64,000 nt of DNA, taken from the NCBI RefSeq assembly GCF_002939705.1, contig NZ_MDCB01000001.1, positions 186,001-250,000 of the forward strand, read 5' to 3'. This DNA comes from Xanthomonas albilineans. Lineage in GTDB: Bacteria; Pseudomonadota; Gammaproteobacteria; Xanthomonadales; Xanthomonadaceae. This document shows, piece by piece, positions 1 through 64,000 of the stretch; within the stretch, counting starts at the first letter, position 1; the number at the start of each line of letters is the position of its first letter. The notes beneath the pieces were generated by a model. The model made no database searches and was not told the DNA's origin. It saw only the letters and a program-made list of their open reading frames with translations. Position numbers and translations under genes: made by a program.

Positions 1-279
1 GCGTAGGCAACTGGCAAGAAAATCGGCGCGAATTCCCTCGTCGATCAATTCCCCGATTTCGCGGCCCAGCGCCTGCGCCTGAGGCAAGTTCCACAGAGTT
101 TCGGCAATGTGGTTGAAAGCGACAATGCGCGATTGCGCGTCGATGACCACGATGCCATCGGCCGTGCGCTGCATGGAATGCAACGGTGCCAGCTCTTGGC
201 TGGACGCCACACGCGTCTGGATCGTCGCATCCGAGCTGCTGGCGGACGTGATCGGTTTGGTGACGCGGCGGTGCGGCAT
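1..279 (-). CDS. PAS-domain protein, N-terminal part only (runs off the left edge)
   Basis: The frame opens at an ATG at 279 and is still open at base 1, giving 93 residues. Residues about 35-80 look like the start of a PAS sensor domain: the stretch TADGIVVIDAQSRIVAFN is the typical first two strands, followed by a helix. It starts 4 bp after the cheB stop, so it is probably the last gene of the cheR-cheD-cheB operon. In related organisms a gene here can be a PAS-GGDEF-EAL or PAS-kinase signalling protein, but the output domain is outside the window, so its function is unknown. Confidence 0.6.
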   Translation of the reverse strand, partial: MPHRRVTKPITSASSSDATIQTRVASSQELAPLHSMQRTADGIVVIDAQSRIVAFNHIAETLWNLPQAQALGREIGELIDEGIRADFLASCLR

Positions 280-283
280 GGTA

Positions 284-1360
284 CTAACGTGCCTGTGCGG
301 ACAGTGCGATCAAGCGCTCTGCGATTTTGTTCAATGGCAGCACTTCCTGCGCAGCACCAAGTCGGAAGGCAGTGCCGGGCATGCCCCAGACTACGCTGGT
401 TGCCTCGTCCTGGACCAGGGTGCTGGCGCCGGCTTGCAGCATCTCGAGTAGCCCGCGTGCACCATCGTCGCCCATGCCGGTCAGGATGGCGCCGATCGCA
501 TTGGCGCCAGCATTGCGCGCCACCGACTGGAACAGCACGTCTACCGCTGGTTTGTGGCGGTTGACCGGCGGGCCGTCGTCGATCTTGCAGCGCCAACGTG
601 CACCATCGCGGATCACTTGCAGATGCTTGCCGCCGGGTGGCAAATAGGCGTGTCCGGGCAAAATCGCCTCGCCTTCGCTGGCTTCACGCACCGCCATGGC
701 CGAATGTCGGTTGAGGCGATCGGCGAAGGCGGTGCTGAAGCCGGCAGGCAGGTGTTGGGTCATCACCACGGCGGGTGCGTCGGCCGGCATGCCTTCCAGG
801 ACCACGCGCAGTGCTTCGGTGCCACCGGCGGATGCGCCGATGGCAATCAATCGGTCGGTGGTCCGGAATTTCAGCGAGGACAGGGCAGTGGGCGCGACCG
901 TCGCGGGGCCGGCTGGTTTCAGTATGTCTGCGCGGTCCAGCGCACGTACCTTGGCTTTGGACGCGGCTATGACCTTGCCAATGATCTCCTCGGCATACTC
1001 TTCCAGGCCACGTGCCACGTCGAGTTTGGGTTTGGAGACGAAGTCCACCGCGCCCAAGGCAAGCGCCTGCAGTGTGGTGTCGGCACCGCGCTCGGTGAGC
1101 GAGGAGATCATCACCACGGGTGTGGGCCGCAGCCGCATCAGGTTTTCCAGGAATGCCAGCCCATCCATTCGTGGCATTTCCACGTCCAGCGTGATCACGT
1201 CCGGATTCAAACGTTTGATTTTTTCGCGTGCCAGCAATGGATCGGCAGCCGAACCGACCACTTCAATGCCAGGTGCGCGCGACAGAATCTCCGTGAGGAT
1301 TTGCCGCACGACGGCGGAGTCGTCGACGATCAGTACACGGCAAGGGGCTTCTAAATTCAT
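284..1360 (-). CDS. cheB: Chemotaxis protein-glutamate methylesterase/deamidase CheB
   Basis: A 358-residue response regulator that removes methyl groups from chemoreceptor glutamates during adaptation. Residues 1-125 are a receiver domain ([12 protein letters not shown], phosphoacceptor Asp59 in [11 protein letters not shown], Lys109 in SKPK). Residues about 165-355 are the methylesterase with its catalytic triad: Ser176 in IGASAGGT, His202 in TQHLPAG and Asp297/298 in GMGDDG. The start at 1360 overlaps the cheD stop by 4 bp (ATGA) and gives the canonical N-terminus. It belongs to cheR-cheD-cheB. This is the only CheB in the window, so it may serve both CheA systems. Confidence 0.97.
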
Positions 1361-1959
1361 TCGAACAACTCCACTGCTCCGGTGACAGGAGCTTTGGCGA
1401 GACGGGCACGCACGGCCGATTCGGCGGCGGCGACTTCTGCTTCTTCGTGTGCGTGTGGCAGACGCTGTACGACAACGCGACCGGTGGCAGGAAAGAACCA
1501 TATCTTGCGCGGATGGATGCCGCGCAGATCCTCGGCGATCACCGGTATGTGCTCGGCTTTGAGGTAGTTCAGCACGAAATCCGAGTTGCGGGTACCGACC
1601 GGATTGTTGGTGAATCCCTTGAGCACGTTGCCACCGCCGAACACCTTGGCTTCCAGCCGGTTGCGGGCGGCGCCGCGCTTGAGTAGGTCGTTGATCAGCA
1701 TTTCCATAGCGTAGCTGCCGTAACGCGCCGGGGCACCATCGCCGCTCTGGCCGTCTGGCAGCATGAAGTGGTTCATGCCGCCGATCTTGAGCAACGGGTC
1801 ACGGATGCACGCCGCGACGCAAGATCCCAGGATGGTTGTCAGCGCAGTGTCATCGTCCACGACGAGATATTGCGTCGGCAATAGCTTGGCGGCCGTCGTC
1901 TTGAAGCGGGTATCGTGATACCGCATCACCTGGTCCATAGACACGGTGGCGGTACTCAT
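1357..1959 (-). CDS. cheD: Chemoreceptor glutamine deamidase CheD
   Basis: A 200-residue CheD. It deamidates specific glutamines of chemoreceptors and in other bacteria also influences CheC or receptor activity. The diagnostic Cys and His motifs are present: [11 protein letters not shown] with the catalytic Cys, then GGMNHFML with the His. The chosen ATG at 1959 overlaps the cheR stop by 4 bp (ATGA). The open frame continues upstream to 2142, but that part is a shadow of cheR. The 3' end overlaps cheB by 4 bp. The 25 or so residues before the conserved core ([13 protein letters not shown]) and the acidic C-terminal tail are less conserved in the family. Confidence 0.95.
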
Positions 1960-2822
1960 GTGTGAGCCTTGTTGACGGTGCGATACAGGGTGCGACCGCA
2001 GGGTTGGATCAGGTCTGACGCATGCAGATAGTTCTCCGAATGGCCGGTGTAGAGCATGCCTTCGCCGTCCAGATGTGGTGTCAGCCGCGACAAGATGCCG
2101 CGCTGAGTCGGCTTGTCGAAGTAAATCATCACGTTGCGGCAAAACAGAGCAAGATACGGGCCTGCGACGTCGTAGCGCGGTTCAAGCAGGTTCAATTGGC
2201 GGAATTCGAGCAGGTCGCGCAGTGCTGGTATCACCCGACATTGGCCTTCGTTGGCGCCGCTGCCGCGTTGGAAATACTTGCGCTTGATCGCCGTGTCCAG
2301 GCTGGCGATGCGCTCGAGCGCATAGACGCCGCGCGAGGCGGTCGCCAGCACCTGGGTGTCCACATCGGTGGCCAGGATCCGTACCGGTGGGGTCAGCGTT
2401 CCGAATGCCTCGCAGGCGGTGATCGCTAATGAATAGGGCTCTTCGCCGGTGGATGCGGCGCAGGACCAGATCTTCAGCGGTGCCGAAGCGGCATGCTTTT
2501 TGAGCTCCTCGTTCAGCCGTTCGAAATGGTGCGGTTCGCGGAAGAACGAGGTCAGGTTGGTGGTCAGCGCATTGGTGAACGCTTCCCATTCATCGCCGCC
2601 TTCGCGCTCGAGCCAGTCCAGGTAGTCGCGGAACGAGCGCAGTCCTAGCGTACGCAGGCGTCGCGAAAGCCGGCCATACACCATGTCGCGCTTGGCTGGA
2701 GCCAAGGCAATGCCTGCTTTCTGGTAGATCAGGTCGCAGACACGCTTGAAATCCCGATCACTGAACTCGAAGTCGCGATTGTCGGAACCGGAGGGTGGCG
2801 GAGCAGAGATCGGAGTGGCCAT
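1956..2822 (-). CDS. cheR: Chemotaxis protein methyltransferase CheR
   Basis: A SAM-dependent methyltransferase that methylates glutamates in chemoreceptor signalling domains. An N-terminal all-helical CheR_N domain ([17 protein letters not shown] onward) is followed by the SAM-binding domain with [14 protein letters not shown] and [10 protein letters not shown], and [10 protein letters not shown] near the end. The frame could start at 2861. However, a sigma-28 type promoter at 2851-2877 overlaps that codon, so I prefer the ATG at 2822 (MATPISAPP), which gives 288 residues. It is the first gene of the cheR-cheD-cheB operon and lies 368 bp after a receptor gene. Four of the five intact receptors nearby end in xWxxF-type tails that could tether this enzyme. 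Confidence 0.95.
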
Positions 2823-3190
2823 AGGTCTCAGCGGTGGTCGGTCTACGGAGATATCGGCCACGAGTCGGCAAAATTGACACGTTTCTCGAGCAGTCGGTTG
2901 TCCATCATCCGGTAAATATCGATCCGAACGCCTGCCACTGCGACTTTTCCAGAGGCGATTGCAGTCTAGTGGGCCATATTATGAGGAACGCTGTGTCCCA
3001 GATGAGGTGTTTTGGAGGTGATCCTGAAGCCAGAAGTGTTCGCCAGCTTCGCCTGTGAGTCCATTCCAACGCATGCGGTGCATGTCGGTCGTGCGTAGCG
3101 AATGCATTGAAGCAATATGGCAAAGGATCCCAGGCACGAGGCCGGGGATCGGAGTGAGGATGACGGGTGCCGCCGTTATTAGCGTTCTTA
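2823..3190. other. Intergenic region between a receptor gene and cheR
   Basis: 368 bp with no convincing coding signal on either strand. The only element I can support is the sigma-28 promoter at 2851-2877. No clear terminator hairpin with a T-run follows the receptor gene. Confidence 0.5.
2851..2877 (-). promoter_or_regulatory. Predicted sigma-28 (FliA) promoter of cheR-cheD-cheB
   Basis: Read on the minus strand: TCAATTTT, an 11-bp spacer, then GCCGATAT. The consensus is TAAAGTTT-N11-GCCGATAA, so 6 of 8 bases match at -35 and 7 of 8 at -10 with the exact spacer. It overlaps the upstream ATG at 2861, which argues for the start at 2822. Confidence 0.65.
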
Positions 3191-5569
3191 CTAGTCTGAA
3201 TCGGGTGTGGACGGTTCAGATTTCGGAGAGTACACGACCTCGGCTGGCTTGCTCGGCGCGGTTGCCCGGGGCTTCTTTGGGGACGGCGTTTTTTTACGCG
3301 TCCCTGCAACCGGTGGCGAGGACGAGGGATGCATGTCGGGCGCCGATGGTGCCACACGGAAGATCGAGACCGATTCGATCAGTTGGCCTGCTTGTTCTTC
3401 CATCGAGCGGGCGGCAGCCGTTGCTTCTTCCACCAGCGCCGCGTTCTGCTGGGTGGCCTCGTCCATCTGGGTGACGGTCTGGCTGACCTGATCGATCCCG
3501 GCCGACTGTTCCTGCGAGGCGGAGGCGATCTCGCTCATGATGTTGGTCACGCGTTGCACCGAAGACACGATCTCGTTCATGGTTTGCCCGGCTTGACGCA
3601 CCAGCGCCGAACCATTGGAGACCTGGCTGACCGAGGCGTCGATCAGGCCCTTGATTTCCTTGGCGGCGTTGGCTGAGCGCTGTGCAAGCGTACGCACTTC
3701 GCTGGCGACGACCGCGAATCCGCGCCCCTGTTCGCCGGCTCTGGCTGCTTCCACTGCGGCGTTGAGCGCCAGGATATTGGTCTGGAAGGCGATGCTGTCG
3801 ATGACGCCGATGATGTCGGCGATCTTCTTCGAGGAAGTCTCAATGCCGCTCATCGTGGTCACGACCTGTCCGACCACCTCGCCGCCTTGGGACGCGACCG
3901 AAGCAGCGCCGACCGCCAACTGATTGGCCTGACGTGCATGCTCGGCGTTCTGCTTGACGGTGGAGGTCAGCTCTTCCATCGAGGCGGCGGTTTCTTCCAG
4001 ATTCGACGCCTGTTGCTCGGTACGACGCGACAGATCGCTGTTGCCGGTGGCGATCTCGCCGGCGGCGGCGTTGATCGCGTTCGCCACATGCTGGATGCGG
4101 CTGATGATGCTCGCCAACTGTTCGGCGGTGGCATTGGCGTCATCGCGCATCGTGGCGAACACGCCGTGGAACTCGCCTTGCATGCGTATGGTCAGGTCAC
4201 CGTGCGATAGTGCAGTCAGCAGTTTGGACACCTCGCCGATGCTGTCGCCGTTGGCCTGCAGCAGACTATTCAATTGCTCTGCCAGCATCAAGAAGAAGCC
4301 CTGCTTTCCGTCGATGACGACGCGCCCGGACAGGTCGCCGGCGCCGGCAGCCTGCACGATCTTTGCTACTTCTCGCTCGACCTGCGCCTCGAGTGTGCGA
4401 TCGCGCGATTCGCACACGTAGCCGATATGGTTGCCATGTACATCGCGGATGGAGGTGATGATCTGGGCGATGCGTGCATCGCCATAGGCCATTTCGCGCT
4501 CGACCACGCCTTTGTTTTCGATCGCTGCAACGGTTCTGGGATCGATTTGGTTGCCATACTCAATCATCGAAACCAGGGAGCCAACCAGCGGCAGGCTGGA
4601 ATCGAAAGCCGGCGCGACCGAGCGGATGTCATCGGCGTACTTGTCGGTGATGCTCTGCATCGACGGGTTGGCGTAGACGATGGTGTAGTTCAGGTCGGCG
4701 ATGAACATGCCGGTGGATGAGTTGTCCAGGGCGGTACGGATACGCAGGTTCTCGGCCGACGCCGCAGCATCGTGCTCGATGCGCTCACGCAGGTCTTGCT
4801 GCATGCGTTTGAGTGCTTGCATCAGTTCGCCGACTTCGTCCTGACTGCTGACGTCGATATCTCCGTCCAGCTTGCCCCCGGCGACGGCGTTAGCCACTTT
4901 GACTGCGCCGCGTACGCTGTTGGCCAGCAGCTTTCCGAACAGGAATGCCAGGGCGACCGCGCTACCGATGCCGATCAGCAAGCACACCAGTAGCGTCGCG
5001 GAGGCCTTGCCATAGGTGCTGCTTGCATTGTCGGCCGCGACCTTGGATTGACGGTCGTTCTCGGCGATCAACGCGATCAGGTCATCCACCACCTTATTGT
5101 CCAGAACGCGGGTCTCGCTGGTGAAGGTGTCGATCGCGTCGTCGCGCAGGTCGAGCTGCAACATTTCGTCCACGGAGCCATAGGAGACGATCGCTTTTTT
5201 CCAGTCCGTCACCAGACGCTCATAGGCCGCTCTTTCCTGTGTCGTGCCAATCTTGTTCGGATACTTGGCGATAATCTCGTCCATCTGCTTCTTCAGCGCG
5301 ATCTTGCGCGCCTGGGACTCTTTCTTTACCGCATCGCTGCTGCGGATCAGACTTTGGTACGCGGCGCTGCGGTAATCGCCGAGGATGCCGCGCATTTCGC
5401 CGCCGATGCGCACGCTGGGCACCACGGTGTTGGAAAGATTTCTGGTTACATGATTGAGCGAATTCAAACCGCTGTAGGCTGTCAGACCCTGAACCAGCAT
5501 CAGGACAAGTACGACGCCGAAGGCCAGCATCAATTTTGGCATCAGCTTGAGATTCTTTATCCACTGCAT
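3191..5569 (-). CDS. Methyl-accepting chemotaxis protein with a cytoplasmic PAS-like segment
   Basis: A 792-residue chemoreceptor. TM1 is at about residues 10-32, followed by a helical periplasmic domain, TM2 at about 190-215 ([20 protein letters not shown]) and a HAMP domain. A PAS-like module at about 285-400 ([19 protein letters not shown], later a repeated strand pattern) comes before a second HAMP-like linker and the MCP signalling domain with the hairpin tip [20 protein letters not shown]. The start at 5569 ([11 protein letters not shown]) puts TM1 correctly; the frame upstream of it is spurious. Unlike the other four receptors it ends in a Ser/Pro/Lys-rich tail without an xWxxF pentapeptide. 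It follows a small exported protein by 98 bp and may share its sigma-28 promoter. The ligand is unknown. Confidence 0.93.
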
Positions 5570-5667
5570 TAGCGCGTTTTCCTTGTATTGACAGCTACGG
5601 CGAAGGTAAAGACAGCGACGCCGCCGCGCTGGATGGCCAAAGGCTCCAGCCCGGCGGTGCACAATAC

Positions 5668-6048
5668 TTATTTGATGGTCGCCAACTTCAGGCTGGAGGG
5701 AGCGCTAACCTGGATTTCCGCGCGCGAGCTGTCGCGTTCGATCTTGCCAATAACGCACACATCCTTACCTTCCAGGCTTTCTGGCGGGAAGCCGAACTTG
5801 CTGCGGTCGGCACCGGCGATGCGTGCGGAAAAGGTGTGACGCGGAAACATGCCGCCCATGTACAGAAAAGTGGGCTCGCCCTCGGAATTCTGCGCATATT
5901 TGGCCTTCTCGACCTTGCCGCAGACCATGCCGTCCTTGCCGACGAACTTGGTTGCCATTTCCGGCGGGATCATCTGCTGAGATTGGGCGAATGCACTGGG
6001 GCTGGCGGCCAGTAGAAGGACCAATAGCAGTGGCAAGTTCGATTTCAT
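5668..6048 (-). CDS. Small exported protein of unknown function, sigma-28-linked
   Basis: 126 residues with a clean signal peptide ([21 protein letters not shown], cleavage after AFA), so it is probably periplasmic. The mature part of about 105 residues is rich in beta-prone stretches ([40 protein letters not shown]), which resembles a small OB-fold such as those in DNA-binding-like periplasmic proteins. That is a guess from pattern only. It lies between cheW and a chemoreceptor, with a good FliA-type promoter 61 bp upstream, so it probably belongs to the flagellar class III regulon. I do not recognise a named family. Confidence 0.8.
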
Positions 6049-6108
6049 AGAACGACTCCTTGAGGACGATGGGTGAGGTGACGGGAATGTGAGTCAGCCA
6101 CCCTTCAG

Positions 6109-6135
6109 CTATCGGCATTTGTTCTATGAACTTGA
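6109..6135 (-). promoter_or_regulatory. Predicted sigma-28 promoter of the small exported protein and receptor
   Basis: Minus strand: TCAAGTTC, 11-bp spacer, GCCGATAG. That is 6 of 8 at -35 and 7 of 8 at -10 with exact spacing. The expected start of transcription is about 55 nt before the ATG at 6048. Confidence 0.65.
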
Positions 6136-6167
6136 TTCACTCAAGTGATATGCAGTTCGCACTTCAA

Positions 6168-6193
6168 ATGAAAACCCGCCATTGCGGCGGGTC
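6168..6193 (-). terminator. Rho-independent terminator after cheW
   Basis: On the minus strand a GACCCGCC/GGCGGGT-type stem with a short loop is followed by TTTTCATTT. It starts about 40 bp after the cheW stop and separates cheW from the next sigma-28 unit. Confidence 0.75.
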
Positions 6194-6233
6194 GAAGTAG
6201 GGGAGGTCAGGGATGGAACCGCCGCTCGATGGG

Positions 6234-6725
6234 TCAGGCGGCTTCCTCGATGTGCATGTGCTGGCCGAATTCGGCACTGTCCAGCAGGGTTTCGATGTCC
6301 AGCAGGATCAGCATACGGTCGTCTTGGGTACCGATGCCGGAGATGAAGCGAGTGTCTACCGCGGCACCGAACTCGGGAGTAGGACGGATCTGTTCTTCGT
6401 TCAGTGGAATCACGTCCGAGACGCTATCCACGACGATACCGACCACGCGATCCTTGACGTTAAGCACGATCATCACGGTGAAGGCGTCGTAACGGGCTTC
6501 CTTGAGTCGTAGCTTAAGCCGCAGGTCGATCACCGGGACGATGGTGCCGCGCAGGTTGATGACGCCCTTGATGTACTCTGGTGCATCCGGGACCCGGGTG
6601 ACCGAATCGTAACCGCGGATTTCTTGCACTTTCAGAATATCGACGCCGTAGTGCTCTTCACCGAGGGTGAAGCTGAGAAATTCGCCGCCTGTGGCGCCGG
6701 AATTGGAGGTATTTTTGTCGTTCAT
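6234..6725 (-). CDS. cheW: Chemotaxis coupling protein CheW
   Basis: A 163-residue single CheW domain that links receptors to CheA. Recognisable family segments are FLSFTLGEEHYGVDILKVQEIRG, TRVPDAPEYIKGVINLRG with the conserved NLRG turn, VPVIDLRLKL, and DSVSDVIPL. The start at 6725 is 63 bp downstream of a sigma-28 -10 element and needs no adjustment. It is a monocistronic unit bounded by that promoter and by a terminator at 6168-6193. It is the only stand-alone CheW in the window; the other CheW-like domains sit at the ends of CheA and ParP. Confidence 0.97.
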   Translation of the reverse strand: MNDKNTSNSGATGGEFLSFTLGEEHYGVDILKVQEIRGYDSVTRVPDAPEYIKGVINLRGTIVPVIDLRLKLRLKEARYDAFTVMIVLNVKDRVVGIVVDSVSDVIPLNEEQIRPTPEFGAAVDTRFISGIGTQDDRMLILLDIETLLDSAEFGQHMHIEEAA

Positions 6726-6787
6726 CGTGTGCTCCTGGTGCGCACGGAGTTGCGGTGGGCGGGGAAGGGAAACCGTGACTTATCCGT

Positions 6788-6814
6788 AGATCGGCGTGGT
6801 GCCGCAGAACTTTA
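6788..6814 (-). promoter_or_regulatory. Predicted sigma-28 promoter of cheW
   Basis: Minus strand: TAAAGTTC, 11-bp spacer, GCCGATCT. The -35 matches 7 of 8 consensus bases and the -10 matches 6 of 8. Confidence 0.7.
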
Positions 6815-6833
6815 GCGGCGCGCTGCCTTGCAT

Positions 6834-7628
6834 TCAGGGCAGCGTGCCGCTCTTGCGGGCGTTACGTTGGCGCTCGATCCGGAAAATATAACGTTGGATC
6901 GCCGCATCCGCGCCGCGGGGCAGGTCGACAAAACGCACCCCAAGCCGTAGCGTTTCCTGTCCGTTTGCCAGCTTGGAGGCATACATATTGCAGATCTCCA
7001 GGGTCAGTCGGATCGGAGGGGTGTCGGGTAATTGCAATTCGCAGCCCTTGTAGCTGTGTTGCAACTGCGGCAGCGGTTGATCCGGTGCAATGGCCACCGC
7101 GACCGCGACCGCAAGGCCGCCGTTGCTAATGTCCAGCACCCGCAGTAACAGTTCGGTTGGCGGGTTGGCATCGTCTAGGCGCAGGATGCACATCGGTGAT
7201 TCGGTCACCGGTGTTTCGAGACGGAAATGCTCGCGCCGTTGCAGGTAATAGAGCGAATCGGGCAATGCAGCGCGGAAGCCGCCGATGCCATCCAACTCCC
7301 CCCGTTCCTGCCCCTGGATACGAAAACGCACACGCACTCTGTCCAACTGGGCGAAGCACAGCAGGTATTCGGCCTGTTCGGCGGCGTTGTTGCAGGCATC
7401 GTTGACGCTGAGATCCAGTAATAAGGTGTCCTCGTCCAGGGCCAACAGTGCGGTCGAGAAAGACTGATCGCGGCCACTGAGATGTGCGCTGACCTGGGAG
7501 CGTTGGTTGATCAAGGACTGCAACAACTGGCGGATCTGCCGCTTGTTGGTGAGCATGAAGCGATCGTCTGCTTCCTCCTCTTCCGGTGAAGACGGGGGCG
7601 GTGCATCGCTGGAAATACCTTCGGCCAT
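6834..7628 (-). CDS. ycgR: YcgR-like flagellar brake, PilZ-domain c-di-GMP receptor
   Basis: 264 residues. Residues about 25-125 fit the YcgR N-terminal domain ([19 protein letters not shown], a beta-barrel-like fold). Residues about 130-245 are a PilZ domain with both c-di-GMP signatures: the arginine cluster QRREHFRLE and the D-x-S-x-x-G motif as DISNGG. YcgR proteins bind c-di-GMP and act on the flagellar motor to slow or bias rotation. The ATG at 7628 is used because the longer frame to 7805 passes through the predicted sigma-28 promoter at 7688-7714. It lies between cheW and a receptor gene. Confidence 0.88.
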
Positions 7629-7687
7629 GTTGGGAAGTGCGTGCTGGAGTAGAAGGGGAAGGCACCTTTTCGGCTGCCATGGGCATG

Positions 7688-7714
7688 TTATCGGCTGAGT
7701 CTGGTGTTTTTGTA
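7688..7714 (-). promoter_or_regulatory. Predicted sigma-28 promoter of the PilZ/YcgR gene
   Basis: Minus strand: TACAAAAA, 11-bp spacer, GCCGATAA. The -10 is a perfect match; the -35 keeps only TA-A of the consensus. Confidence 0.55.
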
Positions 7715-7883
7715 GATCTAGTGCTTTATCGGAGCCGTGCGGGCGGGGCATGAACATGAAGGAGGCTGCGGGCGATGCCAGGCTGGCCGTCTGGCCCTCC
7801 ATCACGTGTACTGGCGCTGGCCTCCTCGCCGAGGGCGGTGCGCTGTTGGATTGCTTGGTCTTCTAATCGATTGTCTGCTTGAG

Positions 7884-7948
7884 CCAGCCGACTGTTGCTG
7901 CAACGCGCCGGAAATTTCGCTCACGATGTCGGTGATGAACTGCACCAG
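7884..7948 (-). pseudogene. Possible relict of a chemoreceptor signalling domain
   Basis: Minus-strand translation gives QFITDIVSEISGALQQQSAG. This is identical at 14 of 20 positions to the [20 protein letters not shown] segment of the intact receptors. The frame then runs into unrelated residues and a stop, and nothing receptor-like is seen on either side. It lies in the 476-bp gap between the PilZ gene and the next receptor. It is either a decayed receptor fragment or a chance helical match; I favour a relict. Confidence 0.35.
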
Positions 7949-8104
7949 CATGTCCTGGAGGTGCTCCAGAGCCGCGCTGGGGGAGTGGGCGAGTAATGGC
8001 GTTGCTGCGCCTCCAATTGCGGAAGAAAGCCTTTGTACGCCGTGGACGGGATCGACCGCGGAAATGTTCCGCGGCCGATTCGGATCAATTCACCGGCATT
8101 GCGC

Positions 8105-10648
8105 TCAAAAATCACGCCATTGCGTGTCGGCAATCGCAACATCGGCCGTGCTGGCCTTCATCGTAGTTGCGTGCGCTGCTCCCGCGGCGGGACGCATCGG
8201 CGGCCTAGCCGGAGTCGCTTCAATCCTGAACAGCGCCACGGCCTGGCTCAGCTGCCCAGCCTGTTCTTCCATGGAGCGTGCGGCGGCTGTGGCTTCCTCG
8301 ACCAGGGATGCGTTCTGTTGCGTGCTCTCGTCCATCTGCGTCACTGTCCGGTTGACCTGCTCGATGCCGGCAGATTGATCCTGCGAGGCGGCGGCAATTT
8401 CGCCCATGATGTCGGTGACGCGTTGTACCGAGGCGACGATCTCCTGCATGGTCTTGCCGGCTTGCTCGACTAGCGAGGAGCCTTCGGCGACGCGGCCGAC
8501 CGAGTCGTCGATTAGCCCCTTGATTTCCTTGGCGGCATTGGCCGAGCGCTGAGCCAGGGTGCGTACTTCGCTTGCGACCACGGCGAAGCCGCGGCCTTGT
8601 TCGCCTGCGCGTGCTGCTTCCACTGCCGCATTCAGGGCCAGGATATTGGTCTGGAAGGCGATGCCGTCTATGACCCTGATAATATCGGCGATTTTCCTGG
8701 ACGAGGTTTCGATGCCGCTCATGGTCTGCACCACCTGGCCGACCACCACGCCGCCCTGCGAGGCCACCGAGGCGGCACCGACTGCCAACTGGTTGGCTTG
8801 CCGTGCGTTTTCCGCATTTTGCTTGACTGTGGAAGTCAACTCCTCCATCGAGGCAGCGGTTTTCTCCAGGCTGGCTGCCTGCTGCTCGGTGCGGTTGGAG
8901 AGGTCGTCGTTGCCGGTGGCGATTTCGCTGGCAGCAGCGTTGATGCTGAGCGCCGCGCTCTGGATGCGGCCGACCATTCCGGCCAACTGTGCGGTGGTGG
9001 CATTGGCATCGTCGCGCATGGTGGCGAACACACCCTGAAACTCGCCGTGCATGCGTGCGGTGAGGTTGCCGGCGGCGATCTCCTTCAGCAATTTGGACAG
9101 CGTCTGCAGGTTGCCGTCGGCGGTGCTCATCAGTTGGTTGAGGCTTTCGACCATGGCACGGAAGTCGTACTGGAAACGCTCGGCCTCGCCGCGCACGCTG
9201 AAGTCGCCGGCTGCCGCGGCGCCTGCCAGATGCTTGATTTCCTGGTTCATGGCGGTCAGGTTCTGCTTGACCGTGTCCATGGTGTCGGTCAGGACCGCCT
9301 TCTCGCCGGGGAGGCGGTCCATGTCTTCGGACAGGTCGCCGATAGCGTAGCGGCCCATGATCTGAGCTAGGCGCATCTTGACCGCGATATGCGAGGCGGC
9401 CAGTGCATTGGTGTCGTGGACCATGCGGCCGTAATCGCCAGGGAAAGCACTTTCGTCCATGCGGTAGCTGATTTGCCCTGCATCGTGGCGCTTGGCCATT
9501 TCTGCCTGCGCGGCAAGAACTTCTCGCAACTGATGCTGCATGCGCTGCATGTCGGCCAGCAGTTGTCCGCTTTCGTCGCGGCTGGGAATCGTGATCTCGG
9601 CGTCCATGCGGCCTTTGGCGATATCTGCCGCTACGGCTGCGGCGCGCCGCACATTTCGCGTCAGCGTGCTCAGGGTGTGTATCCCCACCGCCGCAATCAA
9701 CACGGTCAGCAGGCCCAGCCCGGTGATCGCGCTCCACATCGCTTGACGCGATGCATCCAGATGCCGTTGCGATTGTTGTTGTAAGGCTTGCAAGGAGGTA
9801 ACGCTCAACTCCTGCAAGGCTTCGTCCCAGCCGTGCAAGGCTTGGTTCCAATGTTGGTCGACATCGGCGGCCTTGCTGTTGAGCGCTTGCTTGAGTTCGG
9901 GTAACGCCTGCTCGGCCACGCGCGCTTCGTTCGCCGCTGCCTCGGCGAGTGCCGGATTAGGCTGTTCGAGTAGGCCGATCGCTTTCTTCAGTTCATGTTG
10001 GAAGCGTGCATGGTCGTGCTCGAGTTCTCCGATCTGTGCGTGTAATAAGGCGGCATCGCCGCTTGCCTTTGACGGATCTTCCAGAGCATCCAGGCGTGTG
10101 AGCGTCTCGCTGGTATTGGGGGCATCGATCAAGCTGGCAACCACCAAGTGGTAGCTCTCCACATACGGCGTATAGACCAATTGGCTGTCGTCGCGTAGGG
10201 CATCCAAGACATCGGCCGCTTGTTGGGACACGGCAATGGCATCGTTGCGCTGCGTTTGCAGCGTTTGCCCCAGAAGCGTCAGTGCTTTGGTCGTTTGCTC
10301 GAAACCCGCCATCTCGGGCACGGTGCGTTGCAGTTCGCGCAAGGACTGATCCGCGCTCTGCGCGGCTGTATTCGCATCGGTACCGCTTCTGGTCTGTTCT
10401 GCTTGCAGCGCATCCAACAACCCCAGCATCTGCCGCAGTGGCCCGTAGCTGCGCAGTTCATTGCGGCTGACTTGCACGTTCTCGTTGAGGGTGTGGGTGT
10501 AGAGCAGCAAAGGAATCGCCATGCCGAGCAGAGCCAAAATGCCGACCATGCTCAGTTTGCGGGCGATAGGAAGGTCTTTCCAGGTGCGCAATAGGGGATG
10601 GCGGTCCGAGGCGATCAATGTCTTGGTCGTGGCCAGGTGTGACGTCAT
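8105..10648 (-). CDS. Methyl-accepting chemotaxis protein
   Basis: 847 residues from the ATG at 10648 (MTSHLATTK); a GTG at 10684 is an alternative start. TM1 is at about residues 35-58 ([17 protein letters not shown]). The periplasmic domain is long and helical, about 230 residues, larger than in the other receptors. TM2 is at about 305-325, followed by HAMP and a conserved 100-residue inter-HAMP region ([33 protein letters not shown]), a second HAMP and the MCP signalling domain with the tip [20 protein letters not shown]. The tail ends TQWRDF, an xWxxF-like pentapeptide that could bind CheR or CheB. The gene is followed by a 476-bp gap. The ligand is unknown. Confidence 0.95.
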
Positions 10649-11223
10649 TGCAAGAGATCTCTGAGCTTGTATCAAGAAAAACACATGCGATAAGCCTCAG
10701 ATCACAGCCATCGCACAAGGGCCGGGATGGCCGGTTGCGTTGGCATATCCAGGCAGGTTGCGAGGGGATTCCAGCCACAGTCCGGGTGATCCGCCATCTC
10801 CATAGCGGCAGCCTGGGCGAATGTTGAACCTGTGGAGGCGACGGAGTTAATCCGTGTTAGGGGTGTCGTCGTCCAGTCGATGCACATGCTCGCAGTAGGC
10901 GACGGATGTGTCGCGAGAGCATGCAAAGGCTTATGGTTGCCCGGAAGTATGATGCAAGGAGCGCGGGGCTTTTGCGTGGGTTGCCAGTGCCGAGGATCCC
11001 GTCGCCCCACTTTCTAGTCGGGCGATAGTCGCCGATGGCACGCTGTGTTGCGCAAAACGGATGCTCTACCGACATCTCATGCTGGCGTCATCCGCCACGG
11101 ACGGTCGACATCGCGGGTACCGGTACGGACCTGTGGAGGATGCCTGTGTTGCAGGGGGGGTTGTCGCAATCGCCGGATTGTCAGTGTGGTCGTCATGCCA
11201 TGTCGGCATGACGACCACCTGGA
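10649..11223. other. Intergenic region between two receptor genes
   Basis: 575 bp without a supported gene. It holds the hairpin at 11186-11218 near the 3' end of the upstream receptor. I found no sigma-28 or sigma-54 promoter match. Confidence 0.45.
11186..11218 (-). terminator. Strong hairpin after a receptor gene
   Basis: A perfect 14-bp inverted repeat (GTGGTCGTCATGCC and its complement) with a 5-base loop begins 6 bp after the receptor stop codon. No T-run follows on the minus strand, so it may stabilise the mRNA 3' end rather than act as an intrinsic terminator. Confidence 0.6.
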
Positions 11224-13476
11224 TCAGAACTCATGCCAGTGCTTGTCGCTACCGGCGACCGCAACCCACTTGGTGGGCTGATGTGCGACGCGGACAGGCA
11301 GCTTGGATGGGAGCTTGGCCGTGCGAGTGATCGTCGTGGCTGCGACGCCGTTCGGTCGGCGCGGGGCGATATCCGCCACGGCGTTGTCGATCTTGAACAG
11401 CGCTACCGTATTGGTGAGTTCCCCCGCCTGTTCTTCCATCGAACGTGCGGCGGCGCTCGCTTCCTCGACCAGGGCGGCATTCTGCTGGGTGGTCTCGTCC
11501 ATCTGGGTCACGGTCTGGTTGACCTGGTCGATACCTGCCGATTGTTCCTGGGATGCAGCGGAGATTTCGCCCATGATGTCGGTGACGCGCTGTACCGAGG
11601 CGACGATTTCTTGCATGGTCTTGCCGGCTTGGTCGACCAGGGCCGAGCCTTCGGCGACGCGGCCGACCGAGTCGTCGATCAGGTCCTTGATCTCCTTGGC
11701 GGCATTGGCCGAACGCTGGGCGAGGGTACGCACTTCGCTGGCGACCACGGCGAAACCGCGGCCTTGTTCGCCGGCACGCGCGGCTTCCACCGCAGCGTTG
11801 AGCGCGAGGATATTGGTCTGGAAGGCGATGCCGTCGATGACGCTGATGATGTCGGCGATTTTCTTCGAGGAGGTCTCGATGCCATTCATCGTCTGGACCA
11901 CTTGATCGACCACCGCACCGCCTTGCGAGGCCACTGAGGCGGCACCGATGGCGAGTTGGTTGGCCTGACGCGCGTTTTCGGCGTTCTGCTTGACGGTGGA
12001 GGTCAGTTCCTCCATCGAGGCTGCGGTTTCCTCCAGGCTTGCGGCCTGCTGCTCGGTGCGGCGCGACAGGTCGTCGTTGCCGGTGGCGATTTCGCTGGAG
12101 GCGGAATTGATGCTGATCGCGGCGGTCTGGATGCGGCCGACGATATCAGTCAATTGGTCGGCGGTGGTATTAGCGTCGTCGCGCATCTGGGCGAATACGC
12201 CATGGAAGTCGCCGTGCATGCGTGCGGTGAGGTCGCCGGCTGCGATGGATTGCAGCAGCGCCGAGAGCTTGCCCAGGTTGCGGTCGCTGACCTCCATCAT
12301 GGCATTGAGGTCCTGCACCATCAGACGGAAATCGTGCTGGAACTGTTCGGCGTTGCCACGGGCACTGAAGTCGCCGGCGGCAGCAGCAGCAGCCAGACGC
12401 TTGATTTCGGTGTTGATTGCCAGCAGGCTGGCCTTGGCCGCATCCATGGATTCGTGCAGCACCGCACGGCTGCCTGGCAGGCGGCGGGCGTCGCGGCGCA
12501 GGTCGCCGTTGGCATATTCGTTGAGCACTGCGATGGCATCGACGATGGCATCGAGGTGCTCGAACATCATGGTGTTGATGCCCTTGCTGAGCTCGCCGTA
12601 GACGCCGGGGAAATCCACGGGCATACGGTGGCTCATGTCCTTGTCGGCATGCAGTTCGATCATGCGCGTGGTCTCTCTGGAGAAACGCTGCAACTGCTGC
12701 TGCATCGCGTCCATGGCAACCAACAGGCGGCCGGGTTCATCGCGTGCGTCGGTGGCGACGTCGTTGTCCAAGCGGCCGTTGGCGATGGCCTCGGCGGCGC
12801 GGGTGGCGCGGCTGAGCGGCTGGGTGAGGCTGCGGGTGATCGCCCAGGCCAGCAGGCTGCTGACTACCAGCACGGCCACGCCACCGGCAATGAGCATGTT
12901 GCGACCGTTGGCCATCGCATGGCCCGCGTTGACGTAGGCGATTTTCATCTGAGCTTCCTGCAATTGTGCGTTTTCGCGGATCTTCGCCTGCCATGCCTGG
13001 GTGGTTGGCCGCGCGCGTTCGCTCAATAAGGTTTGCGCTTCATCATTGCGGTCTGCGATAGAAAGCGCGATCACCTGATTATTTAACGCACGCGACGCAT
13101 CGCGTCCCGCATCGATATCCGCGCGTAGCTTTACTATACGTTCGCTGTCTGCTGGAAAGGCGTCCAGTTCTTTGCGCAGATCGTTATAACGTTGGCGATT
13201 TTCCTTGATTGCGGCCAATGCCGGTGCATTGAGCTCTTCCTTGGTCACCATCGCCAACGTGCCCAGGGCGACAAGGATGCTGGAATTGGCATCGAGCATA
13301 CCGTTGCTGATCCGGGATTTTTCGAAATTCACCTTCACGATGTTGTCCAATTCGCGGCGGGCATTCGACATGGACAGCAATCCCCCCGCGACCAGCAGGC
13401 ACGACAACAGGATCAGCAGGCCGAAAGCGCCCCCGAGCCGGTGGCCGACGTTGTAGCGTTGCAGGAACGAATTCAT
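11224..13476 (-). CDS. Methyl-accepting chemotaxis protein
   Basis: A 750-residue receptor. TM1 is at about 18-38 ([16 protein letters not shown]), followed by a four-helix-type periplasmic domain to about 190, TM2 at about 192-212 ([19 protein letters not shown]), HAMP, an inter-HAMP segment ([19 protein letters not shown]), a second HAMP and the MCP signalling domain with tip [20 protein letters not shown]. It ends HWHEF, matching the xWxxF tether pattern. The start [16 protein letters not shown] is shared almost exactly with the pseudogene at 20308-20817, so the two are paralogues. It is probably transcribed alone, since a hairpin follows the stop. Confidence 0.96.
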
Positions 13477-13852
13477 AATCGACCTCTTCGTTTAACTGAA
13501 ATGTCCGGGCAGTGCCCAGGTTCTGCTGCGTCCTTGCAGGTTTCGGCGGATGTGCAGCTTAGCCAGTGGGACTTGGGAACCAGTCAATGTCGTTCTTGTT
13601 CGACTCTGGCTTCCGCTCATGCTAGTTGGTATCGGCGAGAGGTCGCGTAATCCGATGCTGCTTTGGTTGTAAGGTAATTCCCGACATCGTTTGATGCAGG
13701 TTGCGACGGCAATGCGGGTCGCCAGCGTATATCGATCTCGTCGGCGACTGCTGTGGCCGACGCTTGTTGCTGTTTTTGGGGGGGCGTGGATGCTGTATCT
13801 GTAGTGTAGCCAGCTTGCCTACAGAGACGTAATTTCCATCGATATCGCTAAA
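13477..13852. other. Intergenic region upstream of a receptor gene
   Basis: 376 bp with no supported gene. A weak 7-bp inverted repeat (13798-13804 with 13819-13825) lies after the stop of the outer-membrane-like gene. A lone GCCGATAC at about 13630 resembles a sigma-28 -10 element but lacks a matching -35. Confidence 0.4.
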
Positions 13853-14617
13853 TCAGAAGCGGAACGAAATACCTGTGCTAAATGTGTGATCTGGTGAGCG
13901 GTCGTTGAGGCCGCGGCTGTATAGAACATCCAGTTGCATGTCCGTTGTGAGTACCCAGGCCGAGCCGACATCGAGCATGGCCGTGGTGCCGCCATCGTTG
14001 CTGTGAGCGATTTGCGGGGAGGCCAATTCCACGAACGAACGGCAGCGTTCGTTCCATGCCTTGCCTAGCACTACTCCGAAAATGCCGGCGGTGTAGTGGT
14101 GTCCGTCCTCGGTTTCTGCGTGGATCACGCCGGGCATTGCCCCGATTGAAATGCTGTCGTTGAGGGACCATTCGGCGACAAGACGAAACGAGGGACGTGC
14201 GCTACTGCCACGGACGTTACGTGCGCCGCTGGGCAGGTCCACGTGCAACAGCCAGGCCAGCGACACGTTGTCGGAATCGACGCTGGCCAGGTGATGCTTC
14301 AGCCCCAACGAAATATCGGAGAGTCCGGAGGCATCGCTGCCGACGGGTACATCGATGTATTGCCAGCCGTCGGTTTCCAGGCGCAGTTCCCAGGTTCGAC
14401 CGATGCCGTAGCGGAATAGGGTTGGTGTCGCGTAGCCGTCCACAGCGTTATCGCGTTCCCAGACGATGCCGGTTTCCACTTGCAGGTGGCGATCACCTAC
14501 TGTGAGGCTTGATTCGACAAAATCGGGACGATCGGTGGTGATCGGCTCTTGTTCGGCGCATGCCAGGTTGGCGATGCTATATAAAGCGAGGAAGCTGGGA
14601 GCTATAATGGATTTCAT
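13853..14617 (-). CDS. Outer-membrane beta-barrel-like protein (phenol-degradation 'MetA'-type transporter family)
   Basis: 254 residues with a signal peptide (MKSIIAPSFLALYSIANLACA). The mature part starts with TTDRPDFVESSLTVG, a hallmark of the family often labelled transporter or Phenol_MetA_deg. It continues with alternating beta strands (HLQVETGIVWE, WELRLETDGWQYIDV) and ends in STGISFRF, with a terminal Phe as expected for outer-membrane insertion. The family is poorly characterised. It sits alone between two receptor genes, facing the same way, and nothing nearby indicates a substrate. The family call is from pattern memory; the localisation is better supported than the function. Confidence 0.7.
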   Translation of the reverse strand: MKSIIAPSFLALYSIANLACAEQEPITTDRPDFVESSLTVGDRHLQVETGIVWERDNAVDGYATPTLFRYGIGRTWELRLETDGWQYIDVPVGSDASGLSDISLGLKHHLASVDSDNVSLAWLLHVDLPSGARNVRGSSARPSFRLVAEWSLNDSISIGAMPGVIHAETEDGHHYTAGIFGVVLGKAWNERCRSFVELASPQIAHSNDGGTTAMLDVGSAWVLTTDMQLDVLYSRGLNDRSPDHTFSTGISFRF

Positions 14618-14926
14618 TACAATCCTGTTCGTATGTCGGACGGAGCACTCTTGGAGTCGGCGGGATGGCGCCGGGAACCGGTGTTATCAGCGTTGCGCTG
14701 TCTCTTGCAGCGTCGTGCGTTAGCTCTTTGCATCGACTCTGAGCGTGATTTCTTTAATGGCTTGAGGCCGACATATGGGACCGAACCGCATACGTTGGGG
14801 TGAGTAAGCCCGATGCAGACGCTCGTTGATTTCCCGACAAGCGGCGCTGTTGCCGAAAAAATGGCGGGACGCATTGTTGCGACCCGCCATCTATTCAGAC
14901 TGTGTCACTTCACTCCATCGATGGGT
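14618..14926. other. Intergenic region between a receptor and the outer-membrane-like gene
   Basis: 309 bp. It holds the terminator at 14855-14889. I see no gene and no clear promoter match. Confidence 0.45.
14855..14889 (-). terminator. Rho-independent terminator after a receptor gene
   Basis: On the minus strand ATGGCGGG pairs with CCCGCCAT, extended inward by CGCA/TGCG, and is followed by six T. It starts about 40 bp after the receptor stop. Confidence 0.85.
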
Positions 14927-17167
14927 TCAGAACTCTTGCCACTGTGCAGTGTCGGCATACGCTGTGGAGTGCGAAACGTTGCGCATCTGCGAGGTGCTGG
15001 TCGCTGCCAGCTTACGTTTGGCTGTGACCGTGCTTGGAGCGAGATACTGGACCTTTGCTGGAAGCGCAGTGGTAGTGCTCATTGTGCTATCGAGTTTGAA
15101 AAGTGCCACGGCCTGACTCAACTGGCCCGCCTGATCTTCCATTGAGCGTGCCGCAGCGGTGGCTTCCTCGACCAGCGCGGCGTTCTGCTGCGTGGCCTCG
15201 TCCATTTGGGTCACGGTCTGGTTGACCTGCTCGATGCCGGCGGACTGTTCCTGCGAGGCAGAGGAGATCTCGCTCATGATGTCGGTGACGCGCTGCACCG
15301 AGGCGACGATCTCCTGCATGGTCTTGCCGGCTTGATCGACCAGGGCGGAGCCTTCGGTAACGCGGTTGACCGAGTCGTCGATCAGTCCCTTGATTTCCTT
15401 GGCCGCATTGGCCGAGCGCTGGGCGAGGGTACGTACTTCGCTGGCGACCACGGCGAAACCGCGGCCCTGTTCGCCGGCACGCGCGGCTTCCACGGCTGCG
15501 TTGAGCGCGAGGATATTGGTCTGGAAGGCGATGCCGTCGATGACGCTGATGATGTCGGCGATTTTCTTGGACGAGGCCTCGATGCCGTTCATCGTATGCA
15601 CCACCTGGCCGACCACGGCGCCGCCCTGGGATGCGACCGTTGCAGCGCCTGCGGCGAGCTGATTGGCCTGCCGTGCGTGTTCGGCGTTCTGCCTGACGGT
15701 AGAGGTCAGTTCTTCCATCGAGGCGGCGGTTTCCTCCAGGCTGGCGGCCTGCTGCTCGGTGCGGTGCGACAGGTCGTCGTTGCCGGTAGCGATTTCGCTG
15801 GCGGCGGCATTGATGCTGACTGCCGCAGTCTGGATGCGGCTGACGATGGTAGCCAACTGTTCGGTAGTGGCATTGGCATCGTCGCGCATGGTCGCGAACA
15901 CGCCCTGGAACTCGCCGTGCATGCGCGCTGTGAGGTCGCCAGCGGCAATGGACTGCAGCAATTTGGACAGTGCCTGCAGGTTGCCGTCGGCGGTGCTCAT
16001 CAATTGGTTGAGGCTCTCGACCATGGCGCGGAAATCGTACTGGAAGCGCTCGGTCTGGCCGCGCACGCTGAAATCGCCGGCGGCCGCGGCACCGGCCAGA
16101 TGCTTGATCTCCTGGTTCATGGCGGTCAGGTTCTGCTTGACCTTGTCCATGGTGTCGCTAATGACCGCCTTCTCGCCGGGGAGGCGATCCATATCGTCTG
16201 ACAGGTCGCCGATGGCGTAGCGGCCCATGATTTGCACAAGGCGCATTTTGACCGCGATATGCGAGCCTGCCAGCGCGTTGCTGTCGTGGACCATGCGACC
16301 ATAATCGCCTGGGAAGGCATGCTCGTCCATGCGATAGCTGATCTGTCCGGCATCGTGACGCTTGGTCATCTCGGCCTGTGCGGCGAGGACGGCCTGCAAC
16401 TGGCTCTGCATCTTATCCATGCTGAGCAGTACCATGCCGGCCTCGTCCTTGCGACGCAGATCGATCGGGTTGTCGAGCTTACCGCTGGCGATGGCATCGG
16501 CCACGCCGATCGCGGTACCGAGCCGCTTGAGCAATTGCCGACGGATCAGGAGCGCCATGCTGATTGAGGCCACGATGATTAGCAAACTGCCCAACAGCAC
16601 GGCCCATTTGTTCTGCGCGCGGAAAGTCACCACGGCTGCGCTGCGTTTTTCCAGCAAGCGGCGTTCTTCGTCGGAAAACGCCGCGAGCAGGCTGCGGATC
16701 GATTTCATGGCCTGGCGGTCACGGGCTTCGCGGAACACGGAGCTGATCTGCGCCGTATCGGTGGAACGCTCGCGCAAGTCGATGATCTGCTTCTCCGCAG
16801 AGACTAAGTTGTCAAACGACGTATGCAGCTGTTCCAGGCGCGCCTGCTGCCGAGGGTTGTCCGCAGTCAGGCGTTTGGCTTCGGTGAAGCTTTGTTCGAA
16901 ACCGGCAAGGCCGTTGGTGAAGGGCTGCAGGTGCTGCTTGTCGCCCGACAGCAGGTAACCGCGTGCGCCGGTTTCCACGTTGAGGGCATTGCTTCTCATC
17001 ATCTCCCCGGTGGCCAGCACTTTGTACGTGTGGTCGTTCATGTCGGCTGCGCTGTTGAGCGAGGAAAGACTGCTTAGACTGATCGTGCCGATGATCACCG
17101 TCACCAGAACAATGGCGCAGAAACTGAGCGCGAGTTGCGCGGAAAGACTAAGGTTCTTGAGTGTCAT
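14927..17167 (-). CDS. Methyl-accepting chemotaxis protein
   Basis: 746 residues from the ATG at 17167 ([16 protein letters not shown]), which places TM1 at residues 8-30. The periplasmic part resembles a four-helix bundle (CHASE3-like: [18 protein letters not shown]). TM2 is at about 190-210, then HAMP, the inter-HAMP block ([23 protein letters not shown]), a second HAMP and the MCP signalling domain with tip [20 protein letters not shown]. It ends QWQEF, an xWxxF tether. It is very similar to the next receptor (17630-19861) across all domains, indicating recent duplication. Upstream is an AT-rich stretch with a weak sigma-28 site; a terminator follows the gene. Confidence 0.96.
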
Positions 17168-17239
17168 CGTGGTGTCTCGGAAGGTAGAGAACGTTCGGAT
17201 GGTGGAGCGGCATGTCGCGTGGTAATGGGGCATGCGAAC

Positions 17240-17470
17240 AGATAACGCTCCTAACGTATAGCGACAAACTATCGATTCTTTTGAATAGAATATTTTTATG
17301 TATGTGATAGGATTTAATGATCGAAAAGGTCTTTTTGGCTATCTTAATCGTTAATTTTATTGTGATATATATCAATTATTTAAGACTTTGATATGTATAT
17401 ATGCAAATTTTATATGGTGATTTTCTTATCGACGTCGCTAAAGATGTCTTGACTAGCAAAGTGCGATGCT
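17240..17470. other. AT-rich intergenic stretch
   Basis: This region is markedly AT-rich (long runs such as TATTTTTATG and TATATATC) inside a GC-rich neighbourhood. It lies between two closely related receptor genes and encodes nothing I can support. It contains a weak sigma-28 match at 17426-17452. Confidence 0.6.
17426..17452 (-). promoter_or_regulatory. Weak candidate sigma-28 promoter of a receptor gene
   Basis: Minus strand: TCAAGACA, 11-bp spacer, GTCGATAA. The -10 matches 7 of 8 but the -35 only 4 of 8. It would leave a leader of about 250 nt. Confidence 0.3.
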
Positions 17471-17552
17471 GCGGTGAAAAGCGCATTTTCTGCGTGTGAT
17501 CTATCACGCTGTGCTCGCCGGTGAGCGCATGCATTGCAAATGCTTGGCGCAC

Positions 17553-17584
17553 AAAAAACCCCGGGAGATTGCTCTCCCGGGGTT
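17553..17584 (-). terminator. Rho-independent terminator after a receptor gene
   Basis: On the minus strand CCCCGGGAGA pairs with TCTCCCGGGG around a 4-base loop and is followed by six T. This is the clearest terminator in the window. Confidence 0.92.
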
Positions 17585-17629
17585 GGACTTGCTCGCAGTG
17601 GTGCCCTTGTGTGGAGGTCCGCCTGTGGA

Positions 17630-19861
17630 TCAGAACTCCTGCCAGGAGCTGTCACTGGTGGCGACGGCTGCCTGTTGTTTGGCGGGTTGATGCGATTTAC
17701 GACTAGTTGCCTTTGCGATGGGCTTGACGGTGCGGGATGCTGTCGCGACGCTGGCATGCTGGGACTGGGTTGCCACGGTGTTGTCGATCTTGAACAGCGC
17801 CACCGCATTGCTGAGTTGCCCAGCCTGCTCTTCCATCGAACGCGCTGCGGCGGTGGCTTCCTCGACCAGCGCGGCGTTCTGCTGCGTGGCCTCGTCCATT
17901 TGGGTCACGGTCTGGTTGACCTGCTCGATGCCGGCGGACTGCTCCTGCGAGGCAGAGGAGATCTCGCTCATGATGTCGGTGACGCGCTGCACCGAGGCGA
18001 CGATCTCCTGCATGGTCTTGCCGGCTTGGTCGACCAGGGCCGAGCCTTCGGCGACGCGGCCGACCGAGTCGTCGATCAGTCCCTTGATTTCCTTGGCCGC
18101 ATTGGCCGAGCGCTGGGCGAGGGTGCGCACCTCACTGGCGACCACGGCGAAACCGCGGCCCTGTTCGCCGGCACGCGCCGCTTCCACGGCTGCGTTGAGC
18201 GCGAGGATATTGGTCTGGAAGGCGATGCCGTCGATCACGCTGATGATGTCGGCGATTTTCTTGGAGGAGGCCTCGATGCCACTCATGGTCTGCACCACCT
18301 GACCGACCACTGCGCCGCCCTGAGAGGCGACGCTGGCAGCGCCCGCGGCGAGCTGATTGGCCTGACGTGCGTTTTCGGCGTTCTGCTTGACGGTGGAGGT
18401 CAGCTCCTCCATTGAGGCGGCGGTTTCCTCCAGGCTGGCGGCCTGCTGCTCGGTGCGGTGCGACAGGTCGTCGTTGCCGGTAGCGATTTCGGTGGCGGCG
18501 GCATTGATGCTGACTGCCGCAGTCTGGATGCGGCCGACGATACCGGTCAACTGCTCGACAGTGGCGTTGGCATCGTCGCGCATGGTGGCGAACACACCGC
18601 GGAAGTCGCCGTGCATCCGCGTGGTGAGGTCGCCGGCGGCAATGGACTGAAGCAATTTGGACAGCGCCTGCAGGTTGCCATCGGCAGTGGCCATCAACTG
18701 GTTGAGGCTCTCGACCATGGCGCGGAAATCGTATTGGAAGCGTTCGGCTTCGCCACGCACGCTGAAGTCACCTGCGGCAGCGGCGTCGGCGAGTTGCTTG
18801 ATCTCGCGGTTCATGGCGGTCAGGTTCTGCTTGACCTTGTCCATGGTCTCGCTGAGCACGGCCTTTTCGCCGGGCAGGCGATCCATGTCTTCGGAGAGGT
18901 CGCCGATGGCATAGCGGCCCATGATCTGCGCCAGGCGCAGCGTGACCGCGATATGCGAGGCGACCAGCGCATTGCTGTCGCGGACCATGCGGCCGTAATC
19001 GCCCGGGAAGGTGCCTTCTTCCATGCGGTAGCTGGTCTGACCAGCGTCATGGCGCTTGGCCATCTCGGTTTGTGCCGCGATGACCGCCTGCAACTGGCTC
19101 TGCATCTTGTGCATGCTGACCAACAGCACGCCGGCTTCGTCCTTGGTCTGGGTATCGATCGGGTTATCGAGCTTGCCCCCCGCGATGGAATCGGCGACAA
19201 CGATCGCGGCGCCAAGCCGGTTCAGCAGCCGGCGACGGATCAGGACCGCCAGGCCGATCGAGGCCAGGATCACGAACAGACTGCCGAGCATGATGGCCCA
19301 CTTGCTCTCCGCGCGCACGGAAACCAATGTCGAGCTGCGCTGGACGAGAAGGCCCTCCTCTTCGGCGATGAAATCGGCAAGCATCTTGCGGATCGTGGTC
19401 ATTGCCACGCGGTCGCGGGCCTCGGCAAACAGGCTGGCGATTTTTTCTTTGTCGTTGGTGCTTTCGCGCACCGCGATGATCTCTTTCTCAACCGCGATGA
19501 GTTGTTTGAACGACTTTCCCAGCTGTTCCAGGCGCGCCTGTTGGCTAGGGTTGTCGGTGGTGAGCTTCATGGCTTCGTCGAATTTTTTCTCGAAGACCTC
19601 CCGGCTTGGCTCAAACGACTGAATGTGCGACTTGTCGCCCGACAGCAGGTAGCCACGCGAACCTGTTTCGATATTGAGCGCGTTGATCTGCATCACTTCG
19701 CCGGTCGACAGGATCTTATAGCTCAGATCGTTCATGTCGGTAGCATGATTGATCGTGGACAGGCTGCTCAGGTTGATTGTGCCGATGACCAGCATTACCA
19801 GAACGATGGCCGCGAAGCTCAGTGCGAGCAGCGCGGAAAGGCTGAAGTTTTTAAGCTTCAT
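17630..19861 (-). CDS. Methyl-accepting chemotaxis protein
   Basis: 743 residues from the ATG at 19861 ([16 protein letters not shown]). The architecture is TM1 (8-30), CHASE3-like helical periplasmic domain ([18 protein letters not shown]), TM2 at about 190-210, HAMP, inter-HAMP block, second HAMP and MCP signalling domain (tip [20 protein letters not shown]), ending SWQEF. It closely parallels the receptor at 14927-17167. Most divergence is in the periplasmic helices, as expected when duplicated receptors gain different ligands. It is closed by the terminator at 17553-17584. No sigma-28 promoter was recognised in the 446-bp region upstream. Confidence 0.96.
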
Positions 19862-20307
19862 TGTGGAGTTCCTATGTCGGGGAGAGTTCGGTGCGCATGC
19901 ATGGCGCATCGGCGTCATACTCCAGGCATCACGGCTAGTGATGGCAAGGTGTTTCTACGTCGATGCGGTTTGGCTGATGTCGTCAAAAAGGAGGGGTCTT
20001 CATGCGGTGAATTGGTGTTTGATCGGTGCCTGCATTGGTTTGCGCCTCACTCTTCATTGAAGTCGATGCGCGAGAATCGCATGACTCTACATAGCGGCAT
20101 CGCAGTGATTTTCTTGATCGCTGCGATTTCTTTCTTTAATCATGTGATTTTTGTGTGATGAATATTTTGTGTTTGAATTCGTGGCGATGCCTTCACATGG
20201 CGGGCTTTCATGTGGTTGCAGGCGATCAATCGCGGTAGCCTGCGCCGTCACCGTGTTTTCCGTGACTTTTCTTCGTGGCTCAAAGTGTGGTGGTCGCATC
20301 GATGGAT
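19862..20307. other. Intergenic region upstream of a receptor gene
   Basis: 446 bp with no supported gene. The section at about 20090-20180 is AT-rich. No sigma-28 or sigma-54 promoter was recognised by eye. Confidence 0.45.
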
Positions 20308-20817
20308 TCAGAATTCTTGCCAACGCATTTCTCTGGCAACTGCGGCGCTTCCACTTGGCGCCGTTTGCCTGGAGGCAGGATGCTGCGGTAGGGGAGCAGG
20401 TTCTTAGCCACGACTGGAACAGTGTTTGCTGCGGATTGCTCGATTTTGAACAGTGCTAGCGTATTGGTGAATTGCAGGCCGCGCGCGTTCGCTCAGCAGG
20501 GTTTGCGCTTCGGCTAGGAAATTCTTCGTAATGCAGGCGACTTGCCTTGATTTCGGCCAATGCTGGTGGATTGAGTTCTGGTCTTGTCACCATCGCCAAG
20601 GTGCCCATGGCGATCAGGATGCTGGAATTGGCATCGACCATGCGATTGCCGATTCGGGTTTTCCCCACATTTACCTTGACGGTGCTGTCCAATTGCTTGC
20701 GGGCATTGGATATGGACAGTACCCCACCTACGACCAGTACGCACGAGAGCAGGATCAGCACACCCCAAGCCCCCCGAGCCGGTGGCCGACGTTGTAGCGT
20801 TGCAGAAACGAATTCAT
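20308..20817 (-). pseudogene. Chemoreceptor pseudogene, internally deleted and frameshifted
   Basis: It begins with an ATG at 20817 followed by codons for [16 protein letters not shown], almost identical to the receptor at 11224-13476. A one-base loss near 20775 shifts the frame, after which the paralogous sequence resumes (LILLSCVLVVGGVLSISNARKQLD, then LDSTVKVNVGKTRIGN and ANSSILIAMGTLAMVT). At about 20475 it jumps from the periplasmic segment LLSERARP straight to the C-terminal segment equivalent to TNTVALFKI, in another frame. TM2, both HAMP domains and the whole signalling domain are lost. The final bases still encode RWQEF and a stop, in a third register. It is clearly dead as a receptor. 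Confidence 0.85.
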
Positions 20818-21303
20818 TTGGTGCCCTCTTGATGAAAGAGATGGGGAATGACGTAAGTTCTACGTGCTCGCCAGAGGTCTGTCTGGATGCTGTTCGTTCG
20901 ATGCAGCGTGGATAAAACGACACTTTGCAAATTTGCACACTGTGTTCGAACGGGCCTTGCCATGTGTGTAGAGGTGGTGGGATACAACGCTTTGCTTCAG
21001 CGGATGTGTTGTTCGTCGTGCAGGTCGATCCCATCTGAAGCGCCGATGATGTGTTGCACTTTGTAGACAAAAAATGTGCAATGAATCGAGTATCGGCGGC
21101 TCTGGCCAAATCTTGAGTGTTGGTCTTGTTGTCGCCACCCTCAGGCGCAGGGCTTGACGGTGCCGGGTTGCTGCTGGTGCCTTAGTGGCTGCGATGGGGG
21201 GCTAGTGTGACGGCCAGACAAGCAAACGCCCCGGCATTACTGCCGGGGCGTGCGGTGTGTTGTGTGGGTCGCTCGGGAAGCGATCCGGGCTGAGAGCGTT
21301 GGC
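20818..21303. other. Intergenic region between cheA and the receptor pseudogene
   Basis: 486 bp. The terminator of the STAS-cheY-cheA operon lies at 21224-21250. The rest holds no supported gene. Confidence 0.5.
21224..21250 (-). terminator. Terminator of the STAS-cheY-cheA operon
   Basis: On the minus strand CGCCCCGGCA pairs with TGCCGGGGCG around a 4-base loop and is followed by TTTGCTT. It lies about 54 bp after the cheA stop. Confidence 0.82.
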
Positions 21304-23304
21304 TCAGGCCGCTTGTTGCACTCGCAGCGAGCGGACCAGGCCGCCGATATCCACGATCAACGCCACGCGGCCGTCGCCGAGAATCGTCGCACCGGAGATT
21401 CCGCTGATGCGGCGGTAGTTGTTCTCGATGTTCTTGACAACCACCTGCTGCTGACCGACCAGCTCGTCCACTTCCAGTGCCAGCTTCTGCCCATCGGCTT
21501 CCACGACCACGACCAGTGGCTCGCTCTGCGGGTTCCCACCGAAACCATAGGAGTCGCTGAGCGATAGGATCGGCAGGTATTCGCCGCGGACCCGAAGCAC
21601 TCGGCCTTCGCCGGCCATGCTGCGGATGTCGTCGGCCTGTGGCTGTAGCGCTTCGATGACGTAGGCAAGCGGCAGGATCAGGGTTTCGCCGGCCACCGAT
21701 ACGGTCATGCCGTCCAGAATCGCAAGCGTCAGCGGCAGGCGGATCAGCACACGGGTGCCGCGGCCGAATTCGCTTTCCAATTGCACTTCGCCGCCCAGGC
21801 CCTGGATATTACGCCGGACCACGTCCATGCCGACGCCACGTCCGGACAAGTCGGTGACTGCATCGGCGGTGGAGAAGCCAGGAGCGAAAATCAGATCCCA
21901 GACCTGCGCGTCGCTCGGATTATCCGGCACGGTCAGGCCGCGCTCGGTGGCCTTGGCCAGAATGCGGTTGCGGTTGAGGCCGGCGCCGTCGTCGCTGACT
22001 TCGATGACGATATGTCCACCCTGGTGGGACGCCGCCAGAGTAATGGTGCCGGTCTCGTCCTTGCCGGCGGCGCGGCGCGCTTCCGGCATTTCCAGGCCGT
22101 GGTCGATCGAGTTACGCACCAGGTGCACCAGCGGATCGGCGATCTTTTCGATCAGCCCCTTGTCCAGTTCGGTGCCTTCGCCGATGGTGCGCAGGCGTAC
22201 CTGCTTGCCGAGGCGGCTGGAGAGGTCGCGGACCAGGCGTGGGAAACGGCGGAATACCGCATCCACCGGCAGCATGCGCACGCCGATGACGGCCTCCTGC
22301 AGGTCGCGTGTATTGCGTTCGAGCAGGTCCAGGCCGGCGAACAAGCGCTCGGCGGCGGCTGGATCCAAGCCGCTGGAGACCTGCTTGAGCATGGCCTGGG
22401 TAATGACCAGTTCACCGACCAAGTTGATCAACGCATCGACCTTGTCGACGCTGACGCGGATCGAGCTTTCTGCTTCCTGCGCGGCGGCGGCGTTGCCGGC
22501 GGGAGCATTGGCGGCTACGGTCGCAGCTGGCGCGGCGGTGGCCGCGGCCGGTGCTGGAGTCAGCACGGGCGGCGGTGCGCTGGCCAGGCTCGGCGGTGGC
22601 ACGGCGCGGATGTCCAATTCGCAATCGTCGATCACCCAGGCAAAGGTGTTTTCGATTGCGCTGCGCGGGATCTTGCCGACCAGGCCAAGATCCCATGCCA
22701 TATAGGCTTCGAGCGGATCGAGATCGACGAAGCCGGGCAGGCGGCCGTTACGGCATGCAATCTGCAGCGGGCCGAGATGTTCGAGTTCGCGGATGATGCG
22801 TAATGGATCGTTGCCGCTCATGAACAGCGACGGCGATGGGGTAAAGCCGATCTGCCAGGCTTCGGGTTCGGCGGCCTGATTTGCGGCCGGCGTCGCCGCG
22901 GCGGCTGCGACGTCTTTGCCGTTCAGTGCACGCTGCAGGCGATCATGGACGGCCTTGACTGCAACCGGGTCGGCGGCAACGCCGTGCTCGGCTTCGCGTA
23001 ACAGGGCACGCAGGACGTCCACCGATCCAAGGATGGCGTCGATCGCGTTCGCTTCGACTTCGCGCTTGCCGGCGCGCAGTTCATCGAGCAGCGTTTCTAG
23101 TACGTGGGTGAGTCCGGCCATCGCTTCGAAGCCGAACGTGGCGGCACCACCCTTGATCGAGTGCGCGGCGCGAAACACCGAGTTGATGGTTTCGGGGTCG
23201 CGGTTGCCTTCTTCTAACGACAGCAATCCGGCCTCCATCGCGTCCAGCCCTTCGCGGCTTTCCTCGAAGAAGGTGGCGTGGAAGCGTTGCAGGTCCATGC
23301 TCAT
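21304..23304 (-). CDS. cheA: Chemotaxis histidine kinase CheA (second system)
   Basis: A 666-residue hybrid-type CheA that phosphorylates CheY and CheB in response to receptors. Residues 1-110 are the Hpt domain with phospho-His48 (RAAHSIKGGAATFG). Residues about 150-245 form a regulator-binding-like P2 region, followed by an Ala/Pro linker. The dimerisation domain starts near 290 (SIRVSVDKVDALINLVGELVI). The ATPase carries LVHLVRNSIDHGLE, VSDDGAGLN and LSGRGVGMDVV. A CheW-like C-terminus follows from about 535. The second Met (MDLQRF) is an equally good start. It lies 30 bp after cheY and ends at a terminator. It heads the system containing the receptor array and CheR/CheD/CheB. Confidence 0.96.
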   Translation of the reverse strand: MSMDLQRFHATFFEESREGLDAMEAGLLSLEEGNRDPETINSVFRAAHSIKGGAATFGFEAMAGLTHVLETLLDELRAGKREVEANAIDAILGSVDVLRALLREAEHGVAADPVAVKAVHDRLQRALNGKDVAAAAATPAANQAAEPEAWQIGFTPSPSLFMSGNDPLRIIRELEHLGPLQIACRNGRLPGFVDLDPLEAYMAWDLGLVGKIPRSAIENTFAWVIDDCELDIRAVPPPSLASAPPPVLTPAPAAATAAPAATVAANAPAGNAAAAQEAESSIRVSVDKVDALINLVGELVITQAMLKQVSSGLDPAAAERLFAGLDLLERNTRDLQEAVIGVRMLPVDAVFRRFPRLVRDLSSRLGKQVRLRTIGEGTELDKGLIEKIADPLVHLVRNSIDHGLEMPEARRAAGKDETGTITLAASHQGGHIVIEVSDDGAGLNRNRILAKATERGLTVPDNPSDAQVWDLIFAPGFSTADAVTDLSGRGVGMDVVRRNIQGLGGEVQLESEFGRGTRVLIRLPLTLAILDGMTVSVAGETLILPLAYVIEALQPQADDIRSMAGEGRVLRVRGEYLPILSLSDSYGFGGNPQSEPLVVVVEADGQKLALEVDELVGQQQVVVKNIENNYRRISGISGATILGDGRVALIVDIGGLVRSLRVQQAA

Positions 23305-23334
23305 AGGGAGGGAGTCCGAAAAAGAGAGAGAAAA

Positions 23335-23700
23335 TCAGCCCAGAACTTTCTGGACGGTGGCGATCAGCTGTTCGGGGTTGAACGGTTTGACCAACCAGCC
23401 AGTGGCGCCGGCGGCTTTACCTTCGGATTTTTTTTCTGCCGCCGATTCCGTGGTCAGCATCAGCATTGGGGTGAACTTGTAGTCAGGTAGCTGGCGCAGT
23501 TCGCGGATCAAGCTGATACCGTCCATGTTCGGCATGTTGACGTCGGTGACCACGGCGTTGAAGCGCTGGCCTTTGGCGCGACCCAAGGCGACCTGGCCGT
23601 CTTCTGCTTCTTCGACAGCATAGCCGGCCGAGGTGAGGGCAAAAGAGACCATTTGGCGCATCGACGCCGAATCGTCCACTACCAAGATACGTGCGCTCAT
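23335..23700 (-). CDS. cheY: CheY-type single-domain response regulator
   Basis: A 121-residue receiver domain only. It has the acidic pair (ILVVDDSASMRQM), the phosphoacceptor Asp in AVVTDVNMPNMDG, a Thr/Ser switch in LMLTTESA and Lys in WLVKPFNPEQL. It overlaps the upstream STAS gene by 4 bp (ATGA) and precedes cheA by 30 bp, so all three are one operon. It is probably phosphorylated by the neighbouring CheA. Whether it binds the motor or acts as a phosphate sink for the other CheY cannot be told from sequence. Confidence 0.94.
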   Translation of the reverse strand: MSARILVVDDSASMRQMVSFALTSAGYAVEEAEDGQVALGRAKGQRFNAVVTDVNMPNMDGISLIRELRQLPDYKFTPMLMLTTESAAEKKSEGKAAGATGWLVKPFNPEQLIATVQKVLG

Positions 23701-24005
23701 GCAGCGTTCTCCACAGATTTCAAATTTTCAGAAGTGTCAGGAAGGCCCAGCGATTCGCTGACCCCTAGTAGGCGTGCTGCGTCGCTGAAGGTGGCGCTGC
23801 ATGCCTTGAATTCAGTGTGTTTGCCTTCTTTGCGGCGTGCATCCACGAACGCGCACAGAACCTGCACGGAAGCGGTGTGAATGCGGCGCACTTCGCCGGC
23901 GTCCAGCCGCAACACCTCGTCCGACGTCAGGAACGTGGTCAGGCGTTGTTTCAGGTCGGCGCTGGTCTCGATGCCGAGATCCTCGCCAAGTGGGACTGTG
24001 CTCAT
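23697..24005 (-). CDS. STAS-domain protein heading the second che operon
   Basis: About 102 residues, consistent with a single STAS domain of the anti-sigma-factor-antagonist fold: strand-helix pattern STVPLGEDLGIETSADLKQRL, then VLRLDAGEVRRIHTASVQVLCAFV, where the usual phosphorylatable Ser/Thr loop reads HTASVQ. The ATG at 24005 has GGAG five bases upstream; the ATG at 24008 is too close to it. It is transcribed from the sigma-28 promoter at 24036-24062 and overlaps cheY by 4 bp. Its role in chemotaxis is unknown; partner-switching with the CheA system is possible but only inferred. Confidence 0.82.
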   Translation of the reverse strand: MSTVPLGEDLGIETSADLKQRLTTFLTSDEVLRLDAGEVRRIHTASVQVLCAFVDARRKEGKHTEFKACSATFSDAARLLGVSESLGLPDTSENLKSVENAA

Positions 24006-24035
24006 CATTACTCCGCACGAATGGTTCTATCGAAG

Positions 24036-24062
24036 GTAACGGCCGTCGCTTGAAAAGCTTTA
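24036..24062 (-). promoter_or_regulatory. Predicted sigma-28 promoter of STAS-cheY-cheA
   Basis: Minus strand: TAAAGCTT, 11-bp spacer, GCCGTTAC. The -35 matches 7 of 8 and the -10 matches 6 of 8. It ends 31 bp before the preferred start codon. Confidence 0.68.
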
Positions 24063-24114
24063 GGCTGCATCTGGAAAGTGCGGTGTAGTCTGCAGTTTCT
24101 ATTTATTTATTAGC

Positions 24115-25221
24115 TCAGTGCAACAATTGTTCAGCGTCTAGCAAGATCATCGGGTGCTGGGCAAGCCGTGCTACGCCGCGGAAAAGATGGTTGGAAATGC
24201 GGCAGATACGGGCATTGTCCGGTGGTTCGATCTGATGGTCGGTCAGGCTGGCGACGTCCTCAACGGCGGACACGCGCAGGCCCAAAGTTTCGCCACTTTC
24301 TTCCAGCACCACGACCCGTGTCTGCATGTCCATCTCGATCGGAGCCGAGCCCAGATGCAGTCCAAGATCCAGTACCGGCACCACTTGGCCGCGCAGGTTC
24401 ATGATGCCTAGCATCGATGGTGGCGTGCCACGCAGTGCCAGTAGCGGCACCGGTAGTACGACTTCTTGCACTTTCAGTAGCTCCAGTGCGTAGGCCTGTT
24501 CGCCGCAGCGCAGACGTAGCCAACGGGTACTACGTTCGGTCACGCGTTCGGGGGCGGTGGCTGAGCCGTTTGGCAGGGGCGGTTGCATGAAAGCTTGTAG
24601 GTTGGGCTTTAGCCGCGTTGCGCCGGCTTTTGCGCGTTCAGCCTCGGCGCGACGCTCCGGTGGCACCGCCATCATTGGACGCTTGACGGCACGCGCGGCG
24701 GCGGCATCGTCCTCGGCGGCAAGATCGCGCGGCGTCGTCGAGCGTTGTCGTTCCATCGACGCGACCGCGTCTAGATCGGCCTGGCGGTCGGTGCTGGGTG
24801 CCTGCTGCGACATGATGCCTGCCAGTGCGGGATCGGCGTCGGCCTCGGCCAGGACCGCGGCGGCGATTTGCTCCGGAGTCGGGCCAGTTGACGCAGGTGT
24901 CAGCGCCTGCTGGGACATGATGCCTGCCAGTGCGGGATCGGCGTCGGCTTCGGCCAGGACTGCGGCGGCGATTTGTTCGGGAGTCGGGCCAGTTGACGCA
25001 GGTGTCAGCGCCTGCTGGGACATGATGCCTGCCAGCGCGGGATCGGCGTCGGCTTCGGCCAGGACTGCGGCGGCGATTTGTTCGGGCGTCGGGCCGGCTG
25101 GCATGGGCGTTGTCGTATCGGCAAGAGGCGTTGCGGGTGGTAGCGTGGTGTTCTGCGCTGCGCTGATCGTGTCGTGCAACAGACCTTCCAGATAGTCGTC
25201 GATGATGTCTGGAGTACTCAT
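24115..25221 (-). CDS. parP: ParP-like array-localisation protein: repetitive N-terminus plus CheW-like domain
   Basis: 368 residues. The first 205 or so are low-complexity Ala/Pro/Thr sequence including three copies of a 35-residue repeat (core TPEQIAAAVLAEADADPAL, positions about 43-140). The last 145 or so form a CheW-like domain (RWLRLRCGEQAYALELLKVQEV, GIMNLRGQVVPVLDLG, GLRVSAVEDVASL). It overlaps the ParA-like gene by 4 bp. This gene pair matches ParC-ParP of polar flagellates, where ParP joins the ParA-like ATPase to CheA in the chemoreceptor array and stabilises it at the pole. The name rests on architecture and neighbourhood; a plain CheW-domain protein is the alternative. The start at 25221 is fixed by the overlap. 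Confidence 0.8.
   Translation of the reverse strand: MSTPDIIDDYLEGLLHDTISAAQNTTLPPATPLADTTTPMPAGPTPEQIAAAVLAEADADPALAGIMSQQALTPASTGPTPEQIAAAVLAEADADPALAGIMSQQALTPASTGPTPEQIAAAVLAEADADPALAGIMSQQAPSTDRQADLDAVASMERQRSTTPRDLAAEDDAAAARAVKRPMMAVPPERRAEAERAKAGATRLKPNLQAFMQPPLPNGSATAPERVTERSTRWLRLRCGEQAYALELLKVQEVVLPVPLLALRGTPPSMLGIMNLRGQVVPVLDLGLHLGSAPIEMDMQTRVVVLEESGETLGLRVSAVEDVASLTDHQIEPPDNARICRISNHLFRGVARLAQHPMILLDAEQLLH
24799..25095 (-). repeat. Tandem 105-bp repeat inside parP (almost three copies)
   Basis: The period is exact: the same motif recurs at 24811, 24916 and 25021. Two full copies and one of about 29 codons encode a 35-residue unit. Copies differ at only a few bases, so the expansion looks recent or is kept uniform by recombination. 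Confidence 0.95.
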
Positions 25222-26000
25222 GCGGCTTGTTCCATCTGCGTCGCGTCGTTGGCCAGCAGCCATTCCAGCGCGCGTCGATAAGCGGCCAGGCCGCGACCAG
25301 GATAGTCACCGGGAACGCCAGCGATGGTCAGTGCCTTGACGTTACAGATCTTGGTGTCTACCGGAATCGCGTCTTCCCAGACCCGTTCGCCATAGCTGTC
25401 CTGCATCTGCCGCAGGGTTTCGTTGCCGGCGCGGGTACGCTTGTCGAACAGCGTCGGCAGGATCGATGCGGGCAGGGGGCGGCGACGCGAACGCTCGACC
25501 ATGTCCACGGTGCGGACCATGCTGGCCAAGCCATGTAGCGCCAGTGGCTCGGCCTGGGTTGGAATGATCACGCGATCGGCAGCGGCCAGCGCGTTGATCA
25601 TCAATAGGCCGAGGGTCGGCGGACAGTCGAGCAGGATGTAATCGTGCTGTCCTGCATGCCGCGCCATGGCCTGCTGCAACGCCAGGCCCAATCCTGGCTG
25701 GTTGGCGCTGCGTCGCTCCAGCGTGGCCAGCGCGGTTTGCCCGCAGACGAAGCTCAGGCGTTCGATAGCGGTGGTGTGGGCAAGCACGGACAGTTCACTG
25801 GATGGGGTGGCGAAGAGATCCACCACGCCAGCCGGTTGCGGTTCCTGCGGCACATCGAACGCTCTGGTCAGCGAAGCGTGCGGATCGAGATCGAGCATCA
25901 ACACGCGGTGGCCGAGCATGGATAGGCCACGGCCTAGTGCCAGCGTACTTGTGGTTTTGCCCACGCCACCTTTTTGGTTGGCGATCGCCCAGATACGCAT
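25218..26000 (-). CDS. parC: ParA-like ATPase (ParC), polar positioning of chemotaxis arrays
   Basis: A 260-residue ParA/MinD-type ATPase with the deviant Walker A box (ANQKGGVGKTTST, residues 7-19), the Walker A' segment MLDLDPHASLT and a Walker B region (YILLDCPPTLG). In polar flagellates the ParA homologue encoded here forms polar gradients that place and partition chemoreceptor arrays. It begins within the motD stop (TGATG, 1-bp overlap) and overlaps parP by 4 bp. It is not a chromosome-partition ParA: there is no parB and the neighbours are all motility genes. Confidence 0.88.
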   Translation of the reverse strand: MRIWAIANQKGGVGKTTSTLALGRGLSMLGHRVLMLDLDPHASLTRAFDVPQEPQPAGVVDLFATPSSELSVLAHTTAIERLSFVCGQTALATLERRSANQPGLGLALQQAMARHAGQHDYILLDCPPTLGLLMINALAAADRVIIPTQAEPLALHGLASMVRTVDMVERSRRRPLPASILPTLFDKRTRAGNETLRQMQDSYGERVWEDAIPVDTKICNVKALTIAGVPGDYPGRGLAAYRRALEWLLANDATQMEQAA

Positions 26001-26953
26001 CAGTTCACTCCTTCAATGGCGGCAGGGACTGCCCGGTGGCTGCCGGCGTTGCCGGTGGCCGCCGTGGCGGTGGGTATCGAGGTAGTCGACGCGGCGACGG
26101 CACTGAAACGCTCTGACGTCGACGGCGCGTTGTTCGTGCCATCGCCGGAATCGGCCAGAATGACCAGCACCACGCGGCGGTTGGCATTGCGTCCGCTTGC
26201 GGTATCGTTGCTGGCGTGCGGGCGGAACTGGCCATAGCCGATCATCGACAGCCGTGAGGGTTGCAGCCCCTGGTCGGCGAACAGATGCACCACACTAGCC
26301 GCGCGCGCCGCCGAGAGTTCCCAGTTGGATGGGAACTGTGCAGTGGCGATCGGTGTGTTGTCGGTATAGCCCTCCACTCGTACGCCGTTGGGGACGCTCG
26401 CCAATATCTGCGCGAGCTGTGCCAGGGTCGCATGTGCGCTCTGATCCAGTGTTGCAGAGCCGGAGCCGAACAGGATGTCGCTGTTGATCTCTACTTCGAT
26501 CCACAGCCCGGAGCGGTGCACGGTGATCAGCTTTTTCTGGATCAGTGGCGACAGTGCTGAGTCAAGTCGTTCGGCAATGCGGTCGAGCTGTTGCTGCGCG
26601 CGTCGCAGTTGCTGTTCGTCACGTAGCGCATCGGCGGGGCGTGGCAGCGATGTTGCTGGCAGCCGGTTCGGATCGAGAATGGACAGAGCCGGGCTGGATT
26701 GGATTGGCGTCGCTCGCGCGTCGCTCTGGCCTTGCAGCGGCTGTTCGCCCACTTGCACCGGGTGCATTGTCTGCGCTGTGCCACCGAAGGCTGCGTTCAT
26801 CGCGTTCGCCATGACGCGATACTTGGCCGCGTTGACCGTGGACAACGCGTACATCACCACGAAAAAAGCGAGCAGCAACGTCATCAGGTCGGCGTATGGG
26901 ATAGCCCATGCCTCGTGATTGGTGTGCTCGTCTTGGAAATGTTTGCGGGCCAT
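26000..26953 (-). CDS. motD: Flagellar stator protein MotD (MotB family)
   Basis: A 317-residue MotB-type stator subunit. One membrane helix near the N-terminus contains the proton-binding aspartate (Asp22 in IPYADLMTLLLAFFVVMYAL). After a long linker there is an OmpA-like peptidoglycan-binding domain (VEGYTDNTPIATAQFPSNWE, SMIGYGQFRPHASN, NRRVVLVI). It pairs with motC, ending 7 bp upstream, as in pseudomonads where MotCD is the second stator. The ATG at 26953 gives the normal short cytoplasmic N-terminus. The C-terminal 40 residues are a low-complexity Thr/Ala tail. Confidence 0.93.
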   Translation of the reverse strand: MARKHFQDEHTNHEAWAIPYADLMTLLLAFFVVMYALSTVNAAKYRVMANAMNAAFGGTAQTMHPVQVGEQPLQGQSDARATPIQSSPALSILDPNRLPATSLPRPADALRDEQQLRRAQQQLDRIAERLDSALSPLIQKKLITVHRSGLWIEVEINSDILFGSGSATLDQSAHATLAQLAQILASVPNGVRVEGYTDNTPIATAQFPSNWELSAARAASVVHLFADQGLQPSRLSMIGYGQFRPHASNDTASGRNANRRVVLVILADSGDGTNNAPSTSERFSAVAASTTSIPTATAATGNAGSHRAVPAAIEGVN

Positions 26954-26960
26954 GTGCGAC

Positions 26961-27701
26961 TCAATGCAGGAATCCGGCCAGTTTCGCTTCGATGTTGCGC
27001 GGATTTTCGCCCTTGGCAATGGCGATCAACCCTTCGATGAGCATTTCGCGCTCGCCGCTGCTGTGCTTGATCACGCTTTTGAGTTTGCTGGCCATCGGCA
27101 GGAACAGCAAGTTGGCCGAAGCAATGCCGTAGATGGTGGCGGTGAAGGCAGCGGCGATACCCTGGCCGAGCTTGCTCGGGTCAGCGAGATTTTTCATCAC
27201 TGCGATCAGCCCCAGCACCGCGCCGATGATGCCCAGAGTCGGCGCGTAGATTCCCATGCCCTCGAATACCTTGGCCGCCGCTAGATCGCGGTGCGCCTGG
27301 CCTTCCAGATCGATCTCCAACATGTGCCGTATTGCATCGGGCTCGACGCCGTCTACCAGCATCTGTAGTCCCTTGCGCACGAATGAATCCTGCTGCTGGG
27401 GCAGTTCCTGCTCCAGACCGAGCAAACCCTGGCGTCGTGCGATATTGCTCCATTCCACGATTTGTTGCAGTACCGCCTGACGGTTGTTCGGTGGCGGCTG
27501 CAGGATCCACTTCGCGATCTTGAATGCGCGCCGGAACACCATCGGCGGCGTTTGCACCAGGATTGCCGCGAAGGTCCCCACGATGACGATGACGAACGCA
27601 GCCGGCGACCACAGCGCCGAAATCCCGGCACCTTTGAGGATGCTGCCGCCGATCAGCGAAATAATCGCCAGCAGCAGGCCGATGAGACTGAGTTTGTCCA
27701 T
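26961..27701 (-). CDS. motC: Flagellar stator protein MotC (MotA family)
   Basis: A 246-residue MotA-type protein with four membrane helices: residues about 5-25, 32-50, 150-170 and 182-200 (GIYAPTLGIIGAVLGLIAVM and the following segment LGQGIAAAFTATIYGIASANLLFLP). A large cytoplasmic loop between helices 2 and 3 contains the charged torque-generating region. The start MDKLSLIGLLLAI is the family N-terminus. A FliA-type promoter sits so close that the mRNA would have almost no leader. It begins motC-motD-parC-parP, 222 bp after cheA. Confidence 0.94.
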   Translation of the reverse strand: MDKLSLIGLLLAIISLIGGSILKGAGISALWSPAAFVIVIVGTFAAILVQTPPMVFRRAFKIAKWILQPPPNNRQAVLQQIVEWSNIARRQGLLGLEQELPQQQDSFVRKGLQMLVDGVEPDAIRHMLEIDLEGQAHRDLAAAKVFEGMGIYAPTLGIIGAVLGLIAVMKNLADPSKLGQGIAAAFTATIYGIASANLLFLPMASKLKSVIKHSSGEREMLIEGLIAIAKGENPRNIEAKLAGFLH

Positions 27702-27708
27702 GCAGGAG

Positions 27709-27735
27709 GTATCGGCAAGGGAGCGGGGGACTTGA
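27709..27735 (-). promoter_or_regulatory. Predicted sigma-28 promoter of motC-motD-parC-parP, almost no leader
   Basis: Minus strand: TCAAGTCC, 11-bp spacer, GCCGATAC (5 of 8 and 7 of 8). The -10 ends 7 bp before the motC ATG at 27701, so transcription would begin at or within a few bases of the start codon. No Shine-Dalgarno sequence is seen. Confidence 0.5.
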
Positions 27736-27923
27736 TGGGCAGCCTGGATCGGAGACTTAGACGTGCCGAAACGTGAGATTACGAAAGCACAAATATTTCA
27801 CTTAAAAAGTGCCAATGTCCTGGGCAGGACGTTGCGATTACTTCTTCGACATCTTGCAATTTGCTTCATCAACGCGTTTGACAACGGTTTGGGCGTGGGA
27901 TGCGATGCTGTCGTCCCGAGCAC

Positions 27924-29672
27924 TCAGCTCTTCAGGCCATCCACATCCAGAATCAATGCCAGACGGCCATCGCCGATCAGTGTGGCGCCGGCATACCCGG
28001 ACAGGCCGCGCAGGGCGCGCGGTAGCGGTTTGATGACCACCTCCTCGCGACCGCGGACCTGGTCCACCACTAGGCCCATACGCGATTCGCCAGCCTGCAG
28101 CACCACGATGGTCAGCAGTGGTAGTTGTGGGGCGTCGACGTTGAGCCACTGGCGTAGGTCCACCAGTGGCAGCGTATGCGACTGCCGATCGAGTACGGCA
28201 CGGCCGTCGAACCAGCCCAGCGAGCGGCGTGGCGCATGCAGCACTTCGACCACACGCGCCAGTGGGAGTGCATAGACACTATCGCCGGCCTGCACCAGAA
28301 GGGTTGGCAAGATAGCCAGGGTCAGCGGTACGCGGATCAGAAAGCGGCTGCCGCGGCCCAGCTCGGATTGGATCTGGATTTGTCCGCTGAGTTCGCGGAT
28401 ACGCGACTGCACCACATCCATGCCGACGCCACGGCCGGAGATATCGGTGACTTCGGATTTGGTCGAAAACCCAGGCAGGAACACCAGATGCAGACATTCC
28501 TCGGTACTTAGCCGTGCAGCGGCTTCCGGATCGATCAGGCCCTTTTCGCGCGCCTTGGCACGCAAGCGTTCTGGATCGATGCCGGCACCGTCGTCTTGCA
28601 CCTCGATGCTGACGTAGTCGCCTTCTTGTTGTGCAGACAGGCGCACATTGCCGCCACGCGGCTTGCCGGTGGCTTCGCGTAGCGTTGGCGCCTCGATGCC
28701 GTGGTCGATCGCGTTGCGCACCAAATGGACCAGCGGATCGGCCAGTGCCTCGACCAGATTGCGGTCCAGCTCGGTGTCGGCACCAATCAGTTCCAATTCC
28801 ACTTCTTTCTGCAAAGAACGGGCAACGTCGCGCGCGACCTTCGGGAAGCGCGAGAACACCTTGCCGACCGGTTGCATGCGTGTCCGCATTACCGCCGATT
28901 GCAGCCGGGCGGTGGCGATGTCCAGCGTGCTGACTGCACGATCAAGCTCTTCGTCGTGCAGGCGCGCACGCAGTGTCTTGAGTCGATTGCGCGATAGCAC
29001 CAGTTCACCGATCATGTTGACGATGGCGTCCAGGCGTTTGGTGTCCACGCGCACGGTTTGTTCGGGTTCGCTGGTCTTTGCAGCCACGCCCGGCTTGGAT
29101 GCCGGTGCGTTGGGTTTTGGACTTGGTGATGCGGCAAGTTGCGGTTTGGCCGCGGGCGCGGCACCGCCGTGCAGGTTGTCGAGTAATGCTTCGAATTCGT
29201 CGTCGCTGATCAGGTCCGAATCGGCGCCAGCTCCTCCAGCGGGCATGCTGCTTTTACCGGCTGTTGCAGAAGTGGATGGCATCGCGGTTTCCTCGCCACC
29301 TGCGGCGAATTGCGCGATCAATTGTGCCGGCGCGCGTGGCGGCTCTTCGCCGCTGCTGAACGCATCCAGCATCGATTGCAGGTAGTCCAGCGATTGCTGC
29401 GCGGCGTCGAAGTGACGGGCTTCCAGCGTAGCCTGACCGGCACGGGCCATGCCCAGGGTCTCTTCGGCGGCATGGCACAACTCGACCATGGCGTTGATCG
29501 ATAGGAAGCCGGCACCGCCCTTGAGGGTGTGGAAGCCCCGGAACACGGCGTTGAGCTGGTTGCTGTCATCAGGCGCCTGTTCCAGCGACACCAACTGTTC
29601 GCCTAGGCGGTCCAGGATCTCCTGGGCCTCGATGATGAAGTCGGCAGCGATGTCGTCTGATACGGCGCTCAT
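27924..29672 (-). CDS. cheA: Chemotaxis histidine kinase CheA (flagellar-cluster system)
   Basis: A 582-residue CheA. The Hpt domain at residues 1-110 has phospho-His48 (FRGFHTLKGGAGFLS). A Pro/Ala-rich linker of about 90 residues replaces a recognisable P2. The dimerisation domain starts near 200 (QTVRVDTKRLDAIVNMIGELVLSR). The ATPase carries LVHLVRNAIDHGIE, VQDDGAGID and DISGRGVGMDVV, and a CheW-like domain follows from about 450. It starts 4 bp after cheZ. In pseudomonads cheB follows this gene; here motC follows directly. It probably phosphorylates the adjacent CheY. Confidence 0.96.
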   Translation of the reverse strand: MSAVSDDIAADFIIEAQEILDRLGEQLVSLEQAPDDSNQLNAVFRGFHTLKGGAGFLSINAMVELCHAAEETLGMARAGQATLEARHFDAAQQSLDYLQSMLDAFSSGEEPPRAPAQLIAQFAAGGEETAMPSTSATAGKSSMPAGGAGADSDLISDDEFEALLDNLHGGAAPAAKPQLAASPSPKPNAPASKPGVAAKTSEPEQTVRVDTKRLDAIVNMIGELVLSRNRLKTLRARLHDEELDRAVSTLDIATARLQSAVMRTRMQPVGKVFSRFPKVARDVARSLQKEVELELIGADTELDRNLVEALADPLVHLVRNAIDHGIEAPTLREATGKPRGGNVRLSAQQEGDYVSIEVQDDGAGIDPERLRAKAREKGLIDPEAAARLSTEECLHLVFLPGFSTKSEVTDISGRGVGMDVVQSRIRELSGQIQIQSELGRGSRFLIRVPLTLAILPTLLVQAGDSVYALPLARVVEVLHAPRRSLGWFDGRAVLDRQSHTLPLVDLRQWLNVDAPQLPLLTIVVLQAGESRMGLVVDQVRGREEVVIKPLPRALRGLSGYAGATLIGDGRLALILDVDGLKS

Positions 29673-29676
29673 GCGA

Positions 29677-30285
29677 TTACAACCCCAATCCGGACAGCAG
29701 GTCGTCGGCGTCGTTTTGCGACACGCCGTGACGGTCTAGGCCAGGTAGGGCCGGGCCGGCCAAGCCGCCATCGGCTTTGCGTTCTTCCTTCGGCGGTAAT
29801 CCCAGCGCGCCGAACCCTTCGTGCACACGGCGCACAATTCCTGCGACGCGGCGGATGATCTGCCCGGTCAGGTCCTGGAAGCTCTGCGCCAGGGCCATTT
29901 CGGTGAGGTTGTGGCGGATCTTGTCCAGGATCTCGCTCTGGTCGCCACTCAGGCCGCCGGCACGCAATTGTTCGGCGAGCGCACGGCATTCTTCGGCCAG
30001 ATCCAAGGTGCGGTGACTGGCTTGTTCGGTCATTGCCACTACGTGGTCCAGCCGCGAACAGGCGTCATCCAGTTCGCCAGCGTCGCTGGGTGCCACCGGC
30101 AGTTCGCCCAGTGCCTGGCCCAGGTCGCGCGCAAGTCGGCTCAGGCCCTGCATCATCGGGCGTGTGCGCCAGGCGGCGAGGGTGTCGATCTCCCGGCGCC
30201 AGCCGGCTTCGTCACCGCTCTCCAGTGCGTCCAGCGCACCTTGCAGGCGTTCGATCAGAGCAGTGCGTTCAGCAGTGACTTCCAT
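29677..30285 (-). CDS. cheZ: CheY-P phosphatase CheZ
   Basis: 202 residues, mostly helical. It carries the catalytic region MALAQSFQDLTGQIIRRV, where the Gln and Asp match the family active site, and the C-terminal CheY-binding tail ending QNDADDLLSGLGL. It terminates CheY signalling to the motor by dephosphorylation. The start at 30285 overlaps the cheY stop by 1 bp (TGATG), which fixes it against the longer frame. Confidence 0.94.
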   Translation of the reverse strand: MEVTAERTALIERLQGALDALESGDEAGWRREIDTLAAWRTRPMMQGLSRLARDLGQALGELPVAPSDAGELDDACSRLDHVVAMTEQASHRTLDLAEECRALAEQLRAGGLSGDQSEILDKIRHNLTEMALAQSFQDLTGQIIRRVAGIVRRVHEGFGALGLPPKEERKADGGLAGPALPGLDRHGVSQNDADDLLSGLGL

Positions 30286-30677
30286 CAGGCGGTTGCTCCC
30301 AGGCGCTCGAAGATCTTGCCCAACTTCTCTTCCAGCGTCTGCGCGGTGAACGGTTTGATGATGTAGCCGTTCACGCCGCACTGTGCCGCTTCGATGATCT
30401 GCTCGCGCTTGGCCTCGGCAGTGACCATCAGCACGGGTAGATGCTTGAGCTTGTCGTCGCCGCGAATGTTGCGCAGCAAATCGATGCCGGTCATGCCGGG
30501 CATGTTCCAGTCGGTGACCACGAATTCGAACGGCGCCGAGCGCAATGCGGCTAGCGCGCTGTTGCCGTCTTCTGCTTCGGCGGTGTTGGTGAAGCCAAGA
30601 TCGCCAAGCAGATTTTTGACGATACGTCGCATCGTCGAAAAATCGTCCACGATCAAAATCCGCATGTTTTTGTTCAC
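30285..30677 (-). CDS. cheY: Chemotaxis response regulator CheY (motor-binding)
   Basis: A 130-residue receiver: acidic pair in [18 protein letters not shown], phosphoacceptor in [13 protein letters not shown], Thr in [10 protein letters not shown] and Lys in [14 protein letters not shown]. These fit motor-binding CheY of the E. coli and Pseudomonas type, closer than the 121-residue CheY at 23335. It starts with GTG (GTG AAC AAA AAC ATG), with AGGGAG six bases upstream; the ATG four codons later is a possible alternative. It lies 18 bp after fliA and is coupled to cheZ. Confidence 0.95.
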
Positions 30678-30695
30678 CGCTAACTCCCTAGGTTC

Positions 30696-31445
30696 TTATT
30701 CTTCGTCTTCCAGACCTGCGTCGGCGGCTTCGAATGCCTTCAGGCGTCCGCGCAACCGTACCGTGGCCTGACCGTGGATCTGGCACACGCGCGACTCGCT
30801 GACTCCGAGGACCGCGCCAATTTCCTTGAGATTCAATTCCTGCTCGTAGTACAGCGACAACACTAATTGTTCGCGCTCGGGTAGTTGCGCGATCGCTTTG
30901 CCAAGTTCGCGGCCGAATTCGCTGCGCTCGAGCATCTGCTGCGGATTGGGACCGCCCTTGGCGATGGTGTCCAGTTCCCCATGGTCCTCGATGCGCGATT
31001 CCAGGCTCAGTACTTGTCCGCGTGCGGCATCTTCCATCAACCGCATGTATTCGGGGAGCGGCATTTCCATCGCTGCGGCCACTTCGTTGGCGGCGGCGGC
31101 GCGACCGGTGTTTTGTTCAATCTTGCGGATCGCCGAGGCCGCGTCACGCGCGCGTCGGTGCACTGAGCGCGGCACCCAGTCGCCACGGCGGATTTCGTCG
31201 ATCATCGAGCCGCGGATGCGGATCGAGGCGTAGGTCTCGAACGAGGCACCCTGGTCGGCATCGTAGCTGCGCGAAGCTTCGATCAGGCCGATCATCCCGG
31301 CCTGGATCAGGTCGTCGATCTCGACGCTGGCCGGCAGCCTTGCTGCCAGGTGATGGGCGATGCGTCGCACCAGGTCCGAGTGTTGCGCGATGTAGTCATT
31401 GGAACTGTTGCGCTGCACCGCGCGGTAGTGGGCTGCGGCGTTCAT
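30696..31445 (-). CDS. fliA: Flagellar sigma factor FliA (sigma-28)
   Basis: 249 residues with sigma-70 family regions: region 2 (DLVRRIAHHLAARLP, DLIQAGMIGLIEASRSYD, FETYASIRIRGSMIDEIRR), region 3, and region 4 with a helix-turn-helix (LNLKEIGAVLGVSESRVCQIH). It directs late flagellar genes; several promoter matches for it are listed in this window. The ATG at 31445 overlaps the flhG stop by 4 bp (ATGA). Confidence 0.97.
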   Translation of the reverse strand: MNAAAHYRAVQRNSSNDYIAQHSDLVRRIAHHLAARLPASVEIDDLIQAGMIGLIEASRSYDADQGASFETYASIRIRGSMIDEIRRGDWVPRSVHRRARDAASAIRKIEQNTGRAAAANEVAAAMEMPLPEYMRLMEDAARGQVLSLESRIEDHGELDTIAKGGPNPQQMLERSEFGRELGKAIAQLPEREQLVLSLYYEQELNLKEIGAVLGVSESRVCQIHGQATVRLRGRLKAFEAADAGLEDEE

Positions 31446-32326
31446 GCGGCTACTCCACGTTGGATGATGCGTTCGACGAAGAATTCGACGTTTCCGCGTG
31501 GGACAGTCGGTGCCTGCCAGCGTGAAGTGCGCCGGGCGATATCGGCGATCGCCTGGGCCGAGGGGCTGGACGGGTAGGCTTTGACCACGGGCTGCTGGCG
31601 TTGCACAGCCAGTCGCAGCCAATCGTCCTGCGGCACGCAACCCAAGTAGTTCAGCGACACGTCGCCGAGGAACTTCTCGCAGACCCGGCTGAGTTTTTCG
31701 TATAGCAGGCGGCCTTCGTTGATGTCGCGGACCATGTTGGCGACGATCTGCAGCCGATCCATGCCGCGCTCGCGCGCGAGCACTTTGATCAGGGCGTAGG
31801 CGTCGGTGATCGAAGCCGGCTCGTCGCAGACCACCACGACTGCGTCCTGCGCAGCCTGGCAGAAGGTGAGCACGCTGTCGGTGATGCCGGCGGCGGTGTC
31901 GATCACCATGATATCCAGATCGCGCTGCAACTCGGAGAACACATTGACCAGGCCGACGTGTTGAGCGGGGGGTAGTTCGGCCATGTAACGACGGCCGGAG
32001 GCTGCGGGCACCACCATCAGCCCGTTTGGCATGTCGATCAGGGCTTCTTCCAGCGTGCAGCGCCCAGCGACCAGATCGGCCACCGTGAATCTAGGCGTCA
32101 ACCCCAGCAGCACATCGACGTTAGCCAGGCCGAGGTCGGCATCCAGGAGCAGGGTGCGCTTGCCCATGTCCGCCAGCGCCATCGACAGATTGACCGAGAT
32201 GTTGGTCTTGCCGACGCCACCCTTGCCACCGGTCACAGCGATCGTGCGCACCGGACCCAGCGGTTCGTTGCGCGTCGCCGATAGGGGAAACGCGTTGGTC
32301 AGATTGGCGTAATCACGCGACGGCAT
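31442..32326 (-). CDS. flhG: Flagellar number regulator FlhG/FleN
   Basis: A 294-residue MinD-like ATPase with the deviant Walker A box (VTGGKGGVGKTNISVN) and conserved segments LLLDADLGLANVDVLLGL and IDTAAGITDSVL. In polar flagellates it limits flagellar number by restraining FleQ and by antagonising FlhF. The start at 32326 overlaps flhF by 14 bp and gives a 26-residue N-terminal extension before the ATPase core. It overlaps fliA by 4 bp. Confidence 0.95.
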   Translation of the reverse strand: MPSRDYANLTNAFPLSATRNEPLGPVRTIAVTGGKGGVGKTNISVNLSMALADMGKRTLLLDADLGLANVDVLLGLTPRFTVADLVAGRCTLEEALIDMPNGLMVVPAASGRRYMAELPPAQHVGLVNVFSELQRDLDIMVIDTAAGITDSVLTFCQAAQDAVVVVCDEPASITDAYALIKVLARERGMDRLQIVANMVRDINEGRLLYEKLSRVCEKFLGDVSLNYLGCVPQDDWLRLAVQRQQPVVKAYPSSPSAQAIADIARRTSRWQAPTVPRGNVEFFVERIIQRGVAA

Positions 32327-33896
32327 GGTTCTGCTCCGGAGTACAGGGCTTATCGGCAGCGCGCCGCAAATCTTCAAGGCGCAATACCAGGCTGGCGGCG
32401 TTGGCGCGGTGCAGGTCGTCCGGCACACGCTGTCCATCGGTCACCCAGGTGATGGGAAGGCGGTGGTCCACGACCACCGACAAGGCGCTGCCAAACCGTC
32501 CGGTTTCGTCCAGCTTGGTCAGGATGACGCCCTGTGGGTCGGCGCTAGCGAACCGGCGCACCACTTCGTCCAGGTCGGAAAAATGGGCGTTGGTGGGAAG
32601 CACGAGCAACGAGCGGACGACTCGCGAGGCGCGCAGCCAGTGCAGTTGCGCGGCCAGCGCACGGTCGCGCTGGCCCATGCCGGCGGTGTCGATCAGCACC
32701 AATTTGTAGTCGGCCAGACGCTGCAGCAGCTGCTGTAGCGAGGCATCGCTGTCGGCCTCGTGGACGGCGATCCCGAGCTGTCGGCCATAGCTGTGCAGTT
32801 GTTCGCGGCCACCGACGCGGACGGTGTCAGTCGTGACCAGGGCCACGTCGCGGGCGGCATTGCGCTCCAGGAAGAGAGAGGCCAGCTTGGCGATGGTCGT
32901 GGTCTTGCCGGCGCCGGTGGGGCCGATCAGGGCGATCACGCCGCCTTGCTCGAGCGGGTCCAATGCCGCGATCGGCAGGCGTTTGGATAACAGGCCCAGC
33001 ATCAGTCCGCGGCCGCGGTGCAGTTCCAGGTCGGCGGGAATTTGCATGACAACGTCGCGGGTGATGCCGCCGTCGAAGCCGTAGTCGTCCATTAATTCCA
33101 GCGCCTGGGCGCGTACTGGCGAGCCGCGAAGGCGCTCGTCGGTGAGCCGATTCATTTCACGCTCGATCATCTGCCGCATCAACGCCAGTTCGTCGCGCAG
33201 TTGCGTCAATTGTTCGTCGTTCTGCGGCGCCGGGAAACTGGGAACCGCTGTGAGTGTGGTCGCTGCCGGAATTTCGGCGTTCTTGATCGGGGCCTCGGGG
33301 ACGAGGTTGGGCGTGCTGGCTGGCGCCAGTGCCACGGCAGCGATGTCTTGGTGCCAAGCTGTATCCGTGGCGGCGGAGACGGCGGTGGTGGCAGTGGGGA
33401 ATGGTGTTGGCAGCGACACGTTGATCGGCGCGTTGCGGAACACATCCTCGGGAATGCTGCATTCTGCACTGGCCGGCGCCTGGGCGGCTGCCCGTGGCGT
33501 GATCGTCGATGTTGCAGTGACGCGCTTGCCGAGCGGCAGCGCCGAGGCGGCGATGGCAGCGGGTTGTGTCAGCGGCCGCTCCGACGTGGCGGCGATGGCA
33601 TTGCTACGGCGCTCGCTGATCGCGGCCATCATCGCCATCGCCGAGTTGGGCCCTGCGGCTTTGTGGCGTGCGGGCCGTGGCGTCGCCGCTGCGGTGGTCG
33701 GACGTGGCGTTTCCTCTGGACGCACGGCGTCCAGGGCGCGTTGCACCAGTGTCTCGTCGTAGTTGCTGGCGGCGACGATCTCGATGCCTTCGTCGGTTCG
33801 CCGGTTGGACAGGATCACCGCATCCGGACCCTGCTCGTCGCGCACCATACGGAACGCTGTACGCATGTCGGGAGCGACGAAACGTTTGATTTTCAT
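32313..33896 (-). CDS. flhF: SRP-like GTPase FlhF (polar flagellum placement)
   Basis: 527 residues. A short conserved N-terminus (MKIKRFVAPDMRTAFRMVRDE) is followed by about 200 residues of low-complexity Ala/Pro/Thr linker, then the NG GTPase domain: G1 GPTGAGKTTTIAKL, the TTDTVRVGGREQL region, LIDTAGMGQRD and LTKLDETGRFG. FlhF localises the first flagellar components to the pole. The ATG at 33896 gives the canonical start. It lies 169 bp after flhA; I found no confident promoter in that gap. Confidence 0.96.
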   Translation of the reverse strand: MKIKRFVAPDMRTAFRMVRDEQGPDAVILSNRRTDEGIEIVAASNYDETLVQRALDAVRPEETPRPTTAAATPRPARHKAAGPNSAMAMMAAISERRSNAIAATSERPLTQPAAIAASALPLGKRVTATSTITPRAAAQAPASAECSIPEDVFRNAPINVSLPTPFPTATTAVSAATDTAWHQDIAAVALAPASTPNLVPEAPIKNAEIPAATTLTAVPSFPAPQNDEQLTQLRDELALMRQMIEREMNRLTDERLRGSPVRAQALELMDDYGFDGGITRDVVMQIPADLELHRGRGLMLGLLSKRLPIAALDPLEQGGVIALIGPTGAGKTTTIAKLASLFLERNAARDVALVTTDTVRVGGREQLHSYGRQLGIAVHEADSDASLQQLLQRLADYKLVLIDTAGMGQRDRALAAQLHWLRASRVVRSLLVLPTNAHFSDLDEVVRRFASADPQGVILTKLDETGRFGSALSVVVDHRLPITWVTDGQRVPDDLHRANAASLVLRLEDLRRAADKPCTPEQNHAVA

Positions 33897-34065
33897 AGGG
33901 ATACCTTGGCGCCGTGACGCGTGAGGGGGGGCGCGGGACTGAAAAATCGGCACAGACGCTGTTGTCGTTCCGAGCGGTGGTATGCGGGTGTGCAGATGTT
34001 CATATGTCCTGTCCGATTCATGCCTTTACACTTTCCCGAGTCCCAAAGTGCCTGGGCCGGGTCTT

Positions 34066-36150
34066 TCAACTGATCGTTCCCACCAACTTCAACCGCTTGT
34101 CTTCCGGTACCTCGCTGTAGGACAGCACCGACAGCGAGGGGACGCTGTGGCGGACCAACCGTGCCAGTGCGGCGCGGACCTGCGCCGGCACCAGCACCAC
34201 TGCCGGCTCATTGCGTGCTTCTTGCTTGCTGACGCAATCGGTCAGGCTCTGGTGCAGGCGTTCGGCCAATCCGGGTTCCAGCGCTGCACCGTTGCCCTGG
34301 CTGGAGTCTTGCAAGACACGTTCCAATTGCGGCGCCAGGGTGAACACCGGCAGTTCCGATGCCATCCCGGCGATCTCCTGGACGATGAAGCGGCCCAGTG
34401 AGTTGCGTACCGCGGCAGTGAGCGCCGCGGGTTCCTGACTCTGTGGGGCGTTTTCGACCAGTGCCTCGACGATCTTGCGCAGCTGCCGCACCGGGATCTT
34501 TTCGATCAACAGGTTTTGCAGCACGCGTACCACCACCGACAACGGCAGCGCCTTGGGGGTGAGGTCCTCGACCAGCTTGGGCGCGCTCTTGGCCAGGGTG
34601 GCCAGCAATTGCTGGACTTCCTCATGGCCAAGCAGTTCCGGGGCGTGCTCGCGAATCAGGTGCGAGAGATGGGTGGCGATCACTGTGGCCGGGTCGACCA
34701 CGGTATAACCCATGGTTTCGGCCTGAGCACGCTGATGCGGCTGGATCCACACCGCATCCAGACCGAACGCCGGGTCCTTGCCGGGGATGCCCTCGATCTT
34801 GCCCAGCGCACCGCCGGGGTCCAGTGCCAGTTCGCGATCCGGGTGAATGTCGGCGGTGGCCACCGGCACCCCGTGCACCAGCAGGCGATAGGCATTGGCT
34901 TGCAATTCCAGGTTGTCGCGGATGTGCACCGGCGGCACCAGAAAGCCGATGTCCTGGGTCAGCTTGCGTCGCACACCTTTGATTCGCGCCATCAATTCGC
35001 CGCCCTGGGTCTTGTCCACCAGCGGGATCAGCCGGTAGCCGACCTCCAGGCCCAACGGATCGATCGGTCGTAGTTCGTCCCAGCCCAATTCGGCATTGGC
35101 TTGCGCCGCGGCAGCCGCTGCTGGCGGCACTGCATCTGCCGCGGCCGGTGGCGGTTGCAGGCTGCGCTTCCACATTTTCCAGGCCAACAGGCCCAGGATC
35201 AGCGCCAGCGTCAAGAAAGCGACGTTGGGCATGCCTGGGATCAGGCCGACCAGGCCCATGATCGCCGCAGCCACCGCCAACGCTTTGTGTTGGCCGAACA
35301 CCTGGCCCATCATCGAAGCGCCCATATCCTGCGAACGCGAAGCACGGGTGACCAGCATCGCCACCGCCGAAGACACCAATAGCGCTGGCAACTGTGCGAC
35401 CAGACCGTCGCCGATCGACAGCAAGGTATAGGTGGAGGCGGCCTGGGCCACGGGCATGCCGTGTTGGAGTACGCCGACCGCCATGCCGCCGATCAAATTG
35501 ATGAATAGGATCAAGATGCCGGCGATCGCGTCGCCGCGGATGAATTTGCTGGCACCGTCCATCGAACCGTAGAAGTCCGCTTCCTCCCGCACTTCCTCGC
35601 GCCGTGCTTTAGCTTCTTCGCGGGTCAGCAAGCCGGCATTGAGGTCGGCGTCGATCGCCATCTGCTTGCCGGGCATGGCGTCGAGGATGAAGCGTGCGGT
35701 CACTTCCGACACACGCCCGGCGCCTTTGGTGATGACCACGAAGTTGATGATGGTCAGAATCGCGAACACCACGATGCCGACCGCGTAGTTGCCGCCGATC
35801 ACGAACTCGCCGAAAGCCTCGATCACCTTGCCGGCGGCGCTGTGTCCGTTTTGACCGTTGATCAGGATGACGCGGGTGGAGGCCACGTTCAGGGCCAGGC
35901 GCAGCATCGTGGTCATCAGCAGCACGATGGGAAAGATGCTGAATTCCAAAGGCCGTTTCACGTACACCACGGCCAACAGCACCATCAGCGAAATGGCGAT
36001 ATTGAAGGTGAACATCGCGTCCAGCACCGGGGCGGCTAGCGGTACCACCACCATCGCCAGCATCACCAACACGATCAGCGGGGCGCCGAGCCCGTGCTTG
36101 ATCATGTCCATCATCTTGCGCGTATTCATTTGCGCGGCGGGCTGGCTCAT
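34066..36150 (-). CDS. flhA: Flagellar export gate protein FlhA
   Basis: 694 residues. The first 330 or so hold eight membrane helices and the conserved FHIPEP-type loop region (GDAIAGILILFINLIGGMAVGV). The rest is the cytoplasmic export domain (IGFLVPPVHIRDNLELQANAYR, VWIQPHQRAQAETMGYTVVDP). It is the main gate and proton-coupled component of the flagellar type III export apparatus. It overlaps flhB by 4 bp. Confidence 0.98.
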   Translation of the reverse strand: MSQPAAQMNTRKMMDMIKHGLGAPLIVLVMLAMVVVPLAAPVLDAMFTFNIAISLMVLLAVVYVKRPLEFSIFPIVLLMTTMLRLALNVASTRVILINGQNGHSAAGKVIEAFGEFVIGGNYAVGIVVFAILTIINFVVITKGAGRVSEVTARFILDAMPGKQMAIDADLNAGLLTREEAKARREEVREEADFYGSMDGASKFIRGDAIAGILILFINLIGGMAVGVLQHGMPVAQAASTYTLLSIGDGLVAQLPALLVSSAVAMLVTRASRSQDMGASMMGQVFGQHKALAVAAAIMGLVGLIPGMPNVAFLTLALILGLLAWKMWKRSLQPPPAAADAVPPAAAAAAQANAELGWDELRPIDPLGLEVGYRLIPLVDKTQGGELMARIKGVRRKLTQDIGFLVPPVHIRDNLELQANAYRLLVHGVPVATADIHPDRELALDPGGALGKIEGIPGKDPAFGLDAVWIQPHQRAQAETMGYTVVDPATVIATHLSHLIREHAPELLGHEEVQQLLATLAKSAPKLVEDLTPKALPLSVVVRVLQNLLIEKIPVRQLRKIVEALVENAPQSQEPAALTAAVRNSLGRFIVQEIAGMASELPVFTLAPQLERVLQDSSQGNGAALEPGLAERLHQSLTDCVSKQEARNEPAVVLVPAQVRAALARLVRHSVPSLSVLSYSEVPEDKRLKLVGTIS

Positions 36151-37277
36151 GGCTTGCTCTCCGGGGCGAACTCATCCACTTCCAGTGCCGGTAATGGCGG
36201 CATCGGGCCGCTGCGCCAGGCACGCAACTGATACACGTAGGAGAGGATCTGGGCGACCGCCGAATAAAGTCTCACGGGAATTTCCTTGCCGAGCTGGCCT
36301 TCCCTATACAAGGCGCGTGCCAACGGTGGCGCAGACACCACTGCGACGCGGTGCTGCTCGCCAACTTCGCGGATGCGGAAGGCGATCTCGTCCACGCCCT
36401 TGGCGAGCACGGTGGGTGCGCGCATGCGCCCGCTCTCGTATTTCAGCGCGACGGCGTAGTGGGTCGGGTTGACCACGACCACGTCGGCTTTGGGCACGGC
36501 TTCCATCATGCGCCGCTGCGACATTTGCATCTGCATCTGGCGGATGCGTCCCTTGACCTCGGGACTGCCGTCGTTTTCCTTCATTTCTCGGCGGACTTCC
36601 TCGCGGGTCATCTTCAATTTGTTGATGTAATGCCACTTTTGATAAGGGGCGTCGATCGCGGCCAGTAGCGCTAGCGCACCGGCTGTGTACAGCAGCATGC
36701 TCAGGGTGAATCCCAGGCCATGGCCGATGGCTTGTTCGAGCGGCTGCTGCAGTAGGCCGCGTAGGCCGTCCAGGCCTTTCCAGATGCATAGAAACGCGGC
36801 ACCGCCAACGAAGCCCATACGCAGCATCGACTTGAGCAGTTCGACCAGGCTTTCAGTACCGTATAGGCGGGCCAGCCCAGCCATTGGGTTGAGCCGATCG
36901 AGTTTGGGGATGAGCGCTTGGCCGGAGAAACGTAGGCTGCCCATTAGGAGCGGTGCGATAAAGCCAGCGGCCACGCAGATGCCGATCAGCGGCAGGACCA
37001 CCCAGAACAGCCCGATCAGTAGGTCGCCGAAATAGCCGAACAGTGCCTGTGGAGTGTCGCGTAGATGCGGATCGGGCTGCAGTGCGTGTTTCATCCACGC
37101 CACCGCGCCTGCCGTCAGCGAACCGGACATACCCATCAGCGCGAAGATGCTGGAGCTGAACACCGCCGCTGTGGCCAGTTCGCGCGAGCGCGGGATATTG
37201 CCCTGCTCGCGGGTTTCGCGCAGACGCTTTTCGGTCGGTTGTTCTGTGCGTTCTGCGCCTTCTTCGTTTTCGGACAT
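36147..37277 (-). CDS. flhB: Flagellar export switch protein FlhB
   Basis: 376 residues with four membrane helices in residues about 30-210 and a cytoplasmic domain with the self-cleaving motif NPTH at residues 270-273 (VVVVNPTHYAVALKYE). It switches export from rod/hook to filament substrates together with FliK. It overlaps flhA by 4 bp and is preceded by a strong sigma-54 promoter match, so flhBA form their own transcription unit 139 bp after fliR. Confidence 0.98.
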   Translation of the reverse strand: MSENEEGAERTEQPTEKRLRETREQGNIPRSRELATAAVFSSSIFALMGMSGSLTAGAVAWMKHALQPDPHLRDTPQALFGYFGDLLIGLFWVVLPLIGICVAAGFIAPLLMGSLRFSGQALIPKLDRLNPMAGLARLYGTESLVELLKSMLRMGFVGGAAFLCIWKGLDGLRGLLQQPLEQAIGHGLGFTLSMLLYTAGALALLAAIDAPYQKWHYINKLKMTREEVRREMKENDGSPEVKGRIRQMQMQMSQRRMMEAVPKADVVVVNPTHYAVALKYESGRMRAPTVLAKGVDEIAFRIREVGEQHRVAVVSAPPLARALYREGQLGKEIPVRLYSAVAQILSYVYQLRAWRSGPMPPLPALEVDEFAPESKP

Positions 37278-37312
37278 GGGCGTGTGCGTGGCGGGGGAGT
37301 GCCCCTGCCTGT

Positions 37313-37328
37313 TGCAAGGGCCATGCCG
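37313..37328 (-). promoter_or_regulatory. Predicted sigma-54 promoter of flhB-flhA
   Basis: Minus strand: CGGCATGG and TTGCA with GG and GC separated by exactly 10 bp, close to the TGGCAC-N5-TTGC consensus. The transcript would start about 25 nt before the flhB ATG. Confidence 0.75.
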
Positions 37329-37416
37329 CGATGCTGACGCCCGCCGGGCCTGTTGTTGGCACGTGACCCAACCCCGGACTCTAAACCCGACTGCTACTCA
37401 GGACGGGGGGACGTCG

Positions 37417-38208
37417 TTACGCAGTGAGCTGGCGCGCGGCATCGAAGGCGGCGTCGAACAGCCGTTGCACCGGCGGCCCCATTTCGTTGACCAGAATTGC
37501 CAGCAGCGCTAATCCAAGCACCATCGCCACCGGCAGACCGATCTGGATCGGATTCAGCGCTGGCGCGGCCTTGGCCAATGCGCCGAAGGCCAGGTTGACC
37601 GCCAACATCGCCACTATCACTGGCAACGCCAAGGTCAGCGCACCGCGCATCATGCTCATAAAAAAGTCCGGTGCGACGGTGATCATGGCCTGCGCATCCG
37701 GCAACGCACTGCCGATCGGCAGCGCTTTGTAGCTATCCACGAGTAGCGCCACGACCGCCAGATGCCCATTGGCGGTGAAGAACAGCAGGCCGAAAGCCAG
37801 GTAAAACCATTGCCCGATCACGCCGGAATTGACTCCGCGCAGTGGGTCGGCCATTTGCGCGAAGCCCAGTCCCGTACTCTGCGAGATCATTTCCCCGGCC
37901 ATTGCGCCGGCCTCGAAGATCATCCTCAACATGAAGCCCATACTGGCACCGACGGCCAATTCACGTGCCACGCTGAGGACGACCGTGGCGTCAAAGCCAT
38001 TCCAGTCCGGCACTGGCGGCAACAGCGGGGCTAGTGCCATTGCCAGGGTGGCGGCCAGGATTACTCGGATGCGAGCCGGAATCGCGCGGGTGCCGACCAG
38101 TGGCATCACCATCAGCATCGCGCCGATGCGCAGCATGGTCCACAGGATTGCGCCGATCATCGCGAATGCACGCGAGCCGTCGATGACCATTTGTGTGGCG
38201 GCGTCCAT
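37417..38208 (-). CDS. fliR: Flagellar export protein FliR
   Basis: A 263-residue integral membrane protein with about six hydrophobic helices, part of the FliPQR export gate core. Family-like segments are MLRIGAMLMVMPLVGTRAIPARIRV and GEMISQSTGLGFAQMADP near the middle. It follows fliQ by 13 bp and closes the fliL-to-fliR series before the flhB promoter. Confidence 0.96.
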   Translation of the reverse strand: MDAATQMVIDGSRAFAMIGAILWTMLRIGAMLMVMPLVGTRAIPARIRVILAATLAMALAPLLPPVPDWNGFDATVVLSVARELAVGASMGFMLRMIFEAGAMAGEMISQSTGLGFAQMADPLRGVNSGVIGQWFYLAFGLLFFTANGHLAVVALLVDSYKALPIGSALPDAQAMITVAPDFFMSMMRGALTLALPVIVAMLAVNLAFGALAKAAPALNPIQIGLPVAMVLGLALLAILVNEMGPPVQRLFDAAFDAARQLTA

Positions 38209-38221
38209 CCCGGTGCGGCCG

Positions 38222-38491
38222 CTAGCCGATTAGATGCGGGATGCGCTGGAACAGCAGCGTGGTGTACTCCACCAGGTGCGCGAGCAGCATACTGCCGGTG
38301 GCAAATAGCATCGCGGTCAGGGCGATGACCTTGGCGATGAAGGCGATGGTCGGCTCGTTGAGCTGTGTCGCAGCCTGAAACACGCCGATCACCACGCCGA
38401 CCACCAGCATCGCCAGCAGCAATGGGCCGGCGACCCATAACACGGTGACCAGGCCGCCACGCAGTTCGGTCAGGGCCAGTTCGGGACTCAT
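38222..38491 (-). CDS. fliQ: Flagellar export protein FliQ
   Basis: 89 residues with two membrane helices (VLWVAGPLLLAMLVVGVVIGVF and the second near residues 50-75) and the family phrase AATQLNEPTIAFIAKVIAL. It is part of the FliPQR export channel. It starts 4 bp after the fliP stop. Confidence 0.97.
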   Translation of the reverse strand: MSPELALTELRGGLVTVLWVAGPLLLAMLVVGVVIGVFQAATQLNEPTIAFIAKVIALTAMLFATGSMLLAHLVEYTTLLFQRIPHLIG

Positions 38492-38495
38492 CGGC

Positions 38496-39311
38496 TCACA
38501 CTCCGTTGAAACTCGCGGCGAGCGTGCCGACGGTCAGTACCCAGCCGTCGACCAGCACGAACAGCAGGATCTTGAACGGTGCCGAGATCAACATCGGCGA
38601 CATCATCATCATGCCCATCGACATCAGTACGCTGGCGACCACCAGGTCGATGATCACGAACGGAATGAAGATCAGGAAGCCGATTTCGAAAGCGGTTTTC
38701 AGTTCGCTGGTGACGAAGGAGGCCACCAGCACCGGGAACGGGATCGCGTCGGGACTGCTATAAGTGCCGTTGCCGGCCATGCCGGCGAAGGTCATCAGGT
38801 CGCTTTCGCGGATCTGGGCCAGCATGAAGGCGCGTAGCGGCTGGGTGGTCAGGGTCCAGGCAGTTTGAAAATCGATCTGCCCGTTGAGGTAAGGACTCAT
38901 GCCATGGTCCCAGGCTTTTTCCCACACCGGCATCATCACCAAGGCGGTCAGGAACAGCGCCAGGCCCATCAATACCTGATTGGATGGAGTTTGCCCGGTG
39001 CCCATCGCCTGGCGCAGCAAGCCGAGCACGATGGTGATGCGAGTGAACGCGGTCAGCACCAGCAGCATCGATGGCAGCAGGGTGATAGCGGTCATCAACA
39101 GCAGGGTTTGCAGCGGCAGACTGACCGACTGTGCACCGATCTTGCCGACATTGACGTCTGGCAACGAGGGCAGGGCGGGGCCGCTGTTCTGTGCGGTCGC
39201 TGCAACGGTGTGCGCCGCCTGCGCCCAGGCCAGTGTCGGTAGCAGGCTCAACGTCAGCAGGAGCAGTAACAGACGCAGGCGGCGCGCGTTCCGGTTCCAA
39301 CGAAGCGACAT
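38496..39311 (-). CDS. fliP: Flagellar export protein FliP
   Basis: 271 residues with a cleavable signal peptide (RLRLLLLLLTLSLLPTLAWAQA), as usual for FliP, then four membrane helices. Family segments include LLLMTAITLLPSMLLVLTAFTRI, LRQAMGTGQTPSNQVLMGLALF and FIPFVIIDLVVASVLMSMGMMM. The ATG at 39311 lies 2 bp after the fliO stop; the frame upstream of it is a shadow of fliO. Confidence 0.97.
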   Translation of the reverse strand: MSLRWNRNARRLRLLLLLLTLSLLPTLAWAQAAHTVAATAQNSGPALPSLPDVNVGKIGAQSVSLPLQTLLLMTAITLLPSMLLVLTAFTRITIVLGLLRQAMGTGQTPSNQVLMGLALFLTALVMMPVWEKAWDHGMSPYLNGQIDFQTAWTLTTQPLRAFMLAQIRESDLMTFAGMAGNGTYSSPDAIPFPVLVASFVTSELKTAFEIGFLIFIPFVIIDLVVASVLMSMGMMMMSPMLISAPFKILLFVLVDGWVLTVGTLAASFNGV

Positions 39312-39313
39312 GA

Positions 39314-39730
39314 TTATTTTTCCTTGCGTAGCTTCTGCGCCAGCAACTGGGCGAAATCGGGAAGGTGCTTGAGTGGCTTGAGGGTGGGTAGCGATGGTGC
39401 CGATACCTGCGGTAGCGGCTCGGGCAGGCGATGCAAGGTGCTGACGCCACCAGGCGAGACCCCGAGCAGCAATTGTTCGCCGTTGACATCGATTACCACC
39501 ACGCGCTCCTTGGCCCCGACCGCCAGGCTGGCGACGACGCGCAAGCCATCGGTTGGACGGAAGCCGCTGCCGGGCAGGCGCTTGAGTACCCATGCCATCG
39601 CCAGAATCAGGCCCAGCACGAGTAGCAGGGCGAACACCGCACCGAGCAGGCTGGGCGGTGACGGCGCCGCGCTGCCGATTCCCGAGGTGCTCTTGGCTGC
39701 CTGCGTGGCGACCGCAAGCAATGTGCTCAC
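39314..39730 (-). CDS. fliO: Flagellar export assembly protein FliO
   Basis: 138 residues with one membrane helix (VFALLLVLGLILAMAWVLKRL, residues about 34-54) and a cytoplasmic domain (LRVVASLAVGAKERVVVIDVNGEQLLLGV) typical of FliO. It helps assemble FliP into the export gate. It overlaps fliN by 4 bp. Confidence 0.93.
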   Translation of the reverse strand: MSTLLAVATQAAKSTSGIGSAAPSPPSLLGAVFALLLVLGLILAMAWVLKRLPGSGFRPTDGLRVVASLAVGAKERVVVIDVNGEQLLLGVSPGGVSTLHRLPEPLPQVSAPSLPTLKPLKHLPDFAQLLAQKLRKEK

Positions 39731-40065
39731 CGCAGTCTCCGGATGCGTTCGCTGGGGCTGACCACATCGGTCAAGCGCACGCCGAAGCGGTCGTTGATCG
39801 TCACCACTTCGCCGTGCGCGATCAAGGTGCCGTTGACGTACACGTCCAGTGGCTCGCCGGCGCCGCGCTCCAGTTCCACCACCGAGCCCTGGTTGAGTTG
39901 CAGCAGGTTGCGGATCGGGATGCGGCTGCGACCGACTTCCAGCGACAGGGTGATCGGTACGTCGAGGATCACGTCCAGATTCAGGTCGTTGGTTTCTGCC
40001 ACGGTCTCCTGCTGGAGGCTTTCGAACTGGGCCGGTTCGGCCTGGTTAGTCTCGTTCTGACTCAT
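39727..40065 (-). CDS. fliN: Flagellar motor switch protein FliN
   Basis: 112 residues. The C-terminal SpoA domain is clear (VILDVPITLSLEVGRSRIPI, LDVYVNGTLIAHGEVVTIND, RFGVRLTDVVSPSERI). It is a C-ring component that also docks FliH. The ATG at 40065 overlaps the fliM stop by 4 bp, which fixes it against the longer frame. Confidence 0.97.
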   Translation of the reverse strand: MSQNETNQAEPAQFESLQQETVAETNDLNLDVILDVPITLSLEVGRSRIPIRNLLQLNQGSVVELERGAGEPLDVYVNGTLIAHGEVVTINDRFGVRLTDVVSPSERIRRLR

Positions 40066-41069
40066 GGTGCGTCTTCCTGGAAAGCGGGGCGGCGGCGCAG
40101 CGCGCCGGGGGGATGAGTGGCGGTGATCTTGACCGCGTTTTGACCTTGGGAGACGCCGAATTCCCCAGTGAACACCGGGATGTTTTCTACGCACAGCGGT
40201 ACTTGCTTGGGCAGATCGATTGGCAGGATGTCGCCGATCCTCAGTCGGGTCAGCTCGCGCAAGCTCATTTCCTTCTGTGCTAGCACACTGGAAATAGTGA
40301 CTTCCGAACCGTACAGCTGCTCGCGCAGCATGATGTTCCAGCTTTCGTCGCGGTCCACGCGGTCGCTCTGGATGCCGGCGTCGAGCAGTTCACGGATGGG
40401 CTCCAGCATCGAGTACGGTAGGGTCACGTGTATTTCCCCGCCGCCGCCTTCCAGCTCGACGTGGAAGCGGCTGACCACTACGTACTCGCGTGGGGTGACG
40501 ATGTTCGCGAAGTGCGGGTTGACCTCGGAGTTGAGGTATTCGAACTCCACGTTCATCACCGGTGCCCAGGCTTCGTGCAGGTCGGCGAAGGTTTGCTTGA
40601 GCATCAGTTGGATCACCCGCATCTCGGTGGGGGTGAACTCGCGGCCTTCGATGCGGGTGGGGTAGCGGCCATCGCCACCGAAGAAGTTATCGACCACCGT
40701 GAACACCAGGGTTGGTTCGAACACGATCAGGCCGGTGCCGCGCAGCGGTTTGAATTTAATGAGGTTCAAGTTGCTGGGGACGTACAGCGAATGCATGTAG
40801 TCGTTGAACTTGACCAGATCGATGCCGCGCACTGACAGGTCGGCCGAGCGCCTGATCAGGTTGAACAGGCCGATCCGGCACAGCCGCGCGAAACGCTCGT
40901 TGACCATCTCCAGCGTGGGCATGCGCCCACGGATGATCCGATCCTGACTGGAGAAGTCGTATTGGCGCGCCTCGCCTGGTGACGTAGGCGCAGGCTCGGT
41001 ATCCACCACGCCGGCATCGACCCCATGCAACAGGGCATCGATTTCGTCTTGGGAAAGCAGGTCGCTCAT
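40062..41069 (-). CDS. fliM: Flagellar motor switch protein FliM
   Basis: 335 residues. The N-terminal CheY-P-binding peptide is present (LLSQDEIDALLHGV), followed by the CheC-like middle domain (MPTLEMVNERFARLCRIGLFN) and a C-terminal SpoA-like domain (LRELTRLRIGDILPIDLPKQVP). It is the target of the CheY at 30285. It lies 15 bp after fliL. Confidence 0.98.
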   Translation of the reverse strand: MSDLLSQDEIDALLHGVDAGVVDTEPAPTSPGEARQYDFSSQDRIIRGRMPTLEMVNERFARLCRIGLFNLIRRSADLSVRGIDLVKFNDYMHSLYVPSNLNLIKFKPLRGTGLIVFEPTLVFTVVDNFFGGDGRYPTRIEGREFTPTEMRVIQLMLKQTFADLHEAWAPVMNVEFEYLNSEVNPHFANIVTPREYVVVSRFHVELEGGGGEIHVTLPYSMLEPIRELLDAGIQSDRVDRDESWNIMLREQLYGSEVTISSVLAQKEMSLRELTRLRIGDILPIDLPKQVPLCVENIPVFTGEFGVSQGQNAVKITATHPPGALRRRPAFQEDAP

Positions 41070-41084
41070 GGTGATGGCGCCTTA

Positions 41085-41612
41085 TTACTGGGTCACGAAG
41101 CTGGTGAAAAGCAATTCTTCCACGCACTTCTTGCCGGTTTCGCTGGTCATCAGCTTCTGCGCGTCGGCCAGTGCGCTTTCTTGTAGCTTTTTACGTCCAG
41201 CGATATCGGTGATGTCCTGCGCCTTGACCTGCGAGAACAACATCAGCAGGTGAGCACGGATTGCCGGTGCGTTTTCGGTGATTAGTTTCAGTTCTTCCGG
41301 GTCACGGGTCATCAGTTGCACCTCCAGTTGCAGGTAGTGCGGGCCGTCCTGAGGCCCCCCGTTGAGATTGACCACGAATGCCGGTTCCATCGCGAAGTAT
41401 TGTGCTGGCTTGGGGACCTCGGCGGCCTTGGCCTCGGCTTTTTCGTGGCCTGCCCCTGCCTCCGGCTTCTTCTTCAGGAAGAAAAATGCGCCAGCGCCAC
41501 CGCCGCCGAGCAACAGCACCGCCGCGATGACGACGATCAGCAGTTTCTTCTTCGACTTGCCGCCCTCAGGGGCGTCCTTGGCGTCTTTATTCGATTTGTC
41601 GGCGGCTGACAC
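41085..41612 (-). CDS. fliL: Flagellar basal body-associated protein FliL
   Basis: 175 residues: a Lys/Asp-rich cytoplasmic N-terminus, one membrane helix (LLIVVIAAVLLLGGGGAGAFFFL) and a periplasmic domain (LQLEVQLMTRDPEELKLIT). FliL associates with the stators and supports torque or swarming. It starts with GTG at 41612, preceded by AGGA. It is the first gene of fliLMNOPQR, 35 bp after a sigma-54 promoter. Confidence 0.94.
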   Translation of the reverse strand: MSAADKSNKDAKDAPEGGKSKKKLLIVVIAAVLLLGGGGAGAFFFLKKKPEAGAGHEKAEAKAAEVPKPAQYFAMEPAFVVNLNGGPQDGPHYLQLEVQLMTRDPEELKLITENAPAIRAHLLMLFSQVKAQDITDIAGRKKLQESALADAQKLMTSETGKKCVEELLFTSFVTQ

Positions 41613-41646
41613 GGATCGTTCCTAAAATGGAGGCTCCCCCTGTGAA

Positions 41647-41662
41647 TGCAATCTGTGTGCCG
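41647..41662 (-). promoter_or_regulatory. Predicted sigma-54 promoter of fliLMNOPQR
   Basis: Minus strand: CGGCAC and TTGCA with the GG-N10-GC core, -12 ending about 35 bp before the GTG start of fliL. Confidence 0.75.
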
Positions 41663-41720
41663 AAATGACGCCGGCGAAGTGCCGGACATTTGACGGGTAA
41701 TCGTCCCCTCTTCGTCATCT

Positions 41721-41755
41721 GGGAAAGCTTGATTTCTATAGGGCTCAAGCTTCCC
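41721..41755 (-). terminator. Inverted repeat after fliK, possible terminator
   Basis: GGGAAAGCTTGA pairs with TCAAGCTTCCC around a 12-base loop, about 45 bp after the fliK stop and before the fliL promoter. No T-run follows on the minus strand, so it may only be a weak terminator. Confidence 0.45.
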
Positions 41756-41801
41756 GTGCGATGCGGTGCCCTGTCCCGTGCGACAGAGCGGGGCGTGCCG
41801 A

Positions 41802-43190
41802 TTATGCGTAGGCGTCCAACAGGCCTCGCTGGCGCAGCATCATCGTCGGAATTTCGACGTTGCCGATCCGCTCTTCGGCCACTTCGCCGCTGCCATTGGC
41901 ATACTGCTGCGGCATGTTCGGCGTTCCGGCTTGTTGCTGTTGTGGCTGGTGGCCAACATCGGCCTGACCGAGTTGGAATCCGTGCTGCCCCAGCATTTCG
42001 CGTAGCCGCGGCAGGCTGTTTTCCACTGCTTGGCGGACGTTGGCTTGGGCACTAGTGAAGCTGGCGTTGACCTGGTCACCGGCCAAGTGCAGGCGCACTT
42101 CGATCGGCCCCAGTTCGGCTGGATTGAGTTTGATGTGCGCATGGCCGATTGTCTGGTCGGCCAACCAACTAATGCGTGCCCCCAGTTCCTCGTCGAAGTG
42201 CGTGCTGTGCAGGTTTGGGGTCGGGGTTGGTGAGCCAGTGAACGGCGTGGCCGCGTCCATCGCCCTGGCGGCGGTTTGTATACCGGTTGATGCGAGCAGA
42301 TTGATCGGTGTGCTATCTGCGTGGGTGGCGTCGCTGCTGTCGGTGTGCTTGTCGTCGATCGCAGCGGTGATCGCTGCCAAGGTCGCCACTGGGGCTGCGG
42401 TTTCGCTGCCAGTCGTCTTGGCGTTGCTGGCGACTTGGGCCAGCATTGTACCGAAACTGTTGGCGGCGTTGACCCCAGCATTAGCCGTGGCGCTGGTCGC
42501 CGACGTGGTTGTGGTATCGGTGCCGCTTGCGGTCGTTGTGGTCGTTGCGCTGGCGCCCACGCCCTGGGATACGCCAGGAGATAAGGTGTCTCCGCCGAGT
42601 AAGGCGCCGATCTCCTTGGTGGCGGTTCCGGCGATACCGATCGCAAGTCCGGTGGCAGCACCTAGAGGGGCGGTATTCGCGGCGGGCAGTACAGCTGCAC
42701 CAATCGCCGGCAACAGGCCCAAGCCGATCCCGGCCAAGCCGGTCGGTGGCCAGGCGCTATCGTCCTTATTTTGGTCGCCCTGCTTGGCTGCTGCCTTGTC
42801 CTTGGTCGGTACTTTGGCGTCGGCGCTGCTTTTGTCGCTTTCCTGCGCGACCTTGTCACCAGCCTGAGCGACGTTGCCACCTGCCTGCGCGACGTTACCG
42901 CCAGTCTGTGCGCTGCGTGCTGGATCGTTGGCGCTGTCGCCGCTTGCTACAGGGCGTTTGCCGGCGTCGTCTTGGTTGGATGCGGATGGTTGCGCTTTTT
43001 TGCTCGGCTCTGTGGTTTGCGGTGTGCTCGGCTGTGGGGTCGGCGTGGATGCGTCACGCGGCCCGTCGCCACCGAGCAGCTTGTCAAAATCCTTGTCGCC
43101 GCTGTAGTCGTTGCTCTGCGTCTCGGTGCCGTTATTACCGAGTTGGCTGGAACGACCGCTGCCGCTCAGCGCGGAAAGTGCGTTATTCAT
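41802..43190 (-). CDS. fliK: Flagellar hook-length control protein FliK
   Basis: 462 residues. About 330 residues of low-complexity Ala/Thr/Gly/Asp sequence, including a short 7-residue repeat (AQAGGNV), precede the C-terminal Flg_hook domain (HIKLNPAELGPIEVRLHLAGDQVNASFT, then VRQAVENSLPRLREMLGQHG). The low-complexity part is the expected molecular ruler; the C-terminus signals FlhB to switch substrates. It overlaps fliJ by 4 bp. It ends the fliE-to-fliK unit before a hairpin. Confidence 0.93.
   Translation of the reverse strand: MNNALSALSGSGRSSQLGNNGTETQSNDYSGDKDFDKLLGGDGPRDASTPTPQPSTPQTTEPSKKAQPSASNQDDAGKRPVASGDSANDPARSAQTGGNVAQAGGNVAQAGDKVAQESDKSSADAKVPTKDKAAAKQGDQNKDDSAWPPTGLAGIGLGLLPAIGAAVLPAANTAPLGAATGLAIGIAGTATKEIGALLGGDTLSPGVSQGVGASATTTTTASGTDTTTTSATSATANAGVNAANSFGTMLAQVASNAKTTGSETAAPVATLAAITAAIDDKHTDSSDATHADSTPINLLASTGIQTAARAMDAATPFTGSPTPTPNLHSTHFDEELGARISWLADQTIGHAHIKLNPAELGPIEVRLHLAGDQVNASFTSAQANVRQAVENSLPRLREMLGQHGFQLGQADVGHQPQQQQAGTPNMPQQYANGSGEVAEERIGNVEIPTMMLRQRGLLDAYA
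42847..42909 (-). repeat. Three 21-bp tandem repeats in fliK
   Basis: Three imperfect 21-bp units encode AQ(A/E)-type heptads around GGNVAQA. They lie in the ruler segment of FliK. Confidence 0.8.
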
Positions 43191-43654
43191 TGTCCGTCTC
43201 CGTTGCTGTGCTCGCGCTGCGCTGTCGCTGCGGTAATGCGAACGCGACGCGCGCCCAGGTCGTCCATCTCGCGTTGGCTGCGGCGGTCGTCGACTTTGCG
43301 TTCCTGCGCGCGGTAGCTGGCGGCTAACTGCTCTAGCACTTGCTTGTCACGGCTGGCCAGCAGCAGCCGGCTACGTTCTATTTCCACTTTCTCGCGGTTG
43401 CGGTCCACGGTCTGGCATTGCTGTTCTACAGCACTTTCCAAACGGTCCAGGAATGCGCGACGGTTGGCTAATTGTGCCAGGTTGGTGGCCGACATCTGAC
43501 TGTTGGCGTATTCCTCGGCATAGCGGCGCAATTCCTCCAGTCGCGACTCGTGGGTCGCCAGCACACGCTGGCGTTCGGCCAAATCGCGCGCGACCTCGTC
43601 CTGGTGTTGCTGGGCGCGGTTGAGCAAAGGTGCGAGACGCTTTGATTGCATCAT
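43187..43654 (-). CDS. fliJ: Flagellar export chaperone FliJ
   Basis: 155 residues, almost entirely a long coiled coil rich in Arg/Glu/Gln (RLAPLLNRAQQHQDEVARDLAERQRVL). FliJ sits in the centre of the FliI hexamer and links it to FlhA. It starts 3 bp after fliI and overlaps fliK by 4 bp. Its place between fliI and fliK is decisive, since FliJ sequences are poorly conserved. Confidence 0.92.
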   Translation of the reverse strand: MMQSKRLAPLLNRAQQHQDEVARDLAERQRVLATHESRLEELRRYAEEYANSQMSATNLAQLANRRAFLDRLESAVEQQCQTVDRNREKVEIERSRLLLASRDKQVLEQLAASYRAQERKVDDRRSQREMDDLGARRVRITAATAQREHSNGDGQ

Positions 43655-43657
43655 GGG

Positions 43658-45034
43658 TTAGTTCTCACGTTCAACCAGCCGCTTCAGTGCGTCTTGGCTA
43701 TGGGGAAGGTCTGCAGCTTTGGCGACGTCTTGTCCGAGGAATTCCATGATCTCCGGCCAGCGTTCCAGTGCTTCGTCCACGGCCGGATCGTTGCCACGTT
43801 GGTAGGCGCCGATGGTGATCAGGTCGCGGTTGGACGAATATGCCGATACAAGTCGTTTGAGTGCGCGGATGCGCAGCCGCCATGGTTCGTCGGCGATGTC
43901 CTGAACCACGCGGCTGACCGAGGATTCGATGTCGATGGCCGGATACAGGCCGCTATCGGCGACGCGCCGGGAGAGCAGAATGTGGCCATCGAGAATGGCG
44001 CGGGCGGCGTCGGCGATCGGGTCTTGCGGGTCGTCGCCTTCGGTCAGCACGGTGTAGAACGCGGTGATCGAGCCGCGGCCCTTGGCGCCATTACCGGCGC
44101 GCTCGACCAGTGCCGGTAGCTTGGCGAAGACCGAGGGCGGATAGCCGCGGGTGGTCGGTGGCTCGCCGACCGACAGGCCAATTTCGCGCTGCGCCTGGGC
44201 GAAACGGGTCAGCGAATCCATCAGCAGCAGGACGTTCAGTCCCTGGTCGCGGAACCATTCGGCGATGGCGGTGGCGCGGTAAGCGCCATGCAGGCGCGCC
44301 AGCGGCGGTCGGTCGGCCGGTGCGGCGACGACCACGGCGCGACGCAAGCCTTCCTCGCCCAGCGTGGTTTCGACAAAGTCGCGCACTTCGCGGCCGCGTT
44401 CGCCGATCAGCCCGACGACGATGATGTCGGCAGCGGTATAGCGGGTCATCATGCCGAGCAGCGTGGACTTGCCGACGCCGGAACCGGCGAATAGGCCGAC
44501 ACGCTGGCCGCGGCCGATCGGCAATAGTGCGTTGATCGCGCGCACGCCCACGTCCAACGGAGTGGTGATCGGTTCGCGAGCCAACGGGTTGATCGACACA
44601 CCGGCCATGCCCACAGAGCCTTCGGCGCGGATCGGACCCTTGCCGTCCAGCGGCACGCCGTCGGAGTCGATGACCCGGCCGAGCAGGCCTTCGCCGACTT
44701 CCACGCCGCCACGGCGATGCAGTGGCACCACCCGCGCGTTGGGCAGCAAACCATGGGTCTCGGCGCTGGGCATCAGCGAGGTGCGCTCGCCGGAGAAGCC
44801 GACCACTTCGGCATCGACCCAGCCGCCATCGACCTCGACCCTACAGATGGCGCCCATCGGCGCTTCGCAGCCGACTGCTTCCAGGGTCAAGCCCACCGCG
44901 CGGCGCAGGATACCCTCGCGGATCAGCCCACGGCCGTTTGCCGGGTCCAGGTCGAGATTGCCCAGGCGTGTGGCGACACGCAGGTTGCGTGCTTCCAGCC
45001 AGTCGCCGGGATGCGTGCCGAACAGCGCACTCAT
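43658..45034 (-). CDS. fliI: Flagellar export ATPase FliI
   Basis: 458 residues of the F1-ATPase beta-like family: Walker A FAGSGVGKSTLLG, VGLIGERGREVRDF, Walker B LLLMDSLTRFAQAQREIGL, and a helical C-terminus. It powers the release of export substrates from chaperones. It overlaps fliH by 4 bp. Confidence 0.98.
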   Translation of the reverse strand: MSALFGTHPGDWLEARNLRVATRLGNLDLDPANGRGLIREGILRRAVGLTLEAVGCEAPMGAICRVEVDGGWVDAEVVGFSGERTSLMPSAETHGLLPNARVVPLHRRGGVEVGEGLLGRVIDSDGVPLDGKGPIRAEGSVGMAGVSINPLAREPITTPLDVGVRAINALLPIGRGQRVGLFAGSGVGKSTLLGMMTRYTAADIIVVGLIGERGREVRDFVETTLGEEGLRRAVVVAAPADRPPLARLHGAYRATAIAEWFRDQGLNVLLLMDSLTRFAQAQREIGLSVGEPPTTRGYPPSVFAKLPALVERAGNGAKGRGSITAFYTVLTEGDDPQDPIADAARAILDGHILLSRRVADSGLYPAIDIESSVSRVVQDIADEPWRLRIRALKRLVSAYSSNRDLITIGAYQRGNDPAVDEALERWPEIMEFLGQDVAKAADLPHSQDALKRLVEREN

Positions 45035-45648
45035 AGCCCGGCTCCGGACTTGCGCATGACCGTTTCCAGCGCCGCACGCAGACGCGCATCGAGGGTGCCG
45101 TCGATCCGCACCGACTCGGCGTGTACACGCAGATCGCCGCGGCTCAGGCTCAGGTCGGGCACTAGCCGGATGCCTGCGTCCATTAATGTCAGCATCGGGG
45201 TCAGCGCGGCGATGTCGTCCGGGTGCAAGCGCACCTCGACGTCGCGATGCGCGCCGCCGACCGCGTCCAGTGCTTCGCCGACCAGTTCCGAGAGCAATCC
45301 CGGGTCGGTTTGGTAGGTGCGACCGACCAGACTGCCGGCGATGCGTACCGCCAATTCTCCCAGTGCGCCGACGACCTCGTTTTCCAGCCGTGCCAGTGGA
45401 CGCGAGAAATTGTCCAGAATGCCTTCGATCTGTGCGGTGAGGCGGCGGATTTCCGATTGTCCCTGAGCCAGGCCTTCGGCGTGGCCGCGTTCGAAACCTT
45501 CGTGTTGGGCTGCCGCCTCGATTGCCTGGATTTCTTCCAGGCTTGGCGGTCGCAGTACCGGTACTTCAGGGAGTGTCTCTTCGAGTGCCGCAGATGGTGG
45601 TGGTGCGTCCAGTTCCGGCGCCAGCCAGCGCACAACGTTGCCGTTCAT
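45031..45648 (-). CDS. fliH: Flagellar export protein FliH
   Basis: 205 residues. A helical middle (AAAQHEGFERGHAEGLAQGQ) with the Gly-spaced pattern typical of FliH is followed by a C-terminal domain resembling the peripheral stalk of ATP synthase (VRLHPDDIAALTPML). It regulates FliI and ties it to the C ring. It overlaps both fliG and fliI by 4 bp. Confidence 0.95.
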   Translation of the reverse strand: MNGNVVRWLAPELDAPPPSAALEETLPEVPVLRPPSLEEIQAIEAAAQHEGFERGHAEGLAQGQSEIRRLTAQIEGILDNFSRPLARLENEVVGALGELAVRIAGSLVGRTYQTDPGLLSELVGEALDAVGGAHRDVEVRLHPDDIAALTPMLTLMDAGIRLVPDLSLSRGDLRVHAESVRIDGTLDARLRAALETVMRKSGAGL

Positions 45649-46655
45649 ACCATGGCCTCCGCACCGCTGCCGCCGAGGACGATCACACCCTCATCGGCCA
45701 GGCGTCGCACGATGGCAAGAATTTCCTTCTGCGCCGCTTCTACGTCGGACAGACGCACCGGGCCGCGTGCTTCCATGTCTTCCAGCAGGATTTCGGCGGC
45801 ACGCTGGGACATGTTCTTGGTGATCTTTTCGCGCACCTTGATGTCGGCACCGCGCAGGGCCAGACCGAGGCGGTCGCCGCTGACCTCGCGCAACATGGTC
45901 TGTAGTCCGCGGTCGTCCAGTTCGACCAGGTTGTCGAACACGAACATCAGATCCTGGATGCGGCTGCCCAGGTCGGCGTCGATCTTGCTGATCGCTGCCA
46001 GCACGCCTTGGTCCGAGCCGCTCTCCATGAAGTTGAGGATGTTGGCGGCGACCTTGACGCCGCCGACGTTGGATGATTTCAAGTTCTGGTTGCCGGAGAA
46101 CTGCCGCTCCATGATCTCGTTGAGCTCGTTGAGCGCATTCGGTGGAATCCCATCGAGGGTCGCAATGCGCATCAGCACGTCGGCGCGGGTGCGTTCGGGC
46201 AGTAACTTCAGCGCCTCTGCGGCCTGGTCGCTATCCAGATGCGCCATCACGATGGAAATGATCTGTGGGTGTTCGTTGCGCACCAGGTCGGCGACCGCGC
46301 GCGGGTCCATCCACTTCAGCGTGTCAAGGCCGGTGGTGTTACGCCCGAGCAGGATGCGGTCGATCAGGCTGCCGGCCTTGTCGGCGCCTAATGCCTGTAC
46401 CAGCACGTTGCGGATGTAGTCGTCAGCACCCACGCCCAGTGAGGTTTTGCTGCCGAGCTCGGCATTGAAGTCCTCCATCACCTTCTCGACTTGATCGCGC
46501 GAGATGCCGGTCAGCGTGGCCATGGCGATGCCGATCTTCTGCACCTCTTTGGGGTCCATGTGCTTGAGCACTTCCGCCGCATCAGCCTCGCCGAGCGATA
46601 GCAGCAGCACCGCGGCGCGCTGGGTGCCATTCATCGGGCTTGCCTCAGGCTTCAC
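45645..46655 (-). CDS. fliG: Flagellar motor switch protein FliG
   Basis: 336 residues with the three FliG domains: N-terminal FliF-binding part (LLLSLGEADAAEVLKHMDPKE), middle domain with the EHPQ motif (LVRNEHPQIISIVMAHL) and C-terminal torque domain (MFVFDNLVELDDRGLQTML, then charged residues). It transmits stator torque to the rotor. It overlaps the 3' end of fliF by 11 bp. Confidence 0.98.
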   Translation of the reverse strand: MKPEASPMNGTQRAAVLLLSLGEADAAEVLKHMDPKEVQKIGIAMATLTGISRDQVEKVMEDFNAELGSKTSLGVGADDYIRNVLVQALGADKAGSLIDRILLGRNTTGLDTLKWMDPRAVADLVRNEHPQIISIVMAHLDSDQAAEALKLLPERTRADVLMRIATLDGIPPNALNELNEIMERQFSGNQNLKSSNVGGVKVAANILNFMESGSDQGVLAAISKIDADLGSRIQDLMFVFDNLVELDDRGLQTMLREVSGDRLGLALRGADIKVREKITKNMSQRAAEILLEDMEARGPVRLSDVEAAQKEILAIVRRLADEGVIVLGGSGAEAMV

Positions 46656-48354
46656 TGGCCACCCATCCCTTCACGACTTGCGCCACGCGCTTGGAATCCT
46701 GTTTGACTGCTTCGCGGGCTAGGCGCAGACGTTCTTCGTAAGCGTCGGGCAGGGCGATGGCGGGATTGCCGCTGCCGGCGATGCTGGCGGTGTCTTCGCC
46801 CAGCGACTGCAGCATCGGGTTGCCGTCTTCCAGCATCGACAACTTGGCATCGTGGGGTGTCGCGTTGTCGTTGTCTTTGGCGCCGGCCGCCGGGGCTGGC
46901 CCGGCGATCTGGCGCAGCGCTGGGCGCAGCACGCCGAACAGCAGCGCCAACACCACGGCGGCGCCGAGCACCATACGTAATCCGCTCATCACCCGCGGAT
47001 CCTGCCACCAACTGGGTTTGTCGGTGGTTTCCGTGGCTTCATGCACGAACGGAGCGTTCATCACCGAGACGGTGTCGCCGCGCTCGGCGTTGAAGCCGAC
47101 CGCCTGCTTGACCAGCCCTTCGATACGCGTCAGTTCGGCCGCGCTCAGGGCCTGTTCGACCATCTTGCCCTTGGGACCGGGCCGGGGCACATGGTCCACC
47201 AGCACCGCGACCGACACCCGCTTGATCCGGCCTGCTGGCTGGCGAGTATGTTGCAGGGTGCGGTCCAGTTCGTAATTGCGGGTAGCGCTCTTGGAGCTCT
47301 CGGTCGGGTTGGCGGCCTGCTGGTTTGCCCCTGCCGCAGCAGCCGGGGTACCTGCGGCGGCTGGCTGACCTGTCGGGGTGGCACCAGGCGAGTTGCTGGT
47401 CGCGCCCGGTACGCCTTGCGGACCGCCCTTACTGGTGTTGCTGTCGCTGACCTGTTCGCTGCGCAGCTTGGGCGGATCGCCGTTGTACAGCTCTCGTGCT
47501 TCTTCGGTCACCGAGAAGTCCATGTCCACGCTGACTTCCGGATTGACCCGACCGGGGCCGGTCATCGGTTCCAGTAACTCGCGAATGCGTTGGTTGAAGG
47601 AGCTTTCCTGGCGGCGGATCTGGTCGAACTGGGCGGCGTTGAGTGCGGCGTCGCTGTTGGGGTCGGCGATGGTCAGCATGCGTCCGCTCTGGTCGACCAC
47701 GGTCACCCGGTTCGGCGATAGATCCGGAATGCTGGAGGCCACCATGTTGACGATCGCATCGACCTGGTTACGTTCCAAGGTATTGCCGCCACGCAGTTCC
47801 AGCACCACCGAGGCGCTGGCGGCTTCGCGCTGACGGGTGAACGCGCTCGGCTTGGGGATGGCAAGGTGTACTCGCGCCTCGCGCACTGGGCGCAGGCTGG
47901 CGATGGTACGCGCCAGCTCGGTTTCCAATGCGTGCTGGTAGCGCGCGTTCTCCACGAATTGGCTGACCCCGAAGCCCGGATCTTTTTCCATCACTTCGAA
48001 GCCCATGTTGCCGCTGCTGTCGGTCAGGCCGGAGCCGGCCAGTTTCAACCGGGCGTCGTAGAGTTTTTCCTGCGGCACGGTGATCGCACCGGTGCTCGGG
48101 TCGAGCTTGAATGGGATCTGCGCGGTGCGCAGCAGGTCGGTGGCCTCGGCCGTGCCTTTCTCGTCCAGGCCGGTGTACAGCGGGGTGTAGTCCGGTTTCT
48201 GCGACCAGAAAAATACGAACAGGCCAGCAGCCACGGCCACCGCGATCATCGCCATCAAGCCGATGCGTCGGGTGATCTGTAGGCTCTGCAGGCGATCGAA
48301 CCAGGCGCCCGCTTTTTCGCTGTTGATTGTTTCTTTGCTGAGCGCAAGCGCCAT
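46645..48354 (-). CDS. fliF: Flagellar MS-ring protein FliF
   Basis: 569 residues. TM1 is near residues 32-52 (IGLMAMIAVAVAAGLFVFFW), then ring-building domains (GLDEKGTAEATDLLRTAQIPFKL, LARTIASLRPVREARVHLAIPK), a low-complexity loop of Pro/Ala/Gly, and TM2 near 455-475 (MVLGAAVVLALLFGVL). The cytoplasmic tail ends with the FliG-binding segment (AKLSMLEDGNPMLQSLGED and onward). It lies 11 bp after fliE. Confidence 0.98.
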   Translation of the reverse strand: MALALSKETINSEKAGAWFDRLQSLQITRRIGLMAMIAVAVAAGLFVFFWSQKPDYTPLYTGLDEKGTAEATDLLRTAQIPFKLDPSTGAITVPQEKLYDARLKLAGSGLTDSSGNMGFEVMEKDPGFGVSQFVENARYQHALETELARTIASLRPVREARVHLAIPKPSAFTRQREAASASVVLELRGGNTLERNQVDAIVNMVASSIPDLSPNRVTVVDQSGRMLTIADPNSDAALNAAQFDQIRRQESSFNQRIRELLEPMTGPGRVNPEVSVDMDFSVTEEARELYNGDPPKLRSEQVSDSNTSKGGPQGVPGATSNSPGATPTGQPAAAGTPAAAAGANQQAANPTESSKSATRNYELDRTLQHTRQPAGRIKRVSVAVLVDHVPRPGPKGKMVEQALSAAELTRIEGLVKQAVGFNAERGDTVSVMNAPFVHEATETTDKPSWWQDPRVMSGLRMVLGAAVVLALLFGVLRPALRQIAGPAPAAGAKDNDNATPHDAKLSMLEDGNPMLQSLGEDTASIAGSGNPAIALPDAYEERLRLAREAVKQDSKRVAQVVKGWVASEA

Positions 48355-48365
48355 CGTCTTCTACC

Positions 48366-48728
48366 TTACAGCGGCATGTTCATCACGTCCTGGTACGCCT
48401 GGACGAGTCGGTTGCGGACTTCCACCGTGGCGCGGAACGCCACCTGGGACTGCTGTGCGGCCAGCATGACTTTGGCCAGGCCGGCATTGGGATCTCCCAA
48501 TTCGAATGCTTTGGCAAGATTGCCTGAGTTCTGCTGAGCCTCGTTGACGCCACTGATTGCGTTGCGCAGGGTCTCGCTGAAGCTCGGACCTTGGACGCCC
48601 TGGTTGCCGGTCAGGCCCTCGATCGCATTACTACGCGCCGTATCGCCCACCCGCGCCGGGGCTGCCTGGCCGACTTGGCCCTGGTAGCTGCGGATTTGCG
48701 AAAGAATGGAGCTGATGGAGTCGCTCAT
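48366..48728 (-). CDS. fliE: Flagellar hook-basal body protein FliE
   Basis: A 120-residue FliE. The C-terminal half is typical: FSETLRNAISGVNEAQQNSGNLAKAFELGD, then LAKVMLAAQQSQVAFRATVEVRNRLVQAYQDVMNM. It links the MS ring to the rod. It is the first gene of fliEFGHIJK and starts 39 bp after a sigma-54 promoter core. Confidence 0.97.
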   Translation of the reverse strand: MSDSISSILSQIRSYQGQVGQAAPARVGDTARSNAIEGLTGNQGVQGPSFSETLRNAISGVNEAQQNSGNLAKAFELGDPNAGLAKVMLAAQQSQVAFRATVEVRNRLVQAYQDVMNMPL

Positions 48729-48766
48729 ACGTGAAAGTCCATGCCGGAAGGCGGCCCATCCAGCAA

Positions 48767-48782
48767 TGCAAACCGTGTGCCT
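48767..48782 (-). promoter_or_regulatory. Predicted sigma-54 promoter of fliEFGHIJK
   Basis: Minus strand: AGGCAC and TTTGC with the GG-N10-GC core, about 40 bp before the fliE ATG. Confidence 0.75.
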
Positions 48783-48820
48783 AAACTGTTGGCAAGGTCG
48801 ACTGTCGGGAGTGACATGTG

Positions 48821-48842
48821 CCGCGTCGACTTCCTGACGCGG
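48821..48842 (-). terminator. Small hairpin between the glycosyltransferase and fliE
   Basis: CCGCGTC pairs with GACGCGG around an 8-base loop. No T-run follows, so it is only a possible terminator of the glycan unit. Confidence 0.35.
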
Positions 48843-48969
48843 CGGCGTGCGCTGCCAACGCCAGGCATGCCAGGCGATTGACGCCGCTGTCGGTGGAGGT
48901 AGCGACAGTGCTGGACTTCACTGGTGAGGTGAACGGGGGCCTGGTTCGCAGTGCGTTGCTGGGCGGCGT

Positions 48970-51900
48970 TCAGTCGGGCAACCAGGCCGTTCGCCATTCC
49001 TCCAGGTTTGCACCCTGTAACATCCAGTCGCGTTTTACTGCGGCTTGCAGTGCGGCGCCTGCCGCGGTGCGCGCGTGGTCATCGGCAAGATGCGCGCGGA
49101 TCGCCGTGACCCAGTCGCGGAAACGGTTCTTCACCAAGGTCGTGGGCAGTCCACCGTCACGGTAGGGTGGCAGGTCGCTGGCCACCACCGGGTAGCCGCA
49201 GGCACCGTATTCGAGCAGGCGCAGGTTGCTTTTGCAGCGGTTGAACAGGTTGTCTTCCAGCGGCGCCAGGGCCAGATCCAGTTCGAGCGCGGCCAGGGCC
49301 TGGGGATAGCGGGCGAAGTCCACACCGGCATGCACCTCGGCCACATGCGGGCGCAGCCGCTCCGGGCACATGCCCATGAAGACCCAATGCACTTCGCCGG
49401 CCAATGCCTTGACCACGTCGGCGATCAGTTCGAGATCGCCGGTATGGCTGGCGCCACCGGCCCAACCGACCCGTGGCTTGTCCGAGATCGCGCGTGCCGG
49501 TACGGCCAATGCGCCCCACATATCCGGGGCCAGGCGATTGCGCACGACCCGGATGTCCGCGTGCAGGCCGGCAAGGGCATCGGCCAGGGCCGGCGTGGAC
49601 ACCACCACCCGGTCCACCAGGCTGGCGGCACGGCGCAGCGAACGCAGCACGTCTTTGGGCATCTGCGCGCGGTGTACGCTCTTCAATGGCAGGTTGGGGA
49701 GGTAGTCGTCCAGTTCGTAGACTTTGAATGTGTCGCAGAAGCGGCGTAGTCGTTCCATTTGCGCCAGTTCCGCATCGCCGACCCGGCGCTGCACGATCAC
49801 CGCGTCGACGCCGATGCGTTCGGTTTCCACCGGATCGAGCAGTCGTGCGTAGTAAACGCCATCGATCTGTCCGGCGGTGGCGAGCGCCTGAAATGGCTGG
49901 ATCACGCGGTAATGACCGCTGCCGAACGCATCGCCCGGATGCGCCAGCACGCGCGGCAAGGGCTTCCACGAAAGTGGCTGCCAGGAAAAATCGGATTCGC
50001 CCAATTTGAAGCCGCCAGGCTGGTCCAGGCTCAGACTGGGCGAATGGGCGGGGTCGTGCGCCATTGCCGGTAGCCAGCGCTGTAGCAGGGCATCAGTGGC
50101 GGCGTCCGCACGCGCTGCTGCGGTGGGTTGCAGCAGCAGCGCATCGGGTGTCCAGAGCGTCCATTGGCCCTGCGCCGCGGCACGCAGGCAGAGATCCACA
50201 TCAGCGCCGCCTGTGCCGAACGCGGCGGCGTCGAAGCCCGACAACTGCTCGAACAGTGCGCGCCGCACCAACAGGCAGCGCTCGGAGACGGCGCTGTAAC
50301 GATGCGTCACCTGCAACCGACCCATATAGCCAGGCTGTGCCATCGCCTCGCCGGCAAACGCGTGGCCGGCGTCACGCAGCAGGCCCGGCAATAGCCCGGC
50401 GTGGGTGATCGCGCCATCGCTGGAAACGCCCTTGGCGCCGACGATGCCCACTTCCGGACGCTGTGCGTGGTTCATCAGTGCGTGCAGCCAACTGCCCTGG
50501 ACCAGATTGCTGTCAGCGTCCAGGAACAACAGGTACTCGCCCTGTGCTTGCGTCGCCGCCAGATTGCGGGCTTCGGCCTGACTGACGCGTTGTTCCAGCG
50601 CGAACACGCGGATGCGGCCGTTGCCCAACTCGGCCACGGCTTGCATCCATTGGGTGATGGCGGGTGCGATGCTGACGTTGTCGACCAGAAGCAGTTCGTA
50701 AGCCGGGTAGGTGGTGTGCTCGAGCAGGCTGACCACCACACTTTGCAGTGCCGATAGATTGTCCTGTCCCAGCAAGACGATCGAGACCGGCGGCTGTTGG
50801 GCGTGGCCGTAGTCGATTCGCCACAGTCCGCCTGGCAGCGCATCGGCCCTGGCGTCGGTGTAACCGCGTGCCAGCAGATGCGCCACGATGGCCTGTTGGC
50901 GGGCGTCAGCGCCGGCATCGGCCGGTGCCGGTGAGGTAATCAACAGCGGTTCGGCTAGATGCGCGATGCTGGCGCCGGCATCGCGCAGGAACAGGCGCAG
51001 GATCAATTCCAGTTCGCTGGCGCCGTCGTAGCGGGGATCGAAACCCCCCAGTTCGCGGACCAGGGTGCGGCGGAAAATCCAGTGGCCAGCGGTGGCGAGC
51101 GGGTTGCCCAGCAACAGATCCAGGTCCGGGTCCGGGCGCAGCACCGGCGCCAGGGTCTGTGCGTCCAGCGCCAGCCATTCGTCCGCATACAGCGCGCTGC
51201 ACTGCGGATGCTGGGCAAGTTCCAGCAGCAGGCGCAGCAGGCCGCCCGCGCAGAAGCGGGTTCCAGCGACGACGCGCAGGCACCAGTCGCTCGCCGCGCT
51301 TGCCTCCACGGCGGCGTTCATCGCGGCGGCATCGGCGTTGGCTGCCAGCGGCGCTAGCGATTGCACCCTCGGGTCCGGCCACGGCGTCGCGGTGCCCTCG
51401 CTGAGGACGAGGACGCGCAGGTGGACGAAAGCGGCGCCGTCCAGCAGCAGGCTGTGCAGCGTCGTGTCCACGGCGGCGATCTCGGTTGCGCGCGCATCGA
51501 TCAGCACCGCGAGCCGTGCCGGGCCGCCCAGTGCGGCCATGCGTGCGTCGATGAGCGCGCGTTGGACCGGCGTCGGTTGCCGGCGCGCCTGCCAGTCGCG
51601 TAAGGCGTCTTGTATGCGGCTACGTGCATAGGCGGTTTGGATGGCCTGTATCAGGTCTACCGGTGCGGTGCTGCCGCCGGCCAAGGGCGTCACCCCGACC
51701 AGACGCACGTCGCCATCTCCTCGATACCAGCCCATCGCGCGCACGCCGCGGCGGAAATCGTCGTGGCCCTGATCGCCGATCCCCGGCTGATCGCGGCCGG
51801 TCTGGCTGTACTGTTCTTGCGACACGCGAAAGCGGGTCAGTGGCTTGGCCAGCAAAGCCAGATCGCCGCGATGCAGGAGTTTGGCGTACATCGACAGGTC

Positions 51901-52494
51901 GCCGACCCAATGCGTCACCCGGCCGTCCAACGACATCAACTGATCGCCGAACTCCAGCAAATCGCGGCGCCGGCACAGCACGCAACTGGGTTCGCCGATG
52001 AAGTTGATGGTGTGGTCGGCGAGGAAGGACAGCAGTTGCGGACCGTCCAGCCGCACATCGTCTGCGAATGGGAAGGCGGTGGCGGGGATGTCTTCTAGTG
52101 GTGCATCGTCGCTGCCGATGCGCTGGCGCCGCGACGAGGCCAGCACCACATTCGGGTGGCTGCGCATGGCGGCGACCAGCGCCGCGATGCAGTCCGTTTC
52201 CAGCACATCGTCGTCGTGCAGGAACTTCAGGTACTCGCCCTCGGCCAGCGCGATGCCGCGCACGGTGCTGCCCAATTCGCCGTAGCGGCTCGGGTTGCGG
52301 TGGTAGCGGATCGGCAGGCGTGCGTCGGCGCGACGGCGCTCCACGATGGCCGCGATCGCGTCATCGGGGTTGTCGTCGCAGATCACCAGCTCCAGCGTCG
52401 GGTAGGTCTGCGCGAGTACGCTGTCGAGCGTCTGCTCGAAGTAGCGTGCCTTGTAGGCCGGCATGACCACGCTGACCAGGGGGAGGGGACTCAT
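48970..52494 (-). CDS. Multi-domain glycosyltransferase, probable flagellin glycosyltransferase
   Basis: 1174 residues with three modules. Residues about 1-270 are a GT2 domain (VSVVMPAYKARYFEQTLDSV; DDD motif in FLHDDDVLE). Residues about 560-800 hold a second GT2-like domain (VSIVLLGQDNLSALQSVV; LFLDADSNLV). The C-terminal 310 or so resemble a GT4-type (GT-B) transferase (VGWAGGASHTGDLELIADVV; LLEYGACGYPVVASD). Large enzymes like this next to fleQ and fliE in polar flagellates build the glycan on flagellin; here flagellin itself is outside the window. It has its own sigma-54 promoter at 52555-52570. Acceptor and sugars cannot be read from sequence. Confidence 0.88.
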   Translation of the reverse strand: MSPLPLVSVVMPAYKARYFEQTLDSVLAQTYPTLELVICDDNPDDAIAAIVERRRADARLPIRYHRNPSRYGELGSTVRGIALAEGEYLKFLHDDDVLETDCIAALVAAMRSHPNVVLASSRRQRIGSDDAPLEDIPATAFPFADDVRLDGPQLLSFLADHTINFIGEPSCVLCRRRDLLEFGDQLMSLDGRVTHWVGDLSMYAKLLHRGDLALLAKPLTRFRVSQEQYSQTGRDQPGIGDQGHDDFRRGVRAMGWYRGDGDVRLVGVTPLAGGSTAPVDLIQAIQTAYARSRIQDALRDWQARRQPTPVQRALIDARMAALGGPARLAVLIDARATEIAAVDTTLHSLLLDGAAFVHLRVLVLSEGTATPWPDPRVQSLAPLAANADAAAMNAAVEASAASDWCLRVVAGTRFCAGGLLRLLLELAQHPQCSALYADEWLALDAQTLAPVLRPDPDLDLLLGNPLATAGHWIFRRTLVRELGGFDPRYDGASELELILRLFLRDAGASIAHLAEPLLITSPAPADAGADARQQAIVAHLLARGYTDARADALPGGLWRIDYGHAQQPPVSIVLLGQDNLSALQSVVVSLLEHTTYPAYELLLVDNVSIAPAITQWMQAVAELGNGRIRVFALEQRVSQAEARNLAATQAQGEYLLFLDADSNLVQGSWLHALMNHAQRPEVGIVGAKGVSSDGAITHAGLLPGLLRDAGHAFAGEAMAQPGYMGRLQVTHRYSAVSERCLLVRRALFEQLSGFDAAAFGTGGADVDLCLRAAAQGQWTLWTPDALLLQPTAAARADAATDALLQRWLPAMAHDPAHSPSLSLDQPGGFKLGESDFSWQPLSWKPLPRVLAHPGDAFGSGHYRVIQPFQALATAGQIDGVYYARLLDPVETERIGVDAVIVQRRVGDAELAQMERLRRFCDTFKVYELDDYLPNLPLKSVHRAQMPKDVLRSLRRAASLVDRVVVSTPALADALAGLHADIRVVRNRLAPDMWGALAVPARAISDKPRVGWAGGASHTGDLELIADVVKALAGEVHWVFMGMCPERLRPHVAEVHAGVDFARYPQALAALELDLALAPLEDNLFNRCKSNLRLLEYGACGYPVVASDLPPYRDGGLPTTLVKNRFRDWVTAIRAHLADDHARTAAGAALQAAVKRDWMLQGANLEEWRTAWLPD

Positions 52495-52554
52495 AAACGC
52501 TAGGCCGTCTCAAAAGAAATGACATGGAGCGCATCGCGCCCGATCCATGCCCGA

Positions 52555-52570
52555 TGCAACATGTATGCCG
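52555..52570 (-). promoter_or_regulatory. Predicted sigma-54 promoter of the glycosyltransferase gene
   Basis: Minus strand: CGGCAT and TTGCA with the GG-N10-GC core, about 61 bp before the start codon at 52494. Confidence 0.7.
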
Positions 52571-52719
52571 GTCCTTGCGCAGCGTCGCGGTGGCGGCATG
52601 CTGCTGACCAGGCTCGGTGGTTTCGCTTGCTTACTTTTGTCGATACGGGAGGGCAGCGTCCTGCGTTCGATAGCGGCGTGCAGTTTTTGATCTGCGCCAT
52701 GCGCAAACGCGCCGCGCGG

Positions 52720-53853
52720 TTATTCCACGTAGAGGACGGTATCGAAGAAGTACATTGCATACTGGCGCAGACGCAGTTGCGCATCCGGCAGGATTTGGTC
52801 GAGGACGGCGACGATCTCCAGCAGGTCGAGCGCGTGGTGGTAGCAGGTGATGGCCATGCGCGGGCGGCAGCGCTGGATTAGTCCGGCGGCGCCACGCAGC
52901 ACCTGCGGCTCGAATCCCTCCACATCCATTTTCAGCATCGTGGCGCGTTCGATCAGGTCGTCCAGGCGGACACTTGGAACCATCACCGTGCCGTTGGCAT
53001 CGAGCCGGCTGCCCATGGTGCCTTCCGCGTGGAAGGCCAGGGTTCCAGCGACATCGGAGACCGCTGCATTGTGCAGGACCGTGCGCCCGGCATCGTCCGC
53101 GAGGTCGCGTTGCAGCGCGGCGAAGTTGGCCGGATCCGGCTCGAACGCGTGGATCGATGCGTAGCCATGGCGCGAGGCGGCGCGAAACTTCTTCACCGTG
53201 TCGCCGCGGTAGGCGCCGATGTCCACGTAGTGCTCGTTCGCACCGATCCGCAGCGGATGTGCGTTGGTGGGGTAAACGGAGAAGTATTCCTGCTCCATCG
53301 GGCACAGCACGTCCAGCAACGGTCGCCGGTCGCCGTTCATCCGCATTTGCAGCACGGCATCGAGCGTGCGCATGCTCAGGGGATCGGCGAGGCGTTCGCG
53401 TAGTGCGGCGAATTGCGCGCTGTGTGCTAGGGTCAGCTCGCGGGTTATACGACCGGTCTGATACACCAGTGGGATATCCAGGGCGTACAACAGCTCCGGA
53501 AGATCGATGCGGCGCCCGCTGCCTGCGCCTTGCAATTGCGCGAAGTACAGCCATGCGGTCGGCATGAATGCGCAGTTGATGGTGGGTAGCGCCGCCAGTC
53601 TCGGGTCGTTCCGGAACGCGTTGGTAGGCCGGATATCACTGAAACCCATGTCGGCGATATGCCCCTTATACAGCACATCGTCCAGGGCAATGATCTTGAT
53701 GCCCGGAGCGCGCTCGACCAGAGCCGCCGCCGCATGGGTTGCATAGATCCCACCGAGAGTCGAGCTGGGTGCCATAAAGATCGCGCCGCCCGCGTCTGCG
53801 CAGTGTGCAATCAGGTCTGTTTCGTCACGAGGCGTGCTTGAGGTGTCGGTCAT
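52720..53853 (-). CDS. FkbM-family SAM-dependent methyltransferase
   Basis: 377 residues from the ATG at 53853 (MTDTSSTPRDETD). The C-terminal 190 or so are an FkbM methyltransferase: SAM site HYVDIGAYRGDTVKKF, HAFEPDPANFAALQ, and the diagnostic MLKMDVEGFEPQVLRGA. The N-terminal half (FMAPSSTLGGIYATHAAAALVE) resembles the ThiF-like or sugar-binding N-terminus of some two-domain FkbM proteins, but I do not recognise it. In flagellin-glycan islands such enzymes O-methylate a sugar. It follows the hexapeptide gene by 173 bp and precedes the glycosyltransferase. Confidence 0.82.
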   Translation of the reverse strand: MTDTSSTPRDETDLIAHCADAGGAIFMAPSSTLGGIYATHAAAALVERAPGIKIIALDDVLYKGHIADMGFSDIRPTNAFRNDPRLAALPTINCAFMPTAWLYFAQLQGAGSGRRIDLPELLYALDIPLVYQTGRITRELTLAHSAQFAALRERLADPLSMRTLDAVLQMRMNGDRRPLLDVLCPMEQEYFSVYPTNAHPLRIGANEHYVDIGAYRGDTVKKFRAASRHGYASIHAFEPDPANFAALQRDLADDAGRTVLHNAAVSDVAGTLAFHAEGTMGSRLDANGTVMVPSVRLDDLIERATMLKMDVEGFEPQVLRGAAGLIQRCRPRMAITCYHHALDLLEIVAVLDQILPDAQLRLRQYAMYFFDTVLYVE

Positions 53854-54026
53854 GGATGCACTCGGGAGATGGGGGTTGGTGGAGATTGCTGCGATGGTCG
53901 CCAGAACAGTTGCCAGCATTGGCAAGCTTGGAAGCCCAGCCATGTCGCTCTCCCATACTTGTATAACGTTGCAATGTCTTGCTACTGGACGGTTTTAGGT
54001 CATTAGCGTGCAACCACTGTGTGCTG

Positions 54027-54644
54027 TCAGCACAGAATCCGTGCTCCGTTCGGCATCAGCGCATCGTAAAAGCAACGGTCGGGCAATACCTCCGGGAGCA
54101 TCCCAGGAAGCAACCATTCGCAATGCCGGCCGATCTTGCTGTCGCTGCGGGTCATGCTGGCGCTGCCCAGGGTACTGCCTTGGCCGATCTGAGTGCCGCG
54201 TCCAAGATGGACGCCGGCATGCAGTGTGGCGCAGGCGCCGATTCGTACATCCTGTTCGACAATCACCTGCCGTTCCAGCCAGGTACCCGCGCCGATGCTG
54301 CTGCCCGCCGCGAGATTGCAGCCAGGCCCCACGTACACATTGCCCATCAGCCGCACGCCGGCATCGAGATGCGCCTGCGGCCAGACCAGATCGATGGTGC
54401 GGTAGCCGGCCAGACGCACGTCGGCCAGCAGCTTGTGTCGGGACTGATTGACCGCCCGTTCGTCGAGCGCGACGAACACTTCAGTGTCCGCCGCCGCATG
54501 GCTAGTGTGCAGTTCGCTCAGGTCGAAGTTGTAGCGGTCGGAGGAGTGCAGCGCGAGGCTGACATGGACCAAACCACACGCCTGCGCGGTGCGTTGTGCT
54601 TGTTCCAGCGCGCTGCCGTCGCCGAGCAGCAGCAACGTTTTCAT
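54027..54644 (-). CDS. Left-handed beta-helix (hexapeptide) transferase-like protein
   Basis: 205 residues. The first 85 or so are a short alpha/beta part (KTLLLLGDGSALEQAQR). The rest shows a hexapeptide-repeat pattern (VYVGPGCNLAAGSSIGAGTWLERQVIVEQDVRIGACATLHAGVHLG) typical of NeuD/PglD-like sugar N- or O-acyltransferases. The start at 54644 overlaps the Rieske gene by 4 bp. It differs strongly from the other hexapeptide gene at 55805-56452. The acyl donor and acceptor are unknown. The last 35 residues (LLPGMLPEVLPDRCFYDALM) leave the repeat pattern. Confidence 0.78.
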   Translation of the reverse strand: MKTLLLLGDGSALEQAQRTAQACGLVHVSLALHSSDRYNFDLSELHTSHAAADTEVFVALDERAVNQSRHKLLADVRLAGYRTIDLVWPQAHLDAGVRLMGNVYVGPGCNLAAGSSIGAGTWLERQVIVEQDVRIGACATLHAGVHLGRGTQIGQGSTLGSASMTRSDSKIGRHCEWLLPGMLPEVLPDRCFYDALMPNGARILC

Positions 54645-55780
54645 CGTGCTTCCTCCAGCACGTTGGTGCGGTACCACAGGTGCTGGCGGACCAGTTCGGT
54701 TTCGTAGTCGCCGTGCATGCTCGCTGGGGAATGGGGGCCGAGGTGCGCTTGCAGGCGTTCCAACACGGCGGTGTCCTCGGCGATGACCTGATGCTCGATG
54801 CGGATCAATGTACTCAGCAACGCAGTGAAATCGGTACGCTCGTTCTTGCGGCGCGCGGTAGCCACCCACAGGTGGTAGTCGGTTTCATTGGGCGAGATCG
54901 GGTCGTACTGCTGTAGCACGAAGGAGTCGCCGCGTACGCTGTAGAAGTTGACGTTCGGATAGACGAACCAGTTGTAGAACGCGGAATCCTCGCCATAGCG
55001 CTCGCACAGTGGGCGGTACCAATTGTCGTGGTCGGCCATCTCCGCCTTGGCAGGGAAACTCAGCGCATCGAGGGTAGGGGCGTGGCCTGCTTGCAGCAAC
55101 TGCTCGACCACGGATGGCACTTCGGCCGGCCGTTCCACCTGAGCGGATGACTTGGGAGTGGCGGTCATCAGCGGATTGAAGGTCTTTGGATGGATGAACG
55201 GTAGATGGTTGTAGTCCTTCACGTTCTCCATGTTGAGCTTCCAGTTGTAGCGCACGCGATGGCAGCTGTAGATGATCTGCGAATCCAGGTGTGAGGACGC
55301 GACGCGTACGTTCTCCAGGAACTCCGGAGTAAATTGTTCCTCCAATGGCAACGGTTGTCCGGCCAGATTCACGAACAGCAGTTCACCGACCTGCTGCAGG
55401 TGCAGCTTGGTCAGGCAGATGCCGGCTTTTTCCTCTGCGGTGAATTGGTACAGGCCGGAATTGGGCAACCCACGCAGCTCGCCCTCGGCGCCGAACGACC
55501 AGGCATGGTACGGGCACACCAAGGGGCGTTTGCCGTGGGGTTCGCTCTGGATCGCCGATTGCCGGTGCGGGCATTGGTTGAGGAAGGCGCGGATGCCAGC
55601 GTCGGTGCGTTGCACCAGCACCGGCACGCCGGCGACCTGACGGGCGAAGAATTGGTTGCGCTCGCGCACCAGCGAGGCGAAGCCGACGAAGATCCATAGC
55701 CGACCGAATAGCCGTTGTTGCTCCAGGCGAAAGGTGTCCGGGCTGGTGTAGTGCGTGGCGTCGAGTGCGTGACGGGGCAT
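54641..55780 (-). CDS. Rieske-type [2Fe-2S] non-heme iron oxygenase
   Basis: 379 residues. The Rieske cluster ligands are Cys70/His72 (NQCPHRQ) and Cys89/His92 (VCPYHAW), a C-x-H-x16-C-x2-H pattern. The catalytic domain carries NWKLNMENVKDYNHLPFIHP, where His192 and His197 fit the mononuclear iron triad, and an acidic region near the end (IAEDTAVLERLQAHL) that probably supplies the third ligand. Such enzymes hydroxylate, demethylate or desaturate small molecules using electrons from a reductase; none is seen nearby. Its place among sugar and acyl genes suggests oxidation of the acyl group or sugar, but that is inference. It starts 24 bp after the NeuD-like gene and overlaps the next hexapeptide gene by 4 bp. 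Confidence 0.9.
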   Translation of the reverse strand: MPRHALDATHYTSPDTFRLEQQRLFGRLWIFVGFASLVRERNQFFARQVAGVPVLVQRTDAGIRAFLNQCPHRQSAIQSEPHGKRPLVCPYHAWSFGAEGELRGLPNSGLYQFTAEEKAGICLTKLHLQQVGELLFVNLAGQPLPLEEQFTPEFLENVRVASSHLDSQIIYSCHRVRYNWKLNMENVKDYNHLPFIHPKTFNPLMTATPKSSAQVERPAEVPSVVEQLLQAGHAPTLDALSFPAKAEMADHDNWYRPLCERYGEDSAFYNWFVYPNVNFYSVRGDSFVLQQYDPISPNETDYHLWVATARRKNERTDFTALLSTLIRIEHQVIAEDTAVLERLQAHLGPHSPASMHGDYETELVRQHLWYRTNVLEEAR

Positions 55781-55804
55781 GCGCGAGGATCCTGGTCGCC
55801 AGTA

Positions 55805-56452
55805 TCAACGTTGGAAGATGACGCGCGCCGGATTACCGGCCACGGTGACCTGCGGCGACACATCCTTGACCACCACACTGCCGGCGCCGATCACCGCGCC
55901 ATCGCCGATGGTGATCCCGGGGATCAGGGTGGAATGCGGGTGGATGACCACGTCGCTGCCGATGGTGACGCCGCCACCGACGAACACGAAGTTGCCGATC
56001 TGTACGTAGTCGCCGATGACCACGTCGTGGCCGATGATGGTGGTGGCGAGGATGGTGACGAACTCGCCGATGCGGCAGTCCGCGCCGATCGATACGCCGA
56101 CTTCGAACAGGCTGCCGCGCCCGATCGCGGTGGGCGAGGCCTCGCGCAGGCGTGGGCGCAGCACCATGAAGTCCGCGCCGCGCGCCAGCAGTGGCTGGCT
56201 GTAGCGGCGGCGTGCGGCCGGCTCGCCGAGCGCGCACACGAACAGGTCGCCGGGGACTGGCGCGTAGCTATCCGGCTCGCCGACGATCGGCCAGGGGCTG
56301 GTCGTCGCCAAGGTGCTGCGGCTATCGAGGAAGCCCTTGATGTCCCAGGCGTGTCCGTAGGCCGGGTCGTCATGGCGGGCCATCGCCGCGATGCCGCGGC
56401 CGAAGCCGCCGGCGCCGATGATCAGCACGTGTTGAGGAGGGCTGTCATTCAT
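55805..56452 (-). CDS. NeuD/PglD-like sugar acyltransferase
   Basis: 215 residues. The N-terminus is a Rossmann-like sugar-binding domain (HVLIIGAGGFGRGIAAMA); the C-terminus is a left-handed beta-helix of hexapeptide repeats (IGADCRIGEFVTILATTIIGHDVVIGDYVQIG, GNPARVIF at the end). Enzymes of this shape transfer acetyl or longer acyl groups to the 4-amino group of UDP- or dTDP-linked 4-amino-4,6-dideoxy sugars. It overlaps the SDR gene by 4 bp, so it probably uses the acyl chain made by the neighbouring ACP, synthase and reductases. The natural acyl group is inferred, not seen. Confidence 0.85.
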   Translation of the reverse strand: MNDSPPQHVLIIGAGGFGRGIAAMARHDDPAYGHAWDIKGFLDSRSTLATTSPWPIVGEPDSYAPVPGDLFVCALGEPAARRRYSQPLLARGADFMVLRPRLREASPTAIGRGSLFEVGVSIGADCRIGEFVTILATTIIGHDVVIGDYVQIGNFVFVGGGVTIGSDVVIHPHSTLIPGITIGDGAVIGAGSVVVKDVSPQVTVAGNPARVIFQR

Positions 56453-57228
56453 GCGAATTCCACGCCGCCGTCCATGCTGAAGGCCTGTCCGGTCACCTTG
56501 CTGCTGGCGTCGGAGAGGAAGTACAGGCATGCCAGGGCCACGTCGTTGGGGGCGCCGATGCCGAGCGGATAGCGCTTGCGGCTTTCCTCGAACCAGGCCT
56601 TGTCCTCGTTGATCAACGAGGTTTCGACCAGGCCAGGGCACAGTGCATTCGCACGGATCTTGCGTCGCGCCAGTTCCAGAGCCAACGGCCGCAACATGCC
56701 GATCAGCGCGGCCTTGGAACCGGCATAGGGACCGACGCCGACGGTGCCGGTGAGCGCGGCAATGGAGGAGAGGAAGACGATGGAACCACCGGGACGCAGC
56801 GACTGGCGCGCGAGCAGATGCCGGGTGAGCATCGTCGGCGCGATGTAGTTGATCGTTATCACCTCGTTGAGGAAGCTCTCGCTGACCAGTTTCATCGGTG
56901 ATAGGCCGCGGATGCCGGCGCTATGGACTACGCCGTCGAGCGGGCCGCTTTCGGTCGCCAGCCGTTGCACTGTGGCCGCATCGCTCAGGTCGCCGGCGAA
57001 TACGCGGTGGCCTTCACCGGGTAATGTGTCCATGACGGCTTGCAGCCGCGCTGCGTCGCGCCCAGCGATGAGCAGGCGCGCCCCGGCGCTGACACAGGCC
57101 CTGGCCACGGCTTCGCCGATGCCCTTGGATGCGCCAGTGACCAGCACGGTCTTGTCGTGTACGCCGTAGAGCTCGCGCAGCAGTCCGGATGTCGCATCAG
57201 CAACGGACATGGGGTTCTCCAGGGTCAT
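56449..57228 (-). CDS. Short-chain dehydrogenase/reductase (FabG-like), second of a pair
   Basis: 259 residues. The cofactor site is TGASKGIGEAVA (residues 31-42) and the catalytic Ser154/155, Tyr168 and Lys172 lie in FLSSIAAL and GPYAGSKAAL. Its overall form matches 3-oxoacyl-ACP reductases and 3-hydroxy-sugar dehydrogenases. The ATG at 57228 overlaps the preceding SDR stop by 4 bp; an in-frame ATG at 57210 is also possible. It is about 40% alike to the first SDR by eye but diverges in the substrate loop, so the two probably act on different substrates (acyl chain against sugar). Confidence 0.88.
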   Translation of the reverse strand: MTLENPMSVADATSGLLRELYGVHDKTVLVTGASKGIGEAVARACVSAGARLLIAGRDAARLQAVMDTLPGEGHRVFAGDLSDAATVQRLATESGPLDGVVHSAGIRGLSPMKLVSESFLNEVITINYIAPTMLTRHLLARQSLRPGGSIVFLSSIAALTGTVGVGPYAGSKAALIGMLRPLALELARRKIRANALCPGLVETSLINEDKAWFEESRKRYPLGIGAPNDVALACLYFLSDASSKVTGQAFSMDGGVEFA

Positions 57229-57986
57229 AGGCGGATCGGCAGGGAGATCCCGCCGTCGATGGTCAAGGTGCTGCGAGTAATCCAGCGGCTGGCGTCGGAC
57301 AGCAGGTAGACGGCGCCGTTGGCGATATCGTTCGGGTCGATCCGTCCCAACGGAGTCAGCCCAATCTTGTCGTCCATGTCCGCGGTGCTGCCCAACCTGC
57401 TCAGCATCGGCGTGTCCACGTAGCCTGGGGCGATGCAGTTGGCGCGAATGCGATGTCTGGCATGTTCCAGCGCCAACGAGCGCACCGCGGCTTCCAGCGC
57501 CGCCTTGGATGCGCCGTAACCGGCGCTGGCCTGTGGTGCCGCACGTGCGGTCAAGGCGGACACGTACACCAGCGCCGCCCCCTCGTGCAGGCGGCGCTTG
57601 GCCAGCAACTGCTGTGTCAGCAGGATCGGCGCCAGGTAGTTCACCGCCAGCATCTGCTGCAAATGCTTTTCGGCGGCCATCCGGAACGGCACCAGCGCGG
57701 CAATGCCGGCGCACGAGGCCAGGCCGTGGTAACGCTCGGCGGCTTCAAGCAGGCGGGTGCGGGTCGCCTCCTCGGTCAGGTCGCCGGCGACCGTGCGGTG
57801 TTCGCTGCCGTGCAGGATGGAAGCCACCGCCTGCAGCCGCGTCTCGTCGCGTCCATTCAACACCAGCGTGGCCCCCAGCCGTGAGCATAAGGTGGCGACG
57901 GCTGCGCCGATGCCGGAGGAGGCGCCGGTCACTAGGATGGTCTTGCCCTTGAGTGCAAAGGCGTCTGTGTTTGCGGCAGGGGCCAT
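57225..57986 (-). CDS. Short-chain dehydrogenase/reductase (FabG-like), first of a pair
   Basis: 253 residues. It has the TGASSGIGAAVA cofactor motif (residues 20-31) and the catalytic Ser143 (VYVSAL), Tyr157 and Lys161 (YGASKAAL), followed by ANCIAPGYVDTPM, typical of SDRs. The start at 57986 lies 2 bp after the KAS III stop. Next to ACP and KAS III the simplest role is reduction of a beta-ketoacyl-ACP to a 3-hydroxyacyl-ACP for sugar acylation. Confidence 0.88.
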   Translation of the reverse strand: MAPAANTDAFALKGKTILVTGASSGIGAAVATLCSRLGATLVLNGRDETRLQAVASILHGSEHRTVAGDLTEEATRTRLLEAAERYHGLASCAGIAALVPFRMAAEKHLQQMLAVNYLAPILLTQQLLAKRRLHEGAALVYVSALTARAAPQASAGYGASKAALEAAVRSLALEHARHRIRANCIAPGYVDTPMLSRLGSTADMDDKIGLTPLGRIDPNDIANGAVYLLSDASRWITRSTLTIDGGISLPIRL

Positions 57987-57988
57987 AC

Positions 57989-59029
57989 TCACGACTCGAT
58001 CAAATCGGGAAACACGGCGCCCTCGATGTCCACCAGGCAGGTGCCCCACGACAGGCCGATGCCGAAGCCGCACAGCAGCACGCGCTTGCGGCCGGACTCC
58101 AGTTGCTTGTTGATCCGTGCGGTCATGGTGACCGGGAGCGAGGCGCCACTGGTGTTGCCGAAGTCGTGCAGGGTGGAGGGAACCTTGTCCGCTGGCAGGC
58201 CCAGCTTCTTGCGGATGGTCTCGTTGATTATCCGGTTGGCCTGGTGGAACACGAAGTAGTCGATCTGGTCCTTGGGCACGCCGCTGTAGTCGAGCAGTTT
58301 CTGCACTGCTGGCGGCACCCGCTGGGTGGAGAAACTGAGCACCGCCACCCCGTCCAGTTGCAAGTCCACGCCGCGGTGCCAGTAGTCGTTTTCGTCGGCA
58401 CGGTAGGGCATCAGATGCTGTACCCCGATTGGCTCGCGATGCCCGCCCACCGGCAGGATGATCGCGCGGTGGCCGCTGCCATCGCTGTTGAGATCGAAGT
58501 ACATCGGCGGCGCATTGGCGCTGAATTCCAGCGCGGTCGCGGTGCCGGAATCGGAAAAGATCGGATCGTCGAAGGTGGCGCTGCGGTCGCCGACCAGCAG
58601 CAGCCCTTTCTTGACCCCGCCGGAGGCGATCATTGCGCCAAGGAGATTGATCCCGAACGGATACGCCGAGCAGCCCAGGTTGACGTCGAAGGCGACGGTC
58701 GTGTGCGGCAAGCCGAGTCGGTCTTGCAGAATGATTGCGGTCGCCGGGACCGGATAGTCCGGCGATTGGGTGACCACGATCAGCGCATCGATGTCCTCGC
58801 GTTGCCACTGCAGTTGTTCCAGCAGCACCTGTGTTGCATCGAAAGCCAAATCGGAAAAGCACTGCCAATCCGCGGCCATGCGCCGGGTTTCGATGCCGAT
58901 GTTGCGCACTAGCCGCTCGCGCTCGGAACGGATCTGCGGCCGGCAATCGGTCAGATTGGAGACGACCCGCTTCGGGACACAGGTCGCCATGCCGGCAAAA
59001 CGCACGTTGTGCAGCGTGGACGTGGGCAT
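57989..59029 (-). CDS. 3-oxoacyl-ACP synthase III (KAS III/FabH-like)
   Basis: 346 residues of thiolase fold. The catalytic triad is Cys120 (VNLGCSAYPFG), His262 (YFVFHQANRI) and Asn292 (FGNTSGASLPV). KAS III condenses an acyl-CoA with malonyl-ACP. In flagellin-glycan islands it is thought to make the beta-ketobutyryl unit later reduced to 3-hydroxybutyryl. It starts 3 bp after the dedicated ACP gene. It is a second KAS III specialised for the glycan rather than housekeeping FabH, judged by its neighbours. Confidence 0.93.
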   Translation of the reverse strand: MPTSTLHNVRFAGMATCVPKRVVSNLTDCRPQIRSERERLVRNIGIETRRMAADWQCFSDLAFDATQVLLEQLQWQREDIDALIVVTQSPDYPVPATAIILQDRLGLPHTTVAFDVNLGCSAYPFGINLLGAMIASGGVKKGLLLVGDRSATFDDPIFSDSGTATALEFSANAPPMYFDLNSDGSGHRAIILPVGGHREPIGVQHLMPYRADENDYWHRGVDLQLDGVAVLSFSTQRVPPAVQKLLDYSGVPKDQIDYFVFHQANRIINETIRKKLGLPADKVPSTLHDFGNTSGASLPVTMTARINKQLESGRKRVLLCGFGIGLSWGTCLVDIEGAVFPDLIES

Positions 59030-59032
59030 GGA

Positions 59033-59257
59033 CTATGCCTCGGCCAGCTGATAGAGATCGCCCACGGTGATGGCCGCAGTCAGGTGCTCGCCGGTGATGG
59101 TCTTGCCGTATTCCATATCGAACATCACGATGACCCCCAACGCCGCCAGCGAATCCCATTCGGGCAACGCCCGCAACACGGTTTCCAGGTTCACTTCGAC
59201 CGGAGTCTGAAAATCCGTCGCAGACAGGAAGTTTTCGATAAATGCGGCTTGGCTCAT
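59033..59257 (-). CDS. Dedicated acyl carrier protein
   Basis: 74 residues, an acidic helical carrier. Ser36 in PEWDSLAALGV is the phosphopantetheine site (DSL motif). It overlaps the aminotransferase stop by 4 bp and precedes KAS III by 3 bp, so it is the acyl carrier of this island. A start upstream of 59257 would lengthen it but would run into the aminotransferase. Confidence 0.9.
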   Translation of the reverse strand: MSQAAFIENFLSATDFQTPVEVNLETVLRALPEWDSLAALGVIVMFDMEYGKTITGEHLTAAITVGDLYQLAEA

Positions 59258-60423
59258 GCTGTTTCCATGGAATTTGCGAAAGAGGAAGGGGTGTAACTGG
59301 ACGTTGAAGCGGGTGCGATGTCGCCCGCCGCGGCGATCAGGTCGGCGATTGCGTCGACCTGTTCCGGAGTCAGACCGGGATAGATCGGCAGGCACAGGAC
59401 CCGCTCGGACATCTGCCGGGCAACCGGCAGCCCTGCGGGGGCCGCCGAGGGCAGGCCGCGGTACATGGGAAAATCGCTGATCAGCGGGTAGAAATAACGC
59501 CGGACCACAATGCCGTGGCTGCGCATCAAGCGATGCAGGGCGTCGCGGTTCAATGGAAACGCCTCTTCGATGAGAATCGGGAACGAGGCGTAATTGGCCA
59601 GCCCTGGCGCACGTGGCGGCAGGCAGCGGACTCCAGGCACTTGCTCCAAGCGTCGCCGGTAATGCGTATCGATCGCGCCGCGCTGCGCCAGTGCGGCATC
59701 GATATGTTGCAGTTGCAGCAGGCCGAACGCGGCGTTGATCTCGCTCATCTTGCCGTTGATGCCGGTAGCGACCACGGTGGTTTCATCGACGAAACCGAAG
59801 TTCTTCAGCCGGCTGATGCGTTGGTACGTTTTCGCGTCCGGGCACACGATGGCGCCACCTTCGAAGGTGTTGAACACCTTGGTGGCATGGAAGCTGAGCA
59901 CGCTCAGGTCGCCGTGACGCAGCAGCGAGCCTCCCGCGTCCTTGACCCCGAACGCATGCGCGGCGTCGTAGATGACCTTGAGGTTGTAGGTGTCGGCGAT
60001 GCGCTCGATTGCTGCCGTGTCGCAGGGCGTGCCGTAGCAATGCACCGGCATGATTGCGGTGGTGTGCGGGGTGATCGCCGCCTCGATCTTGAGCGGATCC
60101 AGGTTCATCGTCAGTGGGTCGATGTCGACGAACACCGGCTTGATCCCTTTCCACAACAGGGCATGTGTAGTGGCGACGAACGAGTAGGGCGTGGTGATGA
60201 CCTCGCCGGTGATGCGTAGCGCCTGCAGTGCGGTGAGCAAGGCCAGTGTGCCGTTGGTCAGTAGCGCCAGATGGCTGACGCCCAGGTAATCCGCCAGCGC
60301 TTTTTCCAGTGCCTGGTGCATGTCGCCACCGTTGGTCAGGATGCGACTGCGCCAGATCTTTTCCAGATACGGTACGAACTCCTCCAGGGGCGGCAGCAGC
60401 GGACTGGTGACGGGAATGGGCAT
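59254..60423 (-). CDS. vioA: DegT/DnrJ/EryC1-type sugar aminotransferase (VioA-like)
   Basis: 389 residues. PLP-dependent aminotransferase for nucleotide sugars: PLP lysine at Lys182 (SFHATKVFNTFEGG) and the cofactor aspartate in VIYDAAHAFG. The ATG at 60423 (MPIPVTSPLLPP) gives the normal length; upstream codons are out of the family. Members nearest this type convert dTDP-4-keto-6-deoxyglucose to dTDP-4-amino-4,6-dideoxyglucose (viosamine), and in Xanthomonas flagellar islands a vioA gene lies just here, next to rpoN2. The exact sugar could be a related 4-amino sugar. It is the first gene of the island, 71 bp after a sigma-54 promoter, and overlaps the ACP gene by 4 bp. Confidence 0.85.
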   Translation of the reverse strand: MPIPVTSPLLPPLEEFVPYLEKIWRSRILTNGGDMHQALEKALADYLGVSHLALLTNGTLALLTALQALRITGEVITTPYSFVATTHALLWKGIKPVFVDIDPLTMNLDPLKIEAAITPHTTAIMPVHCYGTPCDTAAIERIADTYNLKVIYDAAHAFGVKDAGGSLLRHGDLSVLSFHATKVFNTFEGGAIVCPDAKTYQRISRLKNFGFVDETTVVATGINGKMSEINAAFGLLQLQHIDAALAQRGAIDTHYRRRLEQVPGVRCLPPRAPGLANYASFPILIEEAFPLNRDALHRLMRSHGIVVRRYFYPLISDFPMYRGLPSAAPAGLPVARQMSERVLCLPIYPGLTPEQVDAIADLIAAAGDIAPASTSSYTPSSFANSMETA

Positions 60424-60493
60424 GGTGGCCTGCCTGGCGACGGGTGGAGAATCCAAGGGCGCGGATGTATGCGACCGGTTCACTGCGAGGTGA

Positions 60494-60509
60494 AGCAAGC
60501 CATATGCCA
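60494..60509 (-). promoter_or_regulatory. Predicted sigma-54 promoter of the glycan island
   Basis: Minus strand: TGGCAT and TTGCT with exactly 10 bp between GG and GC, very close to consensus. It is 71 bp upstream of the vioA-like start codon and within the 289-bp gap after fleQ. Confidence 0.75.
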
Positions 60510-60712
60510 TTGATGCCTGTCCACTCTCTCCAGAACACACTGACACATGCGACAGGCATGCAGACCATGCCGCAGCTGGCCAGCGTCTGCTTGCGTAGAC
60601 AATCCCTCTGGTGACAGCGTCTGGATGCCACGACGGCAAGTATTCCCAGGGGCGTGACGTGCCGATGCCGTCCCCACGGCGGCGTGTATCGGTGGCCGTC
60701 CCCTTGGTGGTA

Positions 60713-62200
60713 TCAGCTGGCCAGTTCGGCCTGATCGCGGTCGATGCCGTATTTGCGCAGTTTTTCGACCAGTGTGGTGCGGCGAAGACCCAGCAACTGC
60801 GCTGCGTGCGCGACCACACCCTGGGTGCGCTCCAGCGCCTCGTTGATGAGCGCCAACTCGATGTTGGCCATGTGTCCGCGTAGATCCAGCCCGCTTTCCG
60901 GCAGCGTTGCAGCCACCTGCGTAGCCTGTGAGTACTCGCCATGCAGCTTGCCGCCGGTACGCAGGTCGACCACGTTGGGTAGCCGCCGTGGTTCCGTTGT
61001 CGTGATCGGCGACGGTGGCGCAGAGACGTCGATTGAGGAGGCGAAATCGCCGCGGTAACGCGCCGGCAAGTCCTGCACCCGCACCAGACTGCCCGGATGC
61101 AAGACCGCCAAGCGTTCGACCAGATTGGTCAATTCACGCACGTTGCCCGGCCACTCGTAGTTGCACAATGCTTGCAGCGCCTCTTCGGAAAAGCGTACCT
61201 CGCCGCGTCCAGTGCGTGCCAGTTGCGCGGCGATGGTGTGGACCAGCGCGGGCAGATCGTCGTTGCGTTCGCGCAGCGCCGGCATCTCGATCGGGAACAC
61301 GTTGAGGCGGTAGAAAAGGTCTTCCCGGAATTGGTTGTCGGCGATGCGTTCTTCCAAGTTGCGGTGGGTCGCTGCGATCACCCGTACATTGCAGCGGATG
61401 GTGACGTTGCCGCCGACGCGCTCGAAGCTACGCTCCTGCAGTACGCGCAGCAGTTTGACCTGCATCGGCAGACTCATGTCGCCGATTTCGTCCAACAACA
61501 GCGTGCCGCCTTCTGCCATCTCGAAGCGACCCTTGCGCGCGCTCAGAGCGCCTGTGAAGGATCCTTTTTCGTGGCCGAACAGTTCGCTTTCCAATAGGTC
61601 TGGCGGGATCGCGCCGCAGTTGATCGCGACGAATGGGCCGTCGCAGCGCGGCGATTTCTGGTGGATTGCGCGGGCCACGACTTCCTTGCCGGTGCCGGAT
61701 TCGCCGAGCACTAGGACCGTGGTGTCGAAGGCAGCCACTTGGTCGATCAGCCGCCGCAAAAGGGTGACCGCCTCGCTATTGCCGGTTGGCCCGTTGTCTT
61801 GTGCGGCGCCGGCCTGGTGCTCGGCATCCAAGCGTTTGAGGCTGGCGCGGCGCAATAGTGTCTCCAGTTGCGCATGGCGCAGCGGTGCTTCCAGTTGCCA
61901 CACATTCGCCTCGTGCAGACCATGCCGTTGTGCGAACGCCTGGGCGTCGTCCTTGAGTAATAGCACTGGGGGTGGCAACGGACTGCGTGCGACCCAGCCG
62001 AAAAATGCATCGGCCTGCACTTGGTCCTCTAGCCCGCCGACCAGGATCGCCATCCACTCGGTCTGGCGGTGGCGACCAGGCTGGACGTCGGCGACATCGG
62101 TGACCCAGCGTGGGTTGAGATCCATGAATTCGAGCAGGCTGACAGTACGCTCGGCGCGTAAGGCGTCGTCATCGATCACCAGGATCCGCGATTCGCTCAT
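60713..62200 (-). CDS. fleQ: Flagellar master activator FleQ (sigma-54-dependent)
   Basis: 495 residues. An N-terminal FleQ-type receiver-like domain (residues 1-125) is followed by the AAA+ domain with Walker A GESGTGKE (166-173), the sigma-54 contact loop as GSFTGA (213-218, [15 protein letters not shown]), Walker B LLLDEIG (234-240) and [14 protein letters not shown]-terminal Fis-type helix-turn-helix ([20 protein letters not shown]) closes it. It activates sigma-54 flagellar promoters and in other polar flagellates responds to c-di-GMP and FlhG/FleN. The true start is at 62200, overlapping the receiver gene by 4 bp; the longer frame is a shadow. Confidence 0.95.
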
Positions 62201-62580
62201 GTCGGTACTCCTTCGGTACGTAGCCCCTCCAGGATCGGCATCACTTCCTGGATATAGGACAGCTTGCTGACGAAGTTGTCGGCCCCGGCACGCATGGCGT
62301 GCTCGCGGTGTTCGGCATCGTCGAAATGGCTGGCAATCACAATATAGGGTGCCTGGTCCTGTGTCTTGATCAGGCGGGTGGCCTGCAGTCCACCCATTTC
62401 CGGCATCGCCAGATCCATCAGCACCACTTGCGGGCGTAGCGACTCGGAACGTTCGATGGCTTCCAGGCCATTGGCGGCGCTGCCGATCACGTCCATCCAT
62501 TCGAGCTTGCGGAAGTGGCGCATCGCGGCGTTGATGAAGCCCTCGTGGTCGTCGACCAGAAGTACGGACAATTTGTTCAT
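62197..62580 (-). CDS. Single-domain response regulator between rpoN and fleQ
   Basis: A 127-residue receiver only. It has the acidic pair at Asp10/Asp11 ([14 protein letters not shown]), Asp56 ([11 protein letters not shown]), a Ser at the switch ([12 protein letters not shown]) and Lys106 ([11 protein letters not shown]). There is no output domain. It lies 14 bp after rpoN and overlaps fleQ by 4 bp. It may regulate FleQ or RpoN by protein contact, or pass a phosphate signal; neither is visible in sequence. It differs from both CheY proteins in this window. Confidence 0.9.
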
Positions 62581-62594
62581 GTGCGGTAGTTCCC

Positions 62595-63995
62595 TTAGCC
62601 TGTGCGGGCCAATAGCGGCTTGCTGCCGCGGCGGCGCTCGCGTGCCGGAGCGATATCCAATTGTTCACGATACTTGGCCACGGTACGCCTGGCCACGTTT
62701 ACCCCCTGACGCGACAGTAGCGCAGCGATCGCCTCGTCGGCTAGCGGTCGGCTGCTTGGCTCGGATTCGATCAGCCGTCGCACCATCGCGCGCACCGCCT
62801 GACCGGACACCGCCGCGCCTTCCAGGCGCACGGCGAAGAAGTGCTTCAGCTCGAAGGTGCCGCGCGGCGTTTGTAGATATTTTCCGGTGGTGATCCGCGA
62901 GACGGTGGACTCGTGCATGCCGATCGCATCGGCCACTTCTTTCAGGGTCAGTGGCGCCATGGCCTCTTCGCCCTTGTTCAGAAATGCGGCTTGACGTTCG
63001 ACGATGCTACGCGTGGTGCGAAGCAGGGTCTCGTAGCGCATCGACAGGCCGCGGGTCAGCCAGCGGGCCTCTTGCAGCATTTCGCGCAGCGGCTGCGCCG
63101 CCTCGCCGGCCTCGGCCAGGGCGCGCTCGTGCATGGGATTGATATTGACACGATGGGTGGTTGCCGGGTTCAGTGCCACACGCCAGCTGCCGTCGGCTTG
63201 CCAGGCGACCACGTCTGGGATCACATGGCCAAGATCCTGCGGTTGCAGGCTGTCACCGGGGCGCGGTTGCAGCGACAGGATGAGCCGGACCGCCGCGCGG
63301 ACATCTTCGGCTTCAGCGTCGAGCTTGCGTGCCAGCAGTGCGTAGTCGTGGCTGGCCAGCAGGTGCAGGTCGCCATCGAGGATGCGCGCGGCCAAATGGC
63401 GGCCGGGGACTGGACCCGGCAGATCGTGCAGTTGTACGTGCAAGCACTCGCGCAAATCGCAGGCGGCCAGTCCGGCGGGATCGCCGTGCAGCAGGCGCTG
63501 GCGCGCCGTTTCCACCTGCGCGGCGGACAGATCCAGGCGCGCGCATGCGAGTAGGGTCAGCGTGTCCAGCGCGTCGTCGAGGTAACCGGCATCGTCGCAG
63601 TGCTCCAGCCAGAACGCGGCTGCTTCAATCTCGCGCGGGGGCAATTCCAGCGCCAGCCGTTGCAGTACGCGCAGGTGCGGGTCGCTGGACTCGCCAGCAG
63701 CGATGTGTTGCAGGCGGTCGTCTTCGCCTTCGTTCCAGCCCGTGGCCGGGACATCCCACATCGAGGATTCCGGTAATTCGTCGAATGCCGCAGTTTGCAG
63801 GATCGCTTCGACCCCGGTCTCTGCTTCGGTCTCCGCTTCGGGTTCTTCCAGTTCCAGCAGCGGATTGTTTTCCAGCGCGCGTCGGATCTCCATTTCCAAT
63901 TGCAAACCATCGAGCTGCAGCAGTCGGATCGACTGCAAGAGTTGCGGTGTCAGATGCAGTTGTTGGCCCAATTGGGCGGAAACGGTCGGCTTCAT
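62595..63995 (-). CDS. rpoN: RNA polymerase sigma-54 factor (RpoN2-type)
   Basis: 466 residues. Region I is glutamine-rich ([27 protein letters not shown]); the acidic region II is short. The core-binding and DNA-binding parts follow, including a helix-turn-helix ([23 protein letters not shown]) and the C-terminal RpoN box [10 protein letters not shown]. It directs the GG-N10-GC promoters listed here, with FleQ as activator. It is shorter than the usual 480-500 residue RpoN. Such a second copy beside fleQ is typical of xanthomonads, where it is called rpoN2. Confidence 0.96.
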
Positions 63996-64000
63996 GCGAA

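What the first reader, a model, noticed from the sequence alone, without database searches (positions are those of the whole stretch)
52720..60423. Flagellin-glycan island with its own acyl-synthesis module
A VioA-like aminotransferase is followed by a dedicated ACP, KAS III with an intact Cys-His-Asn triad, two SDR reductases and a NeuD/PglD-like acyltransferase. Most neighbours are separated by 0-24 bp or overlap by 4 bp. Read together, it looks like a short pathway that builds a beta-hydroxyacyl chain and loads it on a 4-amino-4,6-dideoxy sugar, comparable to the modified viosamine known on Pseudomonas syringae flagellin. The additional Rieske oxygenase and second hexapeptide protein suggest a product not identical to that.
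Basis: partly seen in the sequence, partly recalled or inferred. Interest (0 to 1): 0.75.

Follow-up and report, generated by a model that had tools for sequence, protein, structure and literature searches.

The report
Xanthomonas flagellin sugar island with oxygenase
A known type of ten-gene island, sitting inside the flagellum genes of a Xanthomonas, probably makes an unusual acylated amino sugar for the flagellum, and it carries an oxygenase that nearly always travels with a partner protein looking like an acyltransferase that has lost its active site.

Summary
All named genes are present at the stated places, in one tight run between fleQ and fliE, with KAS III, SDR, aminotransferase and Rieske site residues intact. 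The island as such is known: it has the place and gene number of gigX1-10 of X. oryzae (reported to determine flagellin glycosylation), and nearly the same gene order is tabulated as XCV2000-2013. The P. syringae comparison is fair as homology (aminotransferase 69%, glycosyltransferase 38%, KAS III and acyltransferase 34%), not as identity: a second SDR, a Rieske oxygenase, the second hexapeptide protein (Hex2) and an unrelated methyltransferase are extra. What I did not find described is that Rieske and Hex2 form a unit: 89 of 96 homologues in 79 loci have Hex2 directly downstream, their distances correlate at 0.91, pairs are swapped and stacked, and one pair lies elsewhere in the genome. Hex2 is NeuD-like but mostly lacks the NeuD histidine (11 of 88 keep it). 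I propose that the pair oxidises the acylated dTDP-sugar, with Hex2 presenting it. Product and Hex2 role are untested. New variant of a known kind.

The parts
59254..60423 (-). VioA-like dTDP-4-keto-6-deoxyglucose 4-aminotransferase (DegT family)
   Evidence: best PDB sequence 2po3, 5.1e-66; K182 kept in 55 of 55; 69% to the 372-aa VioA of L188
59033..59257 (-). dedicated acyl carrier protein, 74 aa
   Evidence: DSL motif kept in 73 of 73; only a weak PP-binding hit, E 0.027
57989..59029 (-). KAS III (VioS-like)
   Evidence: C120/H262/N292 kept in 73/74/74 of 74; best PDB sequence 4efi, 1.4e-60
57225..57986 (-). SDR a (ketoreductase-like)
   Evidence: Y157 and K161 kept in 70 of 70
56449..57228 (-). 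SDR b (second SDR)
   Evidence: Y168 72 of 73, K172 71 of 73
55805..56452 (-). NeuD/PglD/VioB-like sugar N-acyltransferase
   Evidence: TIGR03570 above cut-off; best PDB sequence VioB 7txp, 2.7e-21; H142 in 59 of 74, Tyr in 15
54641..55780 (-). Rieske non-haem iron oxygenase, type I
   Evidence: C70, H72, C89, H92, H192, H197, D336 in 88 of 88 and D189 in 87 of 88
54027..54644 (-). Hex2: NeuD-like left-handed beta-helix protein, Rieske partner, Gln at the NeuD His column
   Evidence: hhalign to NeuD 98%; 11 of 88 keep His there; Hex2 follows 89 of 96 Rieske homologues in 79 loci
52720..53943 (-). FkbM-family methyltransferase, variable between islands (start codon uncertain)
   Evidence: TIGR01444; no match to the vio-type VioM; variable
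48970..52494 (-). 1174-aa glycosyltransferase, two GT2 regions and a weak GT1-like C-terminus (VioT-like)
   Evidence: 38% over 1195 columns to the 1173-aa VioT-type protein of L188
60495..60509 (-). sigma-54 (-24/-12) promoter-like site upstream of vioA
   Evidence: 1 mismatch to the recalled consensus; same form at -82 to -91 in 18 of 18 genomes with the module; 22 of 2000 shuffles of the window's upstream stretch reach 1 mismatch or fewer
60713..62200 (-). fleQ-like activator (context)
   Evidence: ORF; start placed; named by inspection and by the gene order in PMC3826837
62595..63995 (-). rpoN (sigma-54) gene (context)
   Evidence: ORF; named by inspection and gene order
46645..48728 (-). 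fliE and fliF (context)
   Evidence: ORFs, named by inspection and gene order; FliF used as query

Best explanation
This is the Xanthomonas flagellin-glycosylation island (gigX type). RmlB-made dTDP-4-keto-6-deoxyglucose, supplied from elsewhere in the genome, is aminated by VioA to a dTDP-4-amino-4,6-dideoxy sugar. KAS III and the dedicated ACP make a beta-ketoacyl-ACP, most simply acetoacetyl-ACP; an SDR reduces it to the 3-hydroxyacyl-ACP; the NeuD/VioB-type enzyme moves it to the 4-amino group (all inferred from families and from the P. syringae genetics). The Rieske oxygenase with its partner Hex2 then oxygenates the acyl-amino sugar, most likely by hydroxylating the acyl chain. Hex2, a NeuD-like beta-helix without the NeuD histidine, binds and presents the dTDP-acylsugar rather than acylating it. 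FkbM may O-methylate, and the 1174-aa glycosyltransferase puts the sugar on flagellin or on a rhamnosyl stem. Shown here: gene content, intact site residues, flagellar and sigma-54-like setting, Rieske-Hex2 co-inheritance, loss of the Hex2 histidine. Inferred: every chemical step, the order of steps and the role of Hex2. No reductase for the Rieske is among the ten genes, so it probably borrows one. The stated confidence is for the island making an acyl-amino sugar that the Rieske-Hex2 pair oxidises; the site of oxidation and the presenting role of Hex2 I hold at about 0.4.
For: Syntenic module in 18 of 20 genus genomes between fleQ and fliE; sigma-54-like site in 18 of 18; gigX1-10 under RpoN2/FleQ and reported to determine flagellin glycosylation in X. 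oryzae (passages); homology to P. syringae-type vio genes, whose mutants lose or change the viosamine cap; VioB as closest solved NeuD relative and 2po3, recalled as DesI, for VioA; RmlB over its cut-off elsewhere in the genome. For the pair: 89 of 96 Rieske homologues followed by Hex2, 0 of 12 unrelated Rieske loci; distance correlation 0.91 against 0.56 for Rieske-NeuD and 0.24 for Rieske-KAS, Mantel 0 of 2000, 0.90 after allowing for KAS and ACP; 17 of 79 loci hold two or more Rieskes; in L136 the pair is of another type than its SDR and NeuD neighbours; the His loss.
Against: No product, structure or mutant was examined. Only 27 of 79 loci (13 of 47 outside Xanthomonas) show FliC, FliD, FlgL, FliE or FliF within the fetched DNA, so elsewhere the module may serve other glycans. 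32 of the 79 loci are Xanthomonas, so the counts are not independent. 7 of 96 Rieskes lack an adjacent Hex2, one of them at a contig edge, and three two-KAS clusters (L185, L186, L189) carry a different Rieske with no Hex2 found, so Hex2 is not needed for every Rieske of this sort. NeuD itself has Tyr for His in 15 of 74, so the histidine is a weaker marker of activity than hoped. Co-inheritance can come from linkage, although NeuD lies only 24 bp from the Rieske and follows it less closely.
Confidence: 0.6

Rival explanations
1. Hex2 is a second, active acyltransferase with a different catalytic base, acylating the hydroxyl that the Rieske creates.
For: Related to LpxD, perosamine N-acetyltransferase and NeuD; 7 of 20 orphan-type copies keep His at the NeuD column; NeuD tolerates Tyr in 15 of 74.
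Against: No histidine column is shared across 88 Hex2 proteins, and only four positions reach 97% (N66, R69, G80, G172).
Confidence: 0.25
2. The Rieske acts on the sugar ring or on an N- or O-methyl group, not on the acyl chain.
For: The best NCBIfam match is the glycine-betaine monooxygenase model (far below its cut-off) and carnitine monooxygenases are among the best PDB matches; their C-N cleaving chemistry is recalled. FkbM methyltransferases occur near the module in many loci.
Against: These matches cover about residues 1-238 at low similarity, and the top PDB match is a phenylpropionate-dioxygenase-like entry. FkbM varies between islands while the pair is constant.
Confidence: 0.25
3. 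The island makes the same N-(3-hydroxybutanoyl)-viosamine as P. syringae, and Rieske and Hex2 serve another path.
For: VioA 69%, glycosyltransferase 38% over full length, one KAS III and one NeuD-type acyltransferase as there.
Against: Rieske-Hex2 sits inside the run in 18 of 18 module genomes and with the two closest KAS IIIs of a KAS-seeded search of 348 genomes (E <= 1e-180), while the two vio-type stretches (L187, L188) show no Rieske.
Confidence: 0.12
4. The genes act on O-antigen, with the flagellar position incidental.
For: 34 of 47 non-Xanthomonas loci show none of five flagellar genes in the fetched DNA.
Against: fleQ-fliE position in 18 of 20 and sigma-54-like site in 18 of 18; gigX reported to determine flagellin glycosylation by MALDI-TOF (passage; the paper itself not read).
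Confidence: 0.05

Closest known systems
gigX1-10 genomic island of Xanthomonas oryzae pv. oryzae (Yu et al. 2018, doi 10.1111/mpp.12543; paper not held, known here only from passages in PMC8657755 and PMC6859632)
   Same: ten genes, RpoN2/FleQ-regulated, flagellin glycosylation; place between fleQ and fliE is recalled for gigX
   Different: no sequence comparison made; no glycan structure seen in any text read here
XCV2000-XCV2013 in the gene table of PMC3826837 (passages read)
   Same: fliE, glycosyltransferase, variable genes, hypothetical protein (at the Hex2 position), Rieske, acetyltransferase, two SDRs, 3-oxoacyl-ACP synthase, ACP, aminotransferase, fleQ
   Different: the variable genes differ; presence or absence only, Rieske-Hex2 link not discussed in the passages read
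P. syringae viosamine island vioA-vioM-vioT-vioS-vioB-vioR-acp (PMC3927599; abstract and parts 1 and 2 of 3 of its Results read)
   Same: aminotransferase, KAS III, SDR, acyltransferase and large glycosyltransferase homologous to the vio-type genes of L188; an ACP in both
   Different: one SDR, no Rieske, no Hex2; methyltransferase of another family (Methyltransf_11/23 against FkbM)
P. aeruginosa PAK glycosylation island orfA-orfN (only through PMC3927599)
   Same: orfA, B, C, D, E correspond to VioA, ACP, VioS, VioR, VioB in that paper's table
   Different: not compared by sequence here
NeuD/PglD/VioB acyltransferases
   Same: Hex2 aligns with NeuD over most of its length
   Different: 77 of 88 Hex2 copies lack His at the NeuD histidine column

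Membership tests
gigX-type flagellin glycosylation island | about ten genes between fleQ and fliE | tested here: met
   (the place of gigX itself is recalled)
gigX-type flagellin glycosylation island | sigma-54/FleQ control | tested here: inconclusive
   conserved -24/-12-like site in 18 of 18; regulation itself not testable here
gigX-type flagellin glycosylation island | sequence orthology to X. oryzae gigX genes | not tested
   no locus titled X. oryzae among those; X. euvesicatoria L093 has the same order up to Hex2
gigX-type flagellin glycosylation island | flagellin mass depends on the genes | not testable with these tools
   needs mass spectrometry
P. syringae viosamine island | homologues of VioA, VioS, VioB, VioR, VioT | tested here: met
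   69, 34, 34, 37 and 38% identity to L188, taken as a vio-type island by ORF sizes
P. syringae viosamine island | VioM homologue and no other tailoring genes | tested here: not met
   FkbM has no match to VioM; Rieske, Hex2 and a second SDR are extra
Rieske non-haem iron oxygenase (alpha subunit) | CxH...CxxH cluster and D/H/H/D iron site | tested here: met
   C70-H72, C89-H92, D189, H192, H197, D336 in 87-88 of 88; ligand roles recalled
NeuD/PglD/VioB acyltransferase (for Hex2) | sequence family | tested here: inconclusive
   hhalign 98% to NeuD; TIGR03570 60.9 bits, below its cut-off of 160.8
NeuD/PglD/VioB acyltransferase (for Hex2) | catalytic histidine | tested here: not met
   His in 11 of 88, window copy Gln; catalytic role recalled from PglD
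acyl carrier protein | phosphopantetheine serine in DSL | tested here: met
   73 of 73; Pfam hit below cut-off

The most novel reading that the evidence does not exclude
Rieske oxygenase and a dead NeuD-like beta-helix form a two-protein oxygenase unit, perhaps matching their threefold symmetries (recalled for both folds), in which the beta-helix carries the acyl-sugar nucleotide. Units of different specificity (type I, type II, orphan type and others) are swapped and stacked to write different oxygenation patterns on one conserved flagellin sugar core, and the separate pair at G000:C6:29560 acts on the flagellin glycan in trans.
Probability: 0.3. Interest if true: 0.7.

Novelty: new variant of a known kind. 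Interest (0 to 1): 0.48.

Why it matters
Flagellin glycans are thought to shield the flagellin epitope from plant hydrolases (PMC8364246, passages), so it matters which chemistry varies in them. If right, a Rieske oxygenase working with a catalytically dead acyltransferase-like partner on a nucleotide sugar would be an unusual arrangement for both enzyme families, and the swapped and stacked pairs would give a readable genetic basis for differences between flagellin sugars that share one core. The prediction is simple: about plus 16 Da per active pair.

Tried and rejected
Rejected: that the set is a chance stretch (synteny; conserved upstream site); that Rieske and Hex2 are merely near each other (0 of 12 unrelated Rieske loci have Hex2 within the 1.5 kb fetched; adjacency alone would have tied NeuD to the Rieske as closely); that FkbM is the VioM counterpart by descent.

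Against my reading or weak: type I islands and the orphan pair go together in 12 of 13 genomes against 1 of 7 others (Fisher 0.0012), but of 4 phylogenetically independent pairs only 2-3 go the same way (none the other way), which cannot reach significance. The Xenophilus, Acidovorax (L107) and Variovorax (L112) modules nearest to the orphan pair show none of the five flagellar genes in the fetched DNA; those with FliC (L110, L158) branch next to them. Two of 20 genus genomes (G006, G008) show no match at 1e-5 for ACP, KAS III, SDRs, NeuD, Rieske or Hex2 and keep VioA (74%) and the glycosyltransferase (59%). A class-wide sample matched the Rieske profile in 2 of 369 genomes at E <= 1e-40 and the KAS profile in 4 of 369 at E <= 1e-70, own genome included in both: the module is rare. 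In the Rieske and Hex2 trees the four Rieske groups need 5 and 6 changes, where 3 is the least possible (shuffles 42). The sigma-54 pattern alone is not enriched in the window (111 against 96.6 expected, 7 of 100 shuffles as high); only its position and conservation count.

Literature: terms with Rieske were searched (15 of 218 papers listed, Rieske count 0 in each; 9 of 9 listed; 14 of 14 listed). Of the listed papers holding Rieske together with flagella or flagellin I opened only PMC3826837; the others (such as PMC12322963, PMC9956245, PMC8448359) have titles on other subjects and were not opened. Further searches without Rieske. The library is open-licence only and lacks the 2018 gigX paper, so absence from print is weakly shown.

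Rows dropped: 4 of 100 Rieske matches under 70% coverage, 8 of 91 pairs that were truncated or interrupted (5 pairs from the window, its genome and genus were added, giving 88); only 61 loci with all six families, first pair of each.
Full report
What is there. On the minus strand of window 48970-60423 lies one run of ten genes between fleQ and fliE: VioA-like aminotransferase, ACP, KAS III, SDR a, SDR b, NeuD/VioB-like acyltransferase, Rieske oxygenase, a second hexapeptide protein (here Hex2), an FkbM methyltransferase and a 1174-aa glycosyltransferase. Neighbours from vioA to Hex2 overlap by 4 bp four times or are 3, 2 and 24 bp apart. Flagellin, FliD, FlgL and FlgK genes lie beyond rpoN, and flagellar and chemotaxis genes continue below fliF; these names come from inspection of the ORFs and from the gene order in PMC3826837. 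The organism is a Xanthomonas: the nearest named record is Xanthomonas sp. GPE 39 (L089, Rieske 95%); I infer X. albilineans or close kin.

Active sites. Among relatives, KAS III keeps Cys120, His262 and Asn292 (73, 74, 74 of 74), the SDRs keep Tyr-x3-Lys (70 of 70 in SDR a; 72 and 71 of 73 in SDR b), VioA keeps Lys182 (55 of 55) and the ACP its DSL (73 of 73). The Rieske keeps the eight recalled metal-site residues in 87-88 of 88. The ACP scores below Pfam's cut-off. Hex2 is the exception. It is related to NeuD over most of its length (hhalign probability 98%), yet at the column of the NeuD histidine only 11 of 88 Hex2 proteins have His; the window copy has Gln. NeuD itself has His in 59 and Tyr in 15 of 74.

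Setting. A sigma-54-like site of the form TGGCATRTSGCTTGC stands 82-91 bp upstream of vioA in 18 of 18 genomes that carry the module, the window included; the two genus genomes without the module have other, different best sites. Reviews state that RpoN2/FleQ controls gigX1-10 in X. oryzae and that this ten-gene cluster determines flagellin glycosylation by MALDI-TOF evidence (passages of PMC8657755 and PMC6859632). The 2018 paper itself is not held. A table in PMC3826837 lists nearly the same order as XCV2000-2013, with a Rieske protein and, beside it, a hypothetical protein where Hex2 lies. The island is therefore known.

Comparison with P. syringae. A KAS-seeded search of 348 genomes from the family of G202 (taken as Pseudomonadaceae, since its FlgL is 72% like that of Pseudomonas sp. 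8AS) found six with a match at E <= 1e-60. In G745 (L188) VioA, a large glycosyltransferase, KAS III, NeuD and one SDR stand together without a Rieske. Its ORFs are 372, 241, 1173, 340, 213 and 253 aa plus an ACP-like frame with possible starts of 56 to 88 aa, against 372, 241, 1173, 338, 213, 253 and 69 in the published table; I take it as a P. syringae-type viosamine island. G740 (L187) looks alike, but its fetched stretch begins inside the glycosyltransferase, so VioA was not seen. Against L188 the window has VioA 69%, glycosyltransferase 38%, KAS III 34%, acyltransferase 34%, SDRs 36-37% and no match of FkbM to VioM. G533 and G524 (KAS E <= 1e-180) carry Rieske and Hex2; G616 and G679, and G118, have two KAS genes and another Rieske without a Hex2 match. 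P. syringae genetics (PMC3927599) show that vioA, vioB, vioR and vioT are needed for the N-(3-hydroxybutanoyl)-2-O-methyl viosamine cap and vioM for its methyl group. The same acyl steps are the best guess here, with extra oxidation.

The Rieske-Hex2 unit. A scan of genome contigs seeded on the Rieske alone gave 79 loci (the best 80 of 145 confirmed stretches were kept), 32 of them Xanthomonas. Of 96 Rieske homologues with at least 70% coverage, 89 have a Hex2 on the same strand, from 8 bp overlap to 326 bp downstream between match ends; 7 do not, one at a contig edge. None of 12 unrelated Rieske loci has one within the fetched 1.5 kb. Seventeen of 79 loci hold two or more Rieskes. Over 61 loci the pairwise distances correlate 0.91 between Rieske and Hex2 (Mantel 0 of 2000), 0.56 Rieske-NeuD, 0.47 Rieske-SDRb, 0.24 Rieske-KAS, 0.78 KAS-ACP and 0.64 NeuD-SDRb: three blocks that are inherited rather independently. 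ACP, KAS III, an SDR, NeuD and Rieske occur together in 72 of 79 loci. In the genus, five of 20 genomes carry a second allele of the SDR-to-Hex2 block (Rieske 31-35%) while VioA, ACP, KAS and glycosyltransferase stay 70-90% alike, and the three states need five changes on a FliF tree. In X. melonis (L136) type I SDRs and NeuD stand with a type II Rieske-Hex2, and L101 has both pairs in a row.

A pair elsewhere. The window's genome has another Rieske-Hex2 pair at G000:C6:29560-30666 and following, beside a purT-like gene (by inspection) and with no other island gene matched in the 12 kb fetched. The Rieske of this type was matched in 13 of 20 genus genomes; of these, ten places were fetched and all have Hex2, as has an eleventh, G001, whose Rieske is cut short. 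In a FastTree tree without bootstrap it nests with second pairs of Acidovorax, Variovorax and Xenophilus modules (starred branches), so it may be a displaced part of the same pathway; those three modules show no flagellar gene in view. Its link to type I islands (12 of 13 against 1 of 7) is not significant once kinship is counted.

How it most likely works, and how sure. Family knowledge gives dTDP-4-amino-4,6-dideoxyglucose, a KAS III/ACP/SDR 3-hydroxyacyl group and its transfer by NeuD; RmlB is present elsewhere. I then place Rieske-Hex2 on the acylated sugar nucleotide, hydroxylating the chain, with Hex2 as binding partner. An acyl-amino sugar oxidised by the pair I hold at 0.6; the site of oxidation and the presenting role of Hex2 at about 0.4. 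Rivals are listed. The product, the order of steps, the reductase and the role of Hex2 are not shown.

Novelty. The island is known; the constant, swapped and stacked Rieske-Hex2 unit and the histidine loss were not found in the searches named under Tried and rejected, which are limited. Kind: new variant of a known kind.

Noticed in passing
G000:C6:29560-30666 and the gene after it (L002, L075): A second Rieske-Hex2 pair outside the island, beside a purT-like gene; its Rieske is matched in 13 of 20 genus genomes and is cut short in G001.
   Followed up: partly
L126, about 5090-6822: X. arboricola pv. juglandis record in which a cut-short fliD match runs straight into a cut-short KAS III match: a deletion seems to have removed what lies between.
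   Followed up: no
L131, L142: Type II modules on contigs titled Gemmatimonas MAGs: transfer between phyla or mis-binned contigs.
   Followed up: no
L092: Contig titled as a Massilia MAG whose module is 82-93% like the Xanthomonas ones, possibly a mis-binned Xanthomonas contig.
   Followed up: no
L071 (G006) and L074 (G008), fleQ to fliE: Two genus genomes have other long ORFs (up to 594 and 1772 aa) in place of the acyl module while keeping VioA and a diverged glycosyltransferase.
   Followed up: no
L060, L067, L072, L073, upstream of the glycosyltransferase: Short second pieces matching the glycosyltransferase, like scars of past recombination in the variable part of the island.
   Followed up: no
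window 3191-19918: Five long chemoreceptor-like genes close together with very similar C-terminal halves (by inspection).
   Followed up: no
L168:6448-7869: The FliD-like protein carries a long run of serines in its middle.
   Followed up: no
L185, L186, L189: Two-KAS clusters with VioA-like genes, NeuD and another Rieske but no Hex2 match: a third architecture.
   Followed up: partly
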